A stretch of DNA of 64,000 nt from Paenibacillus sp. FSL R5-0912 (GTDB lineage Bacteria > Bacillota > Bacilli > Paenibacillales > Paenibacillaceae). Made by a program: the position numbers and the translations under genes. Positions 1 through 64,000 of this stretch are shown here, piece after piece (positions within the stretch are counted from its first letter, which is position 1; each line of letters opens with the position of its first letter). The notes below the pieces were generated by a model. It ran no database searches. It was not told the DNA's origin and was given only the letters and a program-made list of their open reading frames with translations. The stretch lies in contig NZ_CP009282.1 in the NCBI RefSeq assembly GCF_000758605.1, positions 2,852,001 through 2,916,000 on the forward strand, written 5' to 3'.

Positions 1-1
1 G

Positions 2-856
2 GTATGGGGCGGCGGCTGGTTGGCTGAGCTGGGCATGCAGGACTATGCAGGTTCCACGGTGGTCCATCTTACAGGTGCAACTGCAGCTGTTGTGGCAACA
101 ATCCTCCTTAAACCCCGTCTGGGCAAGTTCAATAAAGAAGGTAAACCGGTTATCATTCCTGGTCACAACCAGGTATTCACAGTACTCGGCGTTATCATTC
201 TCTGGTTCGGCTGGTTTGGCTTCAACCCGGGTAGTGCATTGTCCCCTATGGGCGGATTCTTCGGCCACGTGGCACTGACAACGAACCTGGCTGCTGCGGC
301 AGGCGGTCTGGCGGCACTGATTGCTTCCTGGCTGTACTTCGGCAAGTCGGATATTCCGGCAATGCTGAACGGTGTTCTTGCTGCACTTGTTGCTATCACT
401 GGTGCCTGCGCATTTGTAGAGCCTTGGGCGGCTATTCTTATCGGATTTGTGGCTGGAGCATTCACCTTCATGACTTCACAGTGGCTGGAACGTGCAGGTC
501 TTGACGATCCGATCTACGCCTTCTCTGTTCACGGTATTGCAGGGGTTTGGGGAGCCATTTCTACAGGCTTGTTCGCAACACCTGAGCTTGTTGAAACTGT
601 TGGTGTCGGTAAAGCCGGTTTGTTCTACGGCGGAGGTGCACATCAGCTGGGAGTACAGGCGCTTGGTGTGATCGGTACCTTTGCTTTCGTAGCGGTGATG
701 TCCTTCATTATCCTCTACGTAATGAAAATGGTTATCGGACTTCGTGTAACGGAAGAAGAAGAATTGATGGGTCTGGATATCAGTGAGCATGGTACTTACG
801 GTTATCCTGAACAAATGAAACTGATCACAGAATCGGAATCCAAACCCTTGAAATAA
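2..856 (+). CDS. amt: Ammonium transporter, Amt/AmtB family (3' part only)
   Basis: The reading frame is open from the first bases of the window, so the true start lies upstream and only about the last 284 residues are present. The product is an integral membrane ammonium channel. Two Amt hallmarks are visible: the segment AGSTVVHLTG, which carries the first of the twin pore histidines, and FSVHGIAGVWGA, which carries the second. Several hydrophobic helices follow each other, and the protein ends in a short charged cytoplasmic tail. In many bacteria amt is followed by glnK (PII); here the next gene, 34 bp downstream, encodes a GlnD-like nucleotidyltransferase instead. The family call is secure; the substrate is assumed from the family. 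Confidence 0.93.
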   Translation, partial: VWGGGWLAELGMQDYAGSTVVHLTGATAAVVATILLKPRLGKFNKEGKPVIIPGHNQVFTVLGVIILWFGWFGFNPGSALSPMGGFFGHVALTTNLAAAAGGLAALIASWLYFGKSDIPAMLNGVLAALVAITGACAFVEPWAAILIGFVAGAFTFMTSQWLERAGLDDPIYAFSVHGIAGVWGAISTGLFATPELVETVGVGKAGLFYGGGAHQLGVQALGVIGTFAFVAVMSFIILYVMKMVIGLRVTEEEELMGLDISEHGTYGYPEQMKLITESESKPLK

Positions 857-889
857 TTATATCTTCTACTCAATAGGGAGGCGGACCGA

Positions 890-1972
890 GTGGCTTCGAT
901 GGAGACAGCAGACTGGAACGAAGATGAAAGATACATGTCCATCGTAACGGCCGGTTCGCCGCAGGAGCTTAAGGCCAGGCGTACCGCTTGTCAAAAAGTA
1001 CTTCTGGAGCAATTAAACGTTATTCCGGCCCAGGAATGGATGTGCCGGGTGAATGCAATGCATGATCAGATTGCAAAAACAGCGGTACACATATGTGAGG
1101 CGCAGATGAAGGAGGCGGGCTATGGCCTGCCTCCCTGCGCCTATTCCTTTATTGTATTCGGCAGTGCAGGCAGACAGGAAGCTACGCTGTGGAGTGATCA
1201 GGATAATGGTTTGATTGTAGAAGGTGAGCTGGATGGGCTCAAGAAAAGCTATTTCGAAGCCTTCGGCGCCATGTTGTCCGATGTGCTTGAAACTGCAGGT
1301 TACGAGAAATGCGGCGGCAAGGTGATGTGCTCCGAGCCTTTGTGGCGTAAAACGCTGTCTGAATGGGAGCATCAGCTGGAGGGCTGGATGGAGCAGCTGG
1401 AATGGGAGCCTGTCCGTTACCTGATCATAGCTTCTGATATGCGCCATGTGGCCGGCAGCGTAGAATTGTCCGCGAAGTGGAAGGAAGCTTTTCATGCCGG
1501 TTTTGCGGACAATCACAAGCTGACGATGGCTGTGCTGCGAAATACCGTTCGCCATAAGGCAACACTTAATCTGCTGGGACAGGTACTCACGGAGCGGTTT
1601 GGCGATCATGCAGGCGGTTTTGATGTCAAATACGGACTTTATATCCCGCTTGTCAATATTGTCAGACATTTGTCGCTGCTGCACGGGATAGAGGATTCTT
1701 CGACGCTGAAGAGGCTTGAGCATTTGGCTGAACTGGACAAATACCAGCATCTTGAAGAGATCCGGAGGGCATTTCTGACGGCCTTGAAGATGCGTGTGAA
1801 TACGCCTTATACGGTGGAGGATGGCTTGCTTGCAAGCAGTGATTACTATGCCGAGAGTGATTTGAAGAATAAGCAGCTCAGAAGTGAGCTGCGGGAAAGT
1901 CTGCTGCTGGTCAGGCGTCTGCACAAGGCCCTGCAGCGACAGCTCCGGTCCGCGGAAAGGAGACAGCCATGA
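890..1972 (+). CDS. DUF294-type putative nucleotidyltransferase
   Basis: A 360-residue soluble protein. The centre holds a nucleotidyltransferase signature: GSAGRQE at residues 91-97, followed by SDQDN at 102-106, whose two aspartates are expected to bind metal. This is the DUF294 family, related to the uridylyltransferase domain of GlnD, and the C-terminal half fits the DUF294_C helical region. The start is GTG at 890, chosen because GGGAGG lies just upstream. The stop overlaps the ATG of the exonuclease gene by four bases, so the two are probably translationally coupled. Its place directly after an ammonium transporter suggests a role in nitrogen signalling, but the substrate is unknown and no PII gene is present here. 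Confidence 0.8.
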   Translation: MASMETADWNEDERYMSIVTAGSPQELKARRTACQKVLLEQLNVIPAQEWMCRVNAMHDQIAKTAVHICEAQMKEAGYGLPPCAYSFIVFGSAGRQEATLWSDQDNGLIVEGELDGLKKSYFEAFGAMLSDVLETAGYEKCGGKVMCSEPLWRKTLSEWEHQLEGWMEQLEWEPVRYLIIASDMRHVAGSVELSAKWKEAFHAGFADNHKLTMAVLRNTVRHKATLNLLGQVLTERFGDHAGGFDVKYGLYIPLVNIVRHLSLLHGIEDSSTLKRLEHLAELDKYQHLEEIRRAFLTALKMRVNTPYTVEDGLLASSDYYAESDLKNKQLRSELRESLLLVRRLHKALQRQLRSAERRQP

Positions 1973-2718
1973 AGGAGCCGAACAAAGGCGGAGGGTTCTG
2001 GAACAACCTGAGACAAGGCGGAATGCCATCCGCCATCGCTTCCATGAGAGGCGGAGAATCGGCCCAGCAAACCGCACAGCAGATGGCTTTTATCCGTTCT
2101 CTTATGCGCGAAAAACGGCGTCCGGAAGTGCTGCACACTCCGCTCTCTGAGCTGGAGACCGTTATATTTGATCTTGAGACTACCGGCTTCTCCCATCAGG
2201 GAGGGGATGAGATTATGTCCTTCGGGGCGATCCGTGTGGTAGGGGAAGAGATTAAGGAAGACGAATGTTTCTATACGCTGGTGAATTGCGGGACGGCTAT
2301 TCCTGATAATATTACCAGGCTGACCGGGATTTCAGAAGAAATGACATCCAGTGCCCCGTCTTTGATGGATGGACTGCACAATTTCATGTCCTTTGTCGGC
2401 CAGAGAGTGCTGGTAGCGCATGGAAGTGCACATGATAAATCTTTTCTGAACGCCGCCTTATGGAAAACCTCCAAGGTGCAGCTGACCCACCGGGTACTGG
2501 ATACGATGATGCTGGCCCGCTGGCTGGAGCCGCACCGCAGTAATTACACGCTGGATGAGCTGCTGGCCATTCACGAGATCCCGATTGAAGGCCGTCATCA
2601 TGCGCTTGAAGATGCCAAAATGACGGCGAAATTATGGGTAGCGTATCTCCGGCAGATTTCCCAAAAGAACCAGGTGGAGACACTGGGCGATCTGTACGCT
2701 TATCTAAGCAGGACTTAA
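1969..2718 (+). CDS. 3'-5' exonuclease, DnaQ/DEDDh family
   Basis: A 249-residue protein with a DEDDh exonuclease domain from about residue 62. The catalytic set is readable: D68 and E70 in IFDLETTGF, D156 in HGSAHDKSF, and H210 and D215 in the HxAxxD motif HHALEDA. It resembles the proofreading epsilon subunit of DNA polymerase III, but is more likely a stand-alone nuclease because of its roughly 60-residue polar N-terminal extension and its partner gene. It overlaps the DUF294 gene by four bases (ATGA), an arrangement that implies joint function. Its last 15 bases overlap the convergent JAMM gene. Function in repair or RNA turnover cannot be decided from sequence. Confidence 0.85.
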   Translation: MKEPNKGGGFWNNLRQGGMPSAIASMRGGESAQQTAQQMAFIRSLMREKRRPEVLHTPLSELETVIFDLETTGFSHQGGDEIMSFGAIRVVGEEIKEDECFYTLVNCGTAIPDNITRLTGISEEMTSSAPSLMDGLHNFMSFVGQRVLVAHGSAHDKSFLNAALWKTSKVQLTHRVLDTMMLARWLEPHRSNYTLDELLAIHEIPIEGRHHALEDAKMTAKLWVAYLRQISQKNQVETLGDLYAYLSRT

Positions 2719-3174
2719 GGGCACATGCTGTAGGGCAGGTGTCTGTGCAGAGCCGCTATTGTCCGTACGCTGTATTAGGAACCCGTTCAACAGCGGAGTA
2801 CCGGTATGGCGGGTTCCCGGAGAGCCGATCAGGTATATCTTGAATTCAGGCCCCAGCGAAGACAAACCATTTAGATCGGCAAGAGAAGGCCAGGGCGCAG
2901 CATGCGGATGGGAGTGGAAAAATCCGACAGGTGCGGGTTCACGGTATACGGCTCTGATCCACTCTCCGGGATCAGGTACAAAAGAATGCAGCGGGTCAGG
3001 CGCTACGTTGCGTATCGGCACATAGCTGTCGATACACATGCCACCCGCTGCGGCAGCTCCCAGCAGGATTCCGCAGGCTTCCTGCGGATAACAGGACAGC
3101 AGATGCTTCCCCAGCATATGCTGTACGGAAGAGCTCAGTCGGATGGACTGGGGGATTCCCTGGCTAGCTGTCAT
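2704..3174 (-). CDS. JAMM/Mov34 (MPN+) metallopeptidase-like protein
   Basis: A 156-residue protein with a complete JAMM zinc-protease signature: E32 in PQEACGILLG, H87 and H89 in HSHPH, and S97 and D100 in the SLAD stretch. Bacterial members of this fold act as isopeptidases or cut next to thiocarboxylated sulfur carriers. No ThiS/MoaD-like partner lies nearby, so the substrate is unknown. The start ATG at 3174 is preceded by GGGGTGA. It runs convergently into the exonuclease gene, and the two coding sequences overlap by 15 bases. The catalytic residues are all present, so activity is likely. Confidence 0.8.
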   Translation of the reverse strand: MTASQGIPQSIRLSSSVQHMLGKHLLSCYPQEACGILLGAAAAGGMCIDSYVPIRNVAPDPLHSFVPDPGEWIRAVYREPAPVGFFHSHPHAAPWPSLADLNGLSSLGPEFKIYLIGSPGTRHTGTPLLNGFLIQRTDNSGSAQTPALQHVPLSPA

Positions 3175-3242
3175 ATCTTCACCCCTCTCTCTTCATGGGA
3201 TTTCGTCTTTGACGGAATCCTCTTTTTTATTGTAAATAACGT

Positions 3243-3270
3243 TTGAAACTGCAGCAGGTGGGGGTACAAT
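3243..3270 (+). promoter_or_regulatory. Sigma-A type promoter for the TlpA-like gene
   Basis: A -35 TTGAAA (3243-3248) and a -10 TACAAT (3265-3270) are separated by 16 bases, about 35 bases before the start codon of the thioredoxin-like gene. Confidence 0.5.
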
Positions 3271-3305
3271 AGAGGAAAAACCTCTAAGCAAAGGAACTGA
3301 CTCCT

Positions 3306-3866
3306 ATGAAAGCAGTCCATAAACGGAATTTGACTGTTCTGGCCCTGATTGTTTTTCTGGCCGTTCTTGCCATAGAGCATAGAAGCAAGGCTGAACCGAA
3401 AGCGGTCGCGGTCCTTCAGCAGCAGGCGGAGCCGGAGACTGGTGCTTCCGCAGGCTTGAGAGCCCCTTCATTCATGCTGCAGGAAGGCGACAAACGGTAT
3501 GAAGTCGGGGGAGCCAGGGAGAAAGCGGTAATGCTGAATTTCTGGGCCTCCTGGTGTGATCCTTGCCAGCAGGAAGCTCCGGAGCTGAACAGGCTGGCAA
3601 TGAAATACAGCGACGTGCTGGATATTTACGGCATCAATGTTACCAGCCAGGATTATAAACCCAACGCAGAACGGTTCGTCAAAAAGTACATGCTGGCTTT
3701 TCCGGTGATGTATGATCTGAAAGGCCAGATTTTCGATAAATATAATGGAGCCGTATTCCCGACTAATGTACTAATTGACAAGAATGGTGTCATTAGCGAG
3801 ATCATTCTGGGTGTCCTGACCGCTGAGGAATTGGAGCAGAAGATTATCGCCTTAACCGGCTCCTAA
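3306..3866 (+). CDS. TlpA/ResA-like thiol-disulfide oxidoreductase, membrane anchored
   Basis: A 186-residue protein. Residues 9-23 form a hydrophobic N-terminal anchor or signal, followed by a low-complexity linker and an AhpC/TlpA-type thioredoxin fold from about residue 50. The redox motif is WCDPC with C84 and C87, and a cis-proline is visible in GAVFPTN. Proteins of this kind reduce extracytoplasmic disulfides, for example on apocytochromes (ResA) or spore envelope proteins (StoA). No cytochrome biogenesis gene is adjacent, so the partner is unknown. The gene has its own promoter and ends at a strong terminator, so it is probably monocistronic. Confidence 0.85.
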   Translation: MKAVHKRNLTVLALIVFLAVLAIEHRSKAEPKAVAVLQQQAEPETGASAGLRAPSFMLQEGDKRYEVGGAREKAVMLNFWASWCDPCQQEAPELNRLAMKYSDVLDIYGINVTSQDYKPNAERFVKKYMLAFPVMYDLKGQIFDKYNGAVFPTNVLIDKNGVISEIILGVLTAEELEQKIIALTGS

Positions 3867-3891
3867 CGAGGCCGGCAGCAAGGTGCTGCAA

Positions 3892-3934
3892 AGCCCCCCG
3901 GTGCGGATGTACTTCCGCACCGGAGGGCTTTTGC
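3892..3934 (+). terminator. Rho-independent terminator
   Basis: The GC-rich arms around CCGGTGCGGA and TCCGCACCGG form a stem of about 15 bp with a short loop, followed by CTTTTGCTTTT. It ends the TlpA-like gene and may also act on convergent cimA, whose stop codon lies 28 bp away, although the T-run on that strand is weak. Confidence 0.85.
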
Positions 3935-3961
3935 TTTTGAACAACCTATGGATAAAGGCAG

Positions 3962-5581
<1,620 letters not shown>

Positions 5582-5708
5582 GAGTGTCCTCCTAAAAGTG
5601 TTGTTTAGCATAACTTCCTTGAAACCGCTTCGTGCAAAACTGGCCTCGGAAGCATTAGCTTAAGTTGTAGTTGTAGTTAGCATACACATATATGAAATTA
5701 ATTTTTAT

Positions 5709-5736
5709 ATTATAGCATTTTTACGCGGGAAAGTAA
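5709..5736 (-). promoter_or_regulatory. Promoter for cimA
   Basis: Read on the minus strand, a -35-like TTACTT (5731-5736) and a perfect -10 TATAAT (5709-5714) are separated by 16 bases, giving a leader of about 120 nt before cimA. Confidence 0.55.
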
Positions 5737-5851
5737 CAAAGAACTTTTCATTTAATCGTCACAAGAGGCTCTTCTGCAAGTTGACCTCCCGCAAGGTGAA
5801 GAGGTATGCTGGAAATAACAATGGAACCCTGAAGATAAGAAGGTAGATACC

Positions 5852-7144
5852 ATGCAGAATGTGGATCAATATTATCCGGCAAGCGGCAGGGTTATTCTCC
5901 ATGTGGATATGAATGCCTTTTACTGCTCGGTGCATGAGGCGGAGGATCCGGAGCAATATAAAGGTAAAGCGACGGCCGTTGCCGGCAGCGTGGAGTCCAG
6001 ACGGGGAATCATCGTCACTTGCTCGTACGCCGCACGCAGACTTGGCATCTCAACGGGGATGCAGGTTCAGAAGGCGCTGCGTATCTGTCCATCCTTAATC
6101 CTTATTAAGCCGGACTTTCATTTATACCGCAAGTACTCGAATGCATTTATGCAAATTGCTTACAGCTATACTCCGCTGCTTGAAGCGGTATCGATAGACG
6201 AATGTTATCTGGATATTACCGGTTCGCGCCAATTCGGGACCCCTCCGCAGATTGCCGAGACGCTGCAGCGGCGTATTATGGAAGAGCTGGGTCTACCCTG
6301 CTCCATCGGGATTGCCCCCAATAAGCTGCTGGCGAAGATTGCCTCTGATCTCAAAAAGCCGAATGGCATATCCGTGCTGCGGCTGCGCGATGTGCCGTCC
6401 ATTCTATGGAACAAACCCTGCAACGAGATGTTCGGAATCGGCAGCAAGACGGCCGAGAAGCTGAAGAAGCTGGGTATTTACAGCATTGGACAGCTGGCGG
6501 CGGCGGATGAGGCGATGCTGGTCGGACATTTTGGCGTGATGGGCTCGTGGCTGAAGCGGGCCGGCAACGGGATCGATCACGGGGTAGTGAACCCTGAGCG
6601 GGAGCAGAGCAAGTCCATCGGGCATACGACTACGCTGCCGCGGGATGTAGTGGGGCTTGCGGAGGCGCGTCCAATCCTGCTGAATCTCAGCGATCAGGTG
6701 GCTCGGCGGCTGCGGAAGCAGGGTCTGGTCGCTGCGGGAGTGCAGCTTACGATCCGTACACCGGATATGAAGACGATTACCCGTTCGCGCCAGCTGGAGG
6801 CACCTACAGAGAGCGCTGAAGATATCTATAAGGCTGCCCTGGACCAGTTCGCGCGCCACTGGAAGGGCGATAAGCCGGTGAGGCTGCTGGGTGTGACCCT
6901 TCAGGGGCTGACGCTCAAGGAGGATTCCGCGATTCAGCTTGACTTGTTCGATTACGAACGGCAGCCGAAGAAGGAATCGCTGAATAAGGCGATGGATATG
7001 CTGCGCAACAAGTTCGGCGAGAATGCGGTGCTGACGGCAGGCATGCTCACTGACAGCCACTCTGCGCGGCTGCGCAATCACAAGGAGCGGGGAACCTCAC
7101 TGCAGAAGGACAATCTTAGCGGCGCGGACCGGGATACCGACTGA
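5852..7144 (+). CDS. dinB: DNA polymerase IV (Y-family translesion polymerase)
   Basis: A 430-residue Y-family polymerase. The palm motifs are intact: HVDMNAFYCSV near the N-terminus supplies the first catalytic Asp, and SIDECYLDITGS supplies the Asp-Glu pair. The IGIAPNKLLAKIASDLKKP stretch, the helix-hairpin-helix (GIGSKTAEKLKKLG) and the little-finger domain follow. Near the end, QLDLFD is a good sliding-clamp binding peptide. The roughly 35 residues after it are polar and probably disordered. No Bacillus-type LexA box (CGAAC-N4-GTTCG) is evident upstream. It stands alone on its strand between cimA and ferredoxin. Confidence 0.9.
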   Translation: MQNVDQYYPASGRVILHVDMNAFYCSVHEAEDPEQYKGKATAVAGSVESRRGIIVTCSYAARRLGISTGMQVQKALRICPSLILIKPDFHLYRKYSNAFMQIAYSYTPLLEAVSIDECYLDITGSRQFGTPPQIAETLQRRIMEELGLPCSIGIAPNKLLAKIASDLKKPNGISVLRLRDVPSILWNKPCNEMFGIGSKTAEKLKKLGIYSIGQLAAADEAMLVGHFGVMGSWLKRAGNGIDHGVVNPEREQSKSIGHTTTLPRDVVGLAEARPILLNLSDQVARRLRKQGLVAAGVQLTIRTPDMKTITRSRQLEAPTESAEDIYKAALDQFARHWKGDKPVRLLGVTLQGLTLKEDSAIQLDLFDYERQPKKESLNKAMDMLRNKFGENAVLTAGMLTDSHSARLRNHKERGTSLQKDNLSGADRDTD

Positions 7145-7216
7145 GATATCGGCCCGGAATTGCAGCCTGGATGTGGCCGTTTAATAGGGCAATACTGTAA
7201 ACACATTGAAAATTCA

Positions 7217-7245
7217 TTGAAATTGTATCCTATTTATATTAATAT
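7217..7245 (+). promoter_or_regulatory. Promoter for ferredoxin
   Basis: TTGAAA (7217-7222), a 17-base spacer and TAATAT (7240-7245) form a near-consensus sigma-A promoter about 60 bases before the ferredoxin start. Confidence 0.65.
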
Positions 7246-7286
7246 GAGAAAAATAACAGACTGCTACTGCAGGCTGTATTGTTTAA

Positions 7287-7547
<261 letters not shown>

Positions 7548-7573
7548 GTCCGGACTTCCATTCATCAGTACCT

Positions 7574-7621
7574 AATGTAAGGATCGGATATAGGGTGAAC
7601 CTTATATTTGATCCTTACATT
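7574..7621. repeat. Long 22-bp hairpin downstream of ferredoxin
   Basis: The arms AATGTAAGGATC (7574-7585) and GATCCTTACATT (7610-7621) are perfect inverted copies. The enclosed bases continue the pairing (three G-U) down to a TGAA tetraloop, giving about 22 bp. No T-run follows on either strand, so it is not a classical terminator; it may stabilise the 3' end of fer mRNA or be a structured element. Confidence 0.8.
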
Positions 7622-7627
7622 AACATA

Positions 7628-7674
7628 AAGGCATCTCCTGACCGTGATAAATGCGGCTTGAGATGTCTTTTTTT
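7628..7674 (+). terminator. Terminator after ferredoxin
   Basis: AAGGCATCTC (7628-7637) pairs with GAGATGTCTT (7660-7669) in a 10-bp stem with one G-U pair and a 22-base loop, followed by a run of seven T. Confidence 0.7.
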
Positions 7675-7737
7675 AATGTCCTGACCGATATAAAATATAA
7701 AGAAACTAAGATTGAATCATAGATCCCGGAGGCCAAT

Positions 7738-9177
7738 GTGAAAAATTCGCAGCATCTTAAAGCATATGTGCAGATGCATCCTGATAACAAGATGGCATGG
7801 TACTTGCTCGGTAAGGAATACTATAAGAACGGTCAGCAGGGAAAAGCCAATTACTGCTTCAACCAGGCCGGCGAAGTGTATGAAGCTTTTGAGCACAGCA
7901 AGGTGCCGGCGGATATGCTGAAGCAATATGAGGATGGGCTGCTGCAATCCGCCCGGGAGCGCCAGGCAGGCAGACTGCGGAAACGCCGTGTGCTGCTGGC
8001 CTTCATGCTGCTGCTGCTGTTGCTGATCCCGGCTGGAGTGGCACCGGGGGTAAGCCAGGAAAGCTCTGAAGCACCGGACGGGGAGAATGCGGCTGTTGCC
8101 CTGGCTGAGCTGCCGGCAATAGATGATGAAGAGACTCCGGAAGTTCAGCCAAGCCTGTCCTTCACCGCTGTCGGGGCAGACGCCGTCTCCCGCGGACAGG
8201 GACTGGCGGGTATCCTGCTGAAGGCACAAACGCCTTCCGCCACGGCGATGCTAAGCATGGAGCAGGCGGGCAAGTGGCTGGTGTGGAAGAAGAAGCTTCC
8301 GCTGGCGGCTACGCTTGCCAAGAGTGGGGACGGACGCGTAGTGTACCAGTCCTATAATCCGGTTGTCTGTGACTGCCAGCCGCCTGATCCGGCGGAAATC
8401 AAGAAGCAGGCGGGGCTGTGGCAGGAGAAGCAGGAGGAGCTTGCTGTGCTCTGGAGTGCCATGCGGGCCTATAAGACGACCGAGGGGGCCCTTCCAGGTT
8501 CACTGCAGGAGCTGGTGAAGCCTTTTCCGGCCAATTGGCTGGGCGGCACGACACCGCTGATGAAGGAACAGTTCGGTCCGCTCCGCGGGGCAGCAGCGGG
8601 ACTTACTGCAGCGCCAAGCCCTTCTCCGCAGCCTACCGTAACACCGGCCGCCGGTTCACCGGGGCAAGGTCAGACAAGCGGGGGCAGTCCTGAGGCGGGC
8701 AGCGGAACCGGCGGGGCAGGAACCCCCTTTTTTACAGAACCGCTCATGATTATTGTTGATAAACAAAAACACCGTCTGGCAGTAACCAGCGGCAATATTA
8801 TACTGCGGAACTATGCAGTCGGATTAGGCGGGAAGAAGACGCCTGAGGGTAGCTTTGTGATCCGGGATAAAGTGGTCAACCCCAATGGACATGATAACGG
8901 TGAATTCGGCAGCCGGGGCATGCAGCTCTCGGACAGTAATTATGCAATACACGGTACGAATGAACCGGAAAGCATCGGGAAGGATGAATCACTGGGCTGT
9001 ATCCGGATGAGCCGGAAGGATGTGGAGGAGCTGTTCGCGATGGTGCCGATGGGCACGAAAGTGCAGATTAGTAAAGGGGTCCTGCCTGAGGAGCTAGTCG
9101 CGCCGGAGGACCGGTTCCCTTCGGATGCGCCCCCAAATCAGACCAACCCCCATAAGGTCTACCATTGGTTGAATTAG
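7738..9177 (+). CDS. Membrane-anchored YkuD-type L,D-transpeptidase
   Basis: A 479-residue protein. Residues 1-75 look like a short TPR-like cytoplasmic segment. A transmembrane helix follows at about 85-103, then an extracellular region with a Pro/Ser/Gly-rich linker and a C-terminal YkuD domain. The catalytic motif is complete: H405 in AIHGTNEP and C421 in SLGCIRM. Such enzymes make 3-3 peptidoglycan crosslinks or attach proteins to the wall. The start is GTG at 7738, with GGAGG six bases upstream. The TPR plus membrane plus YkuD layout differs from the small LysM-YkuD enzymes and suggests recruitment to a wall or spore-envelope complex. Its 3' end overlaps the convergent mini-gene by four bases. 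Confidence 0.85.
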   Translation: MKNSQHLKAYVQMHPDNKMAWYLLGKEYYKNGQQGKANYCFNQAGEVYEAFEHSKVPADMLKQYEDGLLQSARERQAGRLRKRRVLLAFMLLLLLLIPAGVAPGVSQESSEAPDGENAAVALAELPAIDDEETPEVQPSLSFTAVGADAVSRGQGLAGILLKAQTPSATAMLSMEQAGKWLVWKKKLPLAATLAKSGDGRVVYQSYNPVVCDCQPPDPAEIKKQAGLWQEKQEELAVLWSAMRAYKTTEGALPGSLQELVKPFPANWLGGTTPLMKEQFGPLRGAAAGLTAAPSPSPQPTVTPAAGSPGQGQTSGGSPEAGSGTGGAGTPFFTEPLMIIVDKQKHRLAVTSGNIILRNYAVGLGGKKTPEGSFVIRDKVVNPNGHDNGEFGSRGMQLSDSNYAIHGTNEPESIGKDESLGCIRMSRKDVEELFAMVPMGTKVQISKGVLPEELVAPEDRFPSDAPPNQTNPHKVYHWLN

Positions 9178-9311
9178 TTCCCTGCTACGATAAACAAAAC
9201 GACAATGAGAAGGACCAGCAGTACCAGACTTGCACTGATCCATAGGATTGCCTTGCGGTTAACTTCTTCTTTCTTCTGCTGCAGTGTAGGAGGTTTGCGT
9301 TTAGTTGACAT
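9174..9311 (-). CDS. Small single-span membrane protein (45 aa)
   Basis: A short gene reading ATG at 9311 to TAA at 9174. The first 20 residues are polar and basic (STKRKPPTLQQKKEEVNRK), and a hydrophobic helix runs to the end. AAGGATG lies in ribosome-site position before the ATG. Its stop overlaps the stop of the L,D-transpeptidase gene by four bases. The family is not recognised. The layout (basic N-terminus, single C-terminal helix) is typical of small bacterial membrane peptides. The function is unknown. Confidence 0.65.
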   Translation of the reverse strand: MSTKRKPPTLQQKKEEVNRKAILWISASLVLLVLLIVVLFIVAGN

Positions 9312-9519
9312 ATTGTCATCCTTCTTTCTCTCTTTATCTGTGATTACCCTTACATTGTAATGCGTTTACAAGAAAATTACTATACTTTGAGGGACAGGTT
9401 GGAACAATCGCTGCGGCAAAAAACTTTTCTTTTCACCCGGAAACGGATAAAATTAAGAAGAAACCTATAGATACGGGAGTCGCCCTGCGATTTGTGGTTC
9501 CCTTGAAGGAGCGAGAACG

Positions 9520-10614
9520 GTGCTGTATCGACATTTTGGTAAACCAATTTTCTTTAAAATGGACCCGGAGAAGGCGCACCATCTCGTCATAGGCGGACTA
9601 AATAAAGCGAATTTAGTTCCCGGCGGGAGTGCGGCGATGCGCCTCATGTATGGTGTTCCTGAGACTGCTGATCTGGCAGTGGATCTGTTTGGCGTGCATT
9701 TCCCGACACCGGTAGGCTTAGCTGCAGGACTGGATAAGAATGCTGAAGCGGTAGGAGGCTTCTCTTCAATCGGCTTCGGATTTATGGAAGTAGGCACTGT
9801 GACGCCGCTGGGCCAGCCGGGCAATGACAGCCCGCGGTTATTCCGTCTATTGCCCGACAAGGCGCTGATTAACCGGATGGGCTTCAACAATGAAGGCGCA
9901 GCGGCCATGGCTGAGCGTCTGAAGGGGATGAAGAAGCGCAGGATTCCGGTTGCGGTCAATATCGGGCGCAACAAGTCCACCCCGAATGAATTGGCGCATG
10001 AGGATTACCGCCAGTGTATCCGTACGCTATATCCGTACGGTGATTTTTTTGTGGTCAATATCAGCTCGCCAAATACGCCGGATCTCCGGAGTCTACAGCA
10101 TGGCAGTGAGCTCTCGAACCTGCTGAGCCAGGTGAAGGAGGAAATGGAGCTGCAGCGGGTGAAGACTGGAGAAGCCAAAGGGCTGCTGGTGAAGATCGCT
10201 CCTGATGTCAGCGACGGCGAGCTGGAATATATGGTACATACAATCACAGAGGCTGGAATGGACGGCGTGATTGCCACCAATACAACACTTGTCCGTGAAG
10301 GTCTGAAGAGTGACAAAGCCGGTGAAACGGGAGGACTCAGCGGCCAGCCGCTGCGCGACCGCTCCACAGAGATTATCCGCAGAATCTACAGCCAGACCGG
10401 CGGCAAGCTGCCGATTATCGGCTCGGGCGGGATTTTTACAGCCCAGGATGCTTATGACAAAATCCGGGCAGGCGCAAGCCTGGTCGAAATTTATACAGCA
10501 CTCATCTATGAAGGGCCGGAGGTTAACCGCAAAGTGCATGCCGGATTACGGCAGCTGCTGCGGCGGGACGGTTTCCGGGGGCTCCTAGAAGCGGTGGGCG
10601 CTGATCATCACTGA
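9520..10614 (+). CDS. pyrD: Dihydroorotate dehydrogenase (quinone), class 2
   Basis: A 364-residue FMN enzyme of the pyrimidine pathway, oxidising dihydroorotate with quinone at the membrane. The class 2 features are visible: an N-terminal helical extension (FGKPIFFKMDPEKAHH), PVGLAAGLDKNAE, the catalytic serine loop NISSPNTPDLR, and the FMN phosphate-binding IIGSGGI. The start is GTG at 9520 with AAGGAG upstream. It lies outside a pyr operon, which is usual for class 2 enzymes. It is followed 27 bp later by the alarmone synthetase gene, so the two may be co-transcribed. Confidence 0.93.
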   Translation: MLYRHFGKPIFFKMDPEKAHHLVIGGLNKANLVPGGSAAMRLMYGVPETADLAVDLFGVHFPTPVGLAAGLDKNAEAVGGFSSIGFGFMEVGTVTPLGQPGNDSPRLFRLLPDKALINRMGFNNEGAAAMAERLKGMKKRRIPVAVNIGRNKSTPNELAHEDYRQCIRTLYPYGDFFVVNISSPNTPDLRSLQHGSELSNLLSQVKEEMELQRVKTGEAKGLLVKIAPDVSDGELEYMVHTITEAGMDGVIATNTTLVREGLKSDKAGETGGLSGQPLRDRSTEIIRRIYSQTGGKLPIIGSGGIFTAQDAYDKIRAGASLVEIYTALIYEGPEVNRKVHAGLRQLLRRDGFRGLLEAVGADHH

Positions 10615-10641
10615 AGGATGAATGGACAGGAGGACAAGGCG

Positions 10642-11454
10642 ATGGACGTCAGGGACTGGGGAACTTTTCTACTTCCATATGAACAGACTGTGGAGGAATT
10701 GAAGGTTAAATTTAAGACAATGCGTTCGGAACTCAAGAAAAGAGAAGAATATACACCGATTGAGTTCGTAACCGGACGTGTAAAACGGCTGTCGAGCATA
10801 CTTGAAAAGGCTAAGCGGTTGAACGTGAAAATGGAGGATCTGGAAACGGGCATAGAGGATATCGCCGGCATTCGCATTATGTGCCAATTCGTCGAGGATA
10901 TCCGCAGAGTGGCGGAGTACATCCGCGCCCGCAAGGACCTTGAAGTGTTATATGAGAAGGATTACATCACTAATTACAAGGAGAGCGGATACCGCAGCTT
11001 CCATATGATTATCAGATACCCGGTACAGACTGCGCTCGGGCAAAAGATTGTACTGGCCGAAATTCAGATCCGCACGCTGGCGATGAACTTCTGGGCGACC
11101 ATTGAGCATTCGCTGAATTATAAATACCGGGAGAGCCTGCCGGATGAAATGCGCGTCCGCCTGAAGACTGCAGCGGAAGCGGCGTCGATCCTGGACAGTG
11201 AGATGTCCAGTATCCGTGAGGAGATTCTGGAAGCCCAGAAGACCTTCGAGGAGAACTCGAATACGACGACCCAGCTGCTCAAAGCCATCCATCAGCTGTA
11301 TTTCTATCACCTCGTGAACGAAGCGATTGAGTGCCAAGAGAGGTTCAATGCCATCTGGCAGGTGCAGGATATGGATGCTATGCGTGAGCTGCTGGATCAT
11401 GTACGGGAGCTGCTCTCGAATGCCAAGAAGGGCAGCCAGCCGGATGGCCTATGA
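10642..11454 (+). CDS. relQ: Small alarmone synthetase (RelQ/YjbM-type GTP pyrophosphokinase)
   Basis: A 270-residue RelA/SpoT-like synthetase without a hydrolase domain, expected to make (p)ppGpp from ATP and GDP/GTP in the cytosol. Diagnostic stretches are SPIEFVTGR-like TPIEFVTGRVKRLSSILEKA, DIAGIRIMCQFVEDI, KESGYRSFHMII and EIQIRTLAMNFWATIEHS. An ATG at 10618 is in frame, but the start at 10642 (MDVRDWGTFLLPYE) is chosen because AGGAGG sits nine bases before it and the N-terminus then matches YjbM. The last 11 bases overlap the DUF309 gene. The C-terminal roughly 50 residues extend past the usual SAS core. Confidence 0.9.
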   Translation: MDVRDWGTFLLPYEQTVEELKVKFKTMRSELKKREEYTPIEFVTGRVKRLSSILEKAKRLNVKMEDLETGIEDIAGIRIMCQFVEDIRRVAEYIRARKDLEVLYEKDYITNYKESGYRSFHMIIRYPVQTALGQKIVLAEIQIRTLAMNFWATIEHSLNYKYRESLPDEMRVRLKTAAEAASILDSEMSSIREEILEAQKTFEENSNTTTQLLKAIHQLYFYHLVNEAIECQERFNAIWQVQDMDAMRELLDHVRELLSNAKKGSQPDGL

Positions 11455-11902
11455 GCCGCTGTACCTGGAGTATCTGATCTATTTCAACCGGGACAGGGAT
11501 TACTTCGAATGTCATGAGGTACTTGAGGAGCTATGGCTGGAACAGCAGCGCGACCCGCTCTACAAAGCATTGTTGCAGGTAGCGGTCGGACTGTATCATT
11601 TCCGTAACGCCAATGTGCGCGGCGGACGGATCATGCTGAGGCAGTCCTATGAAGTACTGCGTGGATATCCGGCGGTAACCCTCGGGATTGATCTGGCGAA
11701 GCTGGTTCAGGAAGTGGGAGATTATGCCGCCCGGCTTGAAGCTTATGTAGAGCAGCCGTTTCCCTATTATGATCTGACGATCTGTATTATTGACCCTGTG
11801 CTGGAAGAAGCGGCGCGAATGACTGCGCAGTCTCTTGAGCCGCAGGTTCCCCAGCGCCGCGGGCCGCAGCGGCCGGATAGACCCAGGCATAGAGCGGATT
11901 GA
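11444..11902 (+). CDS. DUF309 domain protein
   Basis: A 152-residue helical protein. The family signature FECHEVLEELW is at residues 21-31, followed by a second helical region (LLQVAVGLYHFRNANVRGG) typical of DUF309. The biochemical role is not established. The start ATG at 11444 lies inside the 3' end of the alarmone synthetase gene, indicating coupled expression. The stop codon lies inside a 26-bp tandem duplication. The C-terminal tail, rich in Gln, Pro and Arg, is probably unstructured. Confidence 0.8.
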   Translation: MAYEPLYLEYLIYFNRDRDYFECHEVLEELWLEQQRDPLYKALLQVAVGLYHFRNANVRGGRIMLRQSYEVLRGYPAVTLGIDLAKLVQEVGDYAARLEAYVEQPFPYYDLTICIIDPVLEEAARMTAQSLEPQVPQRRGPQRPDRPRHRAD

Positions 11903-11938
11903 ATATAGCAAAGCATAGAGCAGATTGAATATAGCAAG
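11887..11938 (+). repeat. 26-bp tandem duplication across a stop codon
   Basis: Two copies of a 26-bp unit (11887-11912 and 11913-11938) beginning GCATAGAGC differ at two positions. The first copy contains the DUF309 stop codon; the second lies in the gap before the methyltransferase gene. Confidence 0.85.
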
Positions 11939-11997
11939 GCAACATTAGGAGCACCCGCAGGGGTGTTCCTTGATTATTTGAGCAGGAGGACGGCATC

Positions 11998-13563
11998 ATG
12001 GCGGCACAACTGCCCGGGCTTTTCATGGAGCGCATGAAAGAATTGCTGGGAACTGAGTACGATCAATTTGTGGATACATATAAGCAGTCTCCCTACGGAG
12101 GAATCCGCGTAAATACGCTGAAAATTACTGTGGACGAGCTGCGCGGACGATCCCCTTTCGGGCTAGAGCCTATTCCCTGGTGCCCTACCGGTTTCTATAC
12201 CGGAGAGGGAGCCAGACCCGGCAAACACCCGTATTATCATGCCGGGTTATATTATATCCAGGAGCCCAGTGCCATGGCGCCCGTCGAATTGCTTGGCGTT
12301 CAGCCGGGTGACCGGGTACTGGATCTGTGTGCTGCGCCCGGCGGCAAATCCACGCAGATTGCCGCCAAGCTACAAGGCGAAGGTCTGCTGATTACCAACG
12401 ACCTTCATCCGGAACGGACGAAGGCACTTGCCAAGAATCTGGAGCTGTATGGAGTGCGTAACGGAATTGTACTGAATGAGAGCCCGGAGCGGATTGCAGC
12501 CGCATTCCCCGGGTTCTTTGACCGGATACTGATTGACGCGCCTTGCTCCGGTGAAGGCATGTTCCGCAAGGACGAGGATATGGTCAAGCAGTGGGAACCG
12601 GAAACTCCGGCCAAATATGCCGGTATGCAGCGGGATATCCTTGCGGCGGCAGCGGCAGCGCTGAAGCCGGGCGGAACGGTCGTGTACTCGACATGTACCT
12701 TCGCCTTGGAGGAGAATGAAGAGATGATTGATGACTTCTTATCCGGTCATCCGCAGTTCTCGCTGGTACCGGTGGGCGGCAGCGGTTCTTTTGCTGCCGG
12801 ATTAGGTCCATTGCCGGGTGCCGCGCGGCTGTGGCCGCATAAGGTCATGGGCGAAGGACACTTCATGGCTGTTCTGCGGCATGACGGAAGTCCTGATATA
12901 GCCGGAGAGGCAGGTATAGAGGCAAGAGCAGACCTCATAGAAGCAAGGGCGGACTTCAAAGAGGCGACCGTATCCGTATCTCCGCGTAACCGGGATAACA
13001 GGTCTGCTTCCCCTGTCAAAGCTTCGGCAGGTAAAGCTGAGAACGGGCGCGGAGGTAAGGGCGGACGGGGGCCTGGCAAAACTGGAGCTGCTGCCGGACG
13101 GCAGCTTCAGGGAACCGGGGAAGAAGCATCGCTTGCGGTATATGCTGATTTTATTCAGGAGCTGCTTGGGACGATGCCCGCCGGATATCCGGTATGGTTC
13201 GGAGATCACTTGTATCTCTCGCCGTTGCCGCGTAAAGCGCTGGACGGACTGAAGACGATCCGACCGGGCTGGTATGTCGGACATATGAAGAGCGGCCGAT
13301 TTATTCCCGGGCATCCGCTGGCAACAGCCTTGCATCCTGCGGAGAGCAGCCGAAGTGTGTCGCTGTCCAGTGCAAGCGGTGAAGCTGTCTCCTACCTGAA
13401 GGGAGAGACCTTGTCGATTCCGCAGGAACGTCTGTCCATTAAGGCCGGTCATGCCTCCAAAGGTTACACGCTCGTCTGTATTGACGGCTTCAGCGCAGGC
13501 TGGGGCAAATGGCAGGACGGTATGCTGAAGAACGAATATCCCGCAGGCTGGAGGTGGACATAG
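11998..13563 (+). CDS. RsmF-like rRNA cytosine-C5 methyltransferase (copy 1)
   Basis: A 521-residue SAM-dependent RNA m5C methyltransferase of the NOL1/NOP2/Sun family. Motif I is LDLCAAPGGKSTQ, motif IV with a catalytic cysteine is DAPCSGEGMFRKD, and motif VI with the nucleophile is YSTCTFALEENE. A C-terminal RNA-binding domain resembling RsmF begins at about residue 380. Between them is a low-complexity insert with repeated IEARAD units and a Gly/Lys/Arg-rich stretch (about 300-375) that copy 2 has in shorter form. The start ATG at 11998 has AGGAGG upstream. It is followed three bases later by the pseudouridine synthase gene, giving an rRNA-modification pair. Target base unknown. Confidence 0.87.
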   Translation: MAAQLPGLFMERMKELLGTEYDQFVDTYKQSPYGGIRVNTLKITVDELRGRSPFGLEPIPWCPTGFYTGEGARPGKHPYYHAGLYYIQEPSAMAPVELLGVQPGDRVLDLCAAPGGKSTQIAAKLQGEGLLITNDLHPERTKALAKNLELYGVRNGIVLNESPERIAAAFPGFFDRILIDAPCSGEGMFRKDEDMVKQWEPETPAKYAGMQRDILAAAAAALKPGGTVVYSTCTFALEENEEMIDDFLSGHPQFSLVPVGGSGSFAAGLGPLPGAARLWPHKVMGEGHFMAVLRHDGSPDIAGEAGIEARADLIEARADFKEATVSVSPRNRDNRSASPVKASAGKAENGRGGKGGRGPGKTGAAAGRQLQGTGEEASLAVYADFIQELLGTMPAGYPVWFGDHLYLSPLPRKALDGLKTIRPGWYVGHMKSGRFIPGHPLATALHPAESSRSVSLSSASGEAVSYLKGETLSIPQERLSIKAGHASKGYTLVCIDGFSAGWGKWQDGMLKNEYPAGWRWT

Positions 13564-13566
13564 ATT

Positions 13567-14331
13567 ATGAGTGGAGCAGGAAATACGAATAAGAAGCAGC
13601 GGATCGATAAAATATTGTCCCATATGGGTATTGGCTCACGCAGCGATATCCGCAAGCAGGCGAAGCAGGGGATGATTACGGTGAATGGCGCTGTCGTCAA
13701 AGACAGCGGATTTCATGTAGACCCCGGGCAGGACATGATCGAGGTTGGCGGTGAGCCGGTTCTTTACCGTGAATACATCTATCTGATGATGAATAAACCG
13801 CCAGGCGTCCTGTCCGCGACTGAGGACAAACGTGACCGTACCGTTCTGGATCTGCTTAAAGCTGAGCATGCGCTGTTCGAGCCGTTCCCGGTGGGACGGC
13901 TGGATAAGGATACTGTGGGCCTCTTGCTGCTTACGAACGACGGCAAGCTGGCTCATGAGCTGCTGTCCCCGCGTAAGCATGTACCCAAAACCTACGAAGC
14001 TACGGTCGAAGGTGAGGTCGATGCGGCGGATGTGGCCGCTTTTGCAGCCGGGGTGGAGCTGGAGGATGGGTATGTGACGCTGCCAGCAAGCCTAAGGATT
14101 CTGAGCAGAGAAAGAGGCAGCAAGGTGCTGTCGTATATCTCGCTCACGATCACGGAGGGCAAATTCCATCAGGTGAAGCGGATGTTCGTGGCGGTCGGGA
14201 AGAAGGTCGTTTTCCTGAAGCGCGTATCGATGGGTGAGCTGAAGCTGGATGAGAGCCTGCCGCTCGGCGCCTGCCGGGAACTGACTGCTGAAGACCTGGA
14301 GCTTCTGCGCCGGGGCGGAGCGGAGGAATAA
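13567..14331 (+). CDS. RsuA/RluB-family rRNA pseudouridine synthase
   Basis: A 254-residue enzyme with an N-terminal S4 RNA-binding domain (RIDKILSHMGIGSRSDIRK) and a pseudouridine synthase core. The catalytic aspartate lies in VGRLDKDTVGLLLLTNDG. The KTYEATVEG and EGKFHQVKRMF segments are typical of RsuA, which modifies 16S rRNA U516 in E. coli. The target here is inferred. It begins three bases after the stop of the methyltransferase gene, so both belong to one transcription unit. No clear terminator follows. Confidence 0.9.
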   Translation: MSGAGNTNKKQRIDKILSHMGIGSRSDIRKQAKQGMITVNGAVVKDSGFHVDPGQDMIEVGGEPVLYREYIYLMMNKPPGVLSATEDKRDRTVLDLLKAEHALFEPFPVGRLDKDTVGLLLLTNDGKLAHELLSPRKHVPKTYEATVEGEVDAADVAAFAAGVELEDGYVTLPASLRILSRERGSKVLSYISLTITEGKFHQVKRMFVAVGKKVVFLKRVSMGELKLDESLPLGACRELTAEDLELLRRGGAEE

Positions 14332-15013
14332 GCTAGCGGATATAAGTGATGGAGCAGCATATCCAGCAAATGAAGAGCAGACCTGGCAGATTGCCAGATC
14401 CTAAAGGGTGCAAGGCTAATACAACTTCGGCGGACCGCCGGGGCTTGCATGTAATAAAGGTGAAACGACTGTACGCCGGACCGTAGCGGATGTTAGCTAG
14501 CTAGTACAACTTCAGAACTGAAAAAGCGAGTGTATTCAACAATGCTGCTTTTGATATGCTTCGTCCAAATGGAAATTCAGTGATAGTTGTATAATGTACA
14601 ATTAAAAACAGCGAAAAGGGATGCTTACGTCTTATAACTGTATTCTGTACAACTAAATCTGCCCAAATGGGTGACAACCAAGGTACAATGGCCCTTTAAT
14701 TGTACGAAATAGTGGAGGTGCGTGCTAGCGTTAAGGTCTGTTAGCACGAAAATACATTCTTGTTGGAGAAATACAGGCGTTGCCTTGTAAGGACAGGAAC
14801 AGTCACGTGGAATGAGTACAGGAGTTTTAAACTTACGTATGGCTCACTTACAGTACCTCCGAGACTCACGCACTATTCAGCCGATTTTGGGCAGCTGTGC
14901 GGGTGAAGGATTTACACAACCTTTGATATAAACGGAATCTTAGTTGATGGGGGTTAGGTAAGCTTTTGAGACAGAGTGAGGTATATTATACAGAGAAATA
15001 AGGATGGTGGAGT
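14332..15013. other. 682-bp non-coding stretch with spaced repeat units
   Basis: No credible gene is seen. It holds two imperfect copies of a unit with the core TGTAT-N2-TGTACAA, at 14581-14606 and 14632-14657 (51 bases apart), a related TTGTAC at about 14699, and a 9-bp stem-loop, CGTGCTAGC (14721-14729) with GTTAGCACG (14740-14748). The look is of decayed intergenic repeat DNA rather than a leader. Confidence 0.5.
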
Positions 15014-15817
15014 ATGAAATACAAGCTGATAGCACTTGATGTGGATGGAACGCTGCTGAACGATGATCATCACTTAAGTGACGAGAATAAAGCGGCCATT
15101 GCCGAGGTTACCCGCCAGGGCGGCCAGATCGTATTGTGTACAGGGCGCAGCCCGCAGAATTCGATTCCGTTCATGGAAGAGATGGACTTGTCGGGGTATG
15201 TGCTGGGGCATAACGGAGCAGTGACGGTGAGTGTGAAGGACCGCAAAGTACTGCACCAGTATGGAATGGACGCTAGGGGACTCGATCCGTATATCGCGTA
15301 TTGCCGCGAACATGATATCCATTTCGATGTTAACACTGCATTCGATATGTATGTCGATAATGTCGAGAACTTGACCAAAGAAGCCAACTTCATGTACGAG
15401 CATTTCCGCATAATGCCTGCATCTCTGCCTGCTTGGGAGGATTTCCGCGAACCGATTGTGAAATTCACCGTGTTCACGCAGTCTGATATTCTGGATGAAG
15501 CACAGCGTGAATGGGCTACCTGGGGAGAACAGTACAATATTCTGCGCAGCGGAGAGTTCTTCGTGGACTTCATGCACCCGGAAGCCTCCAAAGGCAATGC
15601 CCTGAAGAACCTGGCCGCAGAGCTGGGCATTCCCCAGGAGCAGGTCCTGTCGATCGGCAATTATTATAATGATATTTCTATGCTGACGTATGCCGGCCTG
15701 GGTGTTGCTATGGACAACTCACCGCTTGAGGTCAAAGCAGCAGCAGATGCGGTTACCGGAACGAATAATGACAATGGTGTACGCGATGCGCTGGTGAAAT
15801 ACTGCCTGTCTTCTTGA
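15014..15817 (+). CDS. Cof-type HAD phosphatase
   Basis: A 267-residue haloacid-dehalogenase hydrolase of the Cof subfamily. The nucleophile motif is LDVDGTLL with D9 and D11. The second motif is LCTGRS, the lysine is in HPEASKGNALK, and the final acidic motif is IGNYYNDISML. The C2-type cap lies between them. Relatives dephosphorylate sugar phosphates, pyridoxal phosphate or flavin precursors, and the exact substrate cannot be told. AGGATGGTGG precedes the ATG. It stands alone between two repeat-rich intergenic stretches. Confidence 0.87.
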   Translation: MKYKLIALDVDGTLLNDDHHLSDENKAAIAEVTRQGGQIVLCTGRSPQNSIPFMEEMDLSGYVLGHNGAVTVSVKDRKVLHQYGMDARGLDPYIAYCREHDIHFDVNTAFDMYVDNVENLTKEANFMYEHFRIMPASLPAWEDFREPIVKFTVFTQSDILDEAQREWATWGEQYNILRSGEFFVDFMHPEASKGNALKNLAAELGIPQEQVLSIGNYYNDISMLTYAGLGVAMDNSPLEVKAAADAVTGTNNDNGVRDALVKYCLSS

Positions 15818-16193
15818 CTTCTGTCTTGGTAAAATTCTGGTTCTCCGGTAAATGCTCCGCTTAGATATTCTTTGAGTTACTCGGCGTAGGCGTTTTGTTG
15901 CGCGGTAGAATGATTGGCCCGGCGGTGTGCTAAGTAGAAAAACGTCATCTAATTATGCGGAAATCTGCAGTTACAGGGCAGCAGTTGGAAAAAAGACACT
16001 TAATTTCACTCCCTCTGTAGAAAATCGGGAATCTGGGCGAAATTAGTGACGGAAATCCACTTATTATTGGCAAAGCAGCAGAGACAGAATGATTAAGTGT
16101 TGAAAATCCAACTATTCCCACAGCCCGGGCTGCTTCACAGCATTCAGGATCAGTGAAGCTTGCAGAAGACGAAGACTTACATAAAGCATGGTT
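15818..16193. other. Non-coding stretch with 50-base periodic units
   Basis: No gene is seen. Two related units, AATTAGTGACGGAAATCCAC (from 16041) and GATTAAGTGTTGAAAATCCA (from 16091), lie 50 bases apart, with a similar but inverted-looking ACACTTAATTTCACT near 15998. The stretch ends at a terminator, so a short non-coding transcript is possible. Confidence 0.45.
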
Positions 16194-16227
16194 CAGTGCC
16201 TTGGGGGCTCTGTGCTGTGCTTTTTTT
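16194..16227 (+). terminator. Terminator-like hairpin on the plus strand
   Basis: An imperfect 17-bp stem (AAGCATGGTTCAGTGCC with GGCTCTGTGCTGTGCTT, two mismatches) and a GGG-containing loop are followed by seven T. It lies about 380 bp after the Cof gene with no gene between. Confidence 0.55.
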
Positions 16228-16283
16228 GTGGAGTTCCGTTCGGATAATAAGAAAAAAGTATATAAAAAGCGCAAATAAAAAAC

Positions 16284-16329
16284 GCAAAAAAGCAGCCTTG
16301 CCGCTCCTGAAAGGAACGGCCGGGCCGCT
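16284..16329 (-). terminator. Terminator of the YjcZ-type mini-gene
   Basis: On the minus strand the arms at 16313-16329 and 16291-16307 form a 17-bp stem with two mismatches, followed by a T-run (A5-6 on the plus strand at 16286-16291). Confidence 0.75.
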
Positions 16330-16360
16330 TGTGTCTATACGCTATGCTGCTAAAGCGGAA

Positions 16361-16450
16361 TTAGACAAACAACGAACGGGAAATGATAACGAGCAATATG
16401 AAGAGCACCAAAATCGCACCGGTCGATGTGAAGCCTGGAACTGCACCCAT
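16361..16450 (-). CDS. YjcZ-type sporulation mini-protein (29 aa)
   Basis: A very short gene, ATG at 16450 to TAA at 16361, with AAGGGAGG seven bases upstream and a good terminator downstream. After GAVPGFTSTGAI comes a single hydrophobic helix of the type LVLFILLVII ending in a short basic tail. This matches the YjcZ family of tiny sporulation-associated membrane peptides in Bacillus and Paenibacillus. The role is inferred from the family; no sporulation sigma-factor promoter was recognised. Confidence 0.7.
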   Translation of the reverse strand: MGAVPGFTSTGAILVLFILLVIISRSLFV

Positions 16451-16565
16451 GTCTGATTCCTCCCTTGACTCATGTCTGTTCCCATTGCCGCGTTAGTAGT
16501 TCAGCGGAGCTCCATGGGATAATGACATCATATGCGTGAGGAGGCTTCCTGAACTGGTCAGCAGC

Positions 16566-17972
16566 CTAAACCTCATCAACATGGGCTTTCAGAATCCGCA
16601 GGCCCTTGGGCAGGTGATTCTTCAGCTGGCCGGAGCTGGCTTTGCCCCAGCCTACAGACAAGCCATCCACGCTGACCAGCGTCCAGCCATGCAGGCTGGC
16701 CGGAACGGGCAGACTCTCCCCGCGCAGCCAGGCCTGAATTTCCGGCCCGGCGGATGGCATATCATAGCTCCGCGCCGCCTGATCCGGTCTCAGCGCCATG
16801 GCCAGAGCGTGGGCGGGTTCAATCCGGTTTTTCTTCAAGTGGGCAATATGCAGTCCGGCACGCGGAACCTTAAGGCCGTCGAGCAGGCCGGTGTGCAGCC
16901 GGTCATTGAATGCTTCGGGCAGCAGATACAGGGAATCACCGAAGAGAAGCGGTACGCCGCTCCCGGCAAACCCGGGCAGTTCTACCGACGACCAGCTCAT
17001 AAACTGCTGATAGGCATCCCGGAGCGAGGCGTTTACTTTCGGACTGTTCTTGCCGCGGTCTCCGCGTTTGCTGCGGCCTTGGCGCTGTGAGGCTTCGGTA
17101 TCTTGCTCTACAACTGCCTTGCGAAGCAGGGCTACGAAATGCCCTTCGCCTTTTTCCAAATGAGGCCACAGCCGTTTCGTAACGATCAGCTCCATATCGG
17201 GATAGCTCTGTATGAAGTGTTCGATCGTCTCTTCGTTTTCTTTGCGGTTAAAGGTGCAGGTCGAGTAAGCCATACTGCCGCCCGGCTTCAGCATGAGGTA
17301 GGCATCCTGCAATATATCCCACTGTCTGGCAACACACATCTCCACATGCTTCGGTGACCATTCGCTTACGGCAGCAGGATCTTTGCGGAACATTCCTTCA
17401 CCCGAGCAAGGCGCATCAAGCATAATCCGGTCAAAGACTTCAGGGAACCGCTTGGAGAGTTCCCCCGGGGTTGCCGAGGTGACAAGCACGCTCCCTATCC
17501 CAAGCCGCTCTACATTTTCTGCGAGTATTTTGGCCCGCTCCGGATGTATTTCATTGGATATCAGCAAGCCTTGTTCCTGCATCAGCGCGGCAATATGGGT
17601 GGTTTTGCCGCCGGGAGCGGCAGCAAGATCGAGCACAGTCTCCCCGGGAAGAGGTCCAAGCAGCTCAGCTGCGGACATTGCCGAGGGCTCCTGAATATAA
17701 TATAGTCCGGCGGTATGATAAGGATGTCTCCCCGGCCGTGCAGGCTCTTCATAATAAAATCCTGCCGGACACCAAGGTACCGGCGACAGACTAAATTGGG
17801 ATATTGCTTGCTCCGCTGCGGCGCGGCCCGGATCTGAAATGCTTTTTAAACCATTGAACCGCAGACCTTGAGTCCGCCGTGCCTGATAGCTCTCCAGAAA
17901 AGCGTCTGCCGTATCCCCCAGCATCTCTCTAATGTCAGCGGTGTAAGCGGCAGGCAGCCGTTCTTCATTCAT
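16566..17972 (-). CDS. RsmF-like rRNA cytosine-C5 methyltransferase (copy 2)
   Basis: A 468-residue paralogue of the gene at 11998. It has LDLAAAPGGKTTH (motif I), DAPCSGEGMFRKD (motif IV, identical to copy 1) and YSTCTFNRKENE (motif VI), then a shorter basic linker and the same kind of C-terminal RNA-binding domain ending in VDGLSVGWGK, which copy 1 has as IDGFSAGWGK. GAGGAG precedes the ATG at 17972. It stands alone on the minus strand. Two copies within 6 kb suggest an old duplication, probably with different rRNA targets. Confidence 0.87.
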   Translation of the reverse strand: MNEERLPAAYTADIREMLGDTADAFLESYQARRTQGLRFNGLKSISDPGRAAAEQAISQFSLSPVPWCPAGFYYEEPARPGRHPYHTAGLYYIQEPSAMSAAELLGPLPGETVLDLAAAPGGKTTHIAALMQEQGLLISNEIHPERAKILAENVERLGIGSVLVTSATPGELSKRFPEVFDRIMLDAPCSGEGMFRKDPAAVSEWSPKHVEMCVARQWDILQDAYLMLKPGGSMAYSTCTFNRKENEETIEHFIQSYPDMELIVTKRLWPHLEKGEGHFVALLRKAVVEQDTEASQRQGRSKRGDRGKNSPKVNASLRDAYQQFMSWSSVELPGFAGSGVPLLFGDSLYLLPEAFNDRLHTGLLDGLKVPRAGLHIAHLKKNRIEPAHALAMALRPDQAARSYDMPSAGPEIQAWLRGESLPVPASLHGWTLVSVDGLSVGWGKASSGQLKNHLPKGLRILKAHVDEV

Positions 17973-18162
17973 ACTTCATTCTCCTCTAGTCAAAATCCAA
18001 GATAAGTAAAGCTGTCATCTTAGTTGCTGTTTCAGGTAGATACCGATAAAATCAAAGTATGGACTTTAGCGTACCTGTAATTGTACTTCTACATATACAC
18101 AACTATATCATAATTGCCGGGTCTCACCGTAATCAGGGCAATTGTAAAGGGAGATGTACCTT

Positions 18163-19299
18163 ATGAACTTGCTGCAAGCGCTATTCTTCCCGCCGGAGCA
18201 GCCCGGTGGTGTATCTTCTATGATCCCTTATCTGCAGGAACGCTTCCGTTCCAGCCGCTGGGAGATGGATTTGTTCTGGCTGCCCAAACGGATCCGGGGC
18301 AAGGGACGCGAAGAAATTGTTTTTGAAACCTTTGACTGGACGCAATATGGCGAAAGTCCGGTTGTGCAAAAATATATCCAAACCTACCGCGATTATATTT
18401 GGTGGACGAAGCTGCGGATGAGCAAAAGCTATGATCTGATCCATGCCCATCACCCGATTGCCGGGCTGGCGATGAAAAGAATATATCCGGAAATTCCTTT
18501 AATTCAAACGCTGCACTCCAGCTATGAGCGCGAGCTGATTCTGAACGGAGCCATCCAGGAGGGCGGCCTGGAGCATCAGTTTCTGGTCTCGATTTACCGG
18601 GAGCTGGAGCATGTCAGCGACAGGCTGATGACGGTTTCGCGCGCTTTTGCCGAATATTTAACTCCTTATATAGATCAGCCCGGCAGCATCGGCGTCATTC
18701 CGAACGGATTCGACGAGAAGAGATTCAAGCCTGTGCCCCATGACAATGATATTCCGCAGCTGGTCACTGTTACCCGTCTGGTACCGGCCAAAGGAATAGA
18801 TACACTGTTCAAGGCTTGTGCCGAGCTCAAAAAGCGGGGCCATGAATATGTGCTGCATATTATCGGGGATGGACCGAGCCGGGCGGAGCTGGAGCAGCTG
18901 GCGCAGGATCTGGGAATTTATAATGAAACGATCTTTTACGGCTATACGCTGCATCCGGAGGAATTCATGCCGTTCTTTGATATTTTTGTCCTCCCTTCGC
19001 GGGCGGAAGCGTTCGGGTCAGTCTTTGCGGAAGCTGCACTCAGCTGCCTCGCACTTGTCGGGACGAATGTCGGCGGGATTCCCGAGCAGATTGAAGATGG
19101 CGTCAACGGGCTGCTGGTGAATCCGGATGATGAGCTGGGACTGGCGGATGCCCTTGAGAAAGTGATCAGTGATCCCGGCTACCGTTATGAGCTGTCCCGT
19201 TCGGCCTGGGATAAGGCCAAGAGCCTCTATTCCCTGACCCGGGTAGCCAATGAACTGAAGAAGACATACCTGCAGTATCAGCCGGGAATGAAGGGGTGA
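18163..19299 (+). CDS. GT4-family glycosyltransferase
   Basis: A 378-residue retaining glycosyltransferase with GT-B fold. The acceptor domain starts with LLQALFFPPEQPGGVSSM, and the donor-binding part carries VTRLVPAKGIDTLFKA and the E-x7-E motif in PSRAEAFGSVFAEA. Such enzymes use a nucleotide sugar to build polysaccharide, glycolipid or spore-coat glycans. An ATG at 18154 is in frame, but ATG 18163 is preferred because GGGAG is nine bases before it. Four bases separate its stop from yhaO, so they may be co-transcribed, although no functional link is obvious. Confidence 0.85.
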   Translation: MNLLQALFFPPEQPGGVSSMIPYLQERFRSSRWEMDLFWLPKRIRGKGREEIVFETFDWTQYGESPVVQKYIQTYRDYIWWTKLRMSKSYDLIHAHHPIAGLAMKRIYPEIPLIQTLHSSYERELILNGAIQEGGLEHQFLVSIYRELEHVSDRLMTVSRAFAEYLTPYIDQPGSIGVIPNGFDEKRFKPVPHDNDIPQLVTVTRLVPAKGIDTLFKACAELKKRGHEYVLHIIGDGPSRAELEQLAQDLGIYNETIFYGYTLHPEEFMPFFDIFVLPSRAEAFGSVFAEAALSCLALVGTNVGGIPEQIEDGVNGLLVNPDDELGLADALEKVISDPGYRYELSRSAWDKAKSLYSLTRVANELKKTYLQYQPGMKG

Positions 19300-19303
19300 G
19301 GGT

Positions 19304-20773
19304 ATGATTCCTTTTCGATTCCTGCATGCTGCGGATCTGCACCTGGACAGCCGGTTTGCAGGGCTGTCCCATCTGCCGCAGGCTATACGCTCCTATCTCC
19401 GGGAGTCCACCTTCGCCGCCCTCGGGCGGCTTGTTGGCGTAGCTATAGAGCAAAGGGTAGATTTCGTAGTCATCAGCGGGGATGTCTATGATGTCTCCGA
19501 TGCCTCTCTCCAGGGTCAGCTCCGGTTCCGGGAAGCCCTGGAGGAACTCGGGCAGCACGGGATTCAGGTGTTCCTGATTCACGGAAATCATGATCCGCTG
19601 GACGGGCCGCGTCTTGCAGCGGCACCTCCTGATCACGTTACAGTGTTCGGCGGCAGCGAACCGGAACAGGCCATCGCCCGCCGCAGAGAGGACGGCAGGG
19701 AGGTAGCCGTGATCAGCGGGATCTCCTATCCGACTGCCAAAGTGACTGAGAATACGGCGCTGCGGTTTAACCGTCAACCGGGCAGCAACCTGTTCCACAT
19801 TGCGCTGCTGCACGGCAATGTGGACGGGGATCTCCAGCATGAGACGTACTCTCCCTGCAGCCGCAAGGATCTGATCGGGAGAGGCTACGACTATTGGGCG
19901 CTGGGGCATATTCATAAACGCAGTATTCTGCATGATCGTCCGCCCATTGTCTATCCGGGAAATATTCAGGGACGGAGCATCAAGGAAACCGGCCCTAAAG
20001 GCTGCTACACCGTCCAGGTGGATGCAGAAGGTGCTGCGTCACTGACCTTCCATGAACTGGACAGTGTGCGCTGGCAGGTCCGTGAGATCCCGGTGGAGGG
20101 TCTGGCGGATGAGGCTTCGTTAACGCGAGCCGTTGAGAATGCGGTTGAAGACATCCGGGAAGAAACACCGCAGCTGATGTCTGTCGTAAGGTTCCGTCTG
20201 ACCGGGCGGGGTGCTATACATAAGGTGCTGACGGAGAAGGGGGCTGCGGAGGATCTGCTCGCTGAGCTGCAGCGGAGGGAAACAGTCCGTGCGGAACGTA
20301 AGGAGTATGCAGGTCTCGTATGGACCGAAGGCTTCGCTATGGAAACGGGACTGGCGATTGACCGGGGCCGTCTGCTGCTGGAGGACAGCTTCCTCGGCGA
20401 AATGCTGCGGCTTGCCGGACGGAGCGGCGGGAACGACCAGGAGCTGGAGGAGCTGATCTCCACTGCGCTAAGGCCGCTAATGGAGAATCAGGAGCTGCGC
20501 AAGCTGCTCATGTCCACAGGGAGCGAAGAGAAGCGGGACTGGCTAAGCAGGGCTGCGGAGCTGGGCACTGTGCTGCTCAGCGGAGTGGAGGAGCAAGCCG
20601 GTGTACCGCAGGGTCCTGCGGCAGGAGAAGAGCTTCTGTCTGCCCGGGCCAGCGGGTCCTTGGAAAGAGACGGAGCCGGCGGATCAGCGGTGAGTAAGGC
20701 GATGCCGGAGGAAGAGGGCAGTGACGGGGAAGCGGCGGACCTGACTGTATGGCGAGAGCGGGGGGGATGCTGA
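19304..20773 (+). CDS. yhaO: SbcD-like DNA repair exonuclease YhaO
   Basis: A 489-residue protein with an N-terminal calcineurin-like metallophosphoesterase domain. The metal motifs are present in order: AADLHLD, SGDVYD, HGNHD and LGHIHK. This is the SbcD/Mre11-type nuclease subunit. Compared with SbcD, the C-terminal half is long and divergent, ending in a low-complexity acidic stretch (about 425-480). The stop is directly followed by the yhaN ATG, and the YhaO-YhaN pair parallels SbcD-SbcC. DNA-end processing is the expected role. Confidence 0.87.
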   Translation: MIPFRFLHAADLHLDSRFAGLSHLPQAIRSYLRESTFAALGRLVGVAIEQRVDFVVISGDVYDVSDASLQGQLRFREALEELGQHGIQVFLIHGNHDPLDGPRLAAAPPDHVTVFGGSEPEQAIARRREDGREVAVISGISYPTAKVTENTALRFNRQPGSNLFHIALLHGNVDGDLQHETYSPCSRKDLIGRGYDYWALGHIHKRSILHDRPPIVYPGNIQGRSIKETGPKGCYTVQVDAEGAASLTFHELDSVRWQVREIPVEGLADEASLTRAVENAVEDIREETPQLMSVVRFRLTGRGAIHKVLTEKGAAEDLLAELQRRETVRAERKEYAGLVWTEGFAMETGLAIDRGRLLLEDSFLGEMLRLAGRSGGNDQELEELISTALRPLMENQELRKLLMSTGSEEKRDWLSRAAELGTVLLSGVEEQAGVPQGPAAGEELLSARASGSLERDGAGGSAVSKAMPEEEGSDGEAADLTVWRERGGC

Positions 20774-23700
20774 ATGAAAATTGAGTCTTTGCGGATTGAC
20801 GGCTATGGCCGTCTGGCCCGGCGGGAGATGAAGCTGAATGAGGGGGTCACTGTGCTCTTCGGGCGTAATGAAGCCGGCAAAAGCACTACCCTGCAGTTTA
20901 TCCGCGCGATGCTGTACGGCATCCCCGGCCGGGCGTATCCTGCCGAGCGGTATGAGCCGCTGCAAGGCGGAATACATGGCGGGGTGCTGAATGCGCGTGA
21001 CGACACAGGCGCCCTCTGGACGATCCGGCGGTTTGCTTCCGGCGGTGAAGGACCGGGAAGAGGCGAGAAGCTGCAGATTACACTTAGCCATCCGGATGGA
21101 ACCACTGAGGAGCTGCAGCAGGCTGAGCTGGAGCGCCGCCTGCTGGGCGGCATCTCGCGGAGTATGTTCCGCCAGCTGTTCGCCGTCTCGCTGGACGAGC
21201 TGCAGGAGCTTGGCGCGCTGCAGTCCGGTGAGATGAGCAGCTACCTGTTCCATGCCGGGATGGGCGGCGGCGGCGAGATTATGCGGGCGGAGAAACGCCT
21301 GGTCCAGGATGCCGAGAAGCTCTACAAGCCACGGGGCAAGGTGCAGGATGCCGCCAAGATTCTGCAGTCTATTGAGAAGCTGGAACGGGAGGTAGCGGAG
21401 AGCCGCTCCTATCTGCCCAGATATAATGAGAATACGCTGGCTCTGGAAGCGGTAGAGCAGAAGCTGTTACAGATGAAAGATAGCCGGGAAACCGCGGCAG
21501 ACCGGCTGCTTAAGCTGCGGAAGGCACAGGAGATCCGCGAGCTGTGGCTGAAATGGTCTGAAGCCCGTCTTGAGCTGGCAGAGCTTCCGCAGATTGATGC
21601 GTTCCCTGAAGCTGGGGTGGACCGCTGGAAGTCACTGGAGGGCGATCAGCGGGGATTGGAGGGTGCGGCGTTCCGCCTGGAACGGCTGAAGGCAGACCTT
21701 GCGGCTGAGCTTGCCGCGAAGCCGCCTGATCCCCTGCTGGAGCAGCAGGGGCCGGCTCTCGAAGCGCTGGACCGCAGACGGGGCAGCTATGAGGACAAGC
21801 GCACGGAGCGGCAGCGGCTGACGGGCGAGCTTGCCGCGCTGGGCGAACAGCTCCAGCGTACCCTGCGCAGCATTGGCGCGGGCTGGAGCGCCGCTGAGCT
21901 GGGGGGCTTCGCAGCCAGCGCGGCGGACCGGGAAGCCGCGCGGCGCTACGCTGCGTCCTTTGCCGGGTACGACCGGCAAATGGAGACCAGGGGCGCGGAG
22001 CTGCTGAGCCTCCGCGCCAGAACGGCCGCCGCCGGCGCTGCGCTGCAGGCGGCCGAGCGTCAGCTTGCGCAGGGGTACGCAAGCGGCGCAGCGGACTTCG
22101 CGGGCATTGCGAAGCGCAGCCCGCGTGAACTGCTGCAGCTGTGGGACGAGCTGCAGCAGGCCGCCGAGCGCTGGCGCGAAGCGCTGCTCGGCGGCTCTGC
22201 AGGCGGCGCGGAGGTCCCGCGCCGCAGAGGCACTGCCGCCGGGGACAGCCGCCCCGGCGGGAACGGGCGCCGGGCGCAGCGCTACCGGCGCCTCCTGCAG
22301 GCGGGCGCAGCGCTTACGCTGCTGCTGCCGCCTGCGCTGCTCTTGACCGGCGCGCCGCCGGTCAGCGCATGGTCCGCGCTCGGCCTGCTGGCCGCAGCGG
22401 ACCTGGGGCTGTGGGCCGCCCTGCGCGCAGCGGCGGCCGTTAATCCGCCGCCTGCGCCGGGCGGCGGGGAGGCAGGCAAGGCCGCAGCGGAGATGCTGCG
22501 GCTGCGCGGGCTTTTGCTCTCCGGGGCGAAGCCGGAGAGCGGCATACAAGATGCCGGCGGGCTGGAGGCCGGGATGAAGGAGCTGCGCCGCCTGATGGAG
22601 GCGTGGAACGCCTGGCGCCAGCGCGTCGAACGGCAGACCGCTGAAGTCGAGGCCTGCCGCACGGAGCTCGCGGTGCTGGCCGGACAGGAGCGGGTACTGG
22701 CAGAGGAGCTGGACCATGCCGAAGCCAGCTTCACGGAGCTGGCCGCTCGTTATGAAGAATGGCTGCGCCAGCGGGGGCTGCCGGAAGGGCTCTCACCGGA
22801 CGGCCTGCCGGATATCTTCGCCCTGGCGGAGCAAGGCAATGAACTGCTGCGCCAGCAGGGCAAATTATCCCTCCGGCTCAGCGGACTGGAGTCAGAGTGC
22901 GCTGCTTATGAGCAGGAAGGGATGATTCTGCTTAGAGATACTGAGGCTGCTGCCGAGGCCCGCAGGGATCACTCCTCTGTTACTTTGAGCTCTCCAGTAC
23001 ATCCCAACTCACAATCAGGCCCGCAGCCGGAGCCCCAAGCTGAACCTCCTGCCGGAGCCCGGGCTTCAACTCAAGCTTCACCGGACTCTCTTTCACTGCT
23101 AACCTGGCTGGAGCTGCGGAAGCGGGAATGGGAGGCGCTGAAGACAGAGCTGCTGCGCAGGGAGAGTATAGAGGCGCGGCTTACCCAAGTTCATGAGGAA
23201 CTGGCTGCGAACCGGAGAGAGCAGAAGGAGCTGAACGGGCGGAGCAGCAGGCTCCTTCAGGAAGGCGGCGCTGAGAACGGCGAACAATTCCTGCGCCGTT
23301 CATCGGCCTGGATGAGGCATAGTGAGCTGACGCGGTCGGTACGGCAGTGGGAGCTGGCTATGTTTGGCGGATGGGAGCAGGAAGGCAAGGCAGAACTGCT
23401 CTTGCTGCTGGAGCATCGGGATGCCCGGGTGCTTGAACAGGAACGTATGGCGGCGGAAGAAGCGGTGTTGAGCCTGGAGGAAGAACGCAGTTCCCTGCTC
23501 CAGCAGCGCGGCAAGCTGCTGCAGGAACGGGAGGACCTGAGGGGGCGGTGCATGGAGGACTCGGCGCTTCAGCAGCTGGAAGAACAGCGGGCGGCGCTGC
23601 ATAATCTGGCCGGGCAATATGCGGTAACGGCGCTGGCGGCCGAGCTTATGGGACGGACGCGGCGGATCTATGAACAGGAGAAGCAGCCGCAGGTGCTGCA

Positions 23701-24076
23701 GCTTGCCTCTGTATATTTCTCTAAGCTGACGCATGGGGAGTACCGCCGGATCGTAATGACTCTGGGGCACAAGGAGCTGAAAGCGGAGCATAAGGATGCC
23801 GGGCTGATGGACAGCGGACTGCTTAGCCGGGGGACGGCGGAACAGCTGTATCTGGCGATCCGGCTGGCCCTTTCGGAGACCATGAGCAGTCAGGTGAACC
23901 TGCCGCTGTTCTTCGACGATTTGTTTGTCAATTTCGATGAACACCGCTTACATGCGGCTCTCGGATTACTGGGCGAATTGTCGGTATCCCGGCAGATTGT
24001 GATGATGACCTGCCACCGGCATGTGGCCGAAGCGGTGGCGGGGATCATACCTGCTGCTGCGGTTATTTCCGTGTAG
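20774..24076 (+). CDS. yhaN: SbcC/Rad50-like AAA ATPase YhaN
   Basis: A 1100-residue SMC-like ATPase. Walker A is GRNEAGKST at residues 30-38. The ABC signature-like SRGTAEQLYLAIRLALSE lies near 1018 and Walker B LPLFFDDLFVNFDEHR near 1043. Coiled-coil rich arms lie between. About residues 505-555 form two hydrophobic helices at the position of the Rad50 hook, so this is the membrane-inserting YhaN subtype rather than SbcC with a zinc hook. The gene is strikingly GC-rich in the middle (about 21.7-22.7 kb), which creates long false frames on the other strand. It ends in a 14-base overlap with convergent ykvI. Confidence 0.87.
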   Translation: MKIESLRIDGYGRLARREMKLNEGVTVLFGRNEAGKSTTLQFIRAMLYGIPGRAYPAERYEPLQGGIHGGVLNARDDTGALWTIRRFASGGEGPGRGEKLQITLSHPDGTTEELQQAELERRLLGGISRSMFRQLFAVSLDELQELGALQSGEMSSYLFHAGMGGGGEIMRAEKRLVQDAEKLYKPRGKVQDAAKILQSIEKLEREVAESRSYLPRYNENTLALEAVEQKLLQMKDSRETAADRLLKLRKAQEIRELWLKWSEARLELAELPQIDAFPEAGVDRWKSLEGDQRGLEGAAFRLERLKADLAAELAAKPPDPLLEQQGPALEALDRRRGSYEDKRTERQRLTGELAALGEQLQRTLRSIGAGWSAAELGGFAASAADREAARRYAASFAGYDRQMETRGAELLSLRARTAAAGAALQAAERQLAQGYASGAADFAGIAKRSPRELLQLWDELQQAAERWREALLGGSAGGAEVPRRRGTAAGDSRPGGNGRRAQRYRRLLQAGAALTLLLPPALLLTGAPPVSAWSALGLLAAADLGLWAALRAAAAVNPPPAPGGGEAGKAAAEMLRLRGLLLSGAKPESGIQDAGGLEAGMKELRRLMEAWNAWRQRVERQTAEVEACRTELAVLAGQERVLAEELDHAEASFTELAARYEEWLRQRGLPEGLSPDGLPDIFALAEQGNELLRQQGKLSLRLSGLESECAAYEQEGMILLRDTEAAAEARRDHSSVTLSSPVHPNSQSGPQPEPQAEPPAGARASTQASPDSLSLLTWLELRKREWEALKTELLRRESIEARLTQVHEELAANRREQKELNGRSSRLLQEGGAENGEQFLRRSSAWMRHSELTRSVRQWELAMFGGWEQEGKAELLLLLEHRDARVLEQERMAAEEAVLSLEEERSSLLQQRGKLLQEREDLRGRCMEDSALQQLEEQRAALHNLAGQYAVTALAAELMGRTRRIYEQEKQPQVLQLASVYFSKLTHGEYRRIVMTLGHKELKAEHKDAGLMDSGLLSRGTAEQLYLAIRLALSETMSSQVNLPLFFDDLFVNFDEHRLHAALGLLGELSVSRQIVMMTCHRHVAEAVAGIIPAAAVISV

Positions 24077-25190
24077 TCCGGATCACCGGCTTAACCGCCA
24101 CAATGGTGATGCCCTTACCTCCGGTTCCAGAGGCAGGCGGACCGCTTGGCCGCGGCGGCTGTGACATGGGAGCACGCATCAGCATGACCGCCCACACCAG
24201 GCACAGGGCGCCGAAGATCGGGTAGAATACCCTGAGCAGGGAACTGAAGCCGAATTGGCTGAACACATAACAGACCAGCATAAGCAGCGGGGTTACCAGG
24301 GCTGGAGCGACCGGCAGGCGCTGCTGCAGTTGAACGCTAACCCCGTAGATGTCAGCGACGAAGGTACTGAAGATTTCCATGAAGATCAGCAGCAGAAAAA
24401 TCGTCTGCACGATGGGACCCAGCCGGAAGGCGATGCTGCCCATCGGGATCTCGAACTGCAGAATTCCCGGCATTTGTGAACTCATGGCAAAGTGGGCTGC
24501 CAGAAGCATGAACCCGATTCCGGCTCCGCCCAGAATCCCTCCGCGTACAAGCGCCTGCTCGTCCTCGGTATGCCGGGCCAGCGGAACAAGCACGGCCTGG
24601 GCCATGCCTAGGTTAAAGGCGGTATACAGGAGCGGAGACATCCAGGCACTGAAGAAGCTATGGTCTGTCGGCAGGAACAGGAATCGGTCTGCACCGGGAA
24701 CACCCAGCGTATTAAATACAATAATTAGCGACAGAGTAAGCATCAAAGGAACCACCAGGCTATTGATTTGCAGGATTCCGGAAATGCCCCGCTTCAGCAG
24801 CAGATAGGACCCGAGAATCGTGAGCAGCAGCCCCGCCTGATAGGGCATTCCGAGATGCTCCTTAAAAATAGCCCCGGCACCCGCCAGCATAATGCTGTTC
24901 ACGCCAATCAGAATAATCATGGTGAACAGGCTGATGCTGGAGCCGACCTTTTCTCCAAACAGATGGCGGTTGAAATCTTCATAGGAGTCTGCCTCAATCC
25001 GCCGGGCGATAATCATCATTTTGGTGCCAAGCCAAATAAATATCGCGGTGGAGAACAGGATGGTCAGCAAGGCCCAGTGGCCGTATCTTGTGAAGAAACG
25101 GAGAATCTCCTGGCCGGTGGCGAAGCCGGCACCCACAATGGTGCCAATATAGGTAAAAGCGATCTGCAATGTGCGGACTCGGGACTTCAT
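24063..25190 (-). CDS. ykvI: YkvI-like polytopic membrane protein
   Basis: A 375-residue protein with about ten transmembrane helices. The N-terminal FTYIGTIVGAGFATGQEILR is characteristic of the YkvI family, a branch of the APC transporter superfamily with the broken first helix (GAGFATG) expected at the substrate site. The C-terminal tail of about 35 residues is Pro/Gly-rich and cytoplasmic. The substrate is unknown. GGAGGAGAACC precedes the ATG at 25190. It converges on yhaN with a 14-base overlap and is divergent from xpt. Confidence 0.8.
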   Translation of the reverse strand: MKSRVRTLQIAFTYIGTIVGAGFATGQEILRFFTRYGHWALLTILFSTAIFIWLGTKMMIIARRIEADSYEDFNRHLFGEKVGSSISLFTMIILIGVNSIMLAGAGAIFKEHLGMPYQAGLLLTILGSYLLLKRGISGILQINSLVVPLMLTLSLIIVFNTLGVPGADRFLFLPTDHSFFSAWMSPLLYTAFNLGMAQAVLVPLARHTEDEQALVRGGILGGAGIGFMLLAAHFAMSSQMPGILQFEIPMGSIAFRLGPIVQTIFLLLIFMEIFSTFVADIYGVSVQLQQRLPVAPALVTPLLMLVCYVFSQFGFSSLLRVFYPIFGALCLVWAVMLMRAPMSQPPRPSGPPASGTGGKGITIVAVKPVIRTTRK

Positions 25191-25367
25191 GGTTCTCCTC
25201 CTCTGAATGCTGCGAAGATTTAAATAGCGGTGCGGGCAGGATTGCCTTGTGCAGTCCGCATAGTACAGGTTATGATGAGGAACAGAAGGACATGACTTCC
25301 GCCTAGTGAATAAGCTGTTATTACAGTGGAACGTCTGGAATTATAAAGGTAATGGAGGTTCAAAGTC

Positions 25368-25937
25368 ATGGAATTATTGAAACAGCGGATTTTGGAGGAA
25401 GGGGTCGTCATTTCGGATCAGGTGCTGAAGCTGGACGGTCTGCTTAACCACCAGGTTGATCCGATGCTGACGATGGAAATGGGACGGGAGTTTGCCCGCA
25501 GATTTGCTGAGGCTGGAGTGACACGCGTAGTTACCGTGGAGTCTTCGGGTATTGCCGTGGCATTTGCCACCGCTTATGAGATGAAGGTGCCACTGGTCTT
25601 TGCCCGGCGCAAAAAAACGCTGCTCGCTGATCCCGATGCCCTATGCGAACGGGTGCCGTCTTTTACCAAAGGGATCGTCACGGATATCATGCTGTCCCGC
25701 CAATACATCTCGGAGCATGACAAAATCCTCTTTATCGACGATATCATCGCCAACGGAGACGCCGCGCGCGGCCTGATCAAGATCATCCAGCGTTCCGGCG
25801 CCGAGCTTGTGGGTCTGGGCGTAGTGGTCGAGAAAAGCTTCCAGGCTGGCGCCCGTACAATCCGGGAACAGGGTATTCGTCTGGAGTCGCTTGTCGATAT
25901 TACCTCTCTTAGTGAGGGAACGATTACTTTCGGGTAG
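25368..25937 (+). CDS. xpt: Xanthine phosphoribosyltransferase
   Basis: A 189-residue cytosolic salvage enzyme that converts xanthine and PRPP to XMP. The PRPP-binding loop is ILFIDDIIANGDAARG, and the N-terminal VISDQVLKLDGLLNHQVDP is typical of Xpt. GGAGG precedes the ATG. In B. subtilis xpt is fused in an operon with pbuX and preceded by a purine riboswitch. Here neither is seen: the 177 bases upstream lack the conserved aptamer core, and the next gene is unrelated. Confidence 0.92.
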   Translation: MELLKQRILEEGVVISDQVLKLDGLLNHQVDPMLTMEMGREFARRFAEAGVTRVVTVESSGIAVAFATAYEMKVPLVFARRKKTLLADPDALCERVPSFTKGIVTDIMLSRQYISEHDKILFIDDIIANGDAARGLIKIIQRSGAELVGLGVVVEKSFQAGARTIREQGIRLESLVDITSLSEGTITFG

Positions 25938-25985
25938 GATTTAAGTGACAAATACAGGAACATAGCCTATTTTTGAAACAACTGC

Positions 25986-26014
25986 TTTTCACCCTATAAG
26001 TTTTCCTTTATAAT
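25986..26014 (+). promoter_or_regulatory. Promoter for the 105-residue protein gene
   Basis: TTTTCA (25986-25991), a 17-base spacer and a perfect TATAAT (26009-26014) lie about 30 bases before the ATG. Confidence 0.6.
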
Positions 26015-26045
26015 AAAAATTAGACATGAGAGAGGAGGCGTCACA

Positions 26046-26363
26046 ATGGGGAAAGAACCGGTGACAGAGCAATTTTTTATTGATAAACTAACCGAGGCTA
26101 AGGATCACTTCGAACGTGCGCTGGATTGCAAACACACGGAGTTCGACGATTTGTACCCCTATATGATCGAACATCCTCAGTTTTTCTGGTACAAACGCTA
26201 CGTAGCTTGGTCGGAGCTTCTGACAATCACAAGTTTATGTGAAGAGCTGTCCTTCAACTGGAGACAGAAATTCACGGATCATCAGGTAGAATATCTGGAA
26301 CAACGGGTGATGTCCGCTAAAGTTCTTGACTTCTGGTTTGAGAAGAATGAAGCGCTGATATAA
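26046..26363 (+). CDS. Small conserved-looking hypothetical protein (105 aa)
   Basis: The family is not recognised. The protein is soluble, helical and rich in aromatic residues (for example HPQFFWYKRYVAWSELL and KVLDFWFEKNEAL), with no signal or membrane segment. GAGAGGAGG precedes the ATG. It has its own promoter and terminator, so it is a single-gene unit, which supports its being real. Nothing in the sequence points to a reaction. Confidence 0.75.
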   Translation: MGKEPVTEQFFIDKLTEAKDHFERALDCKHTEFDDLYPYMIEHPQFFWYKRYVAWSELLTITSLCEELSFNWRQKFTDHQVEYLEQRVMSAKVLDFWFEKNEALI

Positions 26364-26402
26364 GAACTTCATAAGACATACAGACTTACTTAGTTCATAA
26401 CT

Positions 26403-26434
26403 AGACCCGGATGATTTATCATTTGGGTCTTTTT
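26403..26434 (+). terminator. Terminator after the 105-residue protein gene
   Basis: AGACCCGGATGA and TCATTTGGGTCT form a 12-bp stem (two G-U) around a TTTA loop, followed by four to five T. Confidence 0.8.
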
Positions 26435-26494
26435 CATGATTCGATTTAGGCAAATATTGGACAAGCTAAGGATAGAGAGGGGAGTAGAACAATT

Positions 26495-26713
26495 ATGATT
26501 AGTGATGAACAGCTCGATGCCTACCGGATTTCCGGTGAAAAGATACGTGTGGTGCGCGATGGACTGGAGAGCAATGATGTGAAGGGGATTGTGCTGGCCT
26601 GGGATGAGTCCCAGGTAATGATCCGGCGTCCGAATAAGCGGGTAGTGAAGCTGGACCGGAACTATCTGTATCAGCCGTTCAGCGAGCCGAGACCGGAAGC
26701 AGATACCTTATAA
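26495..26713 (+). CDS. Small hypothetical protein (72 aa)
   Basis: The family is not recognised. The sequence (GEKIRVVRDGLESNDVKGIVLAWDESQVMIRRPNKR in two halves around residue 28) alternates short strands and reads like a small beta-barrel, an SH3- or Sm-like fold such as those that bind RNA or protein. That is a guess from pattern only. GAGAGGGGAG precedes the ATG at 26495. It lies between a terminator and a hairpin, so it is probably transcribed alone. Confidence 0.65.
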   Translation: MISDEQLDAYRISGEKIRVVRDGLESNDVKGIVLAWDESQVMIRRPNKRVVKLDRNYLYQPFSEPRPEADTL

Positions 26714-26760
26714 ACAGCAAACGGAATACGCTGAATGCCCTTTATTAATTACAGCTTTAC

Positions 26761-26799
26761 AATCAGCAGAGTGCGCTCCAGAGCGTACTTTTGCTGATT
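26761..26799. repeat. Imperfect 39-bp palindrome before the SDR gene
   Basis: AATCAGCA (26761-26768) and TGCTGATT (26792-26799) bracket inner arms AGTGCGCTC and GAGCGTACT. No T-run follows on the plus strand. It could be an attenuated terminator of the 72-residue gene or an operator for the SDR gene. Confidence 0.55.
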
Positions 26800-26838
26800 A
26801 TGCGGGACCCTTATATTGAACTGCCTGAGGAGGAGCAT

Positions 26839-27630
26839 ATGAACCATCAGAATAAAATCTCTGTCATCACCGGCGGCGCTAACGGAATTGGACGCTGTCT
26901 AACGGAGGAGCTGCTGAAGGCGGGAGCGGTGGTTGCCTGCATAGATACCGATCTTGCGGCCGGACGCTGGCTGGAGGAGCAGTATGGAGCGGAGCGGCTG
27001 TTGTTCTATCCGGGAGATATTGCGGAGCGTTCGGTCATTGAGGATTTCACCGCACAGGTTATCAGCAAATTCGGACATGTGGATTACCTGATTAACAATG
27101 CCTGCATTAGCAAAAAAGGCCTGCTGTCGGAGTGCAGCTACGAGGATTTCGAATATGTGCAGCGGATCGGGGTAACTGCGCCATATTATTTGACACTGCG
27201 GCTTAAGGAATATTTCGCTCCGGGAGCGTCCATCGTGAATATCTCTTCAAGCCGGGAGCGAATGTCCCAGCCGGATACGGAGAGCTATACTGCCGCCAAA
27301 GGCGGCATTGGTGCGTTGACCCACGGCCTTAGTGTAAGTCTGGCCGGTAAAGTGCGGGTGAATGCGATCAGCCCCGGTTGGATTGATACCACTGCCTATC
27401 AGGGTACGGGAGAAGCAGCGGACCCGGTTCATTCGGAGCCGGACCTGCTGCAGCATCCGGCTGGACGGGTAGGCACACCGCCGGATATCGCGGCTATGGT
27501 GCTTTTCCTGTGCAGTGATGCTGCAGGGTTCATCACCGGGGAGAATATAAAGATCGATGGCGGAATGTCCAAGCTGATGATCTATCACGGGGACGAAGGC
27601 TGGACTTATAGTCCGGGAGGGCAGGCATGA
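26839..27630 (+). CDS. Short-chain dehydrogenase/reductase
   Basis: A 263-residue classical SDR. The nucleotide-binding motif is TGGANGIG at residues 11-18. NNACIS replaces the usual NNAG. The catalytic serine is in NISSSRE, and the YxxxK pair is in SYTAAKGG. The proline-glycine turn after the sheet (ISPGWIDT) is standard. The substrate is unknown. The start at 26839 is used because TGAGGAGGAG lies just upstream; an in-frame ATG at 26791 lies inside the palindrome. It overlaps the next gene by four bases, so the two proteins are probably made together. Confidence 0.85.
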   Translation: MNHQNKISVITGGANGIGRCLTEELLKAGAVVACIDTDLAAGRWLEEQYGAERLLFYPGDIAERSVIEDFTAQVISKFGHVDYLINNACISKKGLLSECSYEDFEYVQRIGVTAPYYLTLRLKEYFAPGASIVNISSSRERMSQPDTESYTAAKGGIGALTHGLSVSLAGKVRVNAISPGWIDTTAYQGTGEAADPVHSEPDLLQHPAGRVGTPPDIAAMVLFLCSDAAGFITGENIKIDGGMSKLMIYHGDEGWTYSPGGQA

Positions 27631-28304
27631 AGCTGCCAGTAATTAAGAATGCGCGGGAGTTAGCCGGTCTGGTGCGTGAGATAGGTTTCCTTCCTTTATT
27701 CCGCTGTGAGATTGATGGTTTCTCCCTGCAGGAATGCACGCCTGCGGGCTACTGGTTCGTGAAGGATGTGGAGGGGCCGTGGGAGTGGCGTGAGGAAGTT
27801 GCCGCAGGGGGCGAGATCGCTTATGCGAAGCTTTTTAACAAAAAAGCCGGGTTTATCAGCAAAGCATGGTACCCTGACTTCGCCAATTACCGCCGGGACG
27901 GATACGACTTCGACGCCAGATATGATGATGGACTAGCCTCCATGCCCAGCAAACAAATTATGGATGTGCTAATGGAACACAGTGAGGGACTACTCTCCAA
28001 TGAGCTTAAGCAGCTGGCCGGCTTCGGGAAAAACGGGGCTAAGGGCTTCGACACCGCAATGACGCATCTGCAGATGCAGACCTATATTACAGCCAGCAGA
28101 TTTGAATACAAGCAGGATAAAGAGGGGCGTCCGTACGGCTGGGGAGTCGGGCGGTATGCGATGAGTGAGCATGTATACGGGGAAGAATGGGTTACCTCGC
28201 GTTACGCTGATAAGCCCGCGGAATCGAAGTCACGGATTGCTGAGCATGTGGCGAAGCTGTTCCCGGATGCAGAGATGAAGGAAATTGAAAAGGTCATTAA
28301 GTAG
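27627..28304 (+). CDS. Hypothetical protein, possibly AlkZ-related
   Basis: A 225-residue soluble protein coupled to the SDR gene by an ATGA overlap. The middle (LLSNELKQLAGFGKNGAKGFDTAMTHLQ in parts from about residue 118) reads like a winged helix, and the following YITASRFEYKQDKEGRPYGWGVG resembles the glycine-rich wing region of AlkZ/YcaQ-type proteins. The first 90 residues contain FRCEIDGFSLQE and a Trp-rich patch. A DNA-binding or base-repair role is possible, but the full AlkZ catalytic layout is not seen. I regard the family call as tentative. Confidence 0.5.
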   Translation: MKLPVIKNARELAGLVREIGFLPLFRCEIDGFSLQECTPAGYWFVKDVEGPWEWREEVAAGGEIAYAKLFNKKAGFISKAWYPDFANYRRDGYDFDARYDDGLASMPSKQIMDVLMEHSEGLLSNELKQLAGFGKNGAKGFDTAMTHLQMQTYITASRFEYKQDKEGRPYGWGVGRYAMSEHVYGEEWVTSRYADKPAESKSRIAEHVAKLFPDAEMKEIEKVIK

Positions 28305-28659
28305 GGGAGCGCCGCGCCCGATACAGATTGAACTTTTATCACATTTCTTATTAAATCCTGCACAGGATACAACATTTTCCTCCGGAATTCGGCCCTAATC
28401 CGAAGTTGGTGTATAAAAGGCAACATCTCTCTTTGTTCTAGCGGTTTGGTGGAGGAATTATTGTATTTCATACAACAATCTGTCCGAATGCCCAAGTATC
28501 GAGGAATCAAAGTTGCAATACGTACAACAATTATGCCTATGTAGTGTTAATTTAACAATCTCAGGCTCGCTCTGCGGACAACGGGACAGGTATGAGGAAT
28601 GGAATGGTTCCGCTTTTGTTGAAATTCAAACTATATGGAACCTCTAGGAAGTGTAGGTA
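28305..28659. other. 355-bp non-coding stretch with repeat units
   Basis: No gene is supported. Two related units each begin with GAGGAAT (28452 and 28501) and end in ACAACAAT (28472-28479 and 28524-28531), about 50 bases apart. They are built like the units at 14.6 kb. Confidence 0.45.
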
Positions 28660-28701
28660 CACAAAGAGCCTCGTCCAGTAAATAGGACGAGGCTCTTTGT
28701 G
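28660..28701 (-). terminator. Perfect 17-bp hairpin, probable terminator
   Basis: CACAAAGAGCCTCGTCC (28660-28676) and its exact inverse (28685-28701) flank an 8-base loop. It lies 17 bp past the stop of the minus-strand gene at 28719. The T-run is only CTCTTTG, so termination is likely but not certain; it would look the same from either side. Confidence 0.65.
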
Positions 28702-28718
28702 GATTAACCAGTAACGGC

Positions 28719-29177
28719 CTAGAAAGATAAGGCCATCTGCTCGACACGTTCTTCACGGGGAAGAACGGAGGCAAGCTCGGCACCCAGCCCGAGATAAGCG
28801 CGCATGCGCAGCATCATCTCGTTGCGGAAGCCGGGCCATAGGATATGGATATCCCCGGAGTATCCCCGGCAGGTATACTCGGCCGTAACTCCGCGCTGAT
28901 CCTGGCGGATGGTATTGATCTTCAGCTGATGCGACGTAAGCTCACGGGTAACCTCCTGCAGCATCAGCGAAGTCTTCTTCGTGGCGCTGGAGACCAGCTC
29001 CATGTAGAGCTGTGGATTCTTGAAGAGACCGCTCTTACCAATAACTCGGCAATCGCGCTCAAACACTTTATGGATAAACGTTAGCAGCAGATAGCTTCTG
29101 ACAAGGGACAATTCGTCTTTGGTTATATCTTCAGGAAGTGTTGGTGTGATTAGGGTGTTTCTCTTGGTAGTCGCCAT
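28719..29177 (-). CDS. Hypothetical protein (152 aa)
   Basis: Not recognised as a named family. The protein is soluble and mixed alpha/beta: an Arg/Thr-rich start (ATTKRNTLITPTLP), a helical segment (ELSLVRSYLLLTFIHKVFERD), then strands around TAEYTCRGYSGDIHILWPGF. The start ATG at 29177 is preferred over an in-frame ATG at 29246 because GAGGTGAT lies seven bases upstream and a near-consensus promoter lies just before it. It is a single-gene unit ending at a perfect hairpin. The function is unknown. Confidence 0.75.
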   Translation of the reverse strand: MATTKRNTLITPTLPEDITKDELSLVRSYLLLTFIHKVFERDCRVIGKSGLFKNPQLYMELVSSATKKTSLMLQEVTRELTSHQLKINTIRQDQRGVTAEYTCRGYSGDIHILWPGFRNEMMLRMRAYLGLGAELASVLPREERVEQMALSF

Positions 29178-29216
29178 ATAAATCACCTCATTTATAGTAT
29201 GCGAACCTTTGTTCTC

Positions 29217-29246
29217 ATTATACATCTTTTGGGTAAGTAAATGCAA
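29217..29246 (-). promoter_or_regulatory. Promoter for the 152-residue protein gene
   Basis: On the minus strand, TTGCAT (29241-29246) and TATAAT (29217-29222) are separated by 18 bases. Confidence 0.6.
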
Positions 29247-29299
29247 TATTCATCTTGAAAATTATTGGAAATAAACAAAATTAAAAAAATATAAAAAGG

Positions 29300-29328
29300 T
29301 TGACTCTGAAATCCCAGCATGATAAGAT
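29300..29328 (+). promoter_or_regulatory. Promoter for tRNA-Leu
   Basis: TTGACT (29300-29305), a 17-base spacer and TAAGAT (29323-29328) lie 36 bases before the mature tRNA. Confidence 0.75.
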
Positions 29329-29364
29329 CTATCTTGTGACTGCGTAAGCAAGTCAACCGAATAT

Positions 29365-29448
29365 GCGGTCATGGCGGAATTGGCAGACGCGCTGGCTTCA
29401 GGTGCCAGTGATAGCAATATCGTGGAGGTTCGAGTCCTCTTGACCGCA
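29365..29448 (+). tRNA. tRNA-Leu (anticodon CAG)
   Basis: An 84-base class II tRNA. The acceptor arms GCGGTCA and TGACCGC pair fully. The anticodon stem CTGGC/GCCAG encloses TTCAGGT, giving anticodon CAG for CUG codons. The long variable arm (TGATAGCAATATCGT) is typical of leucine tRNA. The T-loop is GTTCGAGTC. The 3' CCA is not encoded. Its own promoter and terminator make it a single-tRNA unit. Confidence 0.95.
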
Positions 29449-29457
29449 TCATATTTA

Positions 29458-29754
29458 TCAAATACAGGTTCTGAATCGGCTTTGTATAGCCGGGTTAGAA
29501 CCTGTTTTTTTGTGGGCAGATAGTTGAGGCCGTTGCTCATCCCTTGGGCCAATGATACTTATGCCATTCCCGAAAGCTCCCCCCTCATCCGAGAGGCTCC
29601 CCCCCAATGCAATGACGCTGCCCTTCAAATTCAACATTTCCCATAGTTCTATCTCATGTTGGCCGGATAATCCAATTACCATTTGAATACCGGCTGTTTG
29701 CCGAATAGATCGCTCAGCGTGCTCGAAATATTCTGCGAATCATCTACTTCATCA
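29458..29754 (-). pseudogene. Open frame of unknown origin, probably degraded
   Basis: On the minus strand a frame reads FAEYFEHAERSIRQTAGIQM, then continues as a glycine-rich segment (SVIALGGSLSDEGGAFGNG) and runs straight through the tRNA terminator. That last part cannot be native coding sequence. No ribosome site is clear. It looks like the remains of a gene cut off at its 3' end. The family is not recognised. Confidence 0.3.
29464..29511 (+). terminator. Terminator of tRNA-Leu
   Basis: An 18-bp stem (ACAGGTTCTGAATCGGCT with AGCCGGGTTAGAACCTGT, one mismatch) closes on a TTGTAT loop and is followed by seven T. Confidence 0.9.
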
Positions 29755-29846
29755 ATACCGACTCCATTTGCTACAGCAAATAAAACTCCGGCATAATTAC
29801 CCGTTAGGGTGATTTTATGCTTTTCTTTTTGTGTGAGTAAACACAG
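29676..29846 (-). pseudogene. C-terminal gene fragment of unknown family
   Basis: On the minus strand, in a different frame from its neighbour, about 50 codons read as plausible protein (KITLTGNYAGVLFAVANG, then IDEVDDSQNISSTLSDLFGK) and end at TAA 29676. No start or ribosome site is seen upstream before the XRE operator region. It is probably the 3' end of a lost gene. Confidence 0.3.
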
Positions 29847-29852
29847 AGTGAT

Positions 29853-29914
29853 GGAAAGTACGCTTTACATAACAGAGAGTGAGTGATATTATTATGGAAA
29901 GTTAACTTTACATA
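29853..29914. promoter_or_regulatory. Two operator-like palindromes before the XRE regulator
   Basis: Two copies of TGGAAAG-N4-CTTTACATA, at 29853-29872 and 29895-29914, lie exactly 42 bases apart (about four helical turns). Each is an 18-bp dyad with one imperfect position. Placement directly before the regulator gene suggests autoregulation. Confidence 0.65.
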
Positions 29915-29928
29915 TGCGAGGTGAAGGT

Positions 29929-30132
29929 ATGGATAACAGGCTGGAACAGCTTCGGAAGGAGCGGGGAATTAAACAAGAAGAGCTGGCCGAGGCGCTCGAG
30001 GTCTCCAGACAGACCATCGGTTCGCTTGAGAACGGGAGGTATAACCCGTCCATCATTCTAGCCTTCAAAATCGCCCGCTATTTCAAACTGGCCATTGAGG
30101 ATATTTTTATCTATGAGGAGGAATCCGAATGA
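29929..30132 (+). CDS. XRE-family helix-turn-helix regulator
   Basis: A 67-residue protein that is almost entirely one Cro/CI-type HTH domain: LEQLRKERGIKQEELAEALE, then VSRQTIGSLENGRYNPSI as the recognition helix. GAGGTGAAGGT precedes ATG 29929; another ATG at 29914 sits inside the second operator copy. It overlaps the next gene by four bases. Small regulators of this kind are commonly paired with a membrane protein whose expression they control. The adjacent twin palindromes are the likely binding sites. Confidence 0.87.
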   Translation: MDNRLEQLRKERGIKQEELAEALEVSRQTIGSLENGRYNPSIILAFKIARYFKLAIEDIFIYEEESE

Positions 30133-30551
30133 AGATGAACAAGAAGATCTGGCTGTTTTCTTTTCTGCTGCTGCTTGGGGGGATTCTGGCTGCTGCCGGG
30201 CTTCTGACGATGAATGAAAGTACTGAGAGACTAGCCGGGTTAGGTCTTGGTATAGGCTCGGGGCTGTTCAGTATGAGTGCCGCCCAGCTTATCATTCAGT
30301 GTTATTATGCCAAACACCCTAAGCTAAGGAAGCAGGCTGTCATTGAACTGCGCGACGAACGCCACACGGCCATCCGGATGAAAGCGAAGGCCAAAGCCTT
30401 CGATGTAATGATTGTGGTTATGATTGCGCTGTCGTTTCTGTTTATATTCGGCGGGACCGCTCTGTGGGTAGTGCTGTCGACCATCGGACTATATGTTCTC
30501 GGCTGTTTCCTGCAGCTGTTCTACATCCGTAAGTACAGTAAGCAGATGTAA
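30129..30551 (+). CDS. Membrane protein partner of the XRE regulator
   Basis: A 140-residue protein with four hydrophobic helices: about 7-25, 36-56, 91-110 and 112-130. The charged loop between helices 2 and 3 (KHPKLRKQAVIELRDERHTA, then IRMKAKAKA) matches the pattern of DUF2178-like proteins that accompany short XRE regulators. It starts within the regulator's stop codon (ATGA). Function is not established; regulation of an envelope or stress response is inferred from the pairing alone. Confidence 0.7.
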   Translation: MKMNKKIWLFSFLLLLGGILAAAGLLTMNESTERLAGLGLGIGSGLFSMSAAQLIIQCYYAKHPKLRKQAVIELRDERHTAIRMKAKAKAFDVMIVVMIALSFLFIFGGTALWVVLSTIGLYVLGCFLQLFYIRKYSKQM

Positions 30552-30605
30552 CCGGACTAGTGGAAGAGTAAGACGATGTTCTATATTTGACTGGAGGGAT
30601 TTCTG

Positions 30606-31256
30606 ATGGATGCGCCCGTTAAGAACAGGATGCATTGGGAGCTGACCTATATTTTCCTGCTTACTGGCCTCATCGTACTGCTGGCAGCTGCCGTTCGCGG
30701 ATGTTCAGAGCAGGTGGCTGTTGCAGGATTTGCAGCAGCCTTAGCGCTTAATTGTTGGGTCTGGAAGCATGCTGTCAGCCGGAATGTTATCTATTTGCAT
30801 AATGGCTTGAACATCATCTGTGCAGTTCTGCTGGCGTATCTGCTGTCAGCCTACGTATTCGTCTCGGAGAGTACGGTGATTGGCGCTGCCTTCGGAATGG
30901 TGATCATGGATGTGTTCAGCTTCACCAAAAGAGGACGTTTCACGCTCAACGCCCGGTTAATGGAGCATACGAATACAGCCGCCCGTCTATCGGTCTGCCT
31001 TCCGGTTCCCGGGAGGCGGGGGCTCATTCCGGTCATCGGTACAGGAGATCTGACTTTTTATTCCCTGCTGACTATAGTTTCCCTGCAATCCGTCAATAGA
31101 GCAGGACCGCTCTTTGCAGTCTTGCCTGTCCTGGCAGGTCAGCTGCTGAATATGGTAATTATTGCGGCCCTGAAGAATAGAGCGGGCTTCAAAGGGTTTC
31201 CTGCTACCTTAATGCCGGGCTTGCTGTTCATTGCTGTACTTCTTCCGAACATTTAA
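30606..31256 (+). CDS. Seven-helix membrane protein with presenilin-like motifs
   Basis: A 216-residue polytopic membrane protein with about seven helices and short loops. I do not recognise a named bacterial family. Three motifs of GXGD intramembrane aspartyl proteases appear in the right order: an aspartate inside a helix (MDVFSF, D102), GTGD at 145-148 at the start of the next helix, and FPATLMPG at 198-205 in the last helix, in the place of the PAL motif. TGGAGGG precedes the ATG. It follows the XRE/membrane pair by 55 bp and ends at a terminator, so the three genes may form one unit. Confidence 0.6.
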   Translation: MDAPVKNRMHWELTYIFLLTGLIVLLAAAVRGCSEQVAVAGFAAALALNCWVWKHAVSRNVIYLHNGLNIICAVLLAYLLSAYVFVSESTVIGAAFGMVIMDVFSFTKRGRFTLNARLMEHTNTAARLSVCLPVPGRRGLIPVIGTGDLTFYSLLTIVSLQSVNRAGPLFAVLPVLAGQLLNMVIIAALKNRAGFKGFPATLMPGLLFIAVLLPNI

Positions 31257-31274
31257 ACTTAATAAGCAGCACCC

Positions 31275-31306
31275 AGCCCCTGCGGCCATGCCGTGGGGGC
31301 TTTCTC
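31275..31306 (+). terminator. Terminator after the seven-helix protein gene
   Basis: AGCCCCTGCGGC pairs with GCCGTGGGGGCT (12 bp, two G-U) around a 3-base loop, followed by TTCTCT. Confidence 0.6.
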
Positions 31307-31382
31307 TGTTCTTGCTGAAAGGCTCCCATTGTTATCCCGCGACTGACTCGAAATACAGTGAAATCCACAGCGCAGAATTGTA

Positions 31383-31466
31383 TTGACGCCTGAGCAACTA
31401 ACATGTTAATATTTTCCCGAGACAAACTAACATGTCAGTTAGGCTATATAGCATGTTAGCATGTTA
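31383..31466 (+). promoter_or_regulatory. Promoter with repeated ACATGT-type operators
   Basis: TTGACG (31383-31388) and TAATAT (31407-31412) with an 18-base spacer form a promoter. CTAACATGTTAA (31398-31409) overlaps the -10. CTAACATGTCAGTTAG lies at 31427-31442, and two overlapping TAGCATGTTA units lie at 31449-31466. Palindromes of this type are usual for GntR regulators, and a GntR gene is the last gene of the downstream cluster. Confidence 0.65.
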
Positions 31467-31497
31467 TTCATATATTCCTATTTCAGGAGGTTATTTT

Positions 31498-32844
31498 GTG
31501 GATGTGGCTAATGTTGTAATCGGTTTCATTATGGTCTTATCATTTTTTGGATTGGTGTGGTACTGCGTTAAGGGGTATAACCTCATGGTGGGCTTCTTCG
31601 TCATGTCGGTCCTGTGGACATCAATTGCCCTGATCGGCAATTCCATTCATCCAACCTCCGTTATGGAGGGTAAGACATTTATTGACGTCCTGACGAACGT
31701 CTTCCAGACGGGTCCGGAGAACTACGGTAAAGCGATTCTGGTTAATATCTTCTTCGGCGCCTTCTTCGGCAGAGTCTTGATTGACACAGGGATTGCTGCA
31801 ACGCTGATCCGTAAGGTGGTAGAGCTTGGCGGAGACAAACCAAGAATTACGATGTCGCTCTTATGTATTGTTACTGCGGTAATCTTCACCTCTATGACGG
31901 GTATCGGTCCGGTAATCTCCATCGCCGTAATCGTCTTGCCGATCATGCTGTCACTGGGAATACCTTCACCGATTGCCTTGTTCTCCTTCATGGGCTCAAT
32001 TATGGCGGGTATCTTCGGGAACATTGTTAACTTCAAGCAGTATCAGGCTATTTTTGCTACAGCCAATGAAAGTTATGCCAGCTACGACTACAATACATAC
32101 TTCAAATTCGGCATGATTGCGATGGCTGTCTCCCTGATTGTTGTTCTGGTGGTATCTAACCTGTCCATGAACAAGAAGGTTTCCCGTGCCTGGGCAGCCA
32201 CTCCGGATGCCGGAGCTACGGTTGATGCCCCTGCAATCTCCTGGATTTCCATCATTCTGCCGGTAATCGGTGTAGTGGTGTTCAAACTCCCGATTATCTT
32301 CGGATTTATCGTTGCCGGTCTGTTCGCTTTACTGACTTGCGGCAAGTTAAAGGGTGGATTTGCAAGCGTTTGCAGAATGCTGTCGAAGCAATTCGCAGAC
32401 GGGGCTATCGATGTGGCGCCGATGATCGGATTCTTGCTCACACTGTCCATGTTCAATAATGCTGCAACCTATGCTTCTCCTTACTTCAAAACCTTGCTTG
32501 ATGGTGCAATGCCTCAGACGGCGTTATTGCTCTGTATCGTATTCGCCATCCTGACACCGCTTGGCTTCTTCCGCGGCCCGATGAACCTGGTCGGTTCCGG
32601 ATCGGCCATTCTGGCAGTAGTTGTGGCTACCGCAGCTTGGCCTGTACAGTTTCTGTATCCTTTGTTCGCCATCACTACAGTAGCTCCGCAGCATTTGGAC
32701 GTTACCCAATCCTGGGTAGCCTGGGGCTTCGGATATACGAAGGTTCCGGCCAAGGAATATATGAAGATGTCCATTCCTACAGGCTGGATTATCGGGATTA
32801 TTCTGTGCGCGATTGTATTCTTCATGTACGGAAATTTGGTGTAG
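31498..32844 (+). CDS. Ion-transporter-superfamily membrane permease
   Basis: A 448-residue permease with about 11-12 helices and the re-entrant Gly/Ser-rich segments (MTGIGPVISIAVIVLP; FFRGPMNLVGSGSA) found in IT-superfamily anion or metabolite transporters such as the GntP and CitM groups. The start is GTG at 31498 with CAGGAGGT upstream; the frame is open to 31432, but that stretch covers the operators. It heads a cluster with a hydantoinase/oxoprolinase-type enzyme and a GntR regulator, so it most likely imports the enzyme's substrate. Which compound is unknown. Confidence 0.75.
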   Translation: MDVANVVIGFIMVLSFFGLVWYCVKGYNLMVGFFVMSVLWTSIALIGNSIHPTSVMEGKTFIDVLTNVFQTGPENYGKAILVNIFFGAFFGRVLIDTGIAATLIRKVVELGGDKPRITMSLLCIVTAVIFTSMTGIGPVISIAVIVLPIMLSLGIPSPIALFSFMGSIMAGIFGNIVNFKQYQAIFATANESYASYDYNTYFKFGMIAMAVSLIVVLVVSNLSMNKKVSRAWAATPDAGATVDAPAISWISIILPVIGVVVFKLPIIFGFIVAGLFALLTCGKLKGGFASVCRMLSKQFADGAIDVAPMIGFLLTLSMFNNAATYASPYFKTLLDGAMPQTALLLCIVFAILTPLGFFRGPMNLVGSGSAILAVVVATAAWPVQFLYPLFAITTVAPQHLDVTQSWVAWGFGYTKVPAKEYMKMSIPTGWIIGIILCAIVFFMYGNLV

Positions 32845-32863
32845 CACCGCTTATGTCCAAATG

Positions 32864-32900
32864 AACCGGCTGCTGCGTCCCTGTCAGCCAGGAGCCGGTT
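32864..32900. repeat. Intercistronic stem-loop
   Basis: AACCGGCT (32864-32871) and AGCCGGTT (32893-32900) are perfect inverse copies around a 21-base loop, with no T-run. It lies between the permease and hydantoinase genes and could tune relative mRNA levels. Confidence 0.5.
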
Positions 32901-32944
32901 ATTAGCCTTCAGTACAATTTAATGAAGAGAAACGGAGAAATCAT

Positions 32945-35077
32945 ATGGGTAAAATGGTTAGAATGGGGATCGACGTCGGTGGAACACATACAAAAGCAGT
33001 TGCCATCGACAATGAAACACATGAAATTATCGGGAAATCGTCCGTCAAGACTACGCATGATCATGAGAGAGGTGTAGCCGCCGGTGTTGTGAAATGTTTT
33101 CAGAATTGTCTGAAAGAAAATAACATCAAGCCGGAAGATGTAGTCTTCGTTGCACACAGCACGACGCAGGCAACCAATGCGCTGATTGAAGGTGATATCG
33201 CACAGGTTGGCATCATTGGCATGGCTAAGGGCGGCCTTGAAGGCTGGCTGGCCAAACGTCAGACCAAACTGCAGAACATCGATCTGGGCAACAGCAAAGA
33301 GATCAAAATCTACAATAGCTTCATTAACATTAAGAAAATGTCCGAAGCCTCCGTGCTACAGGTCATCGATGATCTTAAGCGTCAGGGAGCACAGGTGATT
33401 GTGCCTTCCATGGCTTTTGGCGTAGATAATGGCAGACCTGAAGAGCTCGTCTATATAGAAGCTGAGAAAAAAGGCATTCCGACCACCATGGCATCCGATA
33501 TCACCAAATTGTACGGGCTCACCCGCAGAACGAGAACAGCAGCAATCAATGCAAGCATTCTGCCCAAGATGCTGGACACCGCCAATTCAACTGAACAGTC
33601 CGTAAGGGAAGCCGGCGTCCATGTACCTCTGATGATCATGAGAGGCGACGGCGGGGTTATGGAAATCAGCGAAATGAAGAAACGTCCTGTGCTTACGATG
33701 TTATCGGGTCCGGCTGCCTCAGTCATGGGGTCTTTGATGTATCTGAGAGCCTCTAACGGTGTGTATTTCGAGGTGGGCGGAACCACAACCAATATTGGGG
33801 TTATCAAAAATGGCCGTCCGGCCATTGACTATTCAATCGTCGGCGGTCACCCTACCTATGTCAATTCACTGGATGTGCGCGTACTCGGTGTTGCTGGCGG
33901 CTCCATGATCCGGGCGAACAAAAGCGGAGTAGTGGATGTCGGGCCCAGATCGGCACATATCGGCGGCCTGGATTATTCGGTCTTTACCGATCCGGACAAG
34001 ATTAAGGGCGCCAAGGTGGAATTTTTCTCGCCCAAACCGGGTGATCCGGCAGATTATGTAGCCATCCGTCTGGAGAACGGGGAGCGTGTGACGATCACGA
34101 ATTCCTGTGCTGCGAACGTGCTGGGCCTTGTGAAGCCGGAGCATTTCTCCTACGGGAATGTGGAAGCCGCCAGACGGGCGATGCAGGCCTTAGCCGATTA
34201 TTGCGGAACCACGGCCGAAGATATTGCGAAGCAGATTATGGAAAAAGCGTATGCGAAGATCGAACCGATCATTCTGTCGCTGGCCGAGAAATACAAACTG
34301 GAGAAAGACCAGATCTCCCTGGTGGGAGTTGGCGGGGGAGCCGCTTCGCTGATCGTCTATTTCTCAGAGAAAATGGGCCTGAAATACAGTATTCCTGAGA
34401 ATGCTGAGGTGATCTCGTCCATTGGTGTTGCCCTGTCGATGGTTCGGGACGTTGTTGAGCGGATCATTCCGTCACCTTCCAAAGAAGTGATTGCCGCACT
34501 CAAAATGGAAGCAATGAACAAAGCGATTCAGAGTGGAGCCACTCCGGAAAGCATCGAGATCCATATCGATATTGATCCGCAGACGTCAAAGGTTACCGCG
34601 ATTGCTACGGGTTCCACGGAGGTGAAGACGACCGAGCTGCTGAAGGAATGTGATGAAGCGGAGCTCCGCGAGCTGGCCGCGAAGGATATGCGTATTTCCA
34701 TCGACCGGACACAACTGCTTGAGAAAACGAGGTATGTCAGCATTTTCGGCGAAAAGGTTGACAAGGCCGGTGAAGCGGGTGCAGTGCGCATCTTAGACAC
34801 CAAAGGGTTCATTAAGGTGCAACGAGGCCGGGCGATGGCCCTCAAGACAACTGCCGGAGATTACCTGAATGCCGTCAAAAAGCTCTGGGAGGCTATGGCT
34901 GTCTACCAGACTGAACTGATTGCCCGGCCGGACTTCTATCTGTGTATCGGTGCCCGGGTGATGGACTTTACCGCCTCCGATTTCGAACAGCTGGAGCTGC
35001 TTATGGATATCGAAATTTCCACGTTTGAGCCGGATACGGAGGTTATCGTTGTCGCTGCCAATGTCAAGCAGAGCTAA
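32945..35077 (+). CDS. Hydantoinase/oxoprolinase family protein
   Basis: A 710-residue ATP-dependent amidohydrolase of the HyuA/oxoprolinase superfamily. The N-terminal actin-like fold starts with MGIDVGGTHTKAVAID. VAHSTTQATNAL and EVGGTTTNIGV are further nucleotide-binding segments. Relatives open cyclic amides (hydantoin, 5-oxoproline) or carboxylate ketones (acetone carboxylase beta). The usual second subunit (HyuB) is absent, and the C-terminal about 150 residues diverge from the standard HyuA end. The permease upstream and GntR gene downstream indicate an inducible catabolic role. The substrate is not known. Confidence 0.82.
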   Translation: MGKMVRMGIDVGGTHTKAVAIDNETHEIIGKSSVKTTHDHERGVAAGVVKCFQNCLKENNIKPEDVVFVAHSTTQATNALIEGDIAQVGIIGMAKGGLEGWLAKRQTKLQNIDLGNSKEIKIYNSFINIKKMSEASVLQVIDDLKRQGAQVIVPSMAFGVDNGRPEELVYIEAEKKGIPTTMASDITKLYGLTRRTRTAAINASILPKMLDTANSTEQSVREAGVHVPLMIMRGDGGVMEISEMKKRPVLTMLSGPAASVMGSLMYLRASNGVYFEVGGTTTNIGVIKNGRPAIDYSIVGGHPTYVNSLDVRVLGVAGGSMIRANKSGVVDVGPRSAHIGGLDYSVFTDPDKIKGAKVEFFSPKPGDPADYVAIRLENGERVTITNSCAANVLGLVKPEHFSYGNVEAARRAMQALADYCGTTAEDIAKQIMEKAYAKIEPIILSLAEKYKLEKDQISLVGVGGGAASLIVYFSEKMGLKYSIPENAEVISSIGVALSMVRDVVERIIPSPSKEVIAALKMEAMNKAIQSGATPESIEIHIDIDPQTSKVTAIATGSTEVKTTELLKECDEAELRELAAKDMRISIDRTQLLEKTRYVSIFGEKVDKAGEAGAVRILDTKGFIKVQRGRAMALKTTAGDYLNAVKKLWEAMAVYQTELIARPDFYLCIGARVMDFTASDFEQLELLMDIEISTFEPDTEVIVVAANVKQS

Positions 35078-35119
35078 CGCTAATCTATTGAGGCCATTCA
35101 TAGCGATATTAATGAAGGA

Positions 35120-35842
35120 ATGAAGAATGGGGGCAGCATGCAGGTGCAGATGAAGCTGGGTGTAATGATGCGTGATTTGCTGCAGGTAGAGGATGAGGCT
35201 TGGGGGCTGTACGCTTTTTCCAGGGACATTCTGAACCGGCGCATTCTGCCTGAAAACAAGACAGAGATGATTGAGAGAGCTACAGCCTGCGGCAAAGCAT
35301 ACGCACAGCGCATCATCCTTGAATATGGAACCCGTGATGTCCGCGTGATCGCGGACAAATTGAAGCTAAAGCTAGAATTTCAAAGTGCGCTTATGACAGG
35401 GAAACGTGTGCTTTTTGCCTGCTATACCCCACCGTACACCATCGAAATTATGGAAGAGCCCGTGCGCAGGGCGGTGGAGCTGGTCCGGGAGGAGGAGCCG
35501 GGGCTAGTTGAACTTTTTCAGCAAGCTGGTATAATGAATACTATCCTTGGCCACGAAATTTTTCATTTTGTAGAAGACCAGTTTGCACATGAAATCTACA
35601 CCCGGACTGAGAAGATTCTGCTATGGAACCTGCTTGGGTTCAAGAATTATTCTACAATACGCACCTTGAGTGAAGTGGGAGCCATGGCCTTTACACAGGA
35701 ACTGAATAGACTCAGCTACGCGCCGTTTATTCTGGATGTTCTGTTGTATTACAGCTATGATGCTGCCAGTGCGGAGAAAATATATCGTGATGTACTAGGA
35801 GTGAGTTCAGGAAGGTGTAGGGAACCCGTTGAAGATTATTAA
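35120..35842 (+). CDS. HExxH protein resembling ImmA/IrrE metallopeptidases
   Basis: A 240-residue protein, not firmly assigned. GHEIFHFVED at residues 144-153 contains a HExxH zinc motif (H145, E146, H149), and E185 in LSEVGAMAFTQE could be the third ligand. The preceding part (AQRIILEYGTRDVRVIADKL, then KRVLFACYTPPYTIEI) has the shape of the region ahead of the active site in ImmA/IrrE proteins, which cleave regulators. The start could also be ATG 35138. It lies between the hydantoinase and GntR genes and overlaps GntR by 14 bases, suggesting that it acts in the same pathway, either as a hydrolase or by processing a regulator. Confidence 0.6.
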   Translation: MKNGGSMQVQMKLGVMMRDLLQVEDEAWGLYAFSRDILNRRILPENKTEMIERATACGKAYAQRIILEYGTRDVRVIADKLKLKLEFQSALMTGKRVLFACYTPPYTIEIMEEPVRRAVELVREEEPGLVELFQQAGIMNTILGHEIFHFVEDQFAHEIYTRTEKILLWNLLGFKNYSTIRTLSEVGAMAFTQELNRLSYAPFILDVLLYYSYDAASAEKIYRDVLGVSSGRCREPVEDY

Positions 35843-36497
35843 TAACAGTAATTCACTAAATGATGTAACTTACAATAAAATAAGAGAAGACATCATGAAT
35901 ATGACGTTGGAGCCGGGAATGGATGTCAGTGTGCAGAAGCTCTCTGAACGCTATGGCGTAAGCCGGACACCGGTACGGGAAGCAGTAGTCCGCCTTCAAC
36001 AGTCTGGACTGGTGGAAATATATCCTCAGCGCAAAACAGTAGTCTCCAAAATTGATCTGCAGCGGGTCCGCGAGGAATGGTTCATCCGCACATCGCTTGA
36101 ATCTGCCGTGATTGATGAATTCATCCGCAAATGCAGTGAGCTTGTAGCAGATACGATGCAGGAACTGATTAACAAACAGAAGAAATATATGGATAAGAAA
36201 TATTTCCGGGAATTTTATTTCAAGGACAATCGTTTTCACCAGCTGATCTTTCAGACGGCGGGCGAAGAGCTATCCTGGTTTACAATTGAAGAGGTTGCCT
36301 CGCATTATAACAGGATCCGTCTGCTGTACGGCAAGATGGAGGGCGTGCAGCCATCCGATATTGATAAACATGTGAAGATGGTAGCGGCCACCCGCAAGCG
36401 TGATGTGGAGGGAATGCGCAAGATTGTGATGGAGCATTCTAATACATTGCTGGACCGGGTACAGGTGATGTCCAAGCAATATCCGCAATTTTTCTGA
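35829..36497 (+). CDS. GntR-family regulator (FCD type)
   Basis: A 222-residue regulator. The N-terminal winged HTH (YNKIREDIMNMTLEPGMDVS, then LSERYGVSRTPVREAVVRL) is classic GntR, and the all-helical C-terminal FCD domain binds an effector. The start is TTG at 35829, with an AGGAAGGTGTAGGGA ribosome region; it lies inside the 3' end of the HExxH gene. It is the last gene of the cluster and is the likely ligand of the ACATGT palindromes before the permease gene. The effector is presumably the imported substrate or its product. Confidence 0.85.
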   Translation: MKIINNSNSLNDVTYNKIREDIMNMTLEPGMDVSVQKLSERYGVSRTPVREAVVRLQQSGLVEIYPQRKTVVSKIDLQRVREEWFIRTSLESAVIDEFIRKCSELVADTMQELINKQKKYMDKKYFREFYFKDNRFHQLIFQTAGEELSWFTIEEVASHYNRIRLLYGKMEGVQPSDIDKHVKMVAATRKRDVEGMRKIVMEHSNTLLDRVQVMSKQYPQFF

Positions 36498-36517
36498 AAT
36501 ATGGTAAGCATATGCTT

Positions 36518-36575
36518 AAGGCGTATCCTTGAAGCTGCTCCGTTTGGAGTATGACTTCCGGTATACGCCTTTTGT
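36518..36575 (+). terminator. Terminator of the hydantoinase cluster
   Basis: AAGGCGTAT (36518-36526) and ATACGCCTT (36563-36571) pair, with inner imperfect pairing, and are followed by a short T-run. The minus-strand DUF2812 gene ends just beyond. Confidence 0.6.
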
Positions 36576-36588
36576 TGCGGTGCAATAC

Positions 36589-37737
36589 CTACAGCTTCTT
36601 AAGCCGCCGGTAATACAGCCAGGTTCTTCCTGCGAACGAGCCGAAGAGAAGGATACAGAGGAACATAAGTGAAGTATTCCATGCCCGGGAAGCGGTGACT
36701 CCGTCTTGCAGCATGTCGTCAATAAATGCCGTCACATTCAGGCTGTAGAGCAGAATCATCGGAAGAAACAATGCTGTATAGCTGATGGCAATTTTACGGG
36801 CATGCTTCAAGCGGTGATACGGGTCACTGTAGATTTCCGGTTGTTCAGCACGCTTCAGCTCCTCCCGGCTCCAGAGGGTCCATTTCTGCAGAGAAGAGGA
36901 TGAGCTATAGACCTTATCCCAGCCTGCCTGCCGGTGCAGCTCGAAATACTCTTCATCGCCAATGACCTGATAGTCGGCGTGATACTTCATGATACGTGGA
37001 CTGCCTTGGCTGAAATGGAACAGGGTGCCTCCCGGGCCGACTTTATACAGATTCCATCCCAGCCGTTCCTTATCCTCCAGCCATTCCTCCAGCCGGTCAG
37101 GAGCGTACATCCAGCCTAACTTCAACCGCTTCATTGTAACGCCCGCCGGCCTCTGCGGCTCGTGAGTCTTCTTGAAGTCCTCATAATCCGAGATTAACAC
37201 CTTGCTGGCCGCCCGGAGCTTAATAATAGAATAGATGGCAAGTACGAGCAGGATCACAGCCAAGGCTGCTGCGGCCCAGGTAACTGCCCACATAGGGCTT
37301 TGCTGTACCTGAAGTGGAGCATCCTGGGTCAAGGAGAAGCCTAGAGCAATCAGCGGAATCATTGCAATGAGCAGCATATAAAGAAGTATTCCCATAAAAA
37401 TATATGAGATTTTGTGGTTTCGCCTCAAGACATCCTTGCGGGAAGGGTAGGCCTTAATCTGTGACGGCTGCTGATCATTCTCGTAGACGGTCCACTTGCC
37501 TTGCTGCAGGCGCTTGCTCCAGCCTTCAGCAGCAAGATAGGAAGACATGTAAGGCTGGGAGGATGGAGCATAACCGATCTGATAAGTAAGCTGAACCGGC
37601 TCAGACTGCCGGAACGTAAACTGTCGCAGCAGCAGATTCCACTCCGCCAGCATCCATCCCCGGCTAGCCATATCGGCCAGCCAGGCTTCTGATTTGGGCA
37701 GGTCGTAGCTCCAGAGGGGCCTAAAAACCCTTTTCAT
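36589..37737 (-). CDS. DUF2812 membrane protein
   Basis: A 382-residue protein built from two DUF2812 repeats. Each has the pattern of a short Trp-rich cytoplasmic segment (WLADMASRGWMLAEWNLLLR; WLEDKERLGWNLYKVGPGG) followed by a pair of hydrophobic helices (about 112-131 and 149-170; then about 318-336 and 355-372). The function is unknown. It is coupled to the PadR gene by a four-base overlap, the normal arrangement for this family, in which PadR controls the membrane protein. Confidence 0.82.
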   Translation of the reverse strand: MKRVFRPLWSYDLPKSEAWLADMASRGWMLAEWNLLLRQFTFRQSEPVQLTYQIGYAPSSQPYMSSYLAAEGWSKRLQQGKWTVYENDQQPSQIKAYPSRKDVLRRNHKISYIFMGILLYMLLIAMIPLIALGFSLTQDAPLQVQQSPMWAVTWAAAALAVILLVLAIYSIIKLRAASKVLISDYEDFKKTHEPQRPAGVTMKRLKLGWMYAPDRLEEWLEDKERLGWNLYKVGPGGTLFHFSQGSPRIMKYHADYQVIGDEEYFELHRQAGWDKVYSSSSSLQKWTLWSREELKRAEQPEIYSDPYHRLKHARKIAISYTALFLPMILLYSLNVTAFIDDMLQDGVTASRAWNTSLMFLCILLFGSFAGRTWLYYRRLKKL

Positions 37738-38099
37738 ACAAATTCCTCCTCACTGGTAATGGCATTACGGTGAAGTTCCTTTAATCTGCTGATTTCTGCG
37801 CGCATTACTGCTTTCCCCAGATCTGATACCTCGTACACCGTTTTTCTCTCTTCATCGGCGAATACAACGATCAGTCCATCTTTGTTCATCTTCGTCAAAG
37901 TTCCATATACCGTACCGGAACCCAGTCTAAGCCGGCCCTCAGACAGCTCATCCACATGCTTGATGATTCCATATCCGTGGCGTGGGATGGTTAAGGACAA
38001 CAGAATATAGAAGGCCGTCTCTGTCATCGGCACGTACTTTTTCAGCACTTTATCCATTGTGGACAACACGATCACCTGCTTCGCCAGTTCATTGTGCAT
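37734..38099 (-). CDS. PadR-family transcriptional regulator
   Basis: A 121-residue regulator. The winged helix is clear: FYILLSLTIPRHGYGIIKHV, then LGSGTVYGTLTKMNKDGLI and a basic wing (ERKTVYEVSDLGK). The start may be ATG 38099 or ATG 38057 (MDKVLKKYVPM, closer to typical PadR starts); neither ribosome site is strong, and the longer form is listed. It overlaps the DUF2812 gene by four bases. A 35-bp near-palindrome 38 bp upstream is a good candidate for its operator. Confidence 0.85.
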   Translation of the reverse strand: MHNELAKQVIVLSTMDKVLKKYVPMTETAFYILLSLTIPRHGYGIIKHVDELSEGRLRLGSGTVYGTLTKMNKDGLIVVFADEERKTVYEVSDLGKAVMRAEISRLKELHRNAITSEEEFV

Positions 38100-38136
38100 A
38101 ACTCATGGCCTTTAATATAATATGTCTTGCCGTGAC

Positions 38137-38171
38137 TATGTCATAACGTGACTATATCACGATGCGACATA
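38137..38171. promoter_or_regulatory. 35-bp near-palindrome, candidate PadR operator
   Basis: The arms TATGTCATAACGTGA (38137-38151) and TCACGATGCGACATA (38157-38171) match at TATGTC and CGTGA around CTATA. It lies in the promoter region of the padR-DUF2812 pair; a -10-like TATTAT sits between it and the gene. Confidence 0.6.
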
Positions 38172-38191
38172 AGTTACAAGGCTAGCGGCAA

Positions 38192-38878
38192 TTAATGTGC
38201 CGTCAGAGCCAGCGGTTGACATACAGGCTGCCAGATCTCAGGAACCAGCTGCGGCTCCGAACAATAGACCGTCTGCAAATACCGGCTGAGCGGTGATATT
38301 TGTCCTTCGACCAGCACTTCCTTGATTTCCGAAGGTTTGGTGGGTATCGCCGGCCCGGCTGTTGACATGAACTCAGCAATGGGCAGCAGCATCCCGCAGC
38401 TTTTGCGGTAGGACATCCGGTGCGGGAATCTGGGCGAGCTGCCAGAATCATATTTGGACAGCTTGATCCGATCAAACTGTCCGGCGAGCAGCTCGCAGGC
38501 GTCGAATTTCAGGATGGCAAAAACTTCGCCGGGCTCTCTGCGGGAGTACATCGCCGCCATGGCCAGGCAATCCCGCCAGGTCGGCCACAAGAAGACATGG
38601 CGGTCAAGGCAGAGACGTAATTCCTCAGGGGTTGTGTCCGGGTCCATTGCTTCAGGTGTGATGCGCAGATGGGAATTCAGGATAACCGGCTGCCCGGCGT
38701 ATTGTACCTGGAGGGCTGTAGTCCGGCGTACTCCGGCTGCATGCGCTGGACATAATACGGATGAGGCGTACAATGCGTCAAGTGTAGCCATTGCGGGCAA
38801 ATTCTTGGCGCGGGTGAAGTGGTATAACGAAGTGCGGAGCGGGCTTTTGGTAATGGCAGCAATCAGTGAATGTTTCAT
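38192..38878 (-). CDS. Hypothetical protein, possibly DUF7002-like
   Basis: A 228-residue soluble protein. Near the start LYHFTRAKNLPAMATLDALY resembles the opening of ADP-ribosyltransferase-fold families (DUF7002, DarT-like), in which a His-Phe/Tyr-Thr motif binds NAD. HVFLWPTWRDCLAMAAMYSR follows later. I cannot confirm the fold. It has no partner resembling an antitoxin; the next minus-strand genes are padR and DUF2812. The T-rich region upstream (38890-38920) may hold its promoter. Confidence 0.45.
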   Translation of the reverse strand: MKHSLIAAITKSPLRTSLYHFTRAKNLPAMATLDALYASSVLCPAHAAGVRRTTALQVQYAGQPVILNSHLRITPEAMDPDTTPEELRLCLDRHVFLWPTWRDCLAMAAMYSRREPGEVFAILKFDACELLAGQFDRIKLSKYDSGSSPRFPHRMSYRKSCGMLLPIAEFMSTAGPAIPTKPSEIKEVLVEGQISPLSRYLQTVYCSEPQLVPEIWQPVCQPLALTAH

Positions 38879-38957
38879 AGTGTTATTTTATCCTTTGCGG
38901 GAAATGAATATTTTTTTATTTTAGAAAGGAAATGCTGAAAGGGAAAGGATGAGAAAG

Positions 38958-39177
38958 ATGAAAGTTGAAGCACTCGAACAGAGCAGAGTGGAGGCGTTAG
39001 CTTCAGGGCAACGAGACGCCCGCCACACCAGCGATGGTGAAGCAGATGATCAGTGGAGCCGACTATATCGAAGGCGGTTTACAGATACTGTACCATAACG
39101 GAAAAGCTGTGGAAATTGTAAAAAAGACCGCATGGAACCCACGCAGCCACGGTCTTGAAATATATAAGGGTTTATGA
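38958..39177 (+). pseudogene. Small gene broken by a frameshift, or two short ORFs
   Basis: ATG 38958 opens a frame (KVEALEQSRVEALASGQR) that loses sense after about 19 codons. The next frame then reads well as ETPATPAMVKQMISGADYIE to the stop at 39177. Joining them gives a protein of about 72 residues. Either a one-base change broke the gene, or the second part alone (ATG 39034, 47 residues) is translated. The minus-strand terminator of the agrCA-like operon lies inside its 3' end. Family not recognised. Confidence 0.4.
39117..39156 (-). terminator. Terminator of the agrC/agrA-like operon
   Basis: On the minus strand AAGACCG and CGGTCTT pair, extended by TGG/CCA, and are followed by a run of T (plus-strand A-run 39117-39125). 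It lies 24-60 bp past the kinase stop codon. Confidence 0.7.
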
Positions 39178-39179
39178 AA

Positions 39180-40451
39180 TTAGGCTTCCCGATTTATTGG
39201 AAGGACAACAATAGTTTTGAATGTTTCTCTTGCCGTTACAGTAAGATGACCTCCATATCTTTCAGTGATCTGCCGGATATTGAGCAGGCCTACTCCATGT
39301 AGCTCATTATTCTTCTTTATTCTCCTTTTGTTGTTCGGCGTGTATGAATTTTCGGAATAAATGGTTAGCATTTGATACTGTGTGAAGATTCGAATTAATA
39401 TAAACCGTTCTGCTGGTGTAGGAAGAAGTTGAGCCGCTTCGACTGCATTATCCAAGATATTACCGATTACTATGCACAGGTCAAAAGGATCTATCTTGTC
39501 CAGATTCTCTATACTTATATGATGCGTTATTCGTATATTTCTCTCATTAGAAATATTTATTGCATTATTTAGCAAAGAATCAATGACCAGGTTACCTGAA
39601 GCTATCGCGAAATAAGAATTCCTCATCGCTTGCATAGTTTGGCTAATATGGCCAAGTGCCTTTTCCCTTTCCCCTGCTTGAATGCAGGCACGGATATATA
39701 TAAAGTGCTTATTCGTATCATGGATAATTTGTTTAGTCATTTGAAATGAGTTTGAGACTTTCTGATAGCTGGCATTTTGATAATCAGTCTGTTTATGTAA
39801 TCTTTGCAGCTCATCTTTCATCTGGAAGTTTTCAATTAATTCATCAAATAAATAGATAATAGTAACATTGATTAATAGGACAGCAATTGCTGAATAAATA
39901 TACATGTTATTTTCTTGTGCATAGAAGAAAAGCGTATTTAAAATAAAAAGACTAACGATATTGATGATGATCAGTACAAGATAGTACCAGGTGTTCAGCT
40001 TGTAGTCCCTTTGTCTTTTAAATAATTTGATAAATACAATGAACAAGAAAAAAATAAGTGAGGATAGCAATAAAATGAGTAACCGTGTTTGTTCTTTGCT
40101 TAAGTCTACAGCATCGGATGTGAGATGAAATTGCAAAATGAGTCCATATGACAATGTTTCCGCTATGAAACCCAGAATGACGTATACAATTGAAAAAATC
40201 AATTTCGATTCTACCCGGGCAGGGTAGCACTTAGAGATGATAAATGCACTACACATTGATAATAAACCTGTTATGACCACAGGAAAAAAAGAGATTGAAG
40301 ATGAATAAATGATAATTCCGCTCAGCAGATAATGGAAAGTAATTTGCAGTTTATTTTGTTGAGAAGAACCGAGCAAAGCAAAAAAATAGCGATTTAGTAG
40401 AACAAGCTGTATGAGAGTCGTTCCTAGAAAAAATAGCAGGGTTATTTTCAT
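39180..40451 (-). CDS. agrC: AgrC-like sensor histidine kinase
   Basis: A 423-residue kinase. The first about 200 residues form six to seven hydrophobic helices, the usual AgrC sensor for a cyclic peptide. The dimerisation segment carries the likely phospho-histidine H244 in HDTNKH, where AgrC proteins have a similar HDxxNH. The GHKL ATPase follows, with GNILDNAVEAA (N box) and GVGLLNIRQITERYGG (G box). It overlaps the regulator gene by four bases. Strongly AT-rich compared with flanking genes. It is the presumed receptor for the AgrD-like peptide at 43390. Confidence 0.85.
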   Translation of the reverse strand: MKITLLFFLGTTLIQLVLLNRYFFALLGSSQQNKLQITFHYLLSGIIIYSSSISFFPVVITGLLSMCSAFIISKCYPARVESKLIFSIVYVILGFIAETLSYGLILQFHLTSDAVDLSKEQTRLLILLLSSLIFFLFIVFIKLFKRQRDYKLNTWYYLVLIIINIVSLFILNTLFFYAQENNMYIYSAIAVLLINVTIIYLFDELIENFQMKDELQRLHKQTDYQNASYQKVSNSFQMTKQIIHDTNKHFIYIRACIQAGEREKALGHISQTMQAMRNSYFAIASGNLVIDSLLNNAINISNERNIRITHHISIENLDKIDPFDLCIVIGNILDNAVEAAQLLPTPAERFILIRIFTQYQMLTIYSENSYTPNNKRRIKKNNELHGVGLLNIRQITERYGGHLTVTARETFKTIVVLPINREA

Positions 40452-41191
40452 GGAATATATTTTCCTGCCATATATTGTGTATAGGAATCTTTGATTTGCT
40501 TACTGTGAGCTCTGCTTATAGGTAATTCCTGATCGTTGCTCAGCACAACGGAATGAACAGTAAACTTTCGGATATAATCCATATTTACAATAATTGATCT
40601 ATAAATGCGCAGGAAGGGCGCGCCTAATTTCACGGAATAGGATGATATAGTTCCTGTAACAGAAAAATTTCCATCTGTAGTGATAATATTCAACTTATTC
40701 TGTGCCAAAGAATGCTTTACTTTCAAAATAGATATAACTTCTGACAATGGTATAATATTCTCTCCTTGCTCCTCTTTCAAAATGATTGAATATTTTACGG
40801 CAGAATTTAGATGGTCATAGAGCCGTCTCATTTTTGATTCAAAAGTACTATACACCAGTGGTTTTAGTAAATACTGGAATGTAAATACTTCAAAGCTTTC
40901 CATGACATATTCCGGGTAGCTGCTTAAAAATAGGATGGCGACTTCTTTATTAGGGAAGGAACGGATTTGTTTTGCCGTTTCCAGGCCGTTTATACCTGAC
41001 ATTTCAATGTCAAGAAAGAGAAAATGTAAATGAGGAGGCTTTTTGCTTTGATAATGTTCCAGCAGTTCTTCTCCTGAAGAAAAATAAGTTAAACTGAATT
41101 TACAATTAAAATCCCTCTCAAAATGTGTGAAAAACTGACTTAATTCTTCGTAAACTTCGCTTTCATCGTCACATATTCCACCGTACAGCAT
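40448..41191 (-). CDS. agrA: AgrA-like LytTR response regulator
   Basis: A 247-residue response regulator. The receiver domain has the acidic pair D8/D9 (GICDDE) and phospho-acceptor D61 in FLFLDIEMSGING. The C-terminal LytTR DNA-binding domain occupies about residues 145-245 (LRIYRSIIVNMDYIRKF; LPISRAHSKQIK). The start at 41191 is used because GGGAGAG lies upstream; an in-frame ATG at 41212 would place that ribosome site inside the gene. It is transcribed away from agrB, and the 21-bp-phased direct repeats in the divergent region are its likely target. Confidence 0.87.
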   Translation of the reverse strand: MLYGGICDDESEVYEELSQFFTHFERDFNCKFSLTYFSSGEELLEHYQSKKPPHLHFLFLDIEMSGINGLETAKQIRSFPNKEVAILFLSSYPEYVMESFEVFTFQYLLKPLVYSTFESKMRRLYDHLNSAVKYSIILKEEQGENIIPLSEVISILKVKHSLAQNKLNIITTDGNFSVTGTISSYSVKLGAPFLRIYRSIIVNMDYIRKFTVHSVVLSNDQELPISRAHSKQIKDSYTQYMAGKYIP

Positions 41192-41286
41192 TAGTTCTTC
41201 TCTCCCATTCATTCCATATATTTAAAGTATAGCAAATTTGGCCTATAGATCAACACAAGGCTAGTTCTAAAAATTAATACATAAAA

Positions 41287-41321
41287 ATGCATTTCGCATA
41301 GAATTTAATGCGGTTCGCATA
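41287..41321. promoter_or_regulatory. Phased direct repeats before agrB, candidate AgrA site
   Basis: ATGC-N2-TTCGCATA occurs at 41287-41300 and again at 41308-41321, a period of exactly 21 bases. It ends 12 bases before a -35-like TTGAAG (41334-41339). Paired direct repeats at two helical turns are the normal architecture of LytTR-regulator sites. Confidence 0.65.
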
Positions 41322-41379
41322 TAAGGTGTTCCTTTGAAGGAATAATTATCCTATATTATTTACAAGGGGATGGAAAAAA

Positions 41380-41961
41380 ATGATAGAGATGTTATTAAAT
41401 ATTGCGGGTGAGAGGATGGTCCATCATAAAGTAATCATGCAGAAGGAGCTGGCGATAATCCGTTACGGATTACAGGCCATGATCGAATCCATGCTTATTT
41501 TCAGTACGATGATAATTTTATCTGTTATTTTGGGGAGTTTTGTAGAAGCTCTAGCCTGGGTAGGGACGGTCTTCTTAATAAGAAGTATGAGGGGCGGAAG
41601 ACATGCGGGAACATTTTTACAATGCTATTTCATATCTGTAGGTACCTTTTTATTATGTATGCTAGCCATACATTTCTTTCAACATCAACTTATTCTATAC
41701 AGGATCATTTGGGGAGCCGCGTTACTGCTGATACTCTGGTCTCTAATATCTTCAATTCCAAGGTCAAAACAGAAGAAAATACAACTAATAGGTACTTTAA
41801 TTAATAGTCTTCTGATTTTCGCATATGGCTTATTAATTTTCCTGCAAAATACTAATCCATTCTTGTTGGCAAGCCTGCTGGGCTTAACGGTTTCGCAATT
41901 ATCCGGTTTTGTGGAGATCAAAGCCTGCTGCAAACAGCAAGTGGCAAATGAGCCAGGCTAA
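41380..41961 (+). CDS. agrB: AgrB-like pheromone-processing peptidase
   Basis: A 193-residue membrane cysteine protease that trims and cyclises the AgrD precursor. The catalytic pair is visible in SMRGGRHAGTFLQC: H75 and C82, with the same seven-residue spacing as in staphylococcal AgrB. Several hydrophobic helices surround it. It reads divergently from agrA/agrC across a 188-bp regulatory gap. Its substrate is not the next gene, as is usual, but probably the small peptide 1.4 kb downstream. The stretch is visibly AT-rich. Confidence 0.88.
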   Translation: MIEMLLNIAGERMVHHKVIMQKELAIIRYGLQAMIESMLIFSTMIILSVILGSFVEALAWVGTVFLIRSMRGGRHAGTFLQCYFISVGTFLLCMLAIHFFQHQLILYRIIWGAALLLILWSLISSIPRSKQKKIQLIGTLINSLLIFAYGLLIFLQNTNPFLLASLLGLTVSQLSGFVEIKACCKQQVANEPG

Positions 41962-42029
41962 TGCGTAAGATTCCGGGACGATTAATGAAAATAAAGTACA
42001 TATTGTTTATGTTTGTGAAATTAATAACG

Positions 42030-42049
42030 TTGTATAGATAACTATACAA
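42030..42049. promoter_or_regulatory. Perfect dyad before the biosynthetic operon
   Basis: TTGTATAG (42030-42037) and CTATACAA (42042-42049) are exact inverse copies around ATAA, 24 bp before the 31-codon gene. It could be an operator or overlap a -10 element. Confidence 0.55.
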
Positions 42050-42073
42050 AAATATATTATGGGAGGTTGTAAC

Positions 42074-42169
42074 ATGGATGTGTCTCGTCCGGTTTATAGT
42101 TCTGAAGAACAGCAAAGCGAGGTTCCCGGAATTCATAGTTTGCTAGAGGACAAGGAGGGGAATATATGA
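42074..42169 (+). CDS. 31-residue acidic peptide, translationally coupled
   Basis: ATG 42074 has GGGAGG upstream and ends in an ATGA overlap with the reductase gene. The peptide is acidic, with ESSEE-like and LLEDKEGN segments (MDVSRPVYSSEEQQSEVPG is the first part), and has no Cys, no signal and no hydrophobic stretch. It lies where agrD would normally be but lacks every AgrD feature. It may be a ribosome-loading leader for the reductase, a precursor peptide or a small regulator. Not recognised. Confidence 0.55.
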   Translation: MDVSRPVYSSEEQQSEVPGIHSLLEDKEGNI

Positions 42170-43332
42170 ATACTTCAGGAGATTCTATGATACCCTCTAA
42201 GCTTCAAGGCAATGTTCTCATTACCGGCGTCACAGGTTTTATTGGGAGACACGTGTTATACGAGTTTCTGAAAGTGGCTATGGAAACTTCATGGAGAAAT
42301 AAAATATATATTCTATTACGGGGAAAAAAGGGTCTCTCGGCAGCCGCAAGAGTTGAGCATTTATTGACTCATGAGTATCTTCCCGAGTATCTCAAAAAGT
42401 ATGGCTACCAGGAATTAGCGGAAAATATCACCGCCATTGATGGCAATTTAGAAGATTCTGATCTTGGGCAGCAGTTGTATTCGCTAATCCCCAGAGACGA
42501 GCAGTTGTTCGTTATACATAATGCAGGATCTGTTAATCTTTTTAATACTGCTGCGGCTGAACAAGAGGTCCATCATACTAATTGGCTGGGAACAATAAAT
42601 CTAATTCATGCCATAGAACAGTTTAACAGTAAATTGGTGTATATGAGCACTGCATTTTCGTGTGGCATTGTGGATGGAGTAATCGGAGATAACTTCACTT
42701 TTTATCAAGATAATAGTTACAGAAATCATTATGAGAAATGCAAAAATCTGACCGAAAAATTCATTCAGAGCTATTGCACCGAAAAAAATATCAAGTATCA
42801 GATTTTGAGGCCAAGCGTGGTCTGCGGAAGACTTATTGATGCACCGCTGTATTACATCTCCAAGTTTGATGTGTTTTACGGCTGGACAAAGTTCTTTTGG
42901 AATTTACAAAATCAGGGTAGCACAGAAAGTGTAAGAATTCACATTTCCCCCGACTCAAAGGTCAACATAGTGCCTGTGGATTTTGTAGCCAAATCAGTTC
43001 TGGCATTTTTTCAGCAGGATATCCCTTACGTTAATATTGTTTATCCAGAATCTATTAATAACCGCTATTTGCATAGCTCATTGCTGCGCTCTTTACACTT
43101 TAATCACTATGAGTTCATTGACGAGGCCCCGACTAACCTGAACAAGAGTGAGAAGCTATATTACAGGTCTATTAACAAGGTGTACACTCCTTACTTAAAT
43201 CAGTGCAGTAATGAATATGACAGCCAACTAATAGGCAGTATTATGGGCAGTAAGTTTATGCCGAAAATTGATTTGCATTCATTGGCTGATTTTTCAATTT
43301 GTAATCATTTTGATGAAGAACTAGTCAACTAA
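42166..43332 (+). CDS. Thioester-reductase-like NAD(P)-dependent enzyme
   Basis: A 388-residue extended SDR of the NAD-binding-4 group (terminal reductase domains of NRPS, fatty acyl-CoA reductases). The cofactor loop is TGVTGFIG (about residues 21-28), the catalytic serine segment is YMSTAFSCG, and the YxxxK pair is in HYEKCKN. These enzymes release or reduce carrier-bound acyl chains to aldehydes or alcohols. As a separate protein in this cluster it may act on the acyl chain or on the released ketide. GGAGGGG precedes ATG 42166. AT-rich like agrB. Confidence 0.78.
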   Translation: MNTSGDSMIPSKLQGNVLITGVTGFIGRHVLYEFLKVAMETSWRNKIYILLRGKKGLSAAARVEHLLTHEYLPEYLKKYGYQELAENITAIDGNLEDSDLGQQLYSLIPRDEQLFVIHNAGSVNLFNTAAAEQEVHHTNWLGTINLIHAIEQFNSKLVYMSTAFSCGIVDGVIGDNFTFYQDNSYRNHYEKCKNLTEKFIQSYCTEKNIKYQILRPSVVCGRLIDAPLYYISKFDVFYGWTKFFWNLQNQGSTESVRIHISPDSKVNIVPVDFVAKSVLAFFQQDIPYVNIVYPESINNRYLHSSLLRSLHFNHYEFIDEAPTNLNKSEKLYYRSINKVYTPYLNQCSNEYDSQLIGSIMGSKFMPKIDLHSLADFSICNHFDEELVN

Positions 43333-43389
43333 AATAATGTGAGAACCCGCGTTACCAAAATCAAGCAATCTTAGGGAGAGAACCTGATC

Positions 43390-43539
43390 ATGAATTTAGC
43401 CCAAATGAAAAGAATTCCTTGGAAAGTAATCAGTGTATTGGCTGTTGCTTTTGTCGTGCTGAGAGTGAATACGTTATGCTGGTGGATTGCACATGAGCCA
43501 GAAATGCCGGAGGAGATTAAAGAAAAATATTACAATTAG
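43390..43539 (+). CDS. agrD: AgrD-like cyclic-lactone autoinducer precursor
   Basis: A 49-residue peptide; GGGAGAG precedes ATG 43390. It has the three-part AgrD layout: an amphipathic/hydrophobic leader (about residues 1-25), a core around NTLCWWIA with single Cys C30, and an acidic tail HEPEMPEEIKEKYYN. By analogy with staphylococcal AgrD, the thiolactone ring would join C30 to residue 34 (CWWIA). It lies between the reductase and exporter genes, away from agrB, inside what looks like the biosynthetic operon. The family call is strong; the exact mature peptide is inference. Confidence 0.85.
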   Translation: MNLAQMKRIPWKVISVLAVAFVVLRVNTLCWWIAHEPEMPEEIKEKYYN

Positions 43540-43573
43540 TCAATTATAAAAATCTGGGAGTGGAGATCGGATA

Positions 43574-45262
43574 ATGATAAACGGGACAAAAAACAAATTA
43601 GCATTTGTGGCAGTTATTTTTGGTTTTTTCATGGCATTACTGGATACGACGATCATTAACATCACCCTTCCCGAGATGATGAGTTACTACAATACTACGC
43701 TGAAAAACATAACTTGGGTAATCAACGGGTATAATTTGGCATTTGCTGTTTTTATCATTACAGCTTCAAGATTGGCCGACCAGTTTGGCCGTAAGAGGAT
43801 ATTTGGGATCGGTATCTTTTTCTTTACACTGATGTCATTTCTATGTGCTATCTCATCATCCTCTGAGATGCTTATCTTGTTTCGCGTGCTTCAAGGCTTA
43901 TTCGGCGGAATTATTCTGCCGGTATCCATACCGCTTGCACTGGACTTGGCTCCGGAAGACAAGCAGGGGAAGGTGCTGGGCATTTGGTCCGTAGTATCGG
44001 GGCTGGCAGCAGCCAGCGGACCGACGCTTGGAGGATTCTTATCCGATCAGTTCAACTGGCAGTCGATATTCTTGATCAACGTACCAATCGGCATTGTCGC
44101 TCTCTTCTTAGTGATCTTTTGCATCAAAGAATCCTATGATCCTACTGCGGGCAAACAACTCGACTTTCTGGGGATGTCTGCATTGTCCGTCTCGCTGTTC
44201 TCTATCACCTATGCGCTTATTCAGGCCAACGACGAAGGTTGGACATCTCCGCTTATCTTGAGCTTGTTTTTAGCCTTTTTGATCTTTATGGCTTTATTTG
44301 TCTGGGTTGAGCTTACAACAAAGAAGCCAATGATCCCCCTGTCACTCCTCAGGAATGTCACCTTTAACGCCGCCTCCTTAACGCTGCTTATATTAGGCGC
44401 GGGCATCATGACAATATCGCTGCTTATTTCTTTTTTCATGACTCGGTTGATGGGGCTCAGCGAGCTTGAGGCTGGTGTGACTCTATCTGTTATGCCGTTG
44501 GCCTCGGCCCTCTTCTCGGTAATTACCAGTCTGCTGCTCAAAAGGGTAGGGGAACGCTGGCTTATCATTGCCGGCATGGCTTGCATCGCACTGTCGATGT
44601 TCCTTATGAATGACCTGACTGCAGGGTCTGACCGGCTTGATGTAATATACAGACTGGCTATCGCAGGTGCGGGTATGGGGTTTGCGCTGGCGCCTACAAT
44701 GAATTCGGCCATCGGCAATGTCCCTAAAGATAAGGTTGGTATTACGTCGGGAATTATGAATATGACGCGCTCTATCGGGGCAGTGCTTGGTGTAGCTATC
44801 ATTGTCACTATTTTGAATACGACGACTGGTAGTGAAATTGCGGCTGCAAAGTCCGATATTATCGACATTATCCATTCGGATAAAGTCTTCAGCGCCGCCG
44901 CTCAAGAGGAATTGATTAGTGCTGTGAATGAGATCGAGGTATCCAGCAGTAGCGAAGTTCCCCAGATGGAGAGCGTTATCGGCTTGATGCAGGAGAGAGG
45001 GGCCAAATTGCTGGCTGGTGTGGCTCCGGACAAATTGGAGATGACCAAAGCCGTTCTTCAGGCTCAGCAAGACGAGGTGAAGAAACTGTGGCCTGAGCGA
45101 ATTCAGCCTGAGCTATATTCCGGATTGGTCTCTTCGTTCAGTGATACATTCAAATACGGCAGTGCCTGTCTGCTGCTGGGCATCTTATTTTCCTTCTTCA
45201 TAGGAACGGGGCAAAGGCAGGAACAGGGGACCGAAATAGCAATGGACAATACAGAAATGTGA
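43574..45262 (+). CDS. MFS multidrug exporter, DHA2 (14-helix) type
   Basis: A 562-residue drug:proton antiporter. Motif A is RLADQFGRKRIFGIG, motif C lies in GIWSVVSGLAAASGPTLGGF, and motif D1-like LLDTTIINITLPEM is at the N-terminus. The length and about 14 helices fit the EmrB/QacA group. A soluble loop of about 100 residues (about 430-525) precedes the last helix. It is placed between the pheromone gene and the assembly-line genes, with only 20 bp to the next gene. Export of, or self-resistance to, the cluster product is the likely role. Confidence 0.88.
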   Translation: MINGTKNKLAFVAVIFGFFMALLDTTIINITLPEMMSYYNTTLKNITWVINGYNLAFAVFIITASRLADQFGRKRIFGIGIFFFTLMSFLCAISSSSEMLILFRVLQGLFGGIILPVSIPLALDLAPEDKQGKVLGIWSVVSGLAAASGPTLGGFLSDQFNWQSIFLINVPIGIVALFLVIFCIKESYDPTAGKQLDFLGMSALSVSLFSITYALIQANDEGWTSPLILSLFLAFLIFMALFVWVELTTKKPMIPLSLLRNVTFNAASLTLLILGAGIMTISLLISFFMTRLMGLSELEAGVTLSVMPLASALFSVITSLLLKRVGERWLIIAGMACIALSMFLMNDLTAGSDRLDVIYRLAIAGAGMGFALAPTMNSAIGNVPKDKVGITSGIMNMTRSIGAVLGVAIIVTILNTTTGSEIAAAKSDIIDIIHSDKVFSAAAQEELISAVNEIEVSSSSEVPQMESVIGLMQERGAKLLAGVAPDKLEMTKAVLQAQQDEVKKLWPERIQPELYSGLVSSFSDTFKYGSACLLLGILFSFFIGTGQRQEQGTEIAMDNTEM

Positions 45263-45281
45263 TAAAAGGTGGGAGAAGCCA

Positions 45282-47342
45282 ATGAACAGTATCTTTGAGA
45301 TGATAAGGCAGTCAGCGTCAAGATGGCCGGATAAAGAGATATTGATAGAACTTCCTATGGACGAAACAGGGGAACGTGGAATTACTTATTCCGGATTGAT
45401 TACGCGAGCCGAAGGCGTTGCTGCGCTTCTTCGCAAGCAGGGATGCCAGCCGAAGAGCAGAGTACTTCTCCTATTCAACTCGAACATTGAATTTACGGTT
45501 GCATTTCTTGGCTGCATTTTCGGAGGAGTTATAGCGGTTCCCATGTATTTGACCAAAGGCGCGTCGTTTGTGGAGGAACTCAAGGCTTTCTCCGCGGATT
45601 GTCTGACAAACCTTCTGTTGACCACATCCGAGATGCAGCCCATGCTCCAGGCGCGCTTGCCGGGTTATAGCATATATACGACTGACGGTCTGTCAGAAGA
45701 GGCTGAGTACATACCAGCCGATCTATCCCCTCTCTCCGAGGCATTCATTCTGTATACATCCGGTTCTACTGGCAGGCCTAAGGGAGTCGTTCATACACAT
45801 CAAAGCTTCAGCAGTCATGTGATGTCCGTTCAGGACCGTCTCCGGCTGCAGGATACAGACAGTTCAGTGTGTGTCAGCCCGTTGCAGCATATTATGGGGA
45901 TGCTGAATGTATTCATTTCATTAACTTTTGGTCTTCAGGTTGTTTTTCTGCCCATGCTCCGAGTCTTACAATCGCCTCTTGAATGGGTAACGGAGCTATC
46001 CCGGCGCAGAGCGACCATATTTCTTGGTCCTGATTTTGTATACAAATTGGCGGCTGGCGCTTATACGCAGGAACAGGCGGAAGGATTAGATTTGAGCCAT
46101 CTACGAATTTCTCTCAGCGGCTCGGAGCGGGTTCTTCCCTCCACAGTGGATAGCTTCACCCGCATTTTCAGCAGGCATGGCTTTGCGGCTACTAGTCTGA
46201 TCATAGGATACGGAATGACCGAGGCGGGCATTATCTCAATCAGCGCATTGAATGAACAGCCGATTGGGCTTGAATCACTTCCAGGTATATATAGTTGTGG
46301 TCAGGTCGTTGCAGGGTATCATGCCGTAATTGTGGACAGCAGCAGCGGGCGGGAGTGTGGATCGGGCGAGACCGGCGAGGTATGGGTGAAGGGACCCGGA
46401 CTGGCGGATAGATACTGGAACAATTCTGATCAAACAAAGCTGGATTTCGGTTTGTATTTGCCCGAAGGAGAGGGGCCATTCTTCAGGACAGGGGACTTGG
46501 CCTGCAAGATCGACGGCAATCTCTTTCTGACCGGAAGACTGAAGGAAATAATAATCATCAAAGGGCAGAATTTCTACCCGGATGATATTGAGGCGGGGGT
46601 TCGCCGCCAGGCAACGGCAATAGGGCAGTGTGCGGCTTTTTCGGTTGATGCTAGTGAGGGTGAACGCCTGATTGTAATAGTGGAAACCGCACTACAGGAC
46701 AAGGGGGAGTTATCCCGGCTGTCCGAACGGACAGTCGCGGATATTCAAGTACGCAACGGAATTCGGATTGCGGAGCTGCTCTATGTATCTCCTCAATCGC
46801 TTCCGCTTACCCGCACCGGCAAGCTCCAAAGAAGTCAATGCAGAGTGCTCTATGTTGAAAAAAAACTAAACCCTGTATACATCTATGAGCATCTGACCGA
46901 CATGACGGGGGAGAGTAAATCCCGCTCCCCATTTACAACCGGTTTGACGAATGAGCTAACAGTGAATGAGCTCCGGAATACTGTACTTGCTGATTTGACT
47001 GCAGCTTTCAAGAGGTTACTTCCCGGTGAGACTGAATCGATCGACATCGGAATGCCGATCCATCTGCTCGGTACCGATTCCATTACAGCCATTGAGTTAC
47101 ATCACCTGGTCGAGGAGAAATATGGGGTACAGCTTCCGATCACCTATTATCTGGAGGGCAATACTATAGAGACTATTGCCGGCAGAATAATCGAAGAGAG
47201 CAGGGCATCTGCCGTTATGGAGGCAAGCCCGACGATAGAAGAACTGGATCAGGACACGATGGACATGGAGACGGTTTACAACCGTCTGGACAGTTATTCA
47301 GAGGAAGAGCTTAACCGGATTCTTGATGCCTTGCAGCGGTAA
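45282..47342 (+). CDS. Acyl-AMP ligase fused to a carrier domain
   Basis: A 686-residue loading protein. The AMP-binding domain has YTSGSTGRPKG at residues 158-168, followed by GYGMTEAG and TGRLKEIIIIKGQNFYPDDIE, wording typical of fatty acyl-AMP ligases. The C-terminal carrier domain (about 560-640) has LLGTDSITAIEL with S600 for phosphopantetheine. It should activate a fatty acid as acyl-AMP and load it on its own carrier. The last about 30 residues are acidic and may dock to the NRPS. The start ATG follows a GGTGGGAG site. No phosphopantetheinyl transferase lies in the window. Confidence 0.85.
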   Translation: MNSIFEMIRQSASRWPDKEILIELPMDETGERGITYSGLITRAEGVAALLRKQGCQPKSRVLLLFNSNIEFTVAFLGCIFGGVIAVPMYLTKGASFVEELKAFSADCLTNLLLTTSEMQPMLQARLPGYSIYTTDGLSEEAEYIPADLSPLSEAFILYTSGSTGRPKGVVHTHQSFSSHVMSVQDRLRLQDTDSSVCVSPLQHIMGMLNVFISLTFGLQVVFLPMLRVLQSPLEWVTELSRRRATIFLGPDFVYKLAAGAYTQEQAEGLDLSHLRISLSGSERVLPSTVDSFTRIFSRHGFAATSLIIGYGMTEAGIISISALNEQPIGLESLPGIYSCGQVVAGYHAVIVDSSSGRECGSGETGEVWVKGPGLADRYWNNSDQTKLDFGLYLPEGEGPFFRTGDLACKIDGNLFLTGRLKEIIIIKGQNFYPDDIEAGVRRQATAIGQCAAFSVDASEGERLIVIVETALQDKGELSRLSERTVADIQVRNGIRIAELLYVSPQSLPLTRTGKLQRSQCRVLYVEKKLNPVYIYEHLTDMTGESKSRSPFTTGLTNELTVNELRNTVLADLTAAFKRLLPGETESIDIGMPIHLLGTDSITAIELHHLVEEKYGVQLPITYYLEGNTIETIAGRIIEESRASAVMEASPTIEELDQDTMDMETVYNRLDSYSEEELNRILDALQR

Positions 47343-47367
47343 TCTATGGCACATTAAGGAGGAAGAA

Positions 47368-50300
47368 ATGGAACAGACCCTCGAAAGAACACAGAAACTC
47401 CAGCTTGCTGAAGCTATATTGAGAGATAAACTGGGTCTAACCGGAGACTCTATTCCTGTCTCCAAAGGGCAGGAAGGATTGTTTTTACAATATCGCCTCT
47501 CTCCAGACTCTTGTGCGTACCACTTAAACTTTTGTTCACTGATTGATAATCAGATCCGGATCGACCTTTTGCGGGAATCTTTCCGCATTTTGCGGGACAA
47601 GCACCCTATCTTACGCACCGGATATCGAGAGAATACCGGAGGCCCCTACAAAGTTGTCCAGCAGGTGATGAACGGGGAAGAATTCTGGATGGTGCATGAG
47701 GTATTTGATCTGGAGGAAGAAACGATTGACCAACTGGTTCACGAGCGATCCAAACATCCCTTTGATTTGGAGAACGGCAAAGTAATGAGAGTTGATTTTT
47801 TTGAAAAGGCGGAGGGACAGGGCAGGCTGCTGGTATCCATACACCACATAGCGATGGATTATTGGAGCCAGGGTGTTTTGTTGAACGAGCTCGGGTTGAT
47901 CTTTACAAGTCTGGTTGAGCATGGAAAGGCAGCTCCAGGCACTTCCGGCGTGTTGTACAGTGAGTTTGCCAAATGGCAAGGGAGATTGCTAGCATCCAAG
48001 GAAGGCCGCCATTCCTTGGATTACTGGAAAGAAACATTGAACGGTTTACTGCCCTGCATGGATCTTCCAACGGACTATCCAAGAGGAGATCATACAGATT
48101 ACAGAGGCCAATCCTGCTCCTTCGAGCTGAGTCCAAAGATGGTAGATGGAATCAGAAGACTAGCGGGGGCGCATGAAGCTACAGTTTATGTAATTATGCT
48201 TGCTTTCTATTACATGCTTCTCCAGAAATATTCGGGGCAAAAGGATATCATCATCGGATCGCCGACAACCGGCAGAAGCAGTGCCAGGTTCAAAGATACG
48301 ATAGGGTATTTAGTCAATATGCTTCCGCTCCGGATTGACGCTGACAGCAGCCTCTCTTTTCCGGAATTGGTTGCTTATGTGAAGCAAGTTTCTATGGAGG
48401 GTCTGACCCATGGAGATATTCCCTTCTTTAATATTGTCCGGGAGCTGCAGGGTCAACGTAACGGCAACCGGACGCCTGTCTTCCAGGTTTCCTTGACGTA
48501 CGAGAAGCCGACATCCTCGAACCGGTCGGGGCGCTTTCTTTATGCGGAAGAGAGACCGAGTATTCAATTAGGGAGTCTAGTCCTGCATCCCGTTCCTGTG
48601 CCAGTACAAGCTTCCCAGTATGAGCTTTCCCTGTACCTGGAGGAAGTCGAAGGCTCGCTGTCAGGGCAGTTTCACTACCAGTCTGCATTGTTCAAGGAAG
48701 AGACCGTTCAGCGCATGGCTCTTCATTATGTTCAGCTCATCTCGGAGGTGCTGGATAAACCGGAACTGGAGATAGGTGCCTATCCCATAATTACTAAGGA
48801 AGAACGGGAGAAAATCCTGAACGTCTGGAACTATCCTGCCGCGAAGTCTACGGAAGAAGAAACATTGCATAGCCGGATTCACAAGATGGCGGAGCAATTT
48901 CCGGCAAGAACAGCGGTAGTGTGCGGGCAGGAGGAGATTACCTACAGTGAGTTAAATCTGAAATCTTCCATTCTGGCTGCTTGTTTACAGGCGAAGGGTG
49001 TCGGACCCGAAGTGAAGGTGCCCTTGATGGTGCAGCCCTCGCTCGATATGATCGTGGCCATTCTGGCTGTTCTTAAAGCAGGAGGGACTTACGTCCCCAT
49101 TCATCATCAAGCCCCTCCGGAACGGATTGCCGAGATCATACAGGATATTCAACCTGTTGTTATGATCACCGAGCGGGGGTTAGCTACCCATATTCTAGCT
49201 GGCGAGACGGACATATTGTATGCAGATGGAGATTGGAATGTGCCGGAACCGGCGGAGATGCCAGAGTCTAACCATGATGTAACTGCTGATAACACTGCTT
49301 ATATTATTTATACGTCCGGCTCGACCGGAAAGCCGAAGGGCGTTATGGTCAGCCACCGGAATGCCGTCCGCTTGTTTACTTCAACCCAACAGAGGTACAA
49401 CTTTGACGAACGGGATACTTGGACACTCTTCCATTCATTCAGCTTTGACTTCTCGGTTTGGGAAATTTTCGGGGCTTTATTGTACGGAGGCAAGCTTGTT
49501 GTTGTTCCTTACTACGTCACCAGAGAGCCCCATGCTTTTTACAGACTGTTGAGCTCGGAAGGCGTTACGGTGCTGAATCAGACCCCGTCTGCATTCAAGC
49601 AGCTGATGAATGTGGACCAGAGCCTGCATCAAGAATTTCCATTGGCATTGAGGTATGTCATTTTTGGAGGAGAAGCGCTTGATCTCCAGAGTCTGAGACC
49701 TTGGTTTGAGCGTCATGGGGACAAAGAACCAGCATTGGTCAACATGTACGGAATTACCGAAACCACAGTCCATGTTACGTACAGACCCGTCGTTATGGCT
49801 GATACCGAATTCGCCACCGGAAGTTATATAGGAGAACCAATTCCCGATTTGCAGATTTATCTGCTTGATGATTATCGGAATTTGGTTCCGCCTGGTGTTC
49901 ACGGGGAAATCTATGTCGGAGGCGCAGGGGTATCCAAGGGATACTTCAATCGCCCTGAACTGACCGCGGAGAGATTTATTAATGATTTCATAGGCGGGAT
50001 ATCTGGCAATCGCCTGTATCGTTCAGGTGATATGGGAAGATATCTGCCGAACGGAGATATCGAATATTTGGGAAGACAGGACTCACAGGTCAAAATTAGA
50101 GGCTTCCGGATTGAACTCGGGGAAATCCGGTCCAGAATCCTCGCTTTTAACGGAATCAAGGATGCTGTAATTCTGGTAGACGGCAGCCGCGATGAAGACA
50201 AAAAAATTGTGGCTTATGTGATTTGGCAGGGTCAAGAGCTATTGGATTCCGGGACGCTTCGGAAGTTTCTGAAGGGCAAATTGCCAGATTATATGATTCC

Positions 50301-50736
50301 ATCCGCTTTTCTAGCTGTTGAAGAGATTCCACTGAACGCAAATGGAAAAATAGACCGCACGGCCCTTCCACCCGTTGTCTACGGGATCTTGGAGTCAAAC
50401 AGTACTGCTGTCCCTGAGACCGAGCTGCAACGGAAGCTTGCCTGCTTGTGGGAAGAAGTTCTGTCATTGGATCAGGTGGGAATAGACCAGGCGTTTTTTG
50501 ATATGGGCGGGAATTCTATTCTTGTAGTGGAATTGCATAATCGCATTAAAGATCAATTATGTGCAGATATCAGCATAGCAGACCTCTTCCAATATTCTAC
50601 CGTAGCGGAGCAGGCTGGGCATATCGAGAGCATGCAGTCAAGGCACAAGGATGACCAGACGTTGCACTCGACTGCTGGCATAATTGACAAACAGCAGTTA
50701 AGAAAACATGCGATGAATCGGAGAACCAAACCGTAG
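47368..50736 (+). CDS. NRPS module C-A-T, predicted to load threonine
   Basis: A 1122-residue single module. The condensation domain (about 30-450) has the active HHxxxD motif, HHIAMDYWS, at 159-167. The adenylation domain (about 475-1000) has YTSGSTGKPKG at 648-658. The ten pocket residues read D694, F695, W698, N737, I765, G767, M793, V801, H802 and K994, which is DFWNIGMVHK, the known threonine code. The carrier domain has DMGGNSIL with S1050. No epimerase or TE domain. The start ATG 47368 follows AAGGAGG. It sits after the acyl ligase and before the PKS, so the C domain should N-acylate threonine with the loaded fatty acid. Confidence 0.9.
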   Translation: MEQTLERTQKLQLAEAILRDKLGLTGDSIPVSKGQEGLFLQYRLSPDSCAYHLNFCSLIDNQIRIDLLRESFRILRDKHPILRTGYRENTGGPYKVVQQVMNGEEFWMVHEVFDLEEETIDQLVHERSKHPFDLENGKVMRVDFFEKAEGQGRLLVSIHHIAMDYWSQGVLLNELGLIFTSLVEHGKAAPGTSGVLYSEFAKWQGRLLASKEGRHSLDYWKETLNGLLPCMDLPTDYPRGDHTDYRGQSCSFELSPKMVDGIRRLAGAHEATVYVIMLAFYYMLLQKYSGQKDIIIGSPTTGRSSARFKDTIGYLVNMLPLRIDADSSLSFPELVAYVKQVSMEGLTHGDIPFFNIVRELQGQRNGNRTPVFQVSLTYEKPTSSNRSGRFLYAEERPSIQLGSLVLHPVPVPVQASQYELSLYLEEVEGSLSGQFHYQSALFKEETVQRMALHYVQLISEVLDKPELEIGAYPIITKEEREKILNVWNYPAAKSTEEETLHSRIHKMAEQFPARTAVVCGQEEITYSELNLKSSILAACLQAKGVGPEVKVPLMVQPSLDMIVAILAVLKAGGTYVPIHHQAPPERIAEIIQDIQPVVMITERGLATHILAGETDILYADGDWNVPEPAEMPESNHDVTADNTAYIIYTSGSTGKPKGVMVSHRNAVRLFTSTQQRYNFDERDTWTLFHSFSFDFSVWEIFGALLYGGKLVVVPYYVTREPHAFYRLLSSEGVTVLNQTPSAFKQLMNVDQSLHQEFPLALRYVIFGGEALDLQSLRPWFERHGDKEPALVNMYGITETTVHVTYRPVVMADTEFATGSYIGEPIPDLQIYLLDDYRNLVPPGVHGEIYVGGAGVSKGYFNRPELTAERFINDFIGGISGNRLYRSGDMGRYLPNGDIEYLGRQDSQVKIRGFRIELGEIRSRILAFNGIKDAVILVDGSRDEDKKIVAYVIWQGQELLDSGTLRKFLKGKLPDYMIPSAFLAVEEIPLNANGKIDRTALPPVVYGILESNSTAVPETELQRKLACLWEEVLSLDQVGIDQAFFDMGGNSILVVELHNRIKDQLCADISIADLFQYSTVAEQAGHIESMQSRHKDDQTLHSTAGIIDKQQLRKHAMNRRTKP

Positions 50737-50754
50737 AGGGGAGTGTTACTAACT

Positions 50755-53700
50755 TTGGATAAGGATACGAGCTACGATATTGCGATTATAGGAATGTCCT
50801 GCCGGGTACCCGATGCGGGGAATTTGGATGAATTCTGGGACAACCTGAAGCAAGGCAGAGAAAGCATACAGTTCTTCTCCACCGAGGAAATGGCCCGGGA
50901 GGGGGAAGTATCATTTACTAAAAGCAACTATGTAAATGCTGGCGGAATTCTGGAGGAGATTGAGGAATTCGACAACACCTTTTTTGACATGTCCTCATCG
51001 GAGGCCGACATTTCAGACCCTCAGCACCTTATATTCCTGGAAGCTGTCTGGAATGCCCTTGAGGACTCCGGGAATATCCCGGGGAGGTATCCGGGGATCA
51101 TCGGGATGTTCGGGAGCTCCAGCACTAATACATACTTGTACCGCAACCTGCTGCCGAATCGCGATCTTATGGATACGCTGGGTATTCACCCGTTGCTGAT
51201 TGGGAACGAAAAGGACTTTCTTTCCACTCGGGTATCATACAAGCTGGGCTTAACGGGCCCCAGCATGACTGTTCAGACTGCATGCTCAAGTTCTTTGGTT
51301 GCTGTGCATATGGCAATTCAAAGCTTGCTGAATGGAGAATGTACTATGGCGGCGGCTGGCGGCGTTACGGTCAGATCGTCACAACGGGTAGGGTATGAGT
51401 TCAGCGAAGGCGGAATTTTGTCACCCGATGGGATATGCCGGGCATTTGATGAAAATGCGAACGGCACGGTAACTGGAAACGGAGTCGGGGTTGTGATTCT
51501 GAAGCGCTATGAGGATGCAGTCCGAGAAGGGGATTCTATCTATGCCGTTATCAAATCCAGCGCGGTGAGAAACGATGGATTACATAAAGTCGGGTTTACA
51601 GCTCCGGGAGTTGAGGGCCAAATCCAGACGATCCGGGATGCGATTAATTTATCCGGTGTCCGTCCAGAGGATATCAGCTATGTGGAAGCTCATGGAACTG
51701 GCACACGGCTTGGAGACCCGGTGGAACTGTCTGCTCTTTGTCAGGTGTATGCAGAATATACTGATCGAAAAGCCTTTTGCGCTTTGGGGTCCGTCAAATC
51801 TTCAATAGGACACCTGGACGTGGCTGCAGGCGTTGTCGGCTTAATTAAAGTGGCTATGATGCTGCGTAACAGGAAAATGGTGCCGACCGTAAATTTTTTA
51901 TCCCCTAATCTGGAATTAAACCTGGAGAAAAGCCCGTTCTATATTAACACGGAGTGTGAGGAATGGGAGAGCGAGGGAAACCGGTTTGCGGGCGTCAGTT
52001 CCTTCGGACTCGGGGGGACTAACTGCCATATCATTCTGGAGGAGTATGTGCCGGAGCGTATGAAGGGAAAGGAGCGGCCGCTGTATCTGGTGCCGTTGTC
52101 GGCCAAAACAGAAACCTCATTGATCAGCTACACGGACAAACTGCTAAACCAGCTGAAAAAAAACGGCTATCCATTGGCTGATGTTGCGTATACACTTGCC
52201 ACTGGACGAAAGCTCTTTAAATACCGCCGGGCAATTGTCTGCGGAAATTTGGAGGAGCTGAAGACTAAGCTCGGCTCTACTACGGAGATAAAGAAGTCCC
52301 CATCCCGGACACATCCTTTGACGTTGCTTGTTTCCGATATGGAAGCTGGGATGTTGGACAAGCTGTATTCTCAACTATCTGCTTGCGGAGGTTCCTTTGC
52401 CAGCAGCCAGTTGGCCAGCTCGGAAATTCTGAGCAGGCATGGGCTGACTTGCAGCGACTTGCTGGATTGCGCCGCTGGAAGGATCTGCACGGAGCGGCCA
52501 GCCTGGCTAACCAAACAGGCTGCCGGGAGAACGGCCTCTTATATCTGCAACCTGTCGCTTCTCTCTGGAATTATTACCGAGTTTGGATTGATGCCGAATA
52601 CTTACGCTTACACAGGCGATGGACACTATGCGATCAAGGTACTACTTGGCCAGATCAGAGTGGAGGATGTGCTGGACATCCTGCTGGAGGACCCGGCATC
52701 ATCCGGACGCGGCACAGACGCTGATATTAAATCCACAGCTGAGTTATATGACGGCAACCGTAGAGCTGGACATCTCTTCCATATCGGCTGTATGGAGTTA
52801 AATAAGGAAGCCGCAGATCAGGTGCATCAGATCGCCGGAATCCAGGAGGATGTGTCGGAGTATTCGCTGTTCCAAAGCATCATGGAGACGGTTGGAGCGT
52901 TATGGTGCAGCGGTATAGCTATAGATTGGGAGAAGTATTATGAAGGACTTGAGGCTAAAAGAGTGTCCCTAGCCACATACAGCTTCGAACGGACGCGTCA
53001 CTGGATCGAAGCCAAGCCACAAACCGAGCCTCAAACCGAGCCTGGTATCACAGTATCTAATGAGGCAGGCGGCAGATCGCCGGAGGAGGTCACCTCCAGA
53101 CTTGTGGAAATTTGGCGCCGGCATCTCCCTGTGGAACAAATAAATATGGATACTGACTTTTTTATGGCCGGTGGGGATTCATTCCGGGCTATTCAGATTC
53201 AATCTCAAATAAGTCAGGAATTCGGAGTTCAGCTGTCATTGTCCAGATTCATAGCAGAGCCTACTCTTGGAACTCAGGTCCAACAATTGCTGTCCAAGCT
53301 TGGAGGAGAGGAAGTTCACCATGCGAGAACCGATGAGCCGGATGAGCGTGTGGTGAGGCTTAGAAGTGGTGATGATGCCCAGTCTCCGGTCTTTCTGATC
53401 CATCCTGCGGGAGGAACGGTGATGGTGTACAAGGCGCTGGTTCAGGAATTAAACTGCAACCGTAATATATTCGCGATCCAGGTGGGGATGCCCGCAGAGC
53501 GGGCGGGTGAGAAGAAGGAATGCATTGAGGAGACAGCGGCCGAATATATTAAGTTAATTAAGCGCCTATACCCTCAGGGGCCGTATCTTCTAGGGGGGCA
53601 CTCTTACGGAGGGAATGTTGCCTTTGAAATGTCGCTTCAATTGCAGCGGACCGGGGATTTGGTAGCGGAGCTGCTGTTGTTCGACAGCCATCCGCCTAAA

Positions 53701-54195
53701 GCTTATTTTAATAACAAGGTCATGACCGATGAGAAATTCCTCGAGGCATTCCCTATTATTGCTTCCTTGTACTTTCCAAACGATAACATTCGAGAGGATG
53801 CGGGGGCTCCGTCTGTTCGCGTAATCACGCAGCCCCGGGAGGATATTGCGGGTATTGTCGGCTATTTGAAGAAATATTCAACTCAGTTGAGCCTGCTGCC
53901 CGATGAGGAGATCATGCATTTCTTCCAGGTATGGGTCAGTAACCACAACGCATTGAGAACTCATAATCCGCTGGAAATGTATAACGGGCGGCTGCATTTC
54001 TTCCAGGCACAGCAGCCTCAGCCCAGAGAAATACTTGAGATATTGAACATTAATTTACAACACGGAATGGATCTGGCCGAATGGGGAAGACTGTCTGCAG
54101 ATTTCTGCGTATACCCCATTCCCGGCACGCATTATTCAATGCTGAACGAGCCTAATGTCCGAATCATGGCAAGAAGTTTAGAGGGGATTGTGTAA
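50755..54195 (+). CDS. Polyketide synthase KS - inactive AT - ACP - TE
   Basis: A 1146-residue module. The ketosynthase (about 5-430) has the complete triad: C177 in QTACSSS, H313 in EAHGTGT and H353 in SIGHLD. The next about 330 residues keep the outline of an acyltransferase (LLSGIITEFGLMPNTYAYTG), but where GHSxGE belongs they read TGDGHY, with D622 in place of serine. The ACP has GGDSFRAIQ with S809. The terminal thioesterase has GGHSYGG with S950, D977 and H1126. No ketoreductase is present. The TTG at 50755 is preferred because GAGGGGAG lies 12 bases upstream; GTG 50743 directly follows that site and is the alternative. Confidence 0.87.
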   Translation: MDKDTSYDIAIIGMSCRVPDAGNLDEFWDNLKQGRESIQFFSTEEMAREGEVSFTKSNYVNAGGILEEIEEFDNTFFDMSSSEADISDPQHLIFLEAVWNALEDSGNIPGRYPGIIGMFGSSSTNTYLYRNLLPNRDLMDTLGIHPLLIGNEKDFLSTRVSYKLGLTGPSMTVQTACSSSLVAVHMAIQSLLNGECTMAAAGGVTVRSSQRVGYEFSEGGILSPDGICRAFDENANGTVTGNGVGVVILKRYEDAVREGDSIYAVIKSSAVRNDGLHKVGFTAPGVEGQIQTIRDAINLSGVRPEDISYVEAHGTGTRLGDPVELSALCQVYAEYTDRKAFCALGSVKSSIGHLDVAAGVVGLIKVAMMLRNRKMVPTVNFLSPNLELNLEKSPFYINTECEEWESEGNRFAGVSSFGLGGTNCHIILEEYVPERMKGKERPLYLVPLSAKTETSLISYTDKLLNQLKKNGYPLADVAYTLATGRKLFKYRRAIVCGNLEELKTKLGSTTEIKKSPSRTHPLTLLVSDMEAGMLDKLYSQLSACGGSFASSQLASSEILSRHGLTCSDLLDCAAGRICTERPAWLTKQAAGRTASYICNLSLLSGIITEFGLMPNTYAYTGDGHYAIKVLLGQIRVEDVLDILLEDPASSGRGTDADIKSTAELYDGNRRAGHLFHIGCMELNKEAADQVHQIAGIQEDVSEYSLFQSIMETVGALWCSGIAIDWEKYYEGLEAKRVSLATYSFERTRHWIEAKPQTEPQTEPGITVSNEAGGRSPEEVTSRLVEIWRRHLPVEQINMDTDFFMAGGDSFRAIQIQSQISQEFGVQLSLSRFIAEPTLGTQVQQLLSKLGGEEVHHARTDEPDERVVRLRSGDDAQSPVFLIHPAGGTVMVYKALVQELNCNRNIFAIQVGMPAERAGEKKECIEETAAEYIKLIKRLYPQGPYLLGGHSYGGNVAFEMSLQLQRTGDLVAELLLFDSHPPKAYFNNKVMTDEKFLEAFPIIASLYFPNDNIREDAGAPSVRVITQPREDIAGIVGYLKKYSTQLSLLPDEEIMHFFQVWVSNHNALRTHNPLEMYNGRLHFFQAQQPQPREILEILNINLQHGMDLAEWGRLSADFCVYPIPGTHYSMLNEPNVRIMARSLEGIV

Positions 54196-54225
54196 GAGTA
54201 TATTGTTTGCAAAGGTGGCTTAGCG

Positions 54226-55446
54226 ATGAACAAGCTTGCACTTCTGTTTCCAGGGCAAGGTTCACAGTACATTGGGATGGGAAAAGAATGGATCGGCACT
54301 TGCCGGGAAGCTGCTACAGTCTATGAAGAAGCCAGTGACTGGTCTGGAGTAGACGTGAAAAAATTATGCACGGAAGAAACGGCTGCACTGGACGGCAGCC
54401 GCAACACCCAGCTTGCAGTACTGGCGAACAGTGTTGCCATGTTCAAAGTCTACGAGGAGAGGGTAGGGATTCAACCGGCCATTTCTGCCGGACACAGTCT
54501 GGGAGAGTATTCCGCTTTGACCTGCGCGGGTGCACTCGAATTCTCTGATGCAGTCAGGCTGATTGCCAGACGAGGGCAATTTATGGAGGAAGCCTGCGCA
54601 GAGGTGGAGGGAGGAATGGCTGCCGTCACAGGCGTTAGTCCTCTTATGGTTGAAGAGTTATGCGCCTTGGTTTCCGAGCCCGGTCAATTCGTTCAACCGT
54701 CTAACTACAATACCGATCAGCAAACTGTAATCTCGGGGCATAAGAAGAAGCTGGAGGAGGCTTTAGACGTTCTGGACAGACGTGGAATCCACTATAAGCG
54801 GCTCCCGGTAAGCTTGCCCGCTCACAGCCGGATATTGCTGCCAGCCAGAGACCGACTGGCGGAAGAGATGCGCTCTCTTACTATCCGCATGCCCAAGTGG
54901 GAGGTTGTTTCCAACCTCAAGGCGAGTCCTTATTGCTCGGTGGAAGAAATCAGACATTCCTTACCTGATCAGATTGTATCCCCAGTTTTATGGTCCAGCA
55001 CCATGCGGTTCCTGCAAAGCAGCGGAATTACGGTTGCCGTTGAAATTGGGCCAAAGACGGTTCTGCGTAATTTGCTTCGTCAATCGGCACCCGGTATCAG
55101 AAGCTTAGCTTTCGATGTAGCGGAGGATCGCAAGCTGCTGCTCCAATATATGAGCAGTGAATTGTACCGGCAGAACGATGCTCATTTTATTTCACTTTGT
55201 ATGGGGATCGCTGTATCTGTGAGGAACAGAAATTACAATCAGGAGGAATATGAAGAAGGTGTGATAATACCATATAGAGAAATGAGTAAGATGAAAAGGA
55301 CGTATGAAGCACGCGGTTATTCACCGGACGTTGCGGACAGAGATAAGGTCTTGGAATATCTGGTCCAGATTCTTGAGACGAAGAAGTATCCCCACGAGCA
55401 AATCCGGCGGAGGATTGGGACCTTGACCGCAGAAAGGAGAATGTAA
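54226..55446 (+). CDS. Stand-alone acyltransferase (malonyl-type, trans-acting)
   Basis: A 406-residue FabD-like protein. PGQGSQYIGMG opens it, the active serine S91 is in AGHSLGEYS, the arginine is in IARRGQFME, and H200 is in VSLPAHSR, which fits malonyl rather than methylmalonyl selection. FabD proteins end near residue 310; here about 95 more residues (from LYRQNDAHFISLCMGIA) form an additional helical, charged domain of unknown role. It should load the ACP of the preceding PKS, whose own AT segment lacks the serine. It is 30 bp after the PKS and overlaps the next gene by one base. Confidence 0.85.
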   Translation: MNKLALLFPGQGSQYIGMGKEWIGTCREAATVYEEASDWSGVDVKKLCTEETAALDGSRNTQLAVLANSVAMFKVYEERVGIQPAISAGHSLGEYSALTCAGALEFSDAVRLIARRGQFMEEACAEVEGGMAAVTGVSPLMVEELCALVSEPGQFVQPSNYNTDQQTVISGHKKKLEEALDVLDRRGIHYKRLPVSLPAHSRILLPARDRLAEEMRSLTIRMPKWEVVSNLKASPYCSVEEIRHSLPDQIVSPVLWSSTMRFLQSSGITVAVEIGPKTVLRNLLRQSAPGIRSLAFDVAEDRKLLLQYMSSELYRQNDAHFISLCMGIAVSVRNRNYNQEEYEEGVIIPYREMSKMKRTYEARGYSPDVADRDKVLEYLVQILETKKYPHEQIRRRIGTLTAERRM

Positions 55447-55973
55447 TGAACCAGCTGATTAGTGACACCGCTATTTTATGGCTGCTCCCGATCATATTTA
55501 TGATTCATGATTTTGAAGAGATCATTCCTACTCCCGGATGGGTTCAGAGAAACAAGGAGCAGATATACAATAAGATTCCCGGCTTCGCCAAATCCAGAGT
55601 GGAAAAAATGTCCTCCCTTACGGGGTCTCAATTCTCAGCGGCGGTGGGAGTGCTGTTTGTCCTATTTTCGGCCGCAGCATTCCTAGCTTATGAGTATCAT
55701 TTTTATCTTCTTTACATGGTGCTGAGCCTTGGATTGTTCCTGCACTCCTTCTTTCACATAGGGGTATCGCTGTTTTTGAGGAGATGGACGCCGGGCGTTG
55801 CAACAAGCGTGCTTCTACTTCTTCCATACGGTGTTCTAAGTATTGATTACTTCATTCGCAATGATCTGTTTGTGTTCCCGGATATTTTGTATTTCAGCCT
55901 GATTGTAATCCTCTTATTTATGCCATTTCTTCAATTTCTTCATTTCATTGGAAGAAAGCTGGCGAGATCATAA
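55446..55973 (+). CDS. HXXEE-domain membrane protein
   Basis: A 175-residue protein with about five hydrophobic helices. The name-giving motif HDFEE lies at residues 21-25 (MIHDFEEIIPTPGW), and a second histidine cluster is in LHSFFHIGV. This matches the HXXEE family of small membrane proteins of unknown function, thought to bind metal. The start overlaps the acyltransferase stop (TAATG), so it is the last gene of the cluster. Immunity, export help or tailoring are all possible; none is shown by the sequence. Confidence 0.75.
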   Translation: MNQLISDTAILWLLPIIFMIHDFEEIIPTPGWVQRNKEQIYNKIPGFAKSRVEKMSSLTGSQFSAAVGVLFVLFSAAAFLAYEYHFYLLYMVLSLGLFLHSFFHIGVSLFLRRWTPGVATSVLLLLPYGVLSIDYFIRNDLFVFPDILYFSLIVILLFMPFLQFLHFIGRKLARS

Positions 55974-56088
55974 CATCAATAGCCTGCCCGCAGCGTTTCT
56001 CGACAACTCAAGTTCATTCGCTTGCCTGCTAGTGCTTCTGCAAGTCCAGTTTCTCGCTTAGCGGAAGCTTATTCGCCGGGCTAGACGT

Positions 56089-56142
56089 ACAGCCGTTCCT
56101 TCCTAATTAGAGAATCTCTAATCCGGGAGGAACGGCTGTTTA
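56089..56142 (+). terminator. Terminator at the end of the biosynthetic cluster
   Basis: A stem of about 23 bp built on ACAGCCGTTCCT and AGGAACGGCTGT, with two mismatches near the loop, is followed by TTTA. It lies 116 bp after the HXXEE gene. The rest of the 328-bp gap up to 56301 shows nothing else I can support. Confidence 0.75.
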
Positions 56143-56301
56143 GTCTGCGTACATTGAACATGCAGAATGAATGTGTAAACTATATTGCTTCCTATTTATT
56201 GCTTTTTGGCAGGAGATGAACAGTCTTTGTAGAATTTTTGGTCAACACACTCTATTCCTACGAACTGGCCTTGCAGATCATGAGTAAGAAGGGACGGATT
56301 T

Positions 56302-57942
56302 ATGAAAACACTGGTGATTGTGGATGATGAGCCGTCGGTGGTGAACGGGCTGCGGACCTATGTGGACTGGGCGGCACAGGGGATTGAGCTGGTTGGAACC
56401 GCAGACGACGGGGACACAGGACTGGCGCTAATCCGGGAGCTGAAGCCGGATATCGTGCTGACGGATGTCCAGATGCCGTCAATGGACGGCATCCGCATGG
56501 CAGCTGAGGTCCGGGCGCTGCTGCCGGAGGCCAAGATCGTCTTCATCAGCGGCCACAATGATGCCGGATACCTTAAGTCCGCGCTGCAGATGCATGCGGC
56601 GGATTATATTTTTAAGCCGGTCAGCCGCAAGGAGCTGTCTGTGGTGATGGGCAAGGTGACTGCAGCGCTGGATGCGGAGAGGCAGGAGCGCAAGCGGATC
56701 AAGGAGATGCAGGTGAAGCTGACGCAGAGCATGCCGCTGCTGCGCGAGAAGTTCCTGCTGTCCGTTATCAGCGATGGTGTTCATACCGCGCATATTCAGG
56801 ACAAGCTGGAATTTCTGGGCTTGCAGCAGCTCGCGGCGGACAGCTACATCCTCATGGTCATTCTGCTCGATGATGTGCCGCAGGTGCTGGACACCCGCAG
56901 CGAGCAGGACAGACAGCTGCTGTCCTATACGGTGCTGAATATCATCCAGGAGCTGATTGACAAGCAGATGCGCGGCGTGACCTTCGAGAAGGAGCCGGGA
57001 GAGTACGTCGGGATTCTGCTGGCCGGACAATTGCAGCCGCAGGAGTTCAGCGAATCTCCCGAGAATGACCTGCTGGTGCTGGCAGAATCAATCCGCAGCA
57101 ATCTGCGGCAATGGCTGAAGCTTAGTGTAACCATCGGTGTCGGCGAGGGGGTTGAGCACTTGCCGGAGATCCCGTCCTCTTACAAACAGGCGAGGGATGC
57201 AGCTGACCAGAAGTGGTATCTGGGCAAAAACCGTATTCTGACTATGGACAATATCGTGTCCGGAGAGCGCGGCGAGAATCTGCGTTACCGGTACGAGCCG
57301 GAGTGGGGGGAGCGGGTGTGGTCTGCCCTGAAATCCGGAGACCGCGGACGTCTGCAGACGGAGATTGGTGACATCTTCAGTCTGCTCGGGCAGAACCGGG
57401 GACAAGGGGCGCGGTATGCGCAGAATGTCAGTCTGCATCTGATTCTGCAGTCCGGCCAGGTGCTGCTGGAGCTTGGCGGAATGACGGAGGAATGGGAAAA
57501 ACGCGAGACGGCTGCCTGGAAACAGGTTGCGCGCCAGGAGACGATGCAGGATCTGCTGGGATATACAGAAGCCTATTTGCTTGAGGTCTGTGATTTCGTA
57601 GGGATGAAGCGCAGCGGTAAGACAAGCGAAGTGATAGAACGGGTCCGTCAGCTGATTGGAGAACGGTATCCGGAGAATCTGGCAGTGGCGGATATTGCGG
57701 CAGGCGTCTATCTCAGTCCGACCTATGTCCGGCTGCTGTTCAAGCAGGAAACGGGGGAAACGCTGTTCGAATATCTGACCAAGGTCAGAATCGAGCAGGC
57801 GAAGAAGCTGCTTAGAGACCCGCAGAACAAATTCTACGAAATCTGTTATGCCGTCGGCTACAGCGATCCCAGCCATTTCAGCAAGCTGTTCAAGAAAATC
57901 ACCGGAATTACCCCCAGCGCCTACAGGGAGCAGAGTCTATGA
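56302..57942 (+). CDS. yesN: YesN-type response regulator with AraC DNA-binding domain
   Basis: A 546-residue regulator. The receiver domain has D8/D9 (IVDDEP) and phospho-acceptor D55 in LTDVQMPSMDG. A long middle region of about 300 residues follows, then a double AraC-type HTH from about residue 445 (VADIAAGVYLSPTYVRLLFK; YEICYAVGYSDPSHFSKLFK). It is 67 bp ahead of the YesM kinase. This pair commonly controls adjacent sugar ABC genes, which fits the permeases and binding protein downstream. Confidence 0.88.
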   Translation: MKTLVIVDDEPSVVNGLRTYVDWAAQGIELVGTADDGDTGLALIRELKPDIVLTDVQMPSMDGIRMAAEVRALLPEAKIVFISGHNDAGYLKSALQMHAADYIFKPVSRKELSVVMGKVTAALDAERQERKRIKEMQVKLTQSMPLLREKFLLSVISDGVHTAHIQDKLEFLGLQQLAADSYILMVILLDDVPQVLDTRSEQDRQLLSYTVLNIIQELIDKQMRGVTFEKEPGEYVGILLAGQLQPQEFSESPENDLLVLAESIRSNLRQWLKLSVTIGVGEGVEHLPEIPSSYKQARDAADQKWYLGKNRILTMDNIVSGERGENLRYRYEPEWGERVWSALKSGDRGRLQTEIGDIFSLLGQNRGQGARYAQNVSLHLILQSGQVLLELGGMTEEWEKRETAAWKQVARQETMQDLLGYTEAYLLEVCDFVGMKRSGKTSEVIERVRQLIGERYPENLAVADIAAGVYLSPTYVRLLFKQETGETLFEYLTKVRIEQAKKLLRDPQNKFYEICYAVGYSDPSHFSKLFKKITGITPSAYREQSL

Positions 57943-58009
57943 GCAGGGGTAATCCTATGAGGATCAGGCCGTACAGGAATGTAAGCATGCCATATAAGGA
58001 GGCTGTGCA

Positions 58010-59824
58010 GTGAAAAAGGGCTGGAGCTATTTGACCGGACTGGGCCAGGGCATTCTTGCGGCGAGAAAGTGGCTGATTGCCTATGTGATACTCATTCTGC
58101 TGCCGGTATCAGTCATGCTGGCTTCCTTCTATCAGCGGTCCAGTGACATCCTGGAGCAAGAAGTCACCCGTACGATGCAGCTGACCCTTAAGCAGGCAGG
58201 GATGAATCTGACCTATAAGCTGGATCATATCCGTGACAGCAGCAATTCAGTTTTCATGAACCAGGTGCTCTACAGTAATCTGCAGCAGAAGGACAGCATC
58301 ACCGATGAGCTTAACCAGCTTAAGGAGCTGCGCAATTTAGCCGAAACCGCCCAGGAGAATGAGGATATTTTCCGGCTGCGGTTTTTTGTTGATCCTTCCC
58401 GGATGTACGGAGGGGACCGGGTGAATCTGTATCCGCTATCTGATATAGAGCATTATCCGTGGTACAGGCAGGTGCTGGAGGCCGGGGGCGGTATGGTCTG
58501 GACCGGGGTGTATGAGGAGAGTTATATCGATTTCGGTGACAAAAAGATTTTCTCTGTCGCAAGGATGCTGCGCAATCCCAAGGCATATGAAGAGACCATC
58601 GGCATACTGGTGATGGATATATCCCAGGATCTGATTGCAGAAGTTATGTCAGAGCTTCATTTCTCGGACAGCTACGCCCCTTATCTTCTGGATAGTGAGG
58701 GCCGGCTGATCTACAGCACCGGAGAGAACGGTTCGCAGGAAGTCAGCATGCTGCCGGAAGAACTGCTGGATACGATTAAGCAATCGGAGGAGGGAATCGT
58801 TAAGCGGACCCTTGGGCGTGAAGAGGTTAATGTGGTCTATACCACGATCGGGACTTCAGGGTGGAAAATGATCTCCCAAGTCTCTGAATCAGAGATTTCG
58901 CATAGGGCAACAGCAATGAACCAGTTCACCAGCATTGCCACGCTGGCGGGGATCACGGTCATGTTCCTCGTACTCGTGTTTGTGCTGCTGATGTTTCTCG
59001 TGCAGAACATGCAGCGCAGAGTGCAGATGATACTGCGGATGATCCGCAAGGAGGGCATCGGCTGGCTGGAGGACAGAAGGACGATGCCAGGCGGGGATTT
59101 CCGGCTGCTGGAACGCAGTGTGGACCACCTGATTCACAAGGTCAACCTCCTGATGGAGGAATCCTATCAGGCGAAGATGCAGGAGCGGGAGGCGCAGCTG
59201 AGAACCCTGCAGGCCCAGATTAATCCGCATTTTCTCTATAATGCACTGGATATGATCAACTGGTCGGCAATTTCGCATGATGCGGAGGATACCAGCCAGA
59301 TGATTGAGGCGCTGGCCCGCTATTTCCGGCTCAGCCTGAATCAGGGCCGCGACAATGTCAGCCTTGCCGATGAATTGAATCTGGCCAAGGTGTTCATGGA
59401 GATTCAGCAGAACCGCTTTCCGTCCACCTTCACCTTCAGCGTCCAAGTAGAGCCGGGACTTGAACAGTATATGATTCCCAAGCTTACCCTCCAGCCGCTG
59501 GTGGAGAATGCGCTGCTGCATGGTATCCGCAAAACCTACAATAAGCAGGGGAATATCGCCATAACAGCCCGCCGGGAGCAGGAAGATATTGTTCTGGCAG
59601 TGTCCGATGACGGGATCGGCATGAGTCCGGAGCAGGCCAGACGGCTGCTGCTGGAGCCTTCCTCCGAGCTGCGCAGTGACGGGATGCCGGGCTCCTTCGG
59701 CCTCTATAATGTCAACGAGCGGATAAGATATTTTGCCGGCAACCGGTATGGCTTGTCCATTGAAACGGAACCCGGTCAAGGAACAGTGATCAACATCAGA
59801 ATTAAAGCGGTTCCATTCGAATAA
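58010..59824 (+). CDS. yesM: YesM-type sensor histidine kinase
   Basis: A 604-residue membrane kinase. Helix 1 is at about 21-42, an extracytoplasmic dCache-like sensor follows, helix 2 lies at about 307-334, then a HAMP-like linker. The His_kinase box QINPHFLYNALDMINW has H407. The ATPase domain has LVENALLHGI and DDGIGMSPEQA. The start is GTG 58010 with AAGGAGG upstream. It is the expected partner of YesN, sensing a carbohydrate or its binding protein outside the cell. Confidence 0.88.
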   Translation: MKKGWSYLTGLGQGILAARKWLIAYVILILLPVSVMLASFYQRSSDILEQEVTRTMQLTLKQAGMNLTYKLDHIRDSSNSVFMNQVLYSNLQQKDSITDELNQLKELRNLAETAQENEDIFRLRFFVDPSRMYGGDRVNLYPLSDIEHYPWYRQVLEAGGGMVWTGVYEESYIDFGDKKIFSVARMLRNPKAYEETIGILVMDISQDLIAEVMSELHFSDSYAPYLLDSEGRLIYSTGENGSQEVSMLPEELLDTIKQSEEGIVKRTLGREEVNVVYTTIGTSGWKMISQVSESEISHRATAMNQFTSIATLAGITVMFLVLVFVLLMFLVQNMQRRVQMILRMIRKEGIGWLEDRRTMPGGDFRLLERSVDHLIHKVNLLMEESYQAKMQEREAQLRTLQAQINPHFLYNALDMINWSAISHDAEDTSQMIEALARYFRLSLNQGRDNVSLADELNLAKVFMEIQQNRFPSTFTFSVQVEPGLEQYMIPKLTLQPLVENALLHGIRKTYNKQGNIAITARREQEDIVLAVSDDGIGMSPEQARRLLLEPSSELRSDGMPGSFGLYNVNERIRYFAGNRYGLSIETEPGQGTVINIRIKAVPFE

Positions 59825-59931
59825 GCAGATTGCCCGATATACAGTCGCGTAAGACCAGAAATAATCAGATTACCACCTACAACCGCCCCCCGGTTTCCCA
59901 GTATAATCAACTCACAAACAGATGGGGGTGA

Positions 59932-60903
59932 ATGAAATTGGGTGGGAGTGTCACGGATTTGAACCGGAAGAGCAAACTTCAGGCAACCAGAATCAGGTCC
60001 GCCAGCAAGTGGAGGCTCGCCTGGAGAAACAGGGATTATTATGTGCTGCTGATACCCGGTCTGCTGTTTCTGCTGCTCTTCAAATATACACCGCTGTACG
60101 GGGTGCTGATCGCCTTTCAGGATTTCAACATTTTCGAGGGCATCAGAGGCAGTGAATGGGTAGGGCTGGAGCAATTCCATAAGCTTATCCAATCGGACGA
60201 ATTCGGAAGGGTATTCATGAATACGCTGCTTATCAGTGTCTACAAAATTGTCCTGCTGTTCCCGGTGCCAATCTTCATTGCGCTGGTGCTGAACGAGGTC
60301 AGGCTGATGTTCTTCAAACGGACGATCCAGACGATTATTTATCTCCCGCATTTTCTGTCCTGGGTGATTATTTCCGGGTTGTTCGTCACCATACTCTCCA
60401 CCTCGGGCGGACTGGTCAATACTATCATTCAATGGTTCGGCGGAGAACCGGTGAGCTTTTTTGTCAGCAATGATTATTTCCGCAGTGTGGTTGTCTTTAC
60501 GGCCGGCTGGAAGGAATCAGGGTGGAACGCGATCGTCTTCATTGCCGCTATTGCCGGAATCGATCAGGAGCAATACGAGGCGGCTGCCATTGACGGGGCG
60601 GGGCGAATCCGCAGAATGCTGCATATCTCACTGCCGGGTATTCTGCCGACTGTGGTGCTGATGTTCATTCTCCGGCTGGGCTCGGTGCTTGATGCGGGAA
60701 CGGAGCAGATTCTGACCATGTACAATCCGGTAGTCTATGAGACAGCAGATGTGATCGGCACCTTCGTCTATCGCATCGGGCTGGGTAAAATGGATTACAG
60801 CTTCAGCACCGCGGTTGGCCTGTTCAACTCGGTGGTAGGCTTCATCCTCATCGTTTCGGGAAATTATATCAGCCGGAAGCTGCTGAACCGCGGAATCTGG
60901 TAG
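59932..60903 (+). CDS. ABC sugar permease, LplB-like
   Basis: A 323-residue permease with six helices. KYTPLYGVLIAFQDFNIFEG after helix 1 is typical of the LplB/YtcP type, and the EAA loop is EAAAIDGAGRIRRMLHISLP. It pairs with the next gene as a heterodimer. A polar N-terminal tail of about 35 residues precedes helix 1. The start may be ATG 59932 or TTG 59938, since GGGGGTG directly precedes the ATG. No ATPase gene is present; such systems normally share an MsmX-type ATPase encoded elsewhere. Confidence 0.88.
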   Translation: MKLGGSVTDLNRKSKLQATRIRSASKWRLAWRNRDYYVLLIPGLLFLLLFKYTPLYGVLIAFQDFNIFEGIRGSEWVGLEQFHKLIQSDEFGRVFMNTLLISVYKIVLLFPVPIFIALVLNEVRLMFFKRTIQTIIYLPHFLSWVIISGLFVTILSTSGGLVNTIIQWFGGEPVSFFVSNDYFRSVVVFTAGWKESGWNAIVFIAAIAGIDQEQYEAAAIDGAGRIRRMLHISLPGILPTVVLMFILRLGSVLDAGTEQILTMYNPVVYETADVIGTFVYRIGLGKMDYSFSTAVGLFNSVVGFILIVSGNYISRKLLNRGIW

Positions 60904-60927
60904 GCGGGAAAGGAGACAGTATAATCC

Positions 60928-61803
60928 ATGACCAAACGAACCAAAGGCGACAGGCTGCTCGATATTTTTGTCTACCTGTTCCTGATTACGCTCGGAGTGA
61001 TGATGCTGCTGCCGCTGGTTAACGTATTATCGAAATCGGTCAGTGAAGAATGGGCGATTACTTCGGGGAAAGTAGGCATTCTGCCGGTAGGCTTCCAGCT
61101 CGACACCTTGCGGGAGGTTATCTCTTCCTCAATGTTCATCCGGGCGTTCAGCGTATCCGTAGGCGTCACGGTAGTGGGGACCCTGATCTCCATCTTAATG
61201 ACAGCACTGACGGCCTATCCGTTATCCAAACGGAATCTGCCGGGCATCTCCTTCTTCATGGTGCTGTTCATCTTCACGATGCTGTTCAGCGGCGGGCTTA
61301 TTCCCAATTATCTGCTAATGCGCCAGCTGCATCTGATCAATAATCTGTGGGTGCTTATCCTGCCCGGAATGATCAGTGTGTTCAACATGCTGGTAATCAA
61401 AAGCTACTACGAGAGTCTTCCCGAAGCCCTGGAGGAGTCCGCGCGGATCGACGGGGCCAAGACGTACACGATTCTATTCCGGATTATTCTGCCGCTCAGT
61501 ATGCCGGTGATTGCCACGATCGCGCTTTTCTATGCCGTCGGGTACTGGAATGATTACTTCGGGCCAATGATCTACATCAACGATACCGCGCTTAAGACCC
61601 TGCAGCTCTATTTGCAGGATGTGGTGATGGATGCCAGTGCCGCCAATGCCGTCAATAAAAGTGTGGATGACCTGATGAACATGTCACCGGAAGGCATACG
61701 TGCGGCAACGGTGGTCGCTTCGACGGTCCCGATTCTGTTCGTATACCCGTTCCTGCAGAAGTATTTCATCAAAGGCGTGCTGATTGGCTCGGTTAAAGGC
61801 TGA
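60928..61803 (+). CDS. ABC sugar permease, YtcP/LplC-like
   Basis: A 291-residue permease with six helices. NVLSKSVSEEWAI follows helix 1, and the EAA loop is EESARIDGAKTYTILFRIILP. The end (KYFIKGVLIGSVKG) is the standard C-terminus of this family. It is 24 bp after the first permease, with GGAAAGGAG before the ATG. It forms the second half of the membrane channel for the binding protein that follows. Confidence 0.9.
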   Translation: MTKRTKGDRLLDIFVYLFLITLGVMMLLPLVNVLSKSVSEEWAITSGKVGILPVGFQLDTLREVISSSMFIRAFSVSVGVTVVGTLISILMTALTAYPLSKRNLPGISFFMVLFIFTMLFSGGLIPNYLLMRQLHLINNLWVLILPGMISVFNMLVIKSYYESLPEALEESARIDGAKTYTILFRIILPLSMPVIATIALFYAVGYWNDYFGPMIYINDTALKTLQLYLQDVVMDASAANAVNKSVDDLMNMSPEGIRAATVVASTVPILFVYPFLQKYFIKGVLIGSVKG

Positions 61804-61867
61804 GGCAAGTTTGGTACGAAGTAAGACTGGAAGCTTAAGCTCACAAAACTTATAGGGGGTTATGTTA

Positions 61868-63427
61868 ATGAAACAGACGAAGTGGCTGTCACTCCTGCTG
61901 AGTACCGGGCTGCTGCTCGCTGCAACTGCCTGTGGTTCTTCTAACAACACGAATAGTAACGGGGGGAACGCTTCAACAGCAGCACCAGCTTCTGCAGAAG
62001 CAACTTCCGCACCGGCAACGTCAGAGAATGCTGCCAAGCCGGAGTTGAAATCGCTTAATCTGTGGTCGAAGGATGATTACAATACGTATCCGCTGGCCAA
62101 GGTGATCGAAGAGCGGACCGGCTATAAGGTGAAGTATGAGATGCTTCCCGCCGACAAGGCGATGGATAAGCTCAATCTGCTGATCTCCTCTGCCGAGCCG
62201 TATGATGTCATTACCATTTCCGGTGAAAAAGCCGTGTATACCGATTATGCCAAAATGGGCGCACTGGTGGATCTGACCCCGCTCATCGAGGAGTTCGGCG
62301 ATAATATCAAAGCTTCCATCTCCCAGGCGTCCTTCGATGCAATGAAAATTGACGGCAAAATCTATGGTATTCCCAACAGCTCCTCACAATTTGCCGGTGC
62401 CGATCTGATGATCCGCCAGGACTGGCTCGATAAGCTGGGGCTGAAGACGCCGACTACGCTGGATGAATTCACGGAAGTGCTGAAGGCATTCAAGGAGAAG
62501 GACCCAGGCGGAACAGGGAACAGCGGCGCTCCGATGTCAATTGACGGTGCACTGGCAACGACGGCGAATATTACAGGTGCCTTCGGAATAGGCACAAGCT
62601 GGAATACAGTGGACGGCAAGCTGGTTCCTGCCCCGCTGCATCCGGGCTTCAAGGAATATTTGACGTACATGTCCGGTCTGTATAAGCAGGGTCTGCTCGA
62701 TAAGGAATTTGCCGTGAACAAGGATGCTACTCTGAAGGAGAAATTCACCAGCGGCAAGATCGGGGTTATTCAGCTGCCTTGGTATGATATTCCCGGAATT
62801 GCTGATGCCTTGACCAAGAACTTTCCTGATGCCAAATATGCTTATCTTCCTGCCCTCAAAGGCAAAGACGGTCAAATGGGCCTCGGCATGAGCGGCGGGT
62901 TCGACCGTATTACCTTCATTCCGAAATCTGCGAAGCATCCTGAAGATGCGATGAAATGGATCAACGCCAAGCTGGAAAAAGAAACCTTCAAGCTGATTGC
63001 CATCGGTGAAGAAGGCAAACATCATACCTATAAAGACGGTGTATACAGTCCGATCCTGCCGCTGTTCACGGACGAACGCGGCAACGCCAGCAATTATCTG
63101 ACTGGTATAGACGAGAAGCTGTACCCGATCTATTGGCAGGCCCGGGTGCAGAAGGATGCGCGTCTGTTTGCAGGCTTCTCTTATCTGAACAATGAGCTTC
63201 CGGCGGAAGCGAGAATTGCTGATCCGCTGGCGCTGGCTCCATCCCTGCCGGAATATTCGAAGAACAATGCTTCGCTGAATCAGATGATTAATGATTTCGC
63301 TGTCAAAGTCATTGTCGGTGAAGAGTCCCCGGATGCCGTGGCTGATTTCGCCGAGAAATATAATGCTGCTGGCGGAGAAGCCAGCACCAAAGAGGTGAAT
63401 GACTGGTATGCTACAGTGAAGAAATAG
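61868..63427 (+). CDS. Sugar ABC transporter substrate-binding lipoprotein
   Basis: A 519-residue extracellular solute-binding protein. The signal peptide ends at the lipobox LAATAC, with Cys22 as lipid anchor, followed by an Asn/Ser/Ala-rich tether. The mature domain begins KSLNLWSKDDYNTYPLAKVI and has the length (about 500) of LplA-type binding proteins for oligosaccharides. ATG 61868 is used because GGGGG lies eight bases upstream; ATG 61862 is in frame but too close. The ligand is unknown. It completes the uptake set of two permeases plus binding protein under YesM/YesN. Confidence 0.88.
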   Translation: MKQTKWLSLLLSTGLLLAATACGSSNNTNSNGGNASTAAPASAEATSAPATSENAAKPELKSLNLWSKDDYNTYPLAKVIEERTGYKVKYEMLPADKAMDKLNLLISSAEPYDVITISGEKAVYTDYAKMGALVDLTPLIEEFGDNIKASISQASFDAMKIDGKIYGIPNSSSQFAGADLMIRQDWLDKLGLKTPTTLDEFTEVLKAFKEKDPGGTGNSGAPMSIDGALATTANITGAFGIGTSWNTVDGKLVPAPLHPGFKEYLTYMSGLYKQGLLDKEFAVNKDATLKEKFTSGKIGVIQLPWYDIPGIADALTKNFPDAKYAYLPALKGKDGQMGLGMSGGFDRITFIPKSAKHPEDAMKWINAKLEKETFKLIAIGEEGKHHTYKDGVYSPILPLFTDERGNASNYLTGIDEKLYPIYWQARVQKDARLFAGFSYLNNELPAEARIADPLALAPSLPEYSKNNASLNQMINDFAVKVIVGEESPDAVADFAEKYNAAGGEASTKEVNDWYATVKK

Positions 63428-63458
63428 TGTCATAGAAAACTTTTTAGGAGGCAAAAGA

Positions 63459-64000
63459 ATGAACAGCTACAGGATGCGGAGCAGTGAGATTCCGCTGCAG
63501 GATTCCTGGGATGTCATCGTTGCAGGCGGCGGGCCGGCGGGTTGTACGGCGGCCGCTGCCGCAGCCCGGGAAGGGGCAAAGACGCTGCTAATCGAAGCAA
63601 CAGGCAGCCTGGGCGGAATGGGCACATCGGGACTTGTGCCTGCCTGGTGCCCGTTCTCGGATATGAAGACGATCATCTACCGGGGACTGGCGATGAAGGT
63701 GTTTGAAGCCTTGAAGGCGCAGATGCCTCATGTAAGCAAAGAGGCGATGGACTGGGTTCCGATCGAGCCCGAGAAGCTCAAGGTCATCTATGATGAGCTG
63801 GTATCCGGAGCAGGGGCCGCGGTGCTGTTCAATACGCAGCTGGGTTCCGTGGAGGCGGATGAGGAAGGTAATGTGCTGGCGCTGATCACTGCCAGCAAGA
63901 ATGGACTGCAGGCGCTGAAGGCTAAGGTCTATATCGACTGCACGGGCGATGCCGATGTAGCAGCCTGGGCGGGAGCAGAATATCTCAAGGGAGATACGGC
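63459..64000 (+). CDS. FAD-dependent oxidoreductase (5' part only)
   Basis: Only the first 180 codons lie in the window. AGGAGG precedes ATG 63459. The FAD-binding motif VIVAGGGPAGCTAAAAAA is near residue 18, followed by LLIEATGSLGGMGTSG and, later, YIDCTGDADVAAWAG, a pattern of the FAD_oxidored (PF12831-type) family often found next to sugar ABC genes. It is 31 bp after the binding-protein gene and probably belongs to the same operon, acting on the imported compound. The substrate is unknown. Confidence 0.8.
   Translation, partial: MNSYRMRSSEIPLQDSWDVIVAGGGPAGCTAAAAAAREGAKTLLIEATGSLGGMGTSGLVPAWCPFSDMKTIIYRGLAMKVFEALKAQMPHVSKEAMDWVPIEPEKLKVIYDELVSGAGAAVLFNTQLGSVEADEEGNVLALITASKNGLQALKAKVYIDCTGDADVAAWAGAEYLKGDT

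Follow-up and report, generated by a model that had tools for sequence, protein, structure and literature searches.

The agr system, best known for its part in staphylococcal virulence, comprises AgrB, AgrD, AgrC and AgrA, with a five-residue cysteine ring ahead of an acidic tail in the signal precursor, a LytTR regulator and spaced repeats as its hallmarks. In the assembly line for colibactin, the inactive acyltransferase (AT) region of ClbC is served by a trans-acting AT. In the mutanocyclin and reutericyclin (muc/rtc) lines, MucE, a KS-ACP-TE protein, closes a five-membered lactam to give an N-acyl tetramic acid and accepted the D-substrate only (PMC10161427), and lactam closure by a KS-ACP-TE protein together with a trans-AT has been obtained in vitro (PMC10161427; PMC6694145, accessible part). 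The cluster that encodes MucE carries the accession MK144293. In clostridial agrBD-agrCA loci, lanthipeptide clusters lie very close or adjacent (PMC10301443, accessible part), and AgrB-bearing “cyclic lactone autoinducer” clusters have been counted as biosynthetic in a Paenibacillus, with no link from agr to NRPS-PKS genes made in the accessible part of that article (PMC10938842).

The locus described here lies in a 64,000-nucleotide stretch of the Paenibacillus sp. FSL R5-0912 genome (the window), and its features are as follows.

39180..40451, minus strand: AgrC-like sensor histidine kinase, 423 aa (Pfam HATPase_c_5/GHKL, 63 bits)
40448..41212, minus strand: AgrA-like response regulator, receiver and LytTR domains, 254 aa (Pfam Response_reg, LytTR)
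41286..41324, plus strand: LytTR-type direct repeat in the divergent agrA/agrB promoter (exact core TTCGCATA-N13-TTCGCATA, 21-bp period)
41380..41961, plus strand: AgrB peptidase, 193 aa (Pfam AgrB PF04647, 68.6 bits, cut-off 23)
42074..42169, plus strand: 31-codon ORF, the 3′-end remnant of an alpha/beta-hydrolase gene (alignment, DNA match)
42166..43332, plus strand: stand-alone NAD_binding_4 reductase, a thioester-reductase-like SDR, 388 aa (Pfam/NCBIfam domains)
43390..43539, plus strand: AgrD precursor (predicted ring CWWIA, then the tail HEPEMPEEIKEKYYN)
43574..45262, plus strand: DHA2/EmrB-type MFS exporter (TIGR00711, 316 bits, cut-off 230.2)
45282..47342, plus strand: fatty acyl-AMP ligase (FAAL) with a C-terminal carrier domain (Pfam AMP-binding, AMP-dom_DIP2-like, PP-binding)
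47368..50736, plus strand: NRPS, C-A-PCP, with a threonine A-domain code (Pfam, signature)
50743..54195, plus strand: PKS, KS-(AT remnant)-ACP-TE (KS Cys-His-His, ACP Ser and TE Ser-Asp-His present)
54226..55446, plus strand: stand-alone malonyl transferase, trans-AT (GHSLGEYSAL intact; TIGR00128 fabD, 257.9 bits, just below the cut-off of 260.9)
55446..55973, plus strand: HXXEE-family membrane protein, the final gene of the run (Pfam HXXEE, 89.7 bits, cut-off 25)

The original prediction described these pathway genes as a plus-strand run with small gaps, and its gene set, order and strand are borne out, with neighbouring genes spaced -4 to 57 bp apart between the remnant ORF and the HXXEE gene, which itself overlaps the AT stop by 1 bp. 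Pfam and NCBIfam searches likewise confirmed the domains (NAD_binding_4, DHA2 MFS, FAAL-type AMP-ligase with PP-binding, C-A-PCP, KS-ACP-thioesterase, FabD-like acyltransferase and HXXEE). Its start of the unit at 42074 was rejected and moved to the end of agrC at 39180. As the gene order is kept in two further species and dN/dS against P. tianjinensis is 0.08-0.26 across 11 genes, the arrangement is more than chance; the comparison with P. ihuae covers 10 of the 11 genes, agrD having been missed there by the ORF chooser, and the P. ihuae KS is split. AgrC shares 92-93% identity with its counterparts in P. tianjinensis and P. ihuae, and the HXXEE protein is 95-96% identical in two relatives.

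Judged from the sequence, the agr set is complete, with AgrB, AgrD, AgrC and a LytTR-type AgrA all present. The agr linkage first proposed is supported by domains, motifs and conservation, and its extent had been underestimated, as AgrB, the divergent AgrCA pair and the direct repeat were overlooked. The locus shares with staphylococcal agr the four parts, the five-residue cysteine ring, the acidic tail, the LytTR domain and the spaced repeats; it differs in that agrCA is divergent from agrB, the reductase gene and the hydrolase remnant separate agrB from agrD, and the target is the biosynthetic run that itself contains agrB and agrD. AgrD shows a leader, a cysteine ring and an acidic, proline-containing tail, all conserved in relatives. 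Like the clostridial loci, this one places agr beside natural-product genes, although here agrB and agrD lie inside the NRPS-PKS run.

The direct repeat at 41286..41324 is likely the AgrA binding site. An exact copy occurs in the agrA/agrB spacer of three other genomes (four genomes in all), and the repeat is present once in its own genome. Since an equally good 9-mer repeat arose in 8-22 of 200 mononucleotide shuffles for each of the four spacers, making each one alone only moderately unusual, the weight of the repeat rests on its conservation. Allowing up to two mismatches in its own genome yielded 10 sites compared to 14 for the reversed control, which is noise, and no further regulon is therefore claimed. 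In the proposed mechanism, AgrB would cut and cyclise AgrD to a thiolactone with the ring Cys-Trp-Trp-Ile-Ala, which at high cell density would activate AgrC; AgrA would then bind the 21-bp-spaced repeat and turn on a divergent operon carrying agrB, agrD and the pathway together, constituting positive feedback.

Since agrB is widespread in the genus, being carried by 85 of 100 genomes, the agr genes might be mere neighbours of the pathway that exert no control over it. This explanation appears very improbable to us given that agrD sits within the run in three genomes, between the reductase and exporter genes in all three found with the cluster, and that the promoter repeat is conserved. In addition, eight genomes of the genus were each found to contain one locus in which an AgrD with the core CWWIAHEP follows a divergent AgrCA pair, and all eight of these agrD genes head operons judged biosynthetic, of four kinds: the acyl-threonine NRPS-PKS described here, a FAAL/PKS/NRPS lipopeptide line, an AT/NusG-like operon and a radical-SAM peptide operon. 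Three of the loci (L210-L212) are near-copies of one another, as are two more (L010 and L011), so the eight do not represent eight independent events. These searches drew on AgrB matches, with regions of up to 20 kb taken for 20 loci in a non-random choice (by the end of the match in the profile, and for one locus by a nearby KS), and on the best 28 of 56 AgrA matches. A search for AgrD across 108 genomes of the family returned the locus itself and one weak match (ring CWWFG), and no biosynthetic genes were seen in the AgrB-AgrD-LytTR locus of that genome (G276). The recurrence of CWWIAHEP agr loci is the most interesting part of the result.

The assembly line would begin with the FAAL, predicted to load a fatty acid onto its own carrier; FAAL models head the 25 NCBIfam matches listed for this protein, all of them under the curated cut-offs. 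The C domain (motif HHIAMDY) would couple the fatty acyl group to threonine bound to the carrier of the NRPS. The A-domain signature, its ten positions placed by eye from the core motifs, reads D-F-W-N-I-G-M-V-H-K, which is not a leucine code, and DFWNIGMVHK is named in the section on threonine-activating domains of a 2025 survey (accessible part). The KS is then predicted to add one malonate delivered by the trans-AT, which carries a C-terminal extension of ~100-120 aa. The AT region of the PKS had been called dead, and its sequence agrees, with TGDGHY at the GHSxG position. In an alignment of this PKS with the 13 of 120 listed matches that cover at least 98% of it, GHSxG is kept in none of the 14 sequences and the KS, ACP and TE residues are present in all 14. 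AlphaFold yielded a weak model of the PKS (pLDDT 61.8), and Foldseek searches with it placed colibactin KS-AT structures at ranks 1-5 (ClbI) and 10 (ClbC), which does no more than agree with a KS-AT layout for the middle region; the likeness to ClbI and ClbC is that of a KS followed by an AT-like region, in a different pathway and read from a low-confidence model (pTM 0.38). Together, the domains, motifs, conservation and threonine code support the chain originally deduced, a fatty acyl-threonine that has gained one malonate and keeps its keto group unreduced. The NRPS-PKS line contains no epimerase domain, which, with the D-only preference of MucE, counts against a tetramate; for the tri-domain MucD, epimerisation is assumed to proceed in the absence of such a domain.

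This core resembles MucD-MucE and its rtc counterpart in pairing a C-A-PCP NRPS with a downstream KS-ACP-TE PKS that lacks a working AT, and in joining a fatty acyl starter, one amino acid and one malonate with a trans-acting malonyl transferase. It differs in using threonine instead of leucine, in having its own FAAL-carrier and AT genes, and in its predicted control by agr, its additional reductase and its HXXEE protein. No MucABC-type acetylation genes were present among the 18 genes Pfam-scanned at 36589-63427. Translated searches of plasmids for MucE and RtcK gave no record with a single place covering 80% of the query. A PKS profile search of 398 genomes of the class found PKS frames of MucE-like length, and the five of 1046-1060 aa considered as MucE/RtcK candidates (G606, G621, G637, G653, G411) were all rejected as members of other clusters. 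PF01796 occurs in 57 of these 398 genomes, and in none of the 30 loci scanned does an NRPS C-A protein lie alongside, as would be expected in a muc cluster; some adenylate-forming enzymes at such loci weakly resemble NRPS C-A. The same two-gene core, with the same threonine code and a PKS without GHSxG, occurs in Lucifera butyrica (C-A-T 44% and KS-TE 39% identical), where BLAST found no FAAL gene, agr or reductase within 17.7 kb; downstream lie a hydrolase, an FMN-reductase-like protein and a 119-aa ORF taken by eye for a PPTase. The original prediction knew of no described cluster with this gene set. For the full set, the accessible open-access literature, among the matches listed, holds nothing to the contrary and no agr-linked NRPS-PKS from Paenibacillus, whereas the two-enzyme core has its precedent in MucD/MucE.

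The 31-codon ORF, initially read as a peptide gene, is instead what is left of the 3′ end of a decayed alpha/beta-hydrolase gene, and the peptide reading was rejected. None of 1000 shuffles reached its alignment score against the hydrolase, it retains a 43-bp DNA match of 81% (E 1e-8), in three other genomes that gene lies immediately before this reductase, and two near relatives (L010, L011) carry a different deletion at the same gene end. The ORF may now only bring ribosomes to the reductase start through their 4-bp overlap. As for the reductase, its designation as a thioester reductase is loosely supported: it passes the broad PF07993 model (111 bits, cut-off 20.1) and falls below the curated TIGR01746 (55.5 bits, cut-off 213.35). 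Its cofactor (GVTGFIGRH) and YxxxK (YEKCK) motifs are both present, and its dN/dS of 0.11 against P. tianjinensis indicates purifying selection. The gene looks like a transplant from another operon type that has parted agrB from agrD. The enzyme probably acts on an acyl thioester held by a carrier or by CoA, reducing it either in tailoring or as a side exit, and this is the weakest step of the scheme.

For release of the chain, the TE would most likely act as MucE does, forming a lactam and freeing an N-acyl tetramic acid. This reading is ranked above the six-membered lactone originally suggested, because MucD/MucE, the closest published pair with the same layout, closes a lactam. Closure by the threonine hydroxyl, to a 5-acylamino-6-methyl-dihydropyran-2,4-dione, is allowed by geometry, and the full threonine code in the Lucifera butyrica pair suggests that threonine has been long retained; with leucine in the Muc line, this hints that the hydroxyl may matter. 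We nevertheless consider the lactone unlikely, as the sole characterised enzyme of this layout that was found, MucE, forms a lactam, and no characterised lactone-forming relative was found. The two products are isomers, each with a C6H9NO3 core plus the acyl group (C16H27NO4 with a decanoyl chain), so the LC-MS mass test cannot separate them. Less probable still is another exit, in which the chain is hydrolysed and decarboxylated to an acylamino ketone or is reduced to an aldehyde by the stand-alone reductase; in its favour, the reductase has intact motifs and a dN/dS below that of the other four catalytic genes (FAAL, NRPS, PKS, AT). The TE triad is present, however, and relatives of the reductase occur in operons without a recognised carrier protein, so it need not act on the NRPS-PKS line at all. 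That the operon is agr-autoinduced and makes an N-fatty-acyl-5-(1-hydroxyethyl)pyrrolidine-2,4-dione by lactam release is a proposal to which we give an even chance. The DHA2 pump would export this tetramic acid, and its use, as a reutericyclin-like amphiphilic acid against neighbouring Gram-positive bacteria, is a guess.

If these proposals hold, agr would be a dedicated switch built into antibiotic-like operons, and a small N-acyl threonine tetramate would be predicted from an assembly line equipped with a loading ligase and an AT of its own. Tentatively, and with less confidence than in the tetramate operon itself, we suggest that a portable AgrCA/AgrBD cassette with the ring CWWIA has become linked in Paenibacillus with four or more unrelated natural-product operons, such that species time different antibiotics by nearly one peptide dialect. 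The signal of one species may then trigger or silence production in another, and one synthetic thiolactone peptide would provide a simple handle for activating silent clusters in several Paenibacillus.

The putative acyl-threonine cluster is real and conserved. Its genes lie on two divergent strands as one unit (39180-55973) of a 7.72 Mb, single-contig genome, with a gap of 112 bp downstream of agrB and intergenic distances of -4 to 57 bp between the later genes of the run. The last gene, HXXEE, is followed after 328 bp by genes for an AraC-type regulator, a kinase and ABC transport, which were not counted in the unit.

Unit, minus strand: AgrC-like kinase and LytTR AgrA-like regulator
Unit, plus strand, first half in order: agrB, remnant ORF (42074-42169), NAD_binding_4 reductase, agrD, DHA2 exporter
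Unit, plus strand, second half in order: FAAL-carrier, C-A-PCP, KS-(AT remnant)-ACP-TE, stand-alone malonyl transferase, HXXEE membrane protein

Matches to the reductase were found in six of 100 genus genomes, the window's own included, and the complete unit with identical gene order is present in P. tianjinensis (G093) and P. ihuae (G029), at protein identities to the window of 78-96% with agrB the lowest. At E 1e-180, the PKS was recovered from three of 394 family genomes, namely these two and the window's own; among the matches listed, Paenibacillus sp. FSL R7-0179 carries a PKS 95% identical to it. Across 11 genes compared with P. tianjinensis, dN/dS was 0.08-0.26 (reductase and HXXEE, 0.11 each). 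In P. ihuae (L011, L019) the KS gene is broken into two frames that overlap, and its database record reads "partial"; the other cluster genes are whole or almost whole.

The domain chemistry agrees with the original prediction of a fatty acyl-threonine extended by one malonate with an unreduced keto group. The A-domain code specifies threonine; the PKS retains the Cys-His-His residues of its KS, the serine of its ACP and the Ser-Asp-His triad of its TE; the AT position is degenerate in all 14 aligned PKS sequences of this layout; and the stand-alone acyltransferase has an intact GHSLGEYSAL motif. The expected chain is N-fatty-acyl-threonine plus one malonate, with the beta-keto group free. A six-membered lactone closed through the threonine hydroxyl is a possible release product, and the same threonine code is found in a Lucifera butyrica pair at 44% identity, as though the hydroxyl mattered. 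The mutanocyclin enzyme MucE (KS-ACP-TE), when provided with a trans-AT, is reported to condense N-decenoyl-D-leucine-SNAC with malonate and to close the ring through the amide nitrogen, giving a pyrrolidine-2,4-dione (PMC10161427). By analogy with MucE, an N-acyl-5-(1-hydroxyethyl)tetramic acid would therefore be expected here. Lactone and tetramate share one formula, and so are indistinguishable by mass. Export of an amphiphilic weak acid would be in keeping with the EmrB/DHA2 pump type. Elsewhere, in Paenibacillus and Bacillus (L020, L021), a C-A-T plus KS-x-ACP-TE pair with another A-domain code adjoins genes for an MFS protein and for a protein resembling FAD-binding monooxygenases, and three other Bacilli genomes (L127-L129) hold a three-gene cluster resembling FAAL, KS-AT-like and TE-like genes by BLAST.

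What had been called a 31-codon peptide gene is instead the remnant of a hydrolase C-terminus. An alpha/beta-hydrolase gene (assigned by Pfam on the G092 copy) directly precedes the reductase in G092, G077 and G297 (P. curdlanolyticus), whose reductases are 70%, 54% and 50% identical to the window's, within an operon conserved in these three family genomes.

L172, 6028-13737: radical SAM/TrpRS-like/hydrolase/reductase operon
L174, 2064-9808: the same operon
L167, 5922-13193: the same operon

Here a B12-type radical SAM protein, a 312-314-aa TrpRS-like protein and a tRNA_edit protein (placed apart in the G297 version, L167/L173) are followed by a three-gene ABC transporter, the hydrolase and the reductase. 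The 31 codons align to the hydrolase C-terminus with pieces missing, at a score reached by none of 1000 shuffles, and the DNA matches the hydrolase gene over 43 bp at 81% and 46 bp at 78%, the latter extending into the reductase start. P. tianjinensis and P. ihuae retain a different portion of the C-terminus (0 of 1000 shuffles each); the simplest reading is one hydrolase gene that decayed separately. Because agrB and agrD adjoin and overlap in L213 and L204, the reductase and its scar were probably inserted between them later. No NRPS, PKS or carrier gene was recognised in the reductase-operon stretches of G092, G077 and G297, and the label "thioester reductase" therefore needs caution; the window's protein also scores far below the cut-off of the curated thioester-reductase model. 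A more distant reductase group (41-42%) occurs at four loci of G278, G363 and G367, with no recognisable hydrolase beside it. In P. sophorae, a truncated reductase copy (L014, 13879-14673) lies near an NRPS gene amid apparent transposase pieces (by eye).

Relatives of the agr module occur beyond this cluster. The AgrA query gave 56 matches in 40 of 100 genus genomes, and 14 of the best 28 face genes judged biosynthetic (by Pfam on one member per operon kind and BLAST of the others to that member), three of them of the acyl-threonine type (window, L010, L011). The L213 operon (G015) encodes NusG-like and acyltransferase proteins with, by eye, a MATE pump and methyltransferase. That of L204 (G076) encodes PPTase, TE, FAAL, AT and KS-ACP-C, followed by three proteins (2796, 3348 and 1273 aa) that resemble NRPSs at 29-33%; together with L282 and L283 it makes up another agr-headed cluster of the FAAL/trans-AT PKS-NRPS kind, about 20 kb long or longer, whose AgrD has the ring CWWIA. 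In L210-L212 and L256-L258, AgrCA diverges from PqqD-like (by eye), SPASM radical SAM and two ABC genes; AgrBD was found in the former and not seen in the latter stretches. Downstream of the L258 radical SAM gene, a 75-codon Cys-rich ORF (at 11308-11535 of the turned stretch) resembles the precursor of a modified peptide. In L259, L260 and L263, an AgrCA-like pair faces ABC and radical SAM genes, together with one for an S8 protease and one for a small protein that by eye resembles an acyl carrier (in L259 it has no Pfam match); this is read as another operon of the peptide-maturation type. L266 and L267, with proteins 32% and 26% identical to the L259 radical SAM, may be two further biosynthetic neighbours; the other 12 of the best 28 face different or unclear genes. 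The reductase operon of G297 is faced by a divergent gene pair whose products share 40% identity with AgrA and 34% with AgrC of the window.

The agrA-agrB spacer contains TTCGCATA-N13-TTCGCATA, an exact double site that occurs once in the window's own genome. It is also present in this spacer in P. tianjinensis and P. ihuae, as well as in that of G015, which precedes an operon of a different kind. G297 has a 21-bp repeat with core TTCGCA (equalled by 3 of 200 shuffles), and L268 and L272, with no biosynthetic neighbour recognised, have strong 21-bp repeats of different sequence (0 and 1 of 200). At the remaining loci compared, including L204 and L210-L212, 23-189 of 200 shuffles equalled the best repeat, and the site is therefore not established across the wider family.

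An AgrD with core CWWIAHEP occurs at eight loci (window, L010, L011, L204, L210-L213), all heading operons judged biosynthetic, of four kinds. It was present in five of 52 AgrB stretches, 32 of them only ~3 kb long and one (L003) being the window's own agrB ending before agrD, and in none of 21 AgrA stretches. The residues immediately ahead of the ring differ (NTL, NLL, NTM, NIT, NTT). As L210-L212 are near-copies, at most four or five independent joinings of the agr module to operons are represented. Clostridial lanthipeptide clusters adjoining agr have been described (PMC10301443), and AgrB clusters have been mined from Paenibacillus genomes (PMC10938842), so adjacency of agr to biosynthetic genes is by itself not new. 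The literature searched yielded no agrBD inside an NRPS-PKS run and no report of an AgrD ring common to several operon kinds. The cluster belongs with the acyl-aminoacyl-malonate (tetramate) assembly lines as a variant form, and agr control of it is likely; its chemistry is less exotic than the original prediction claimed, and its regulation is of more interest.
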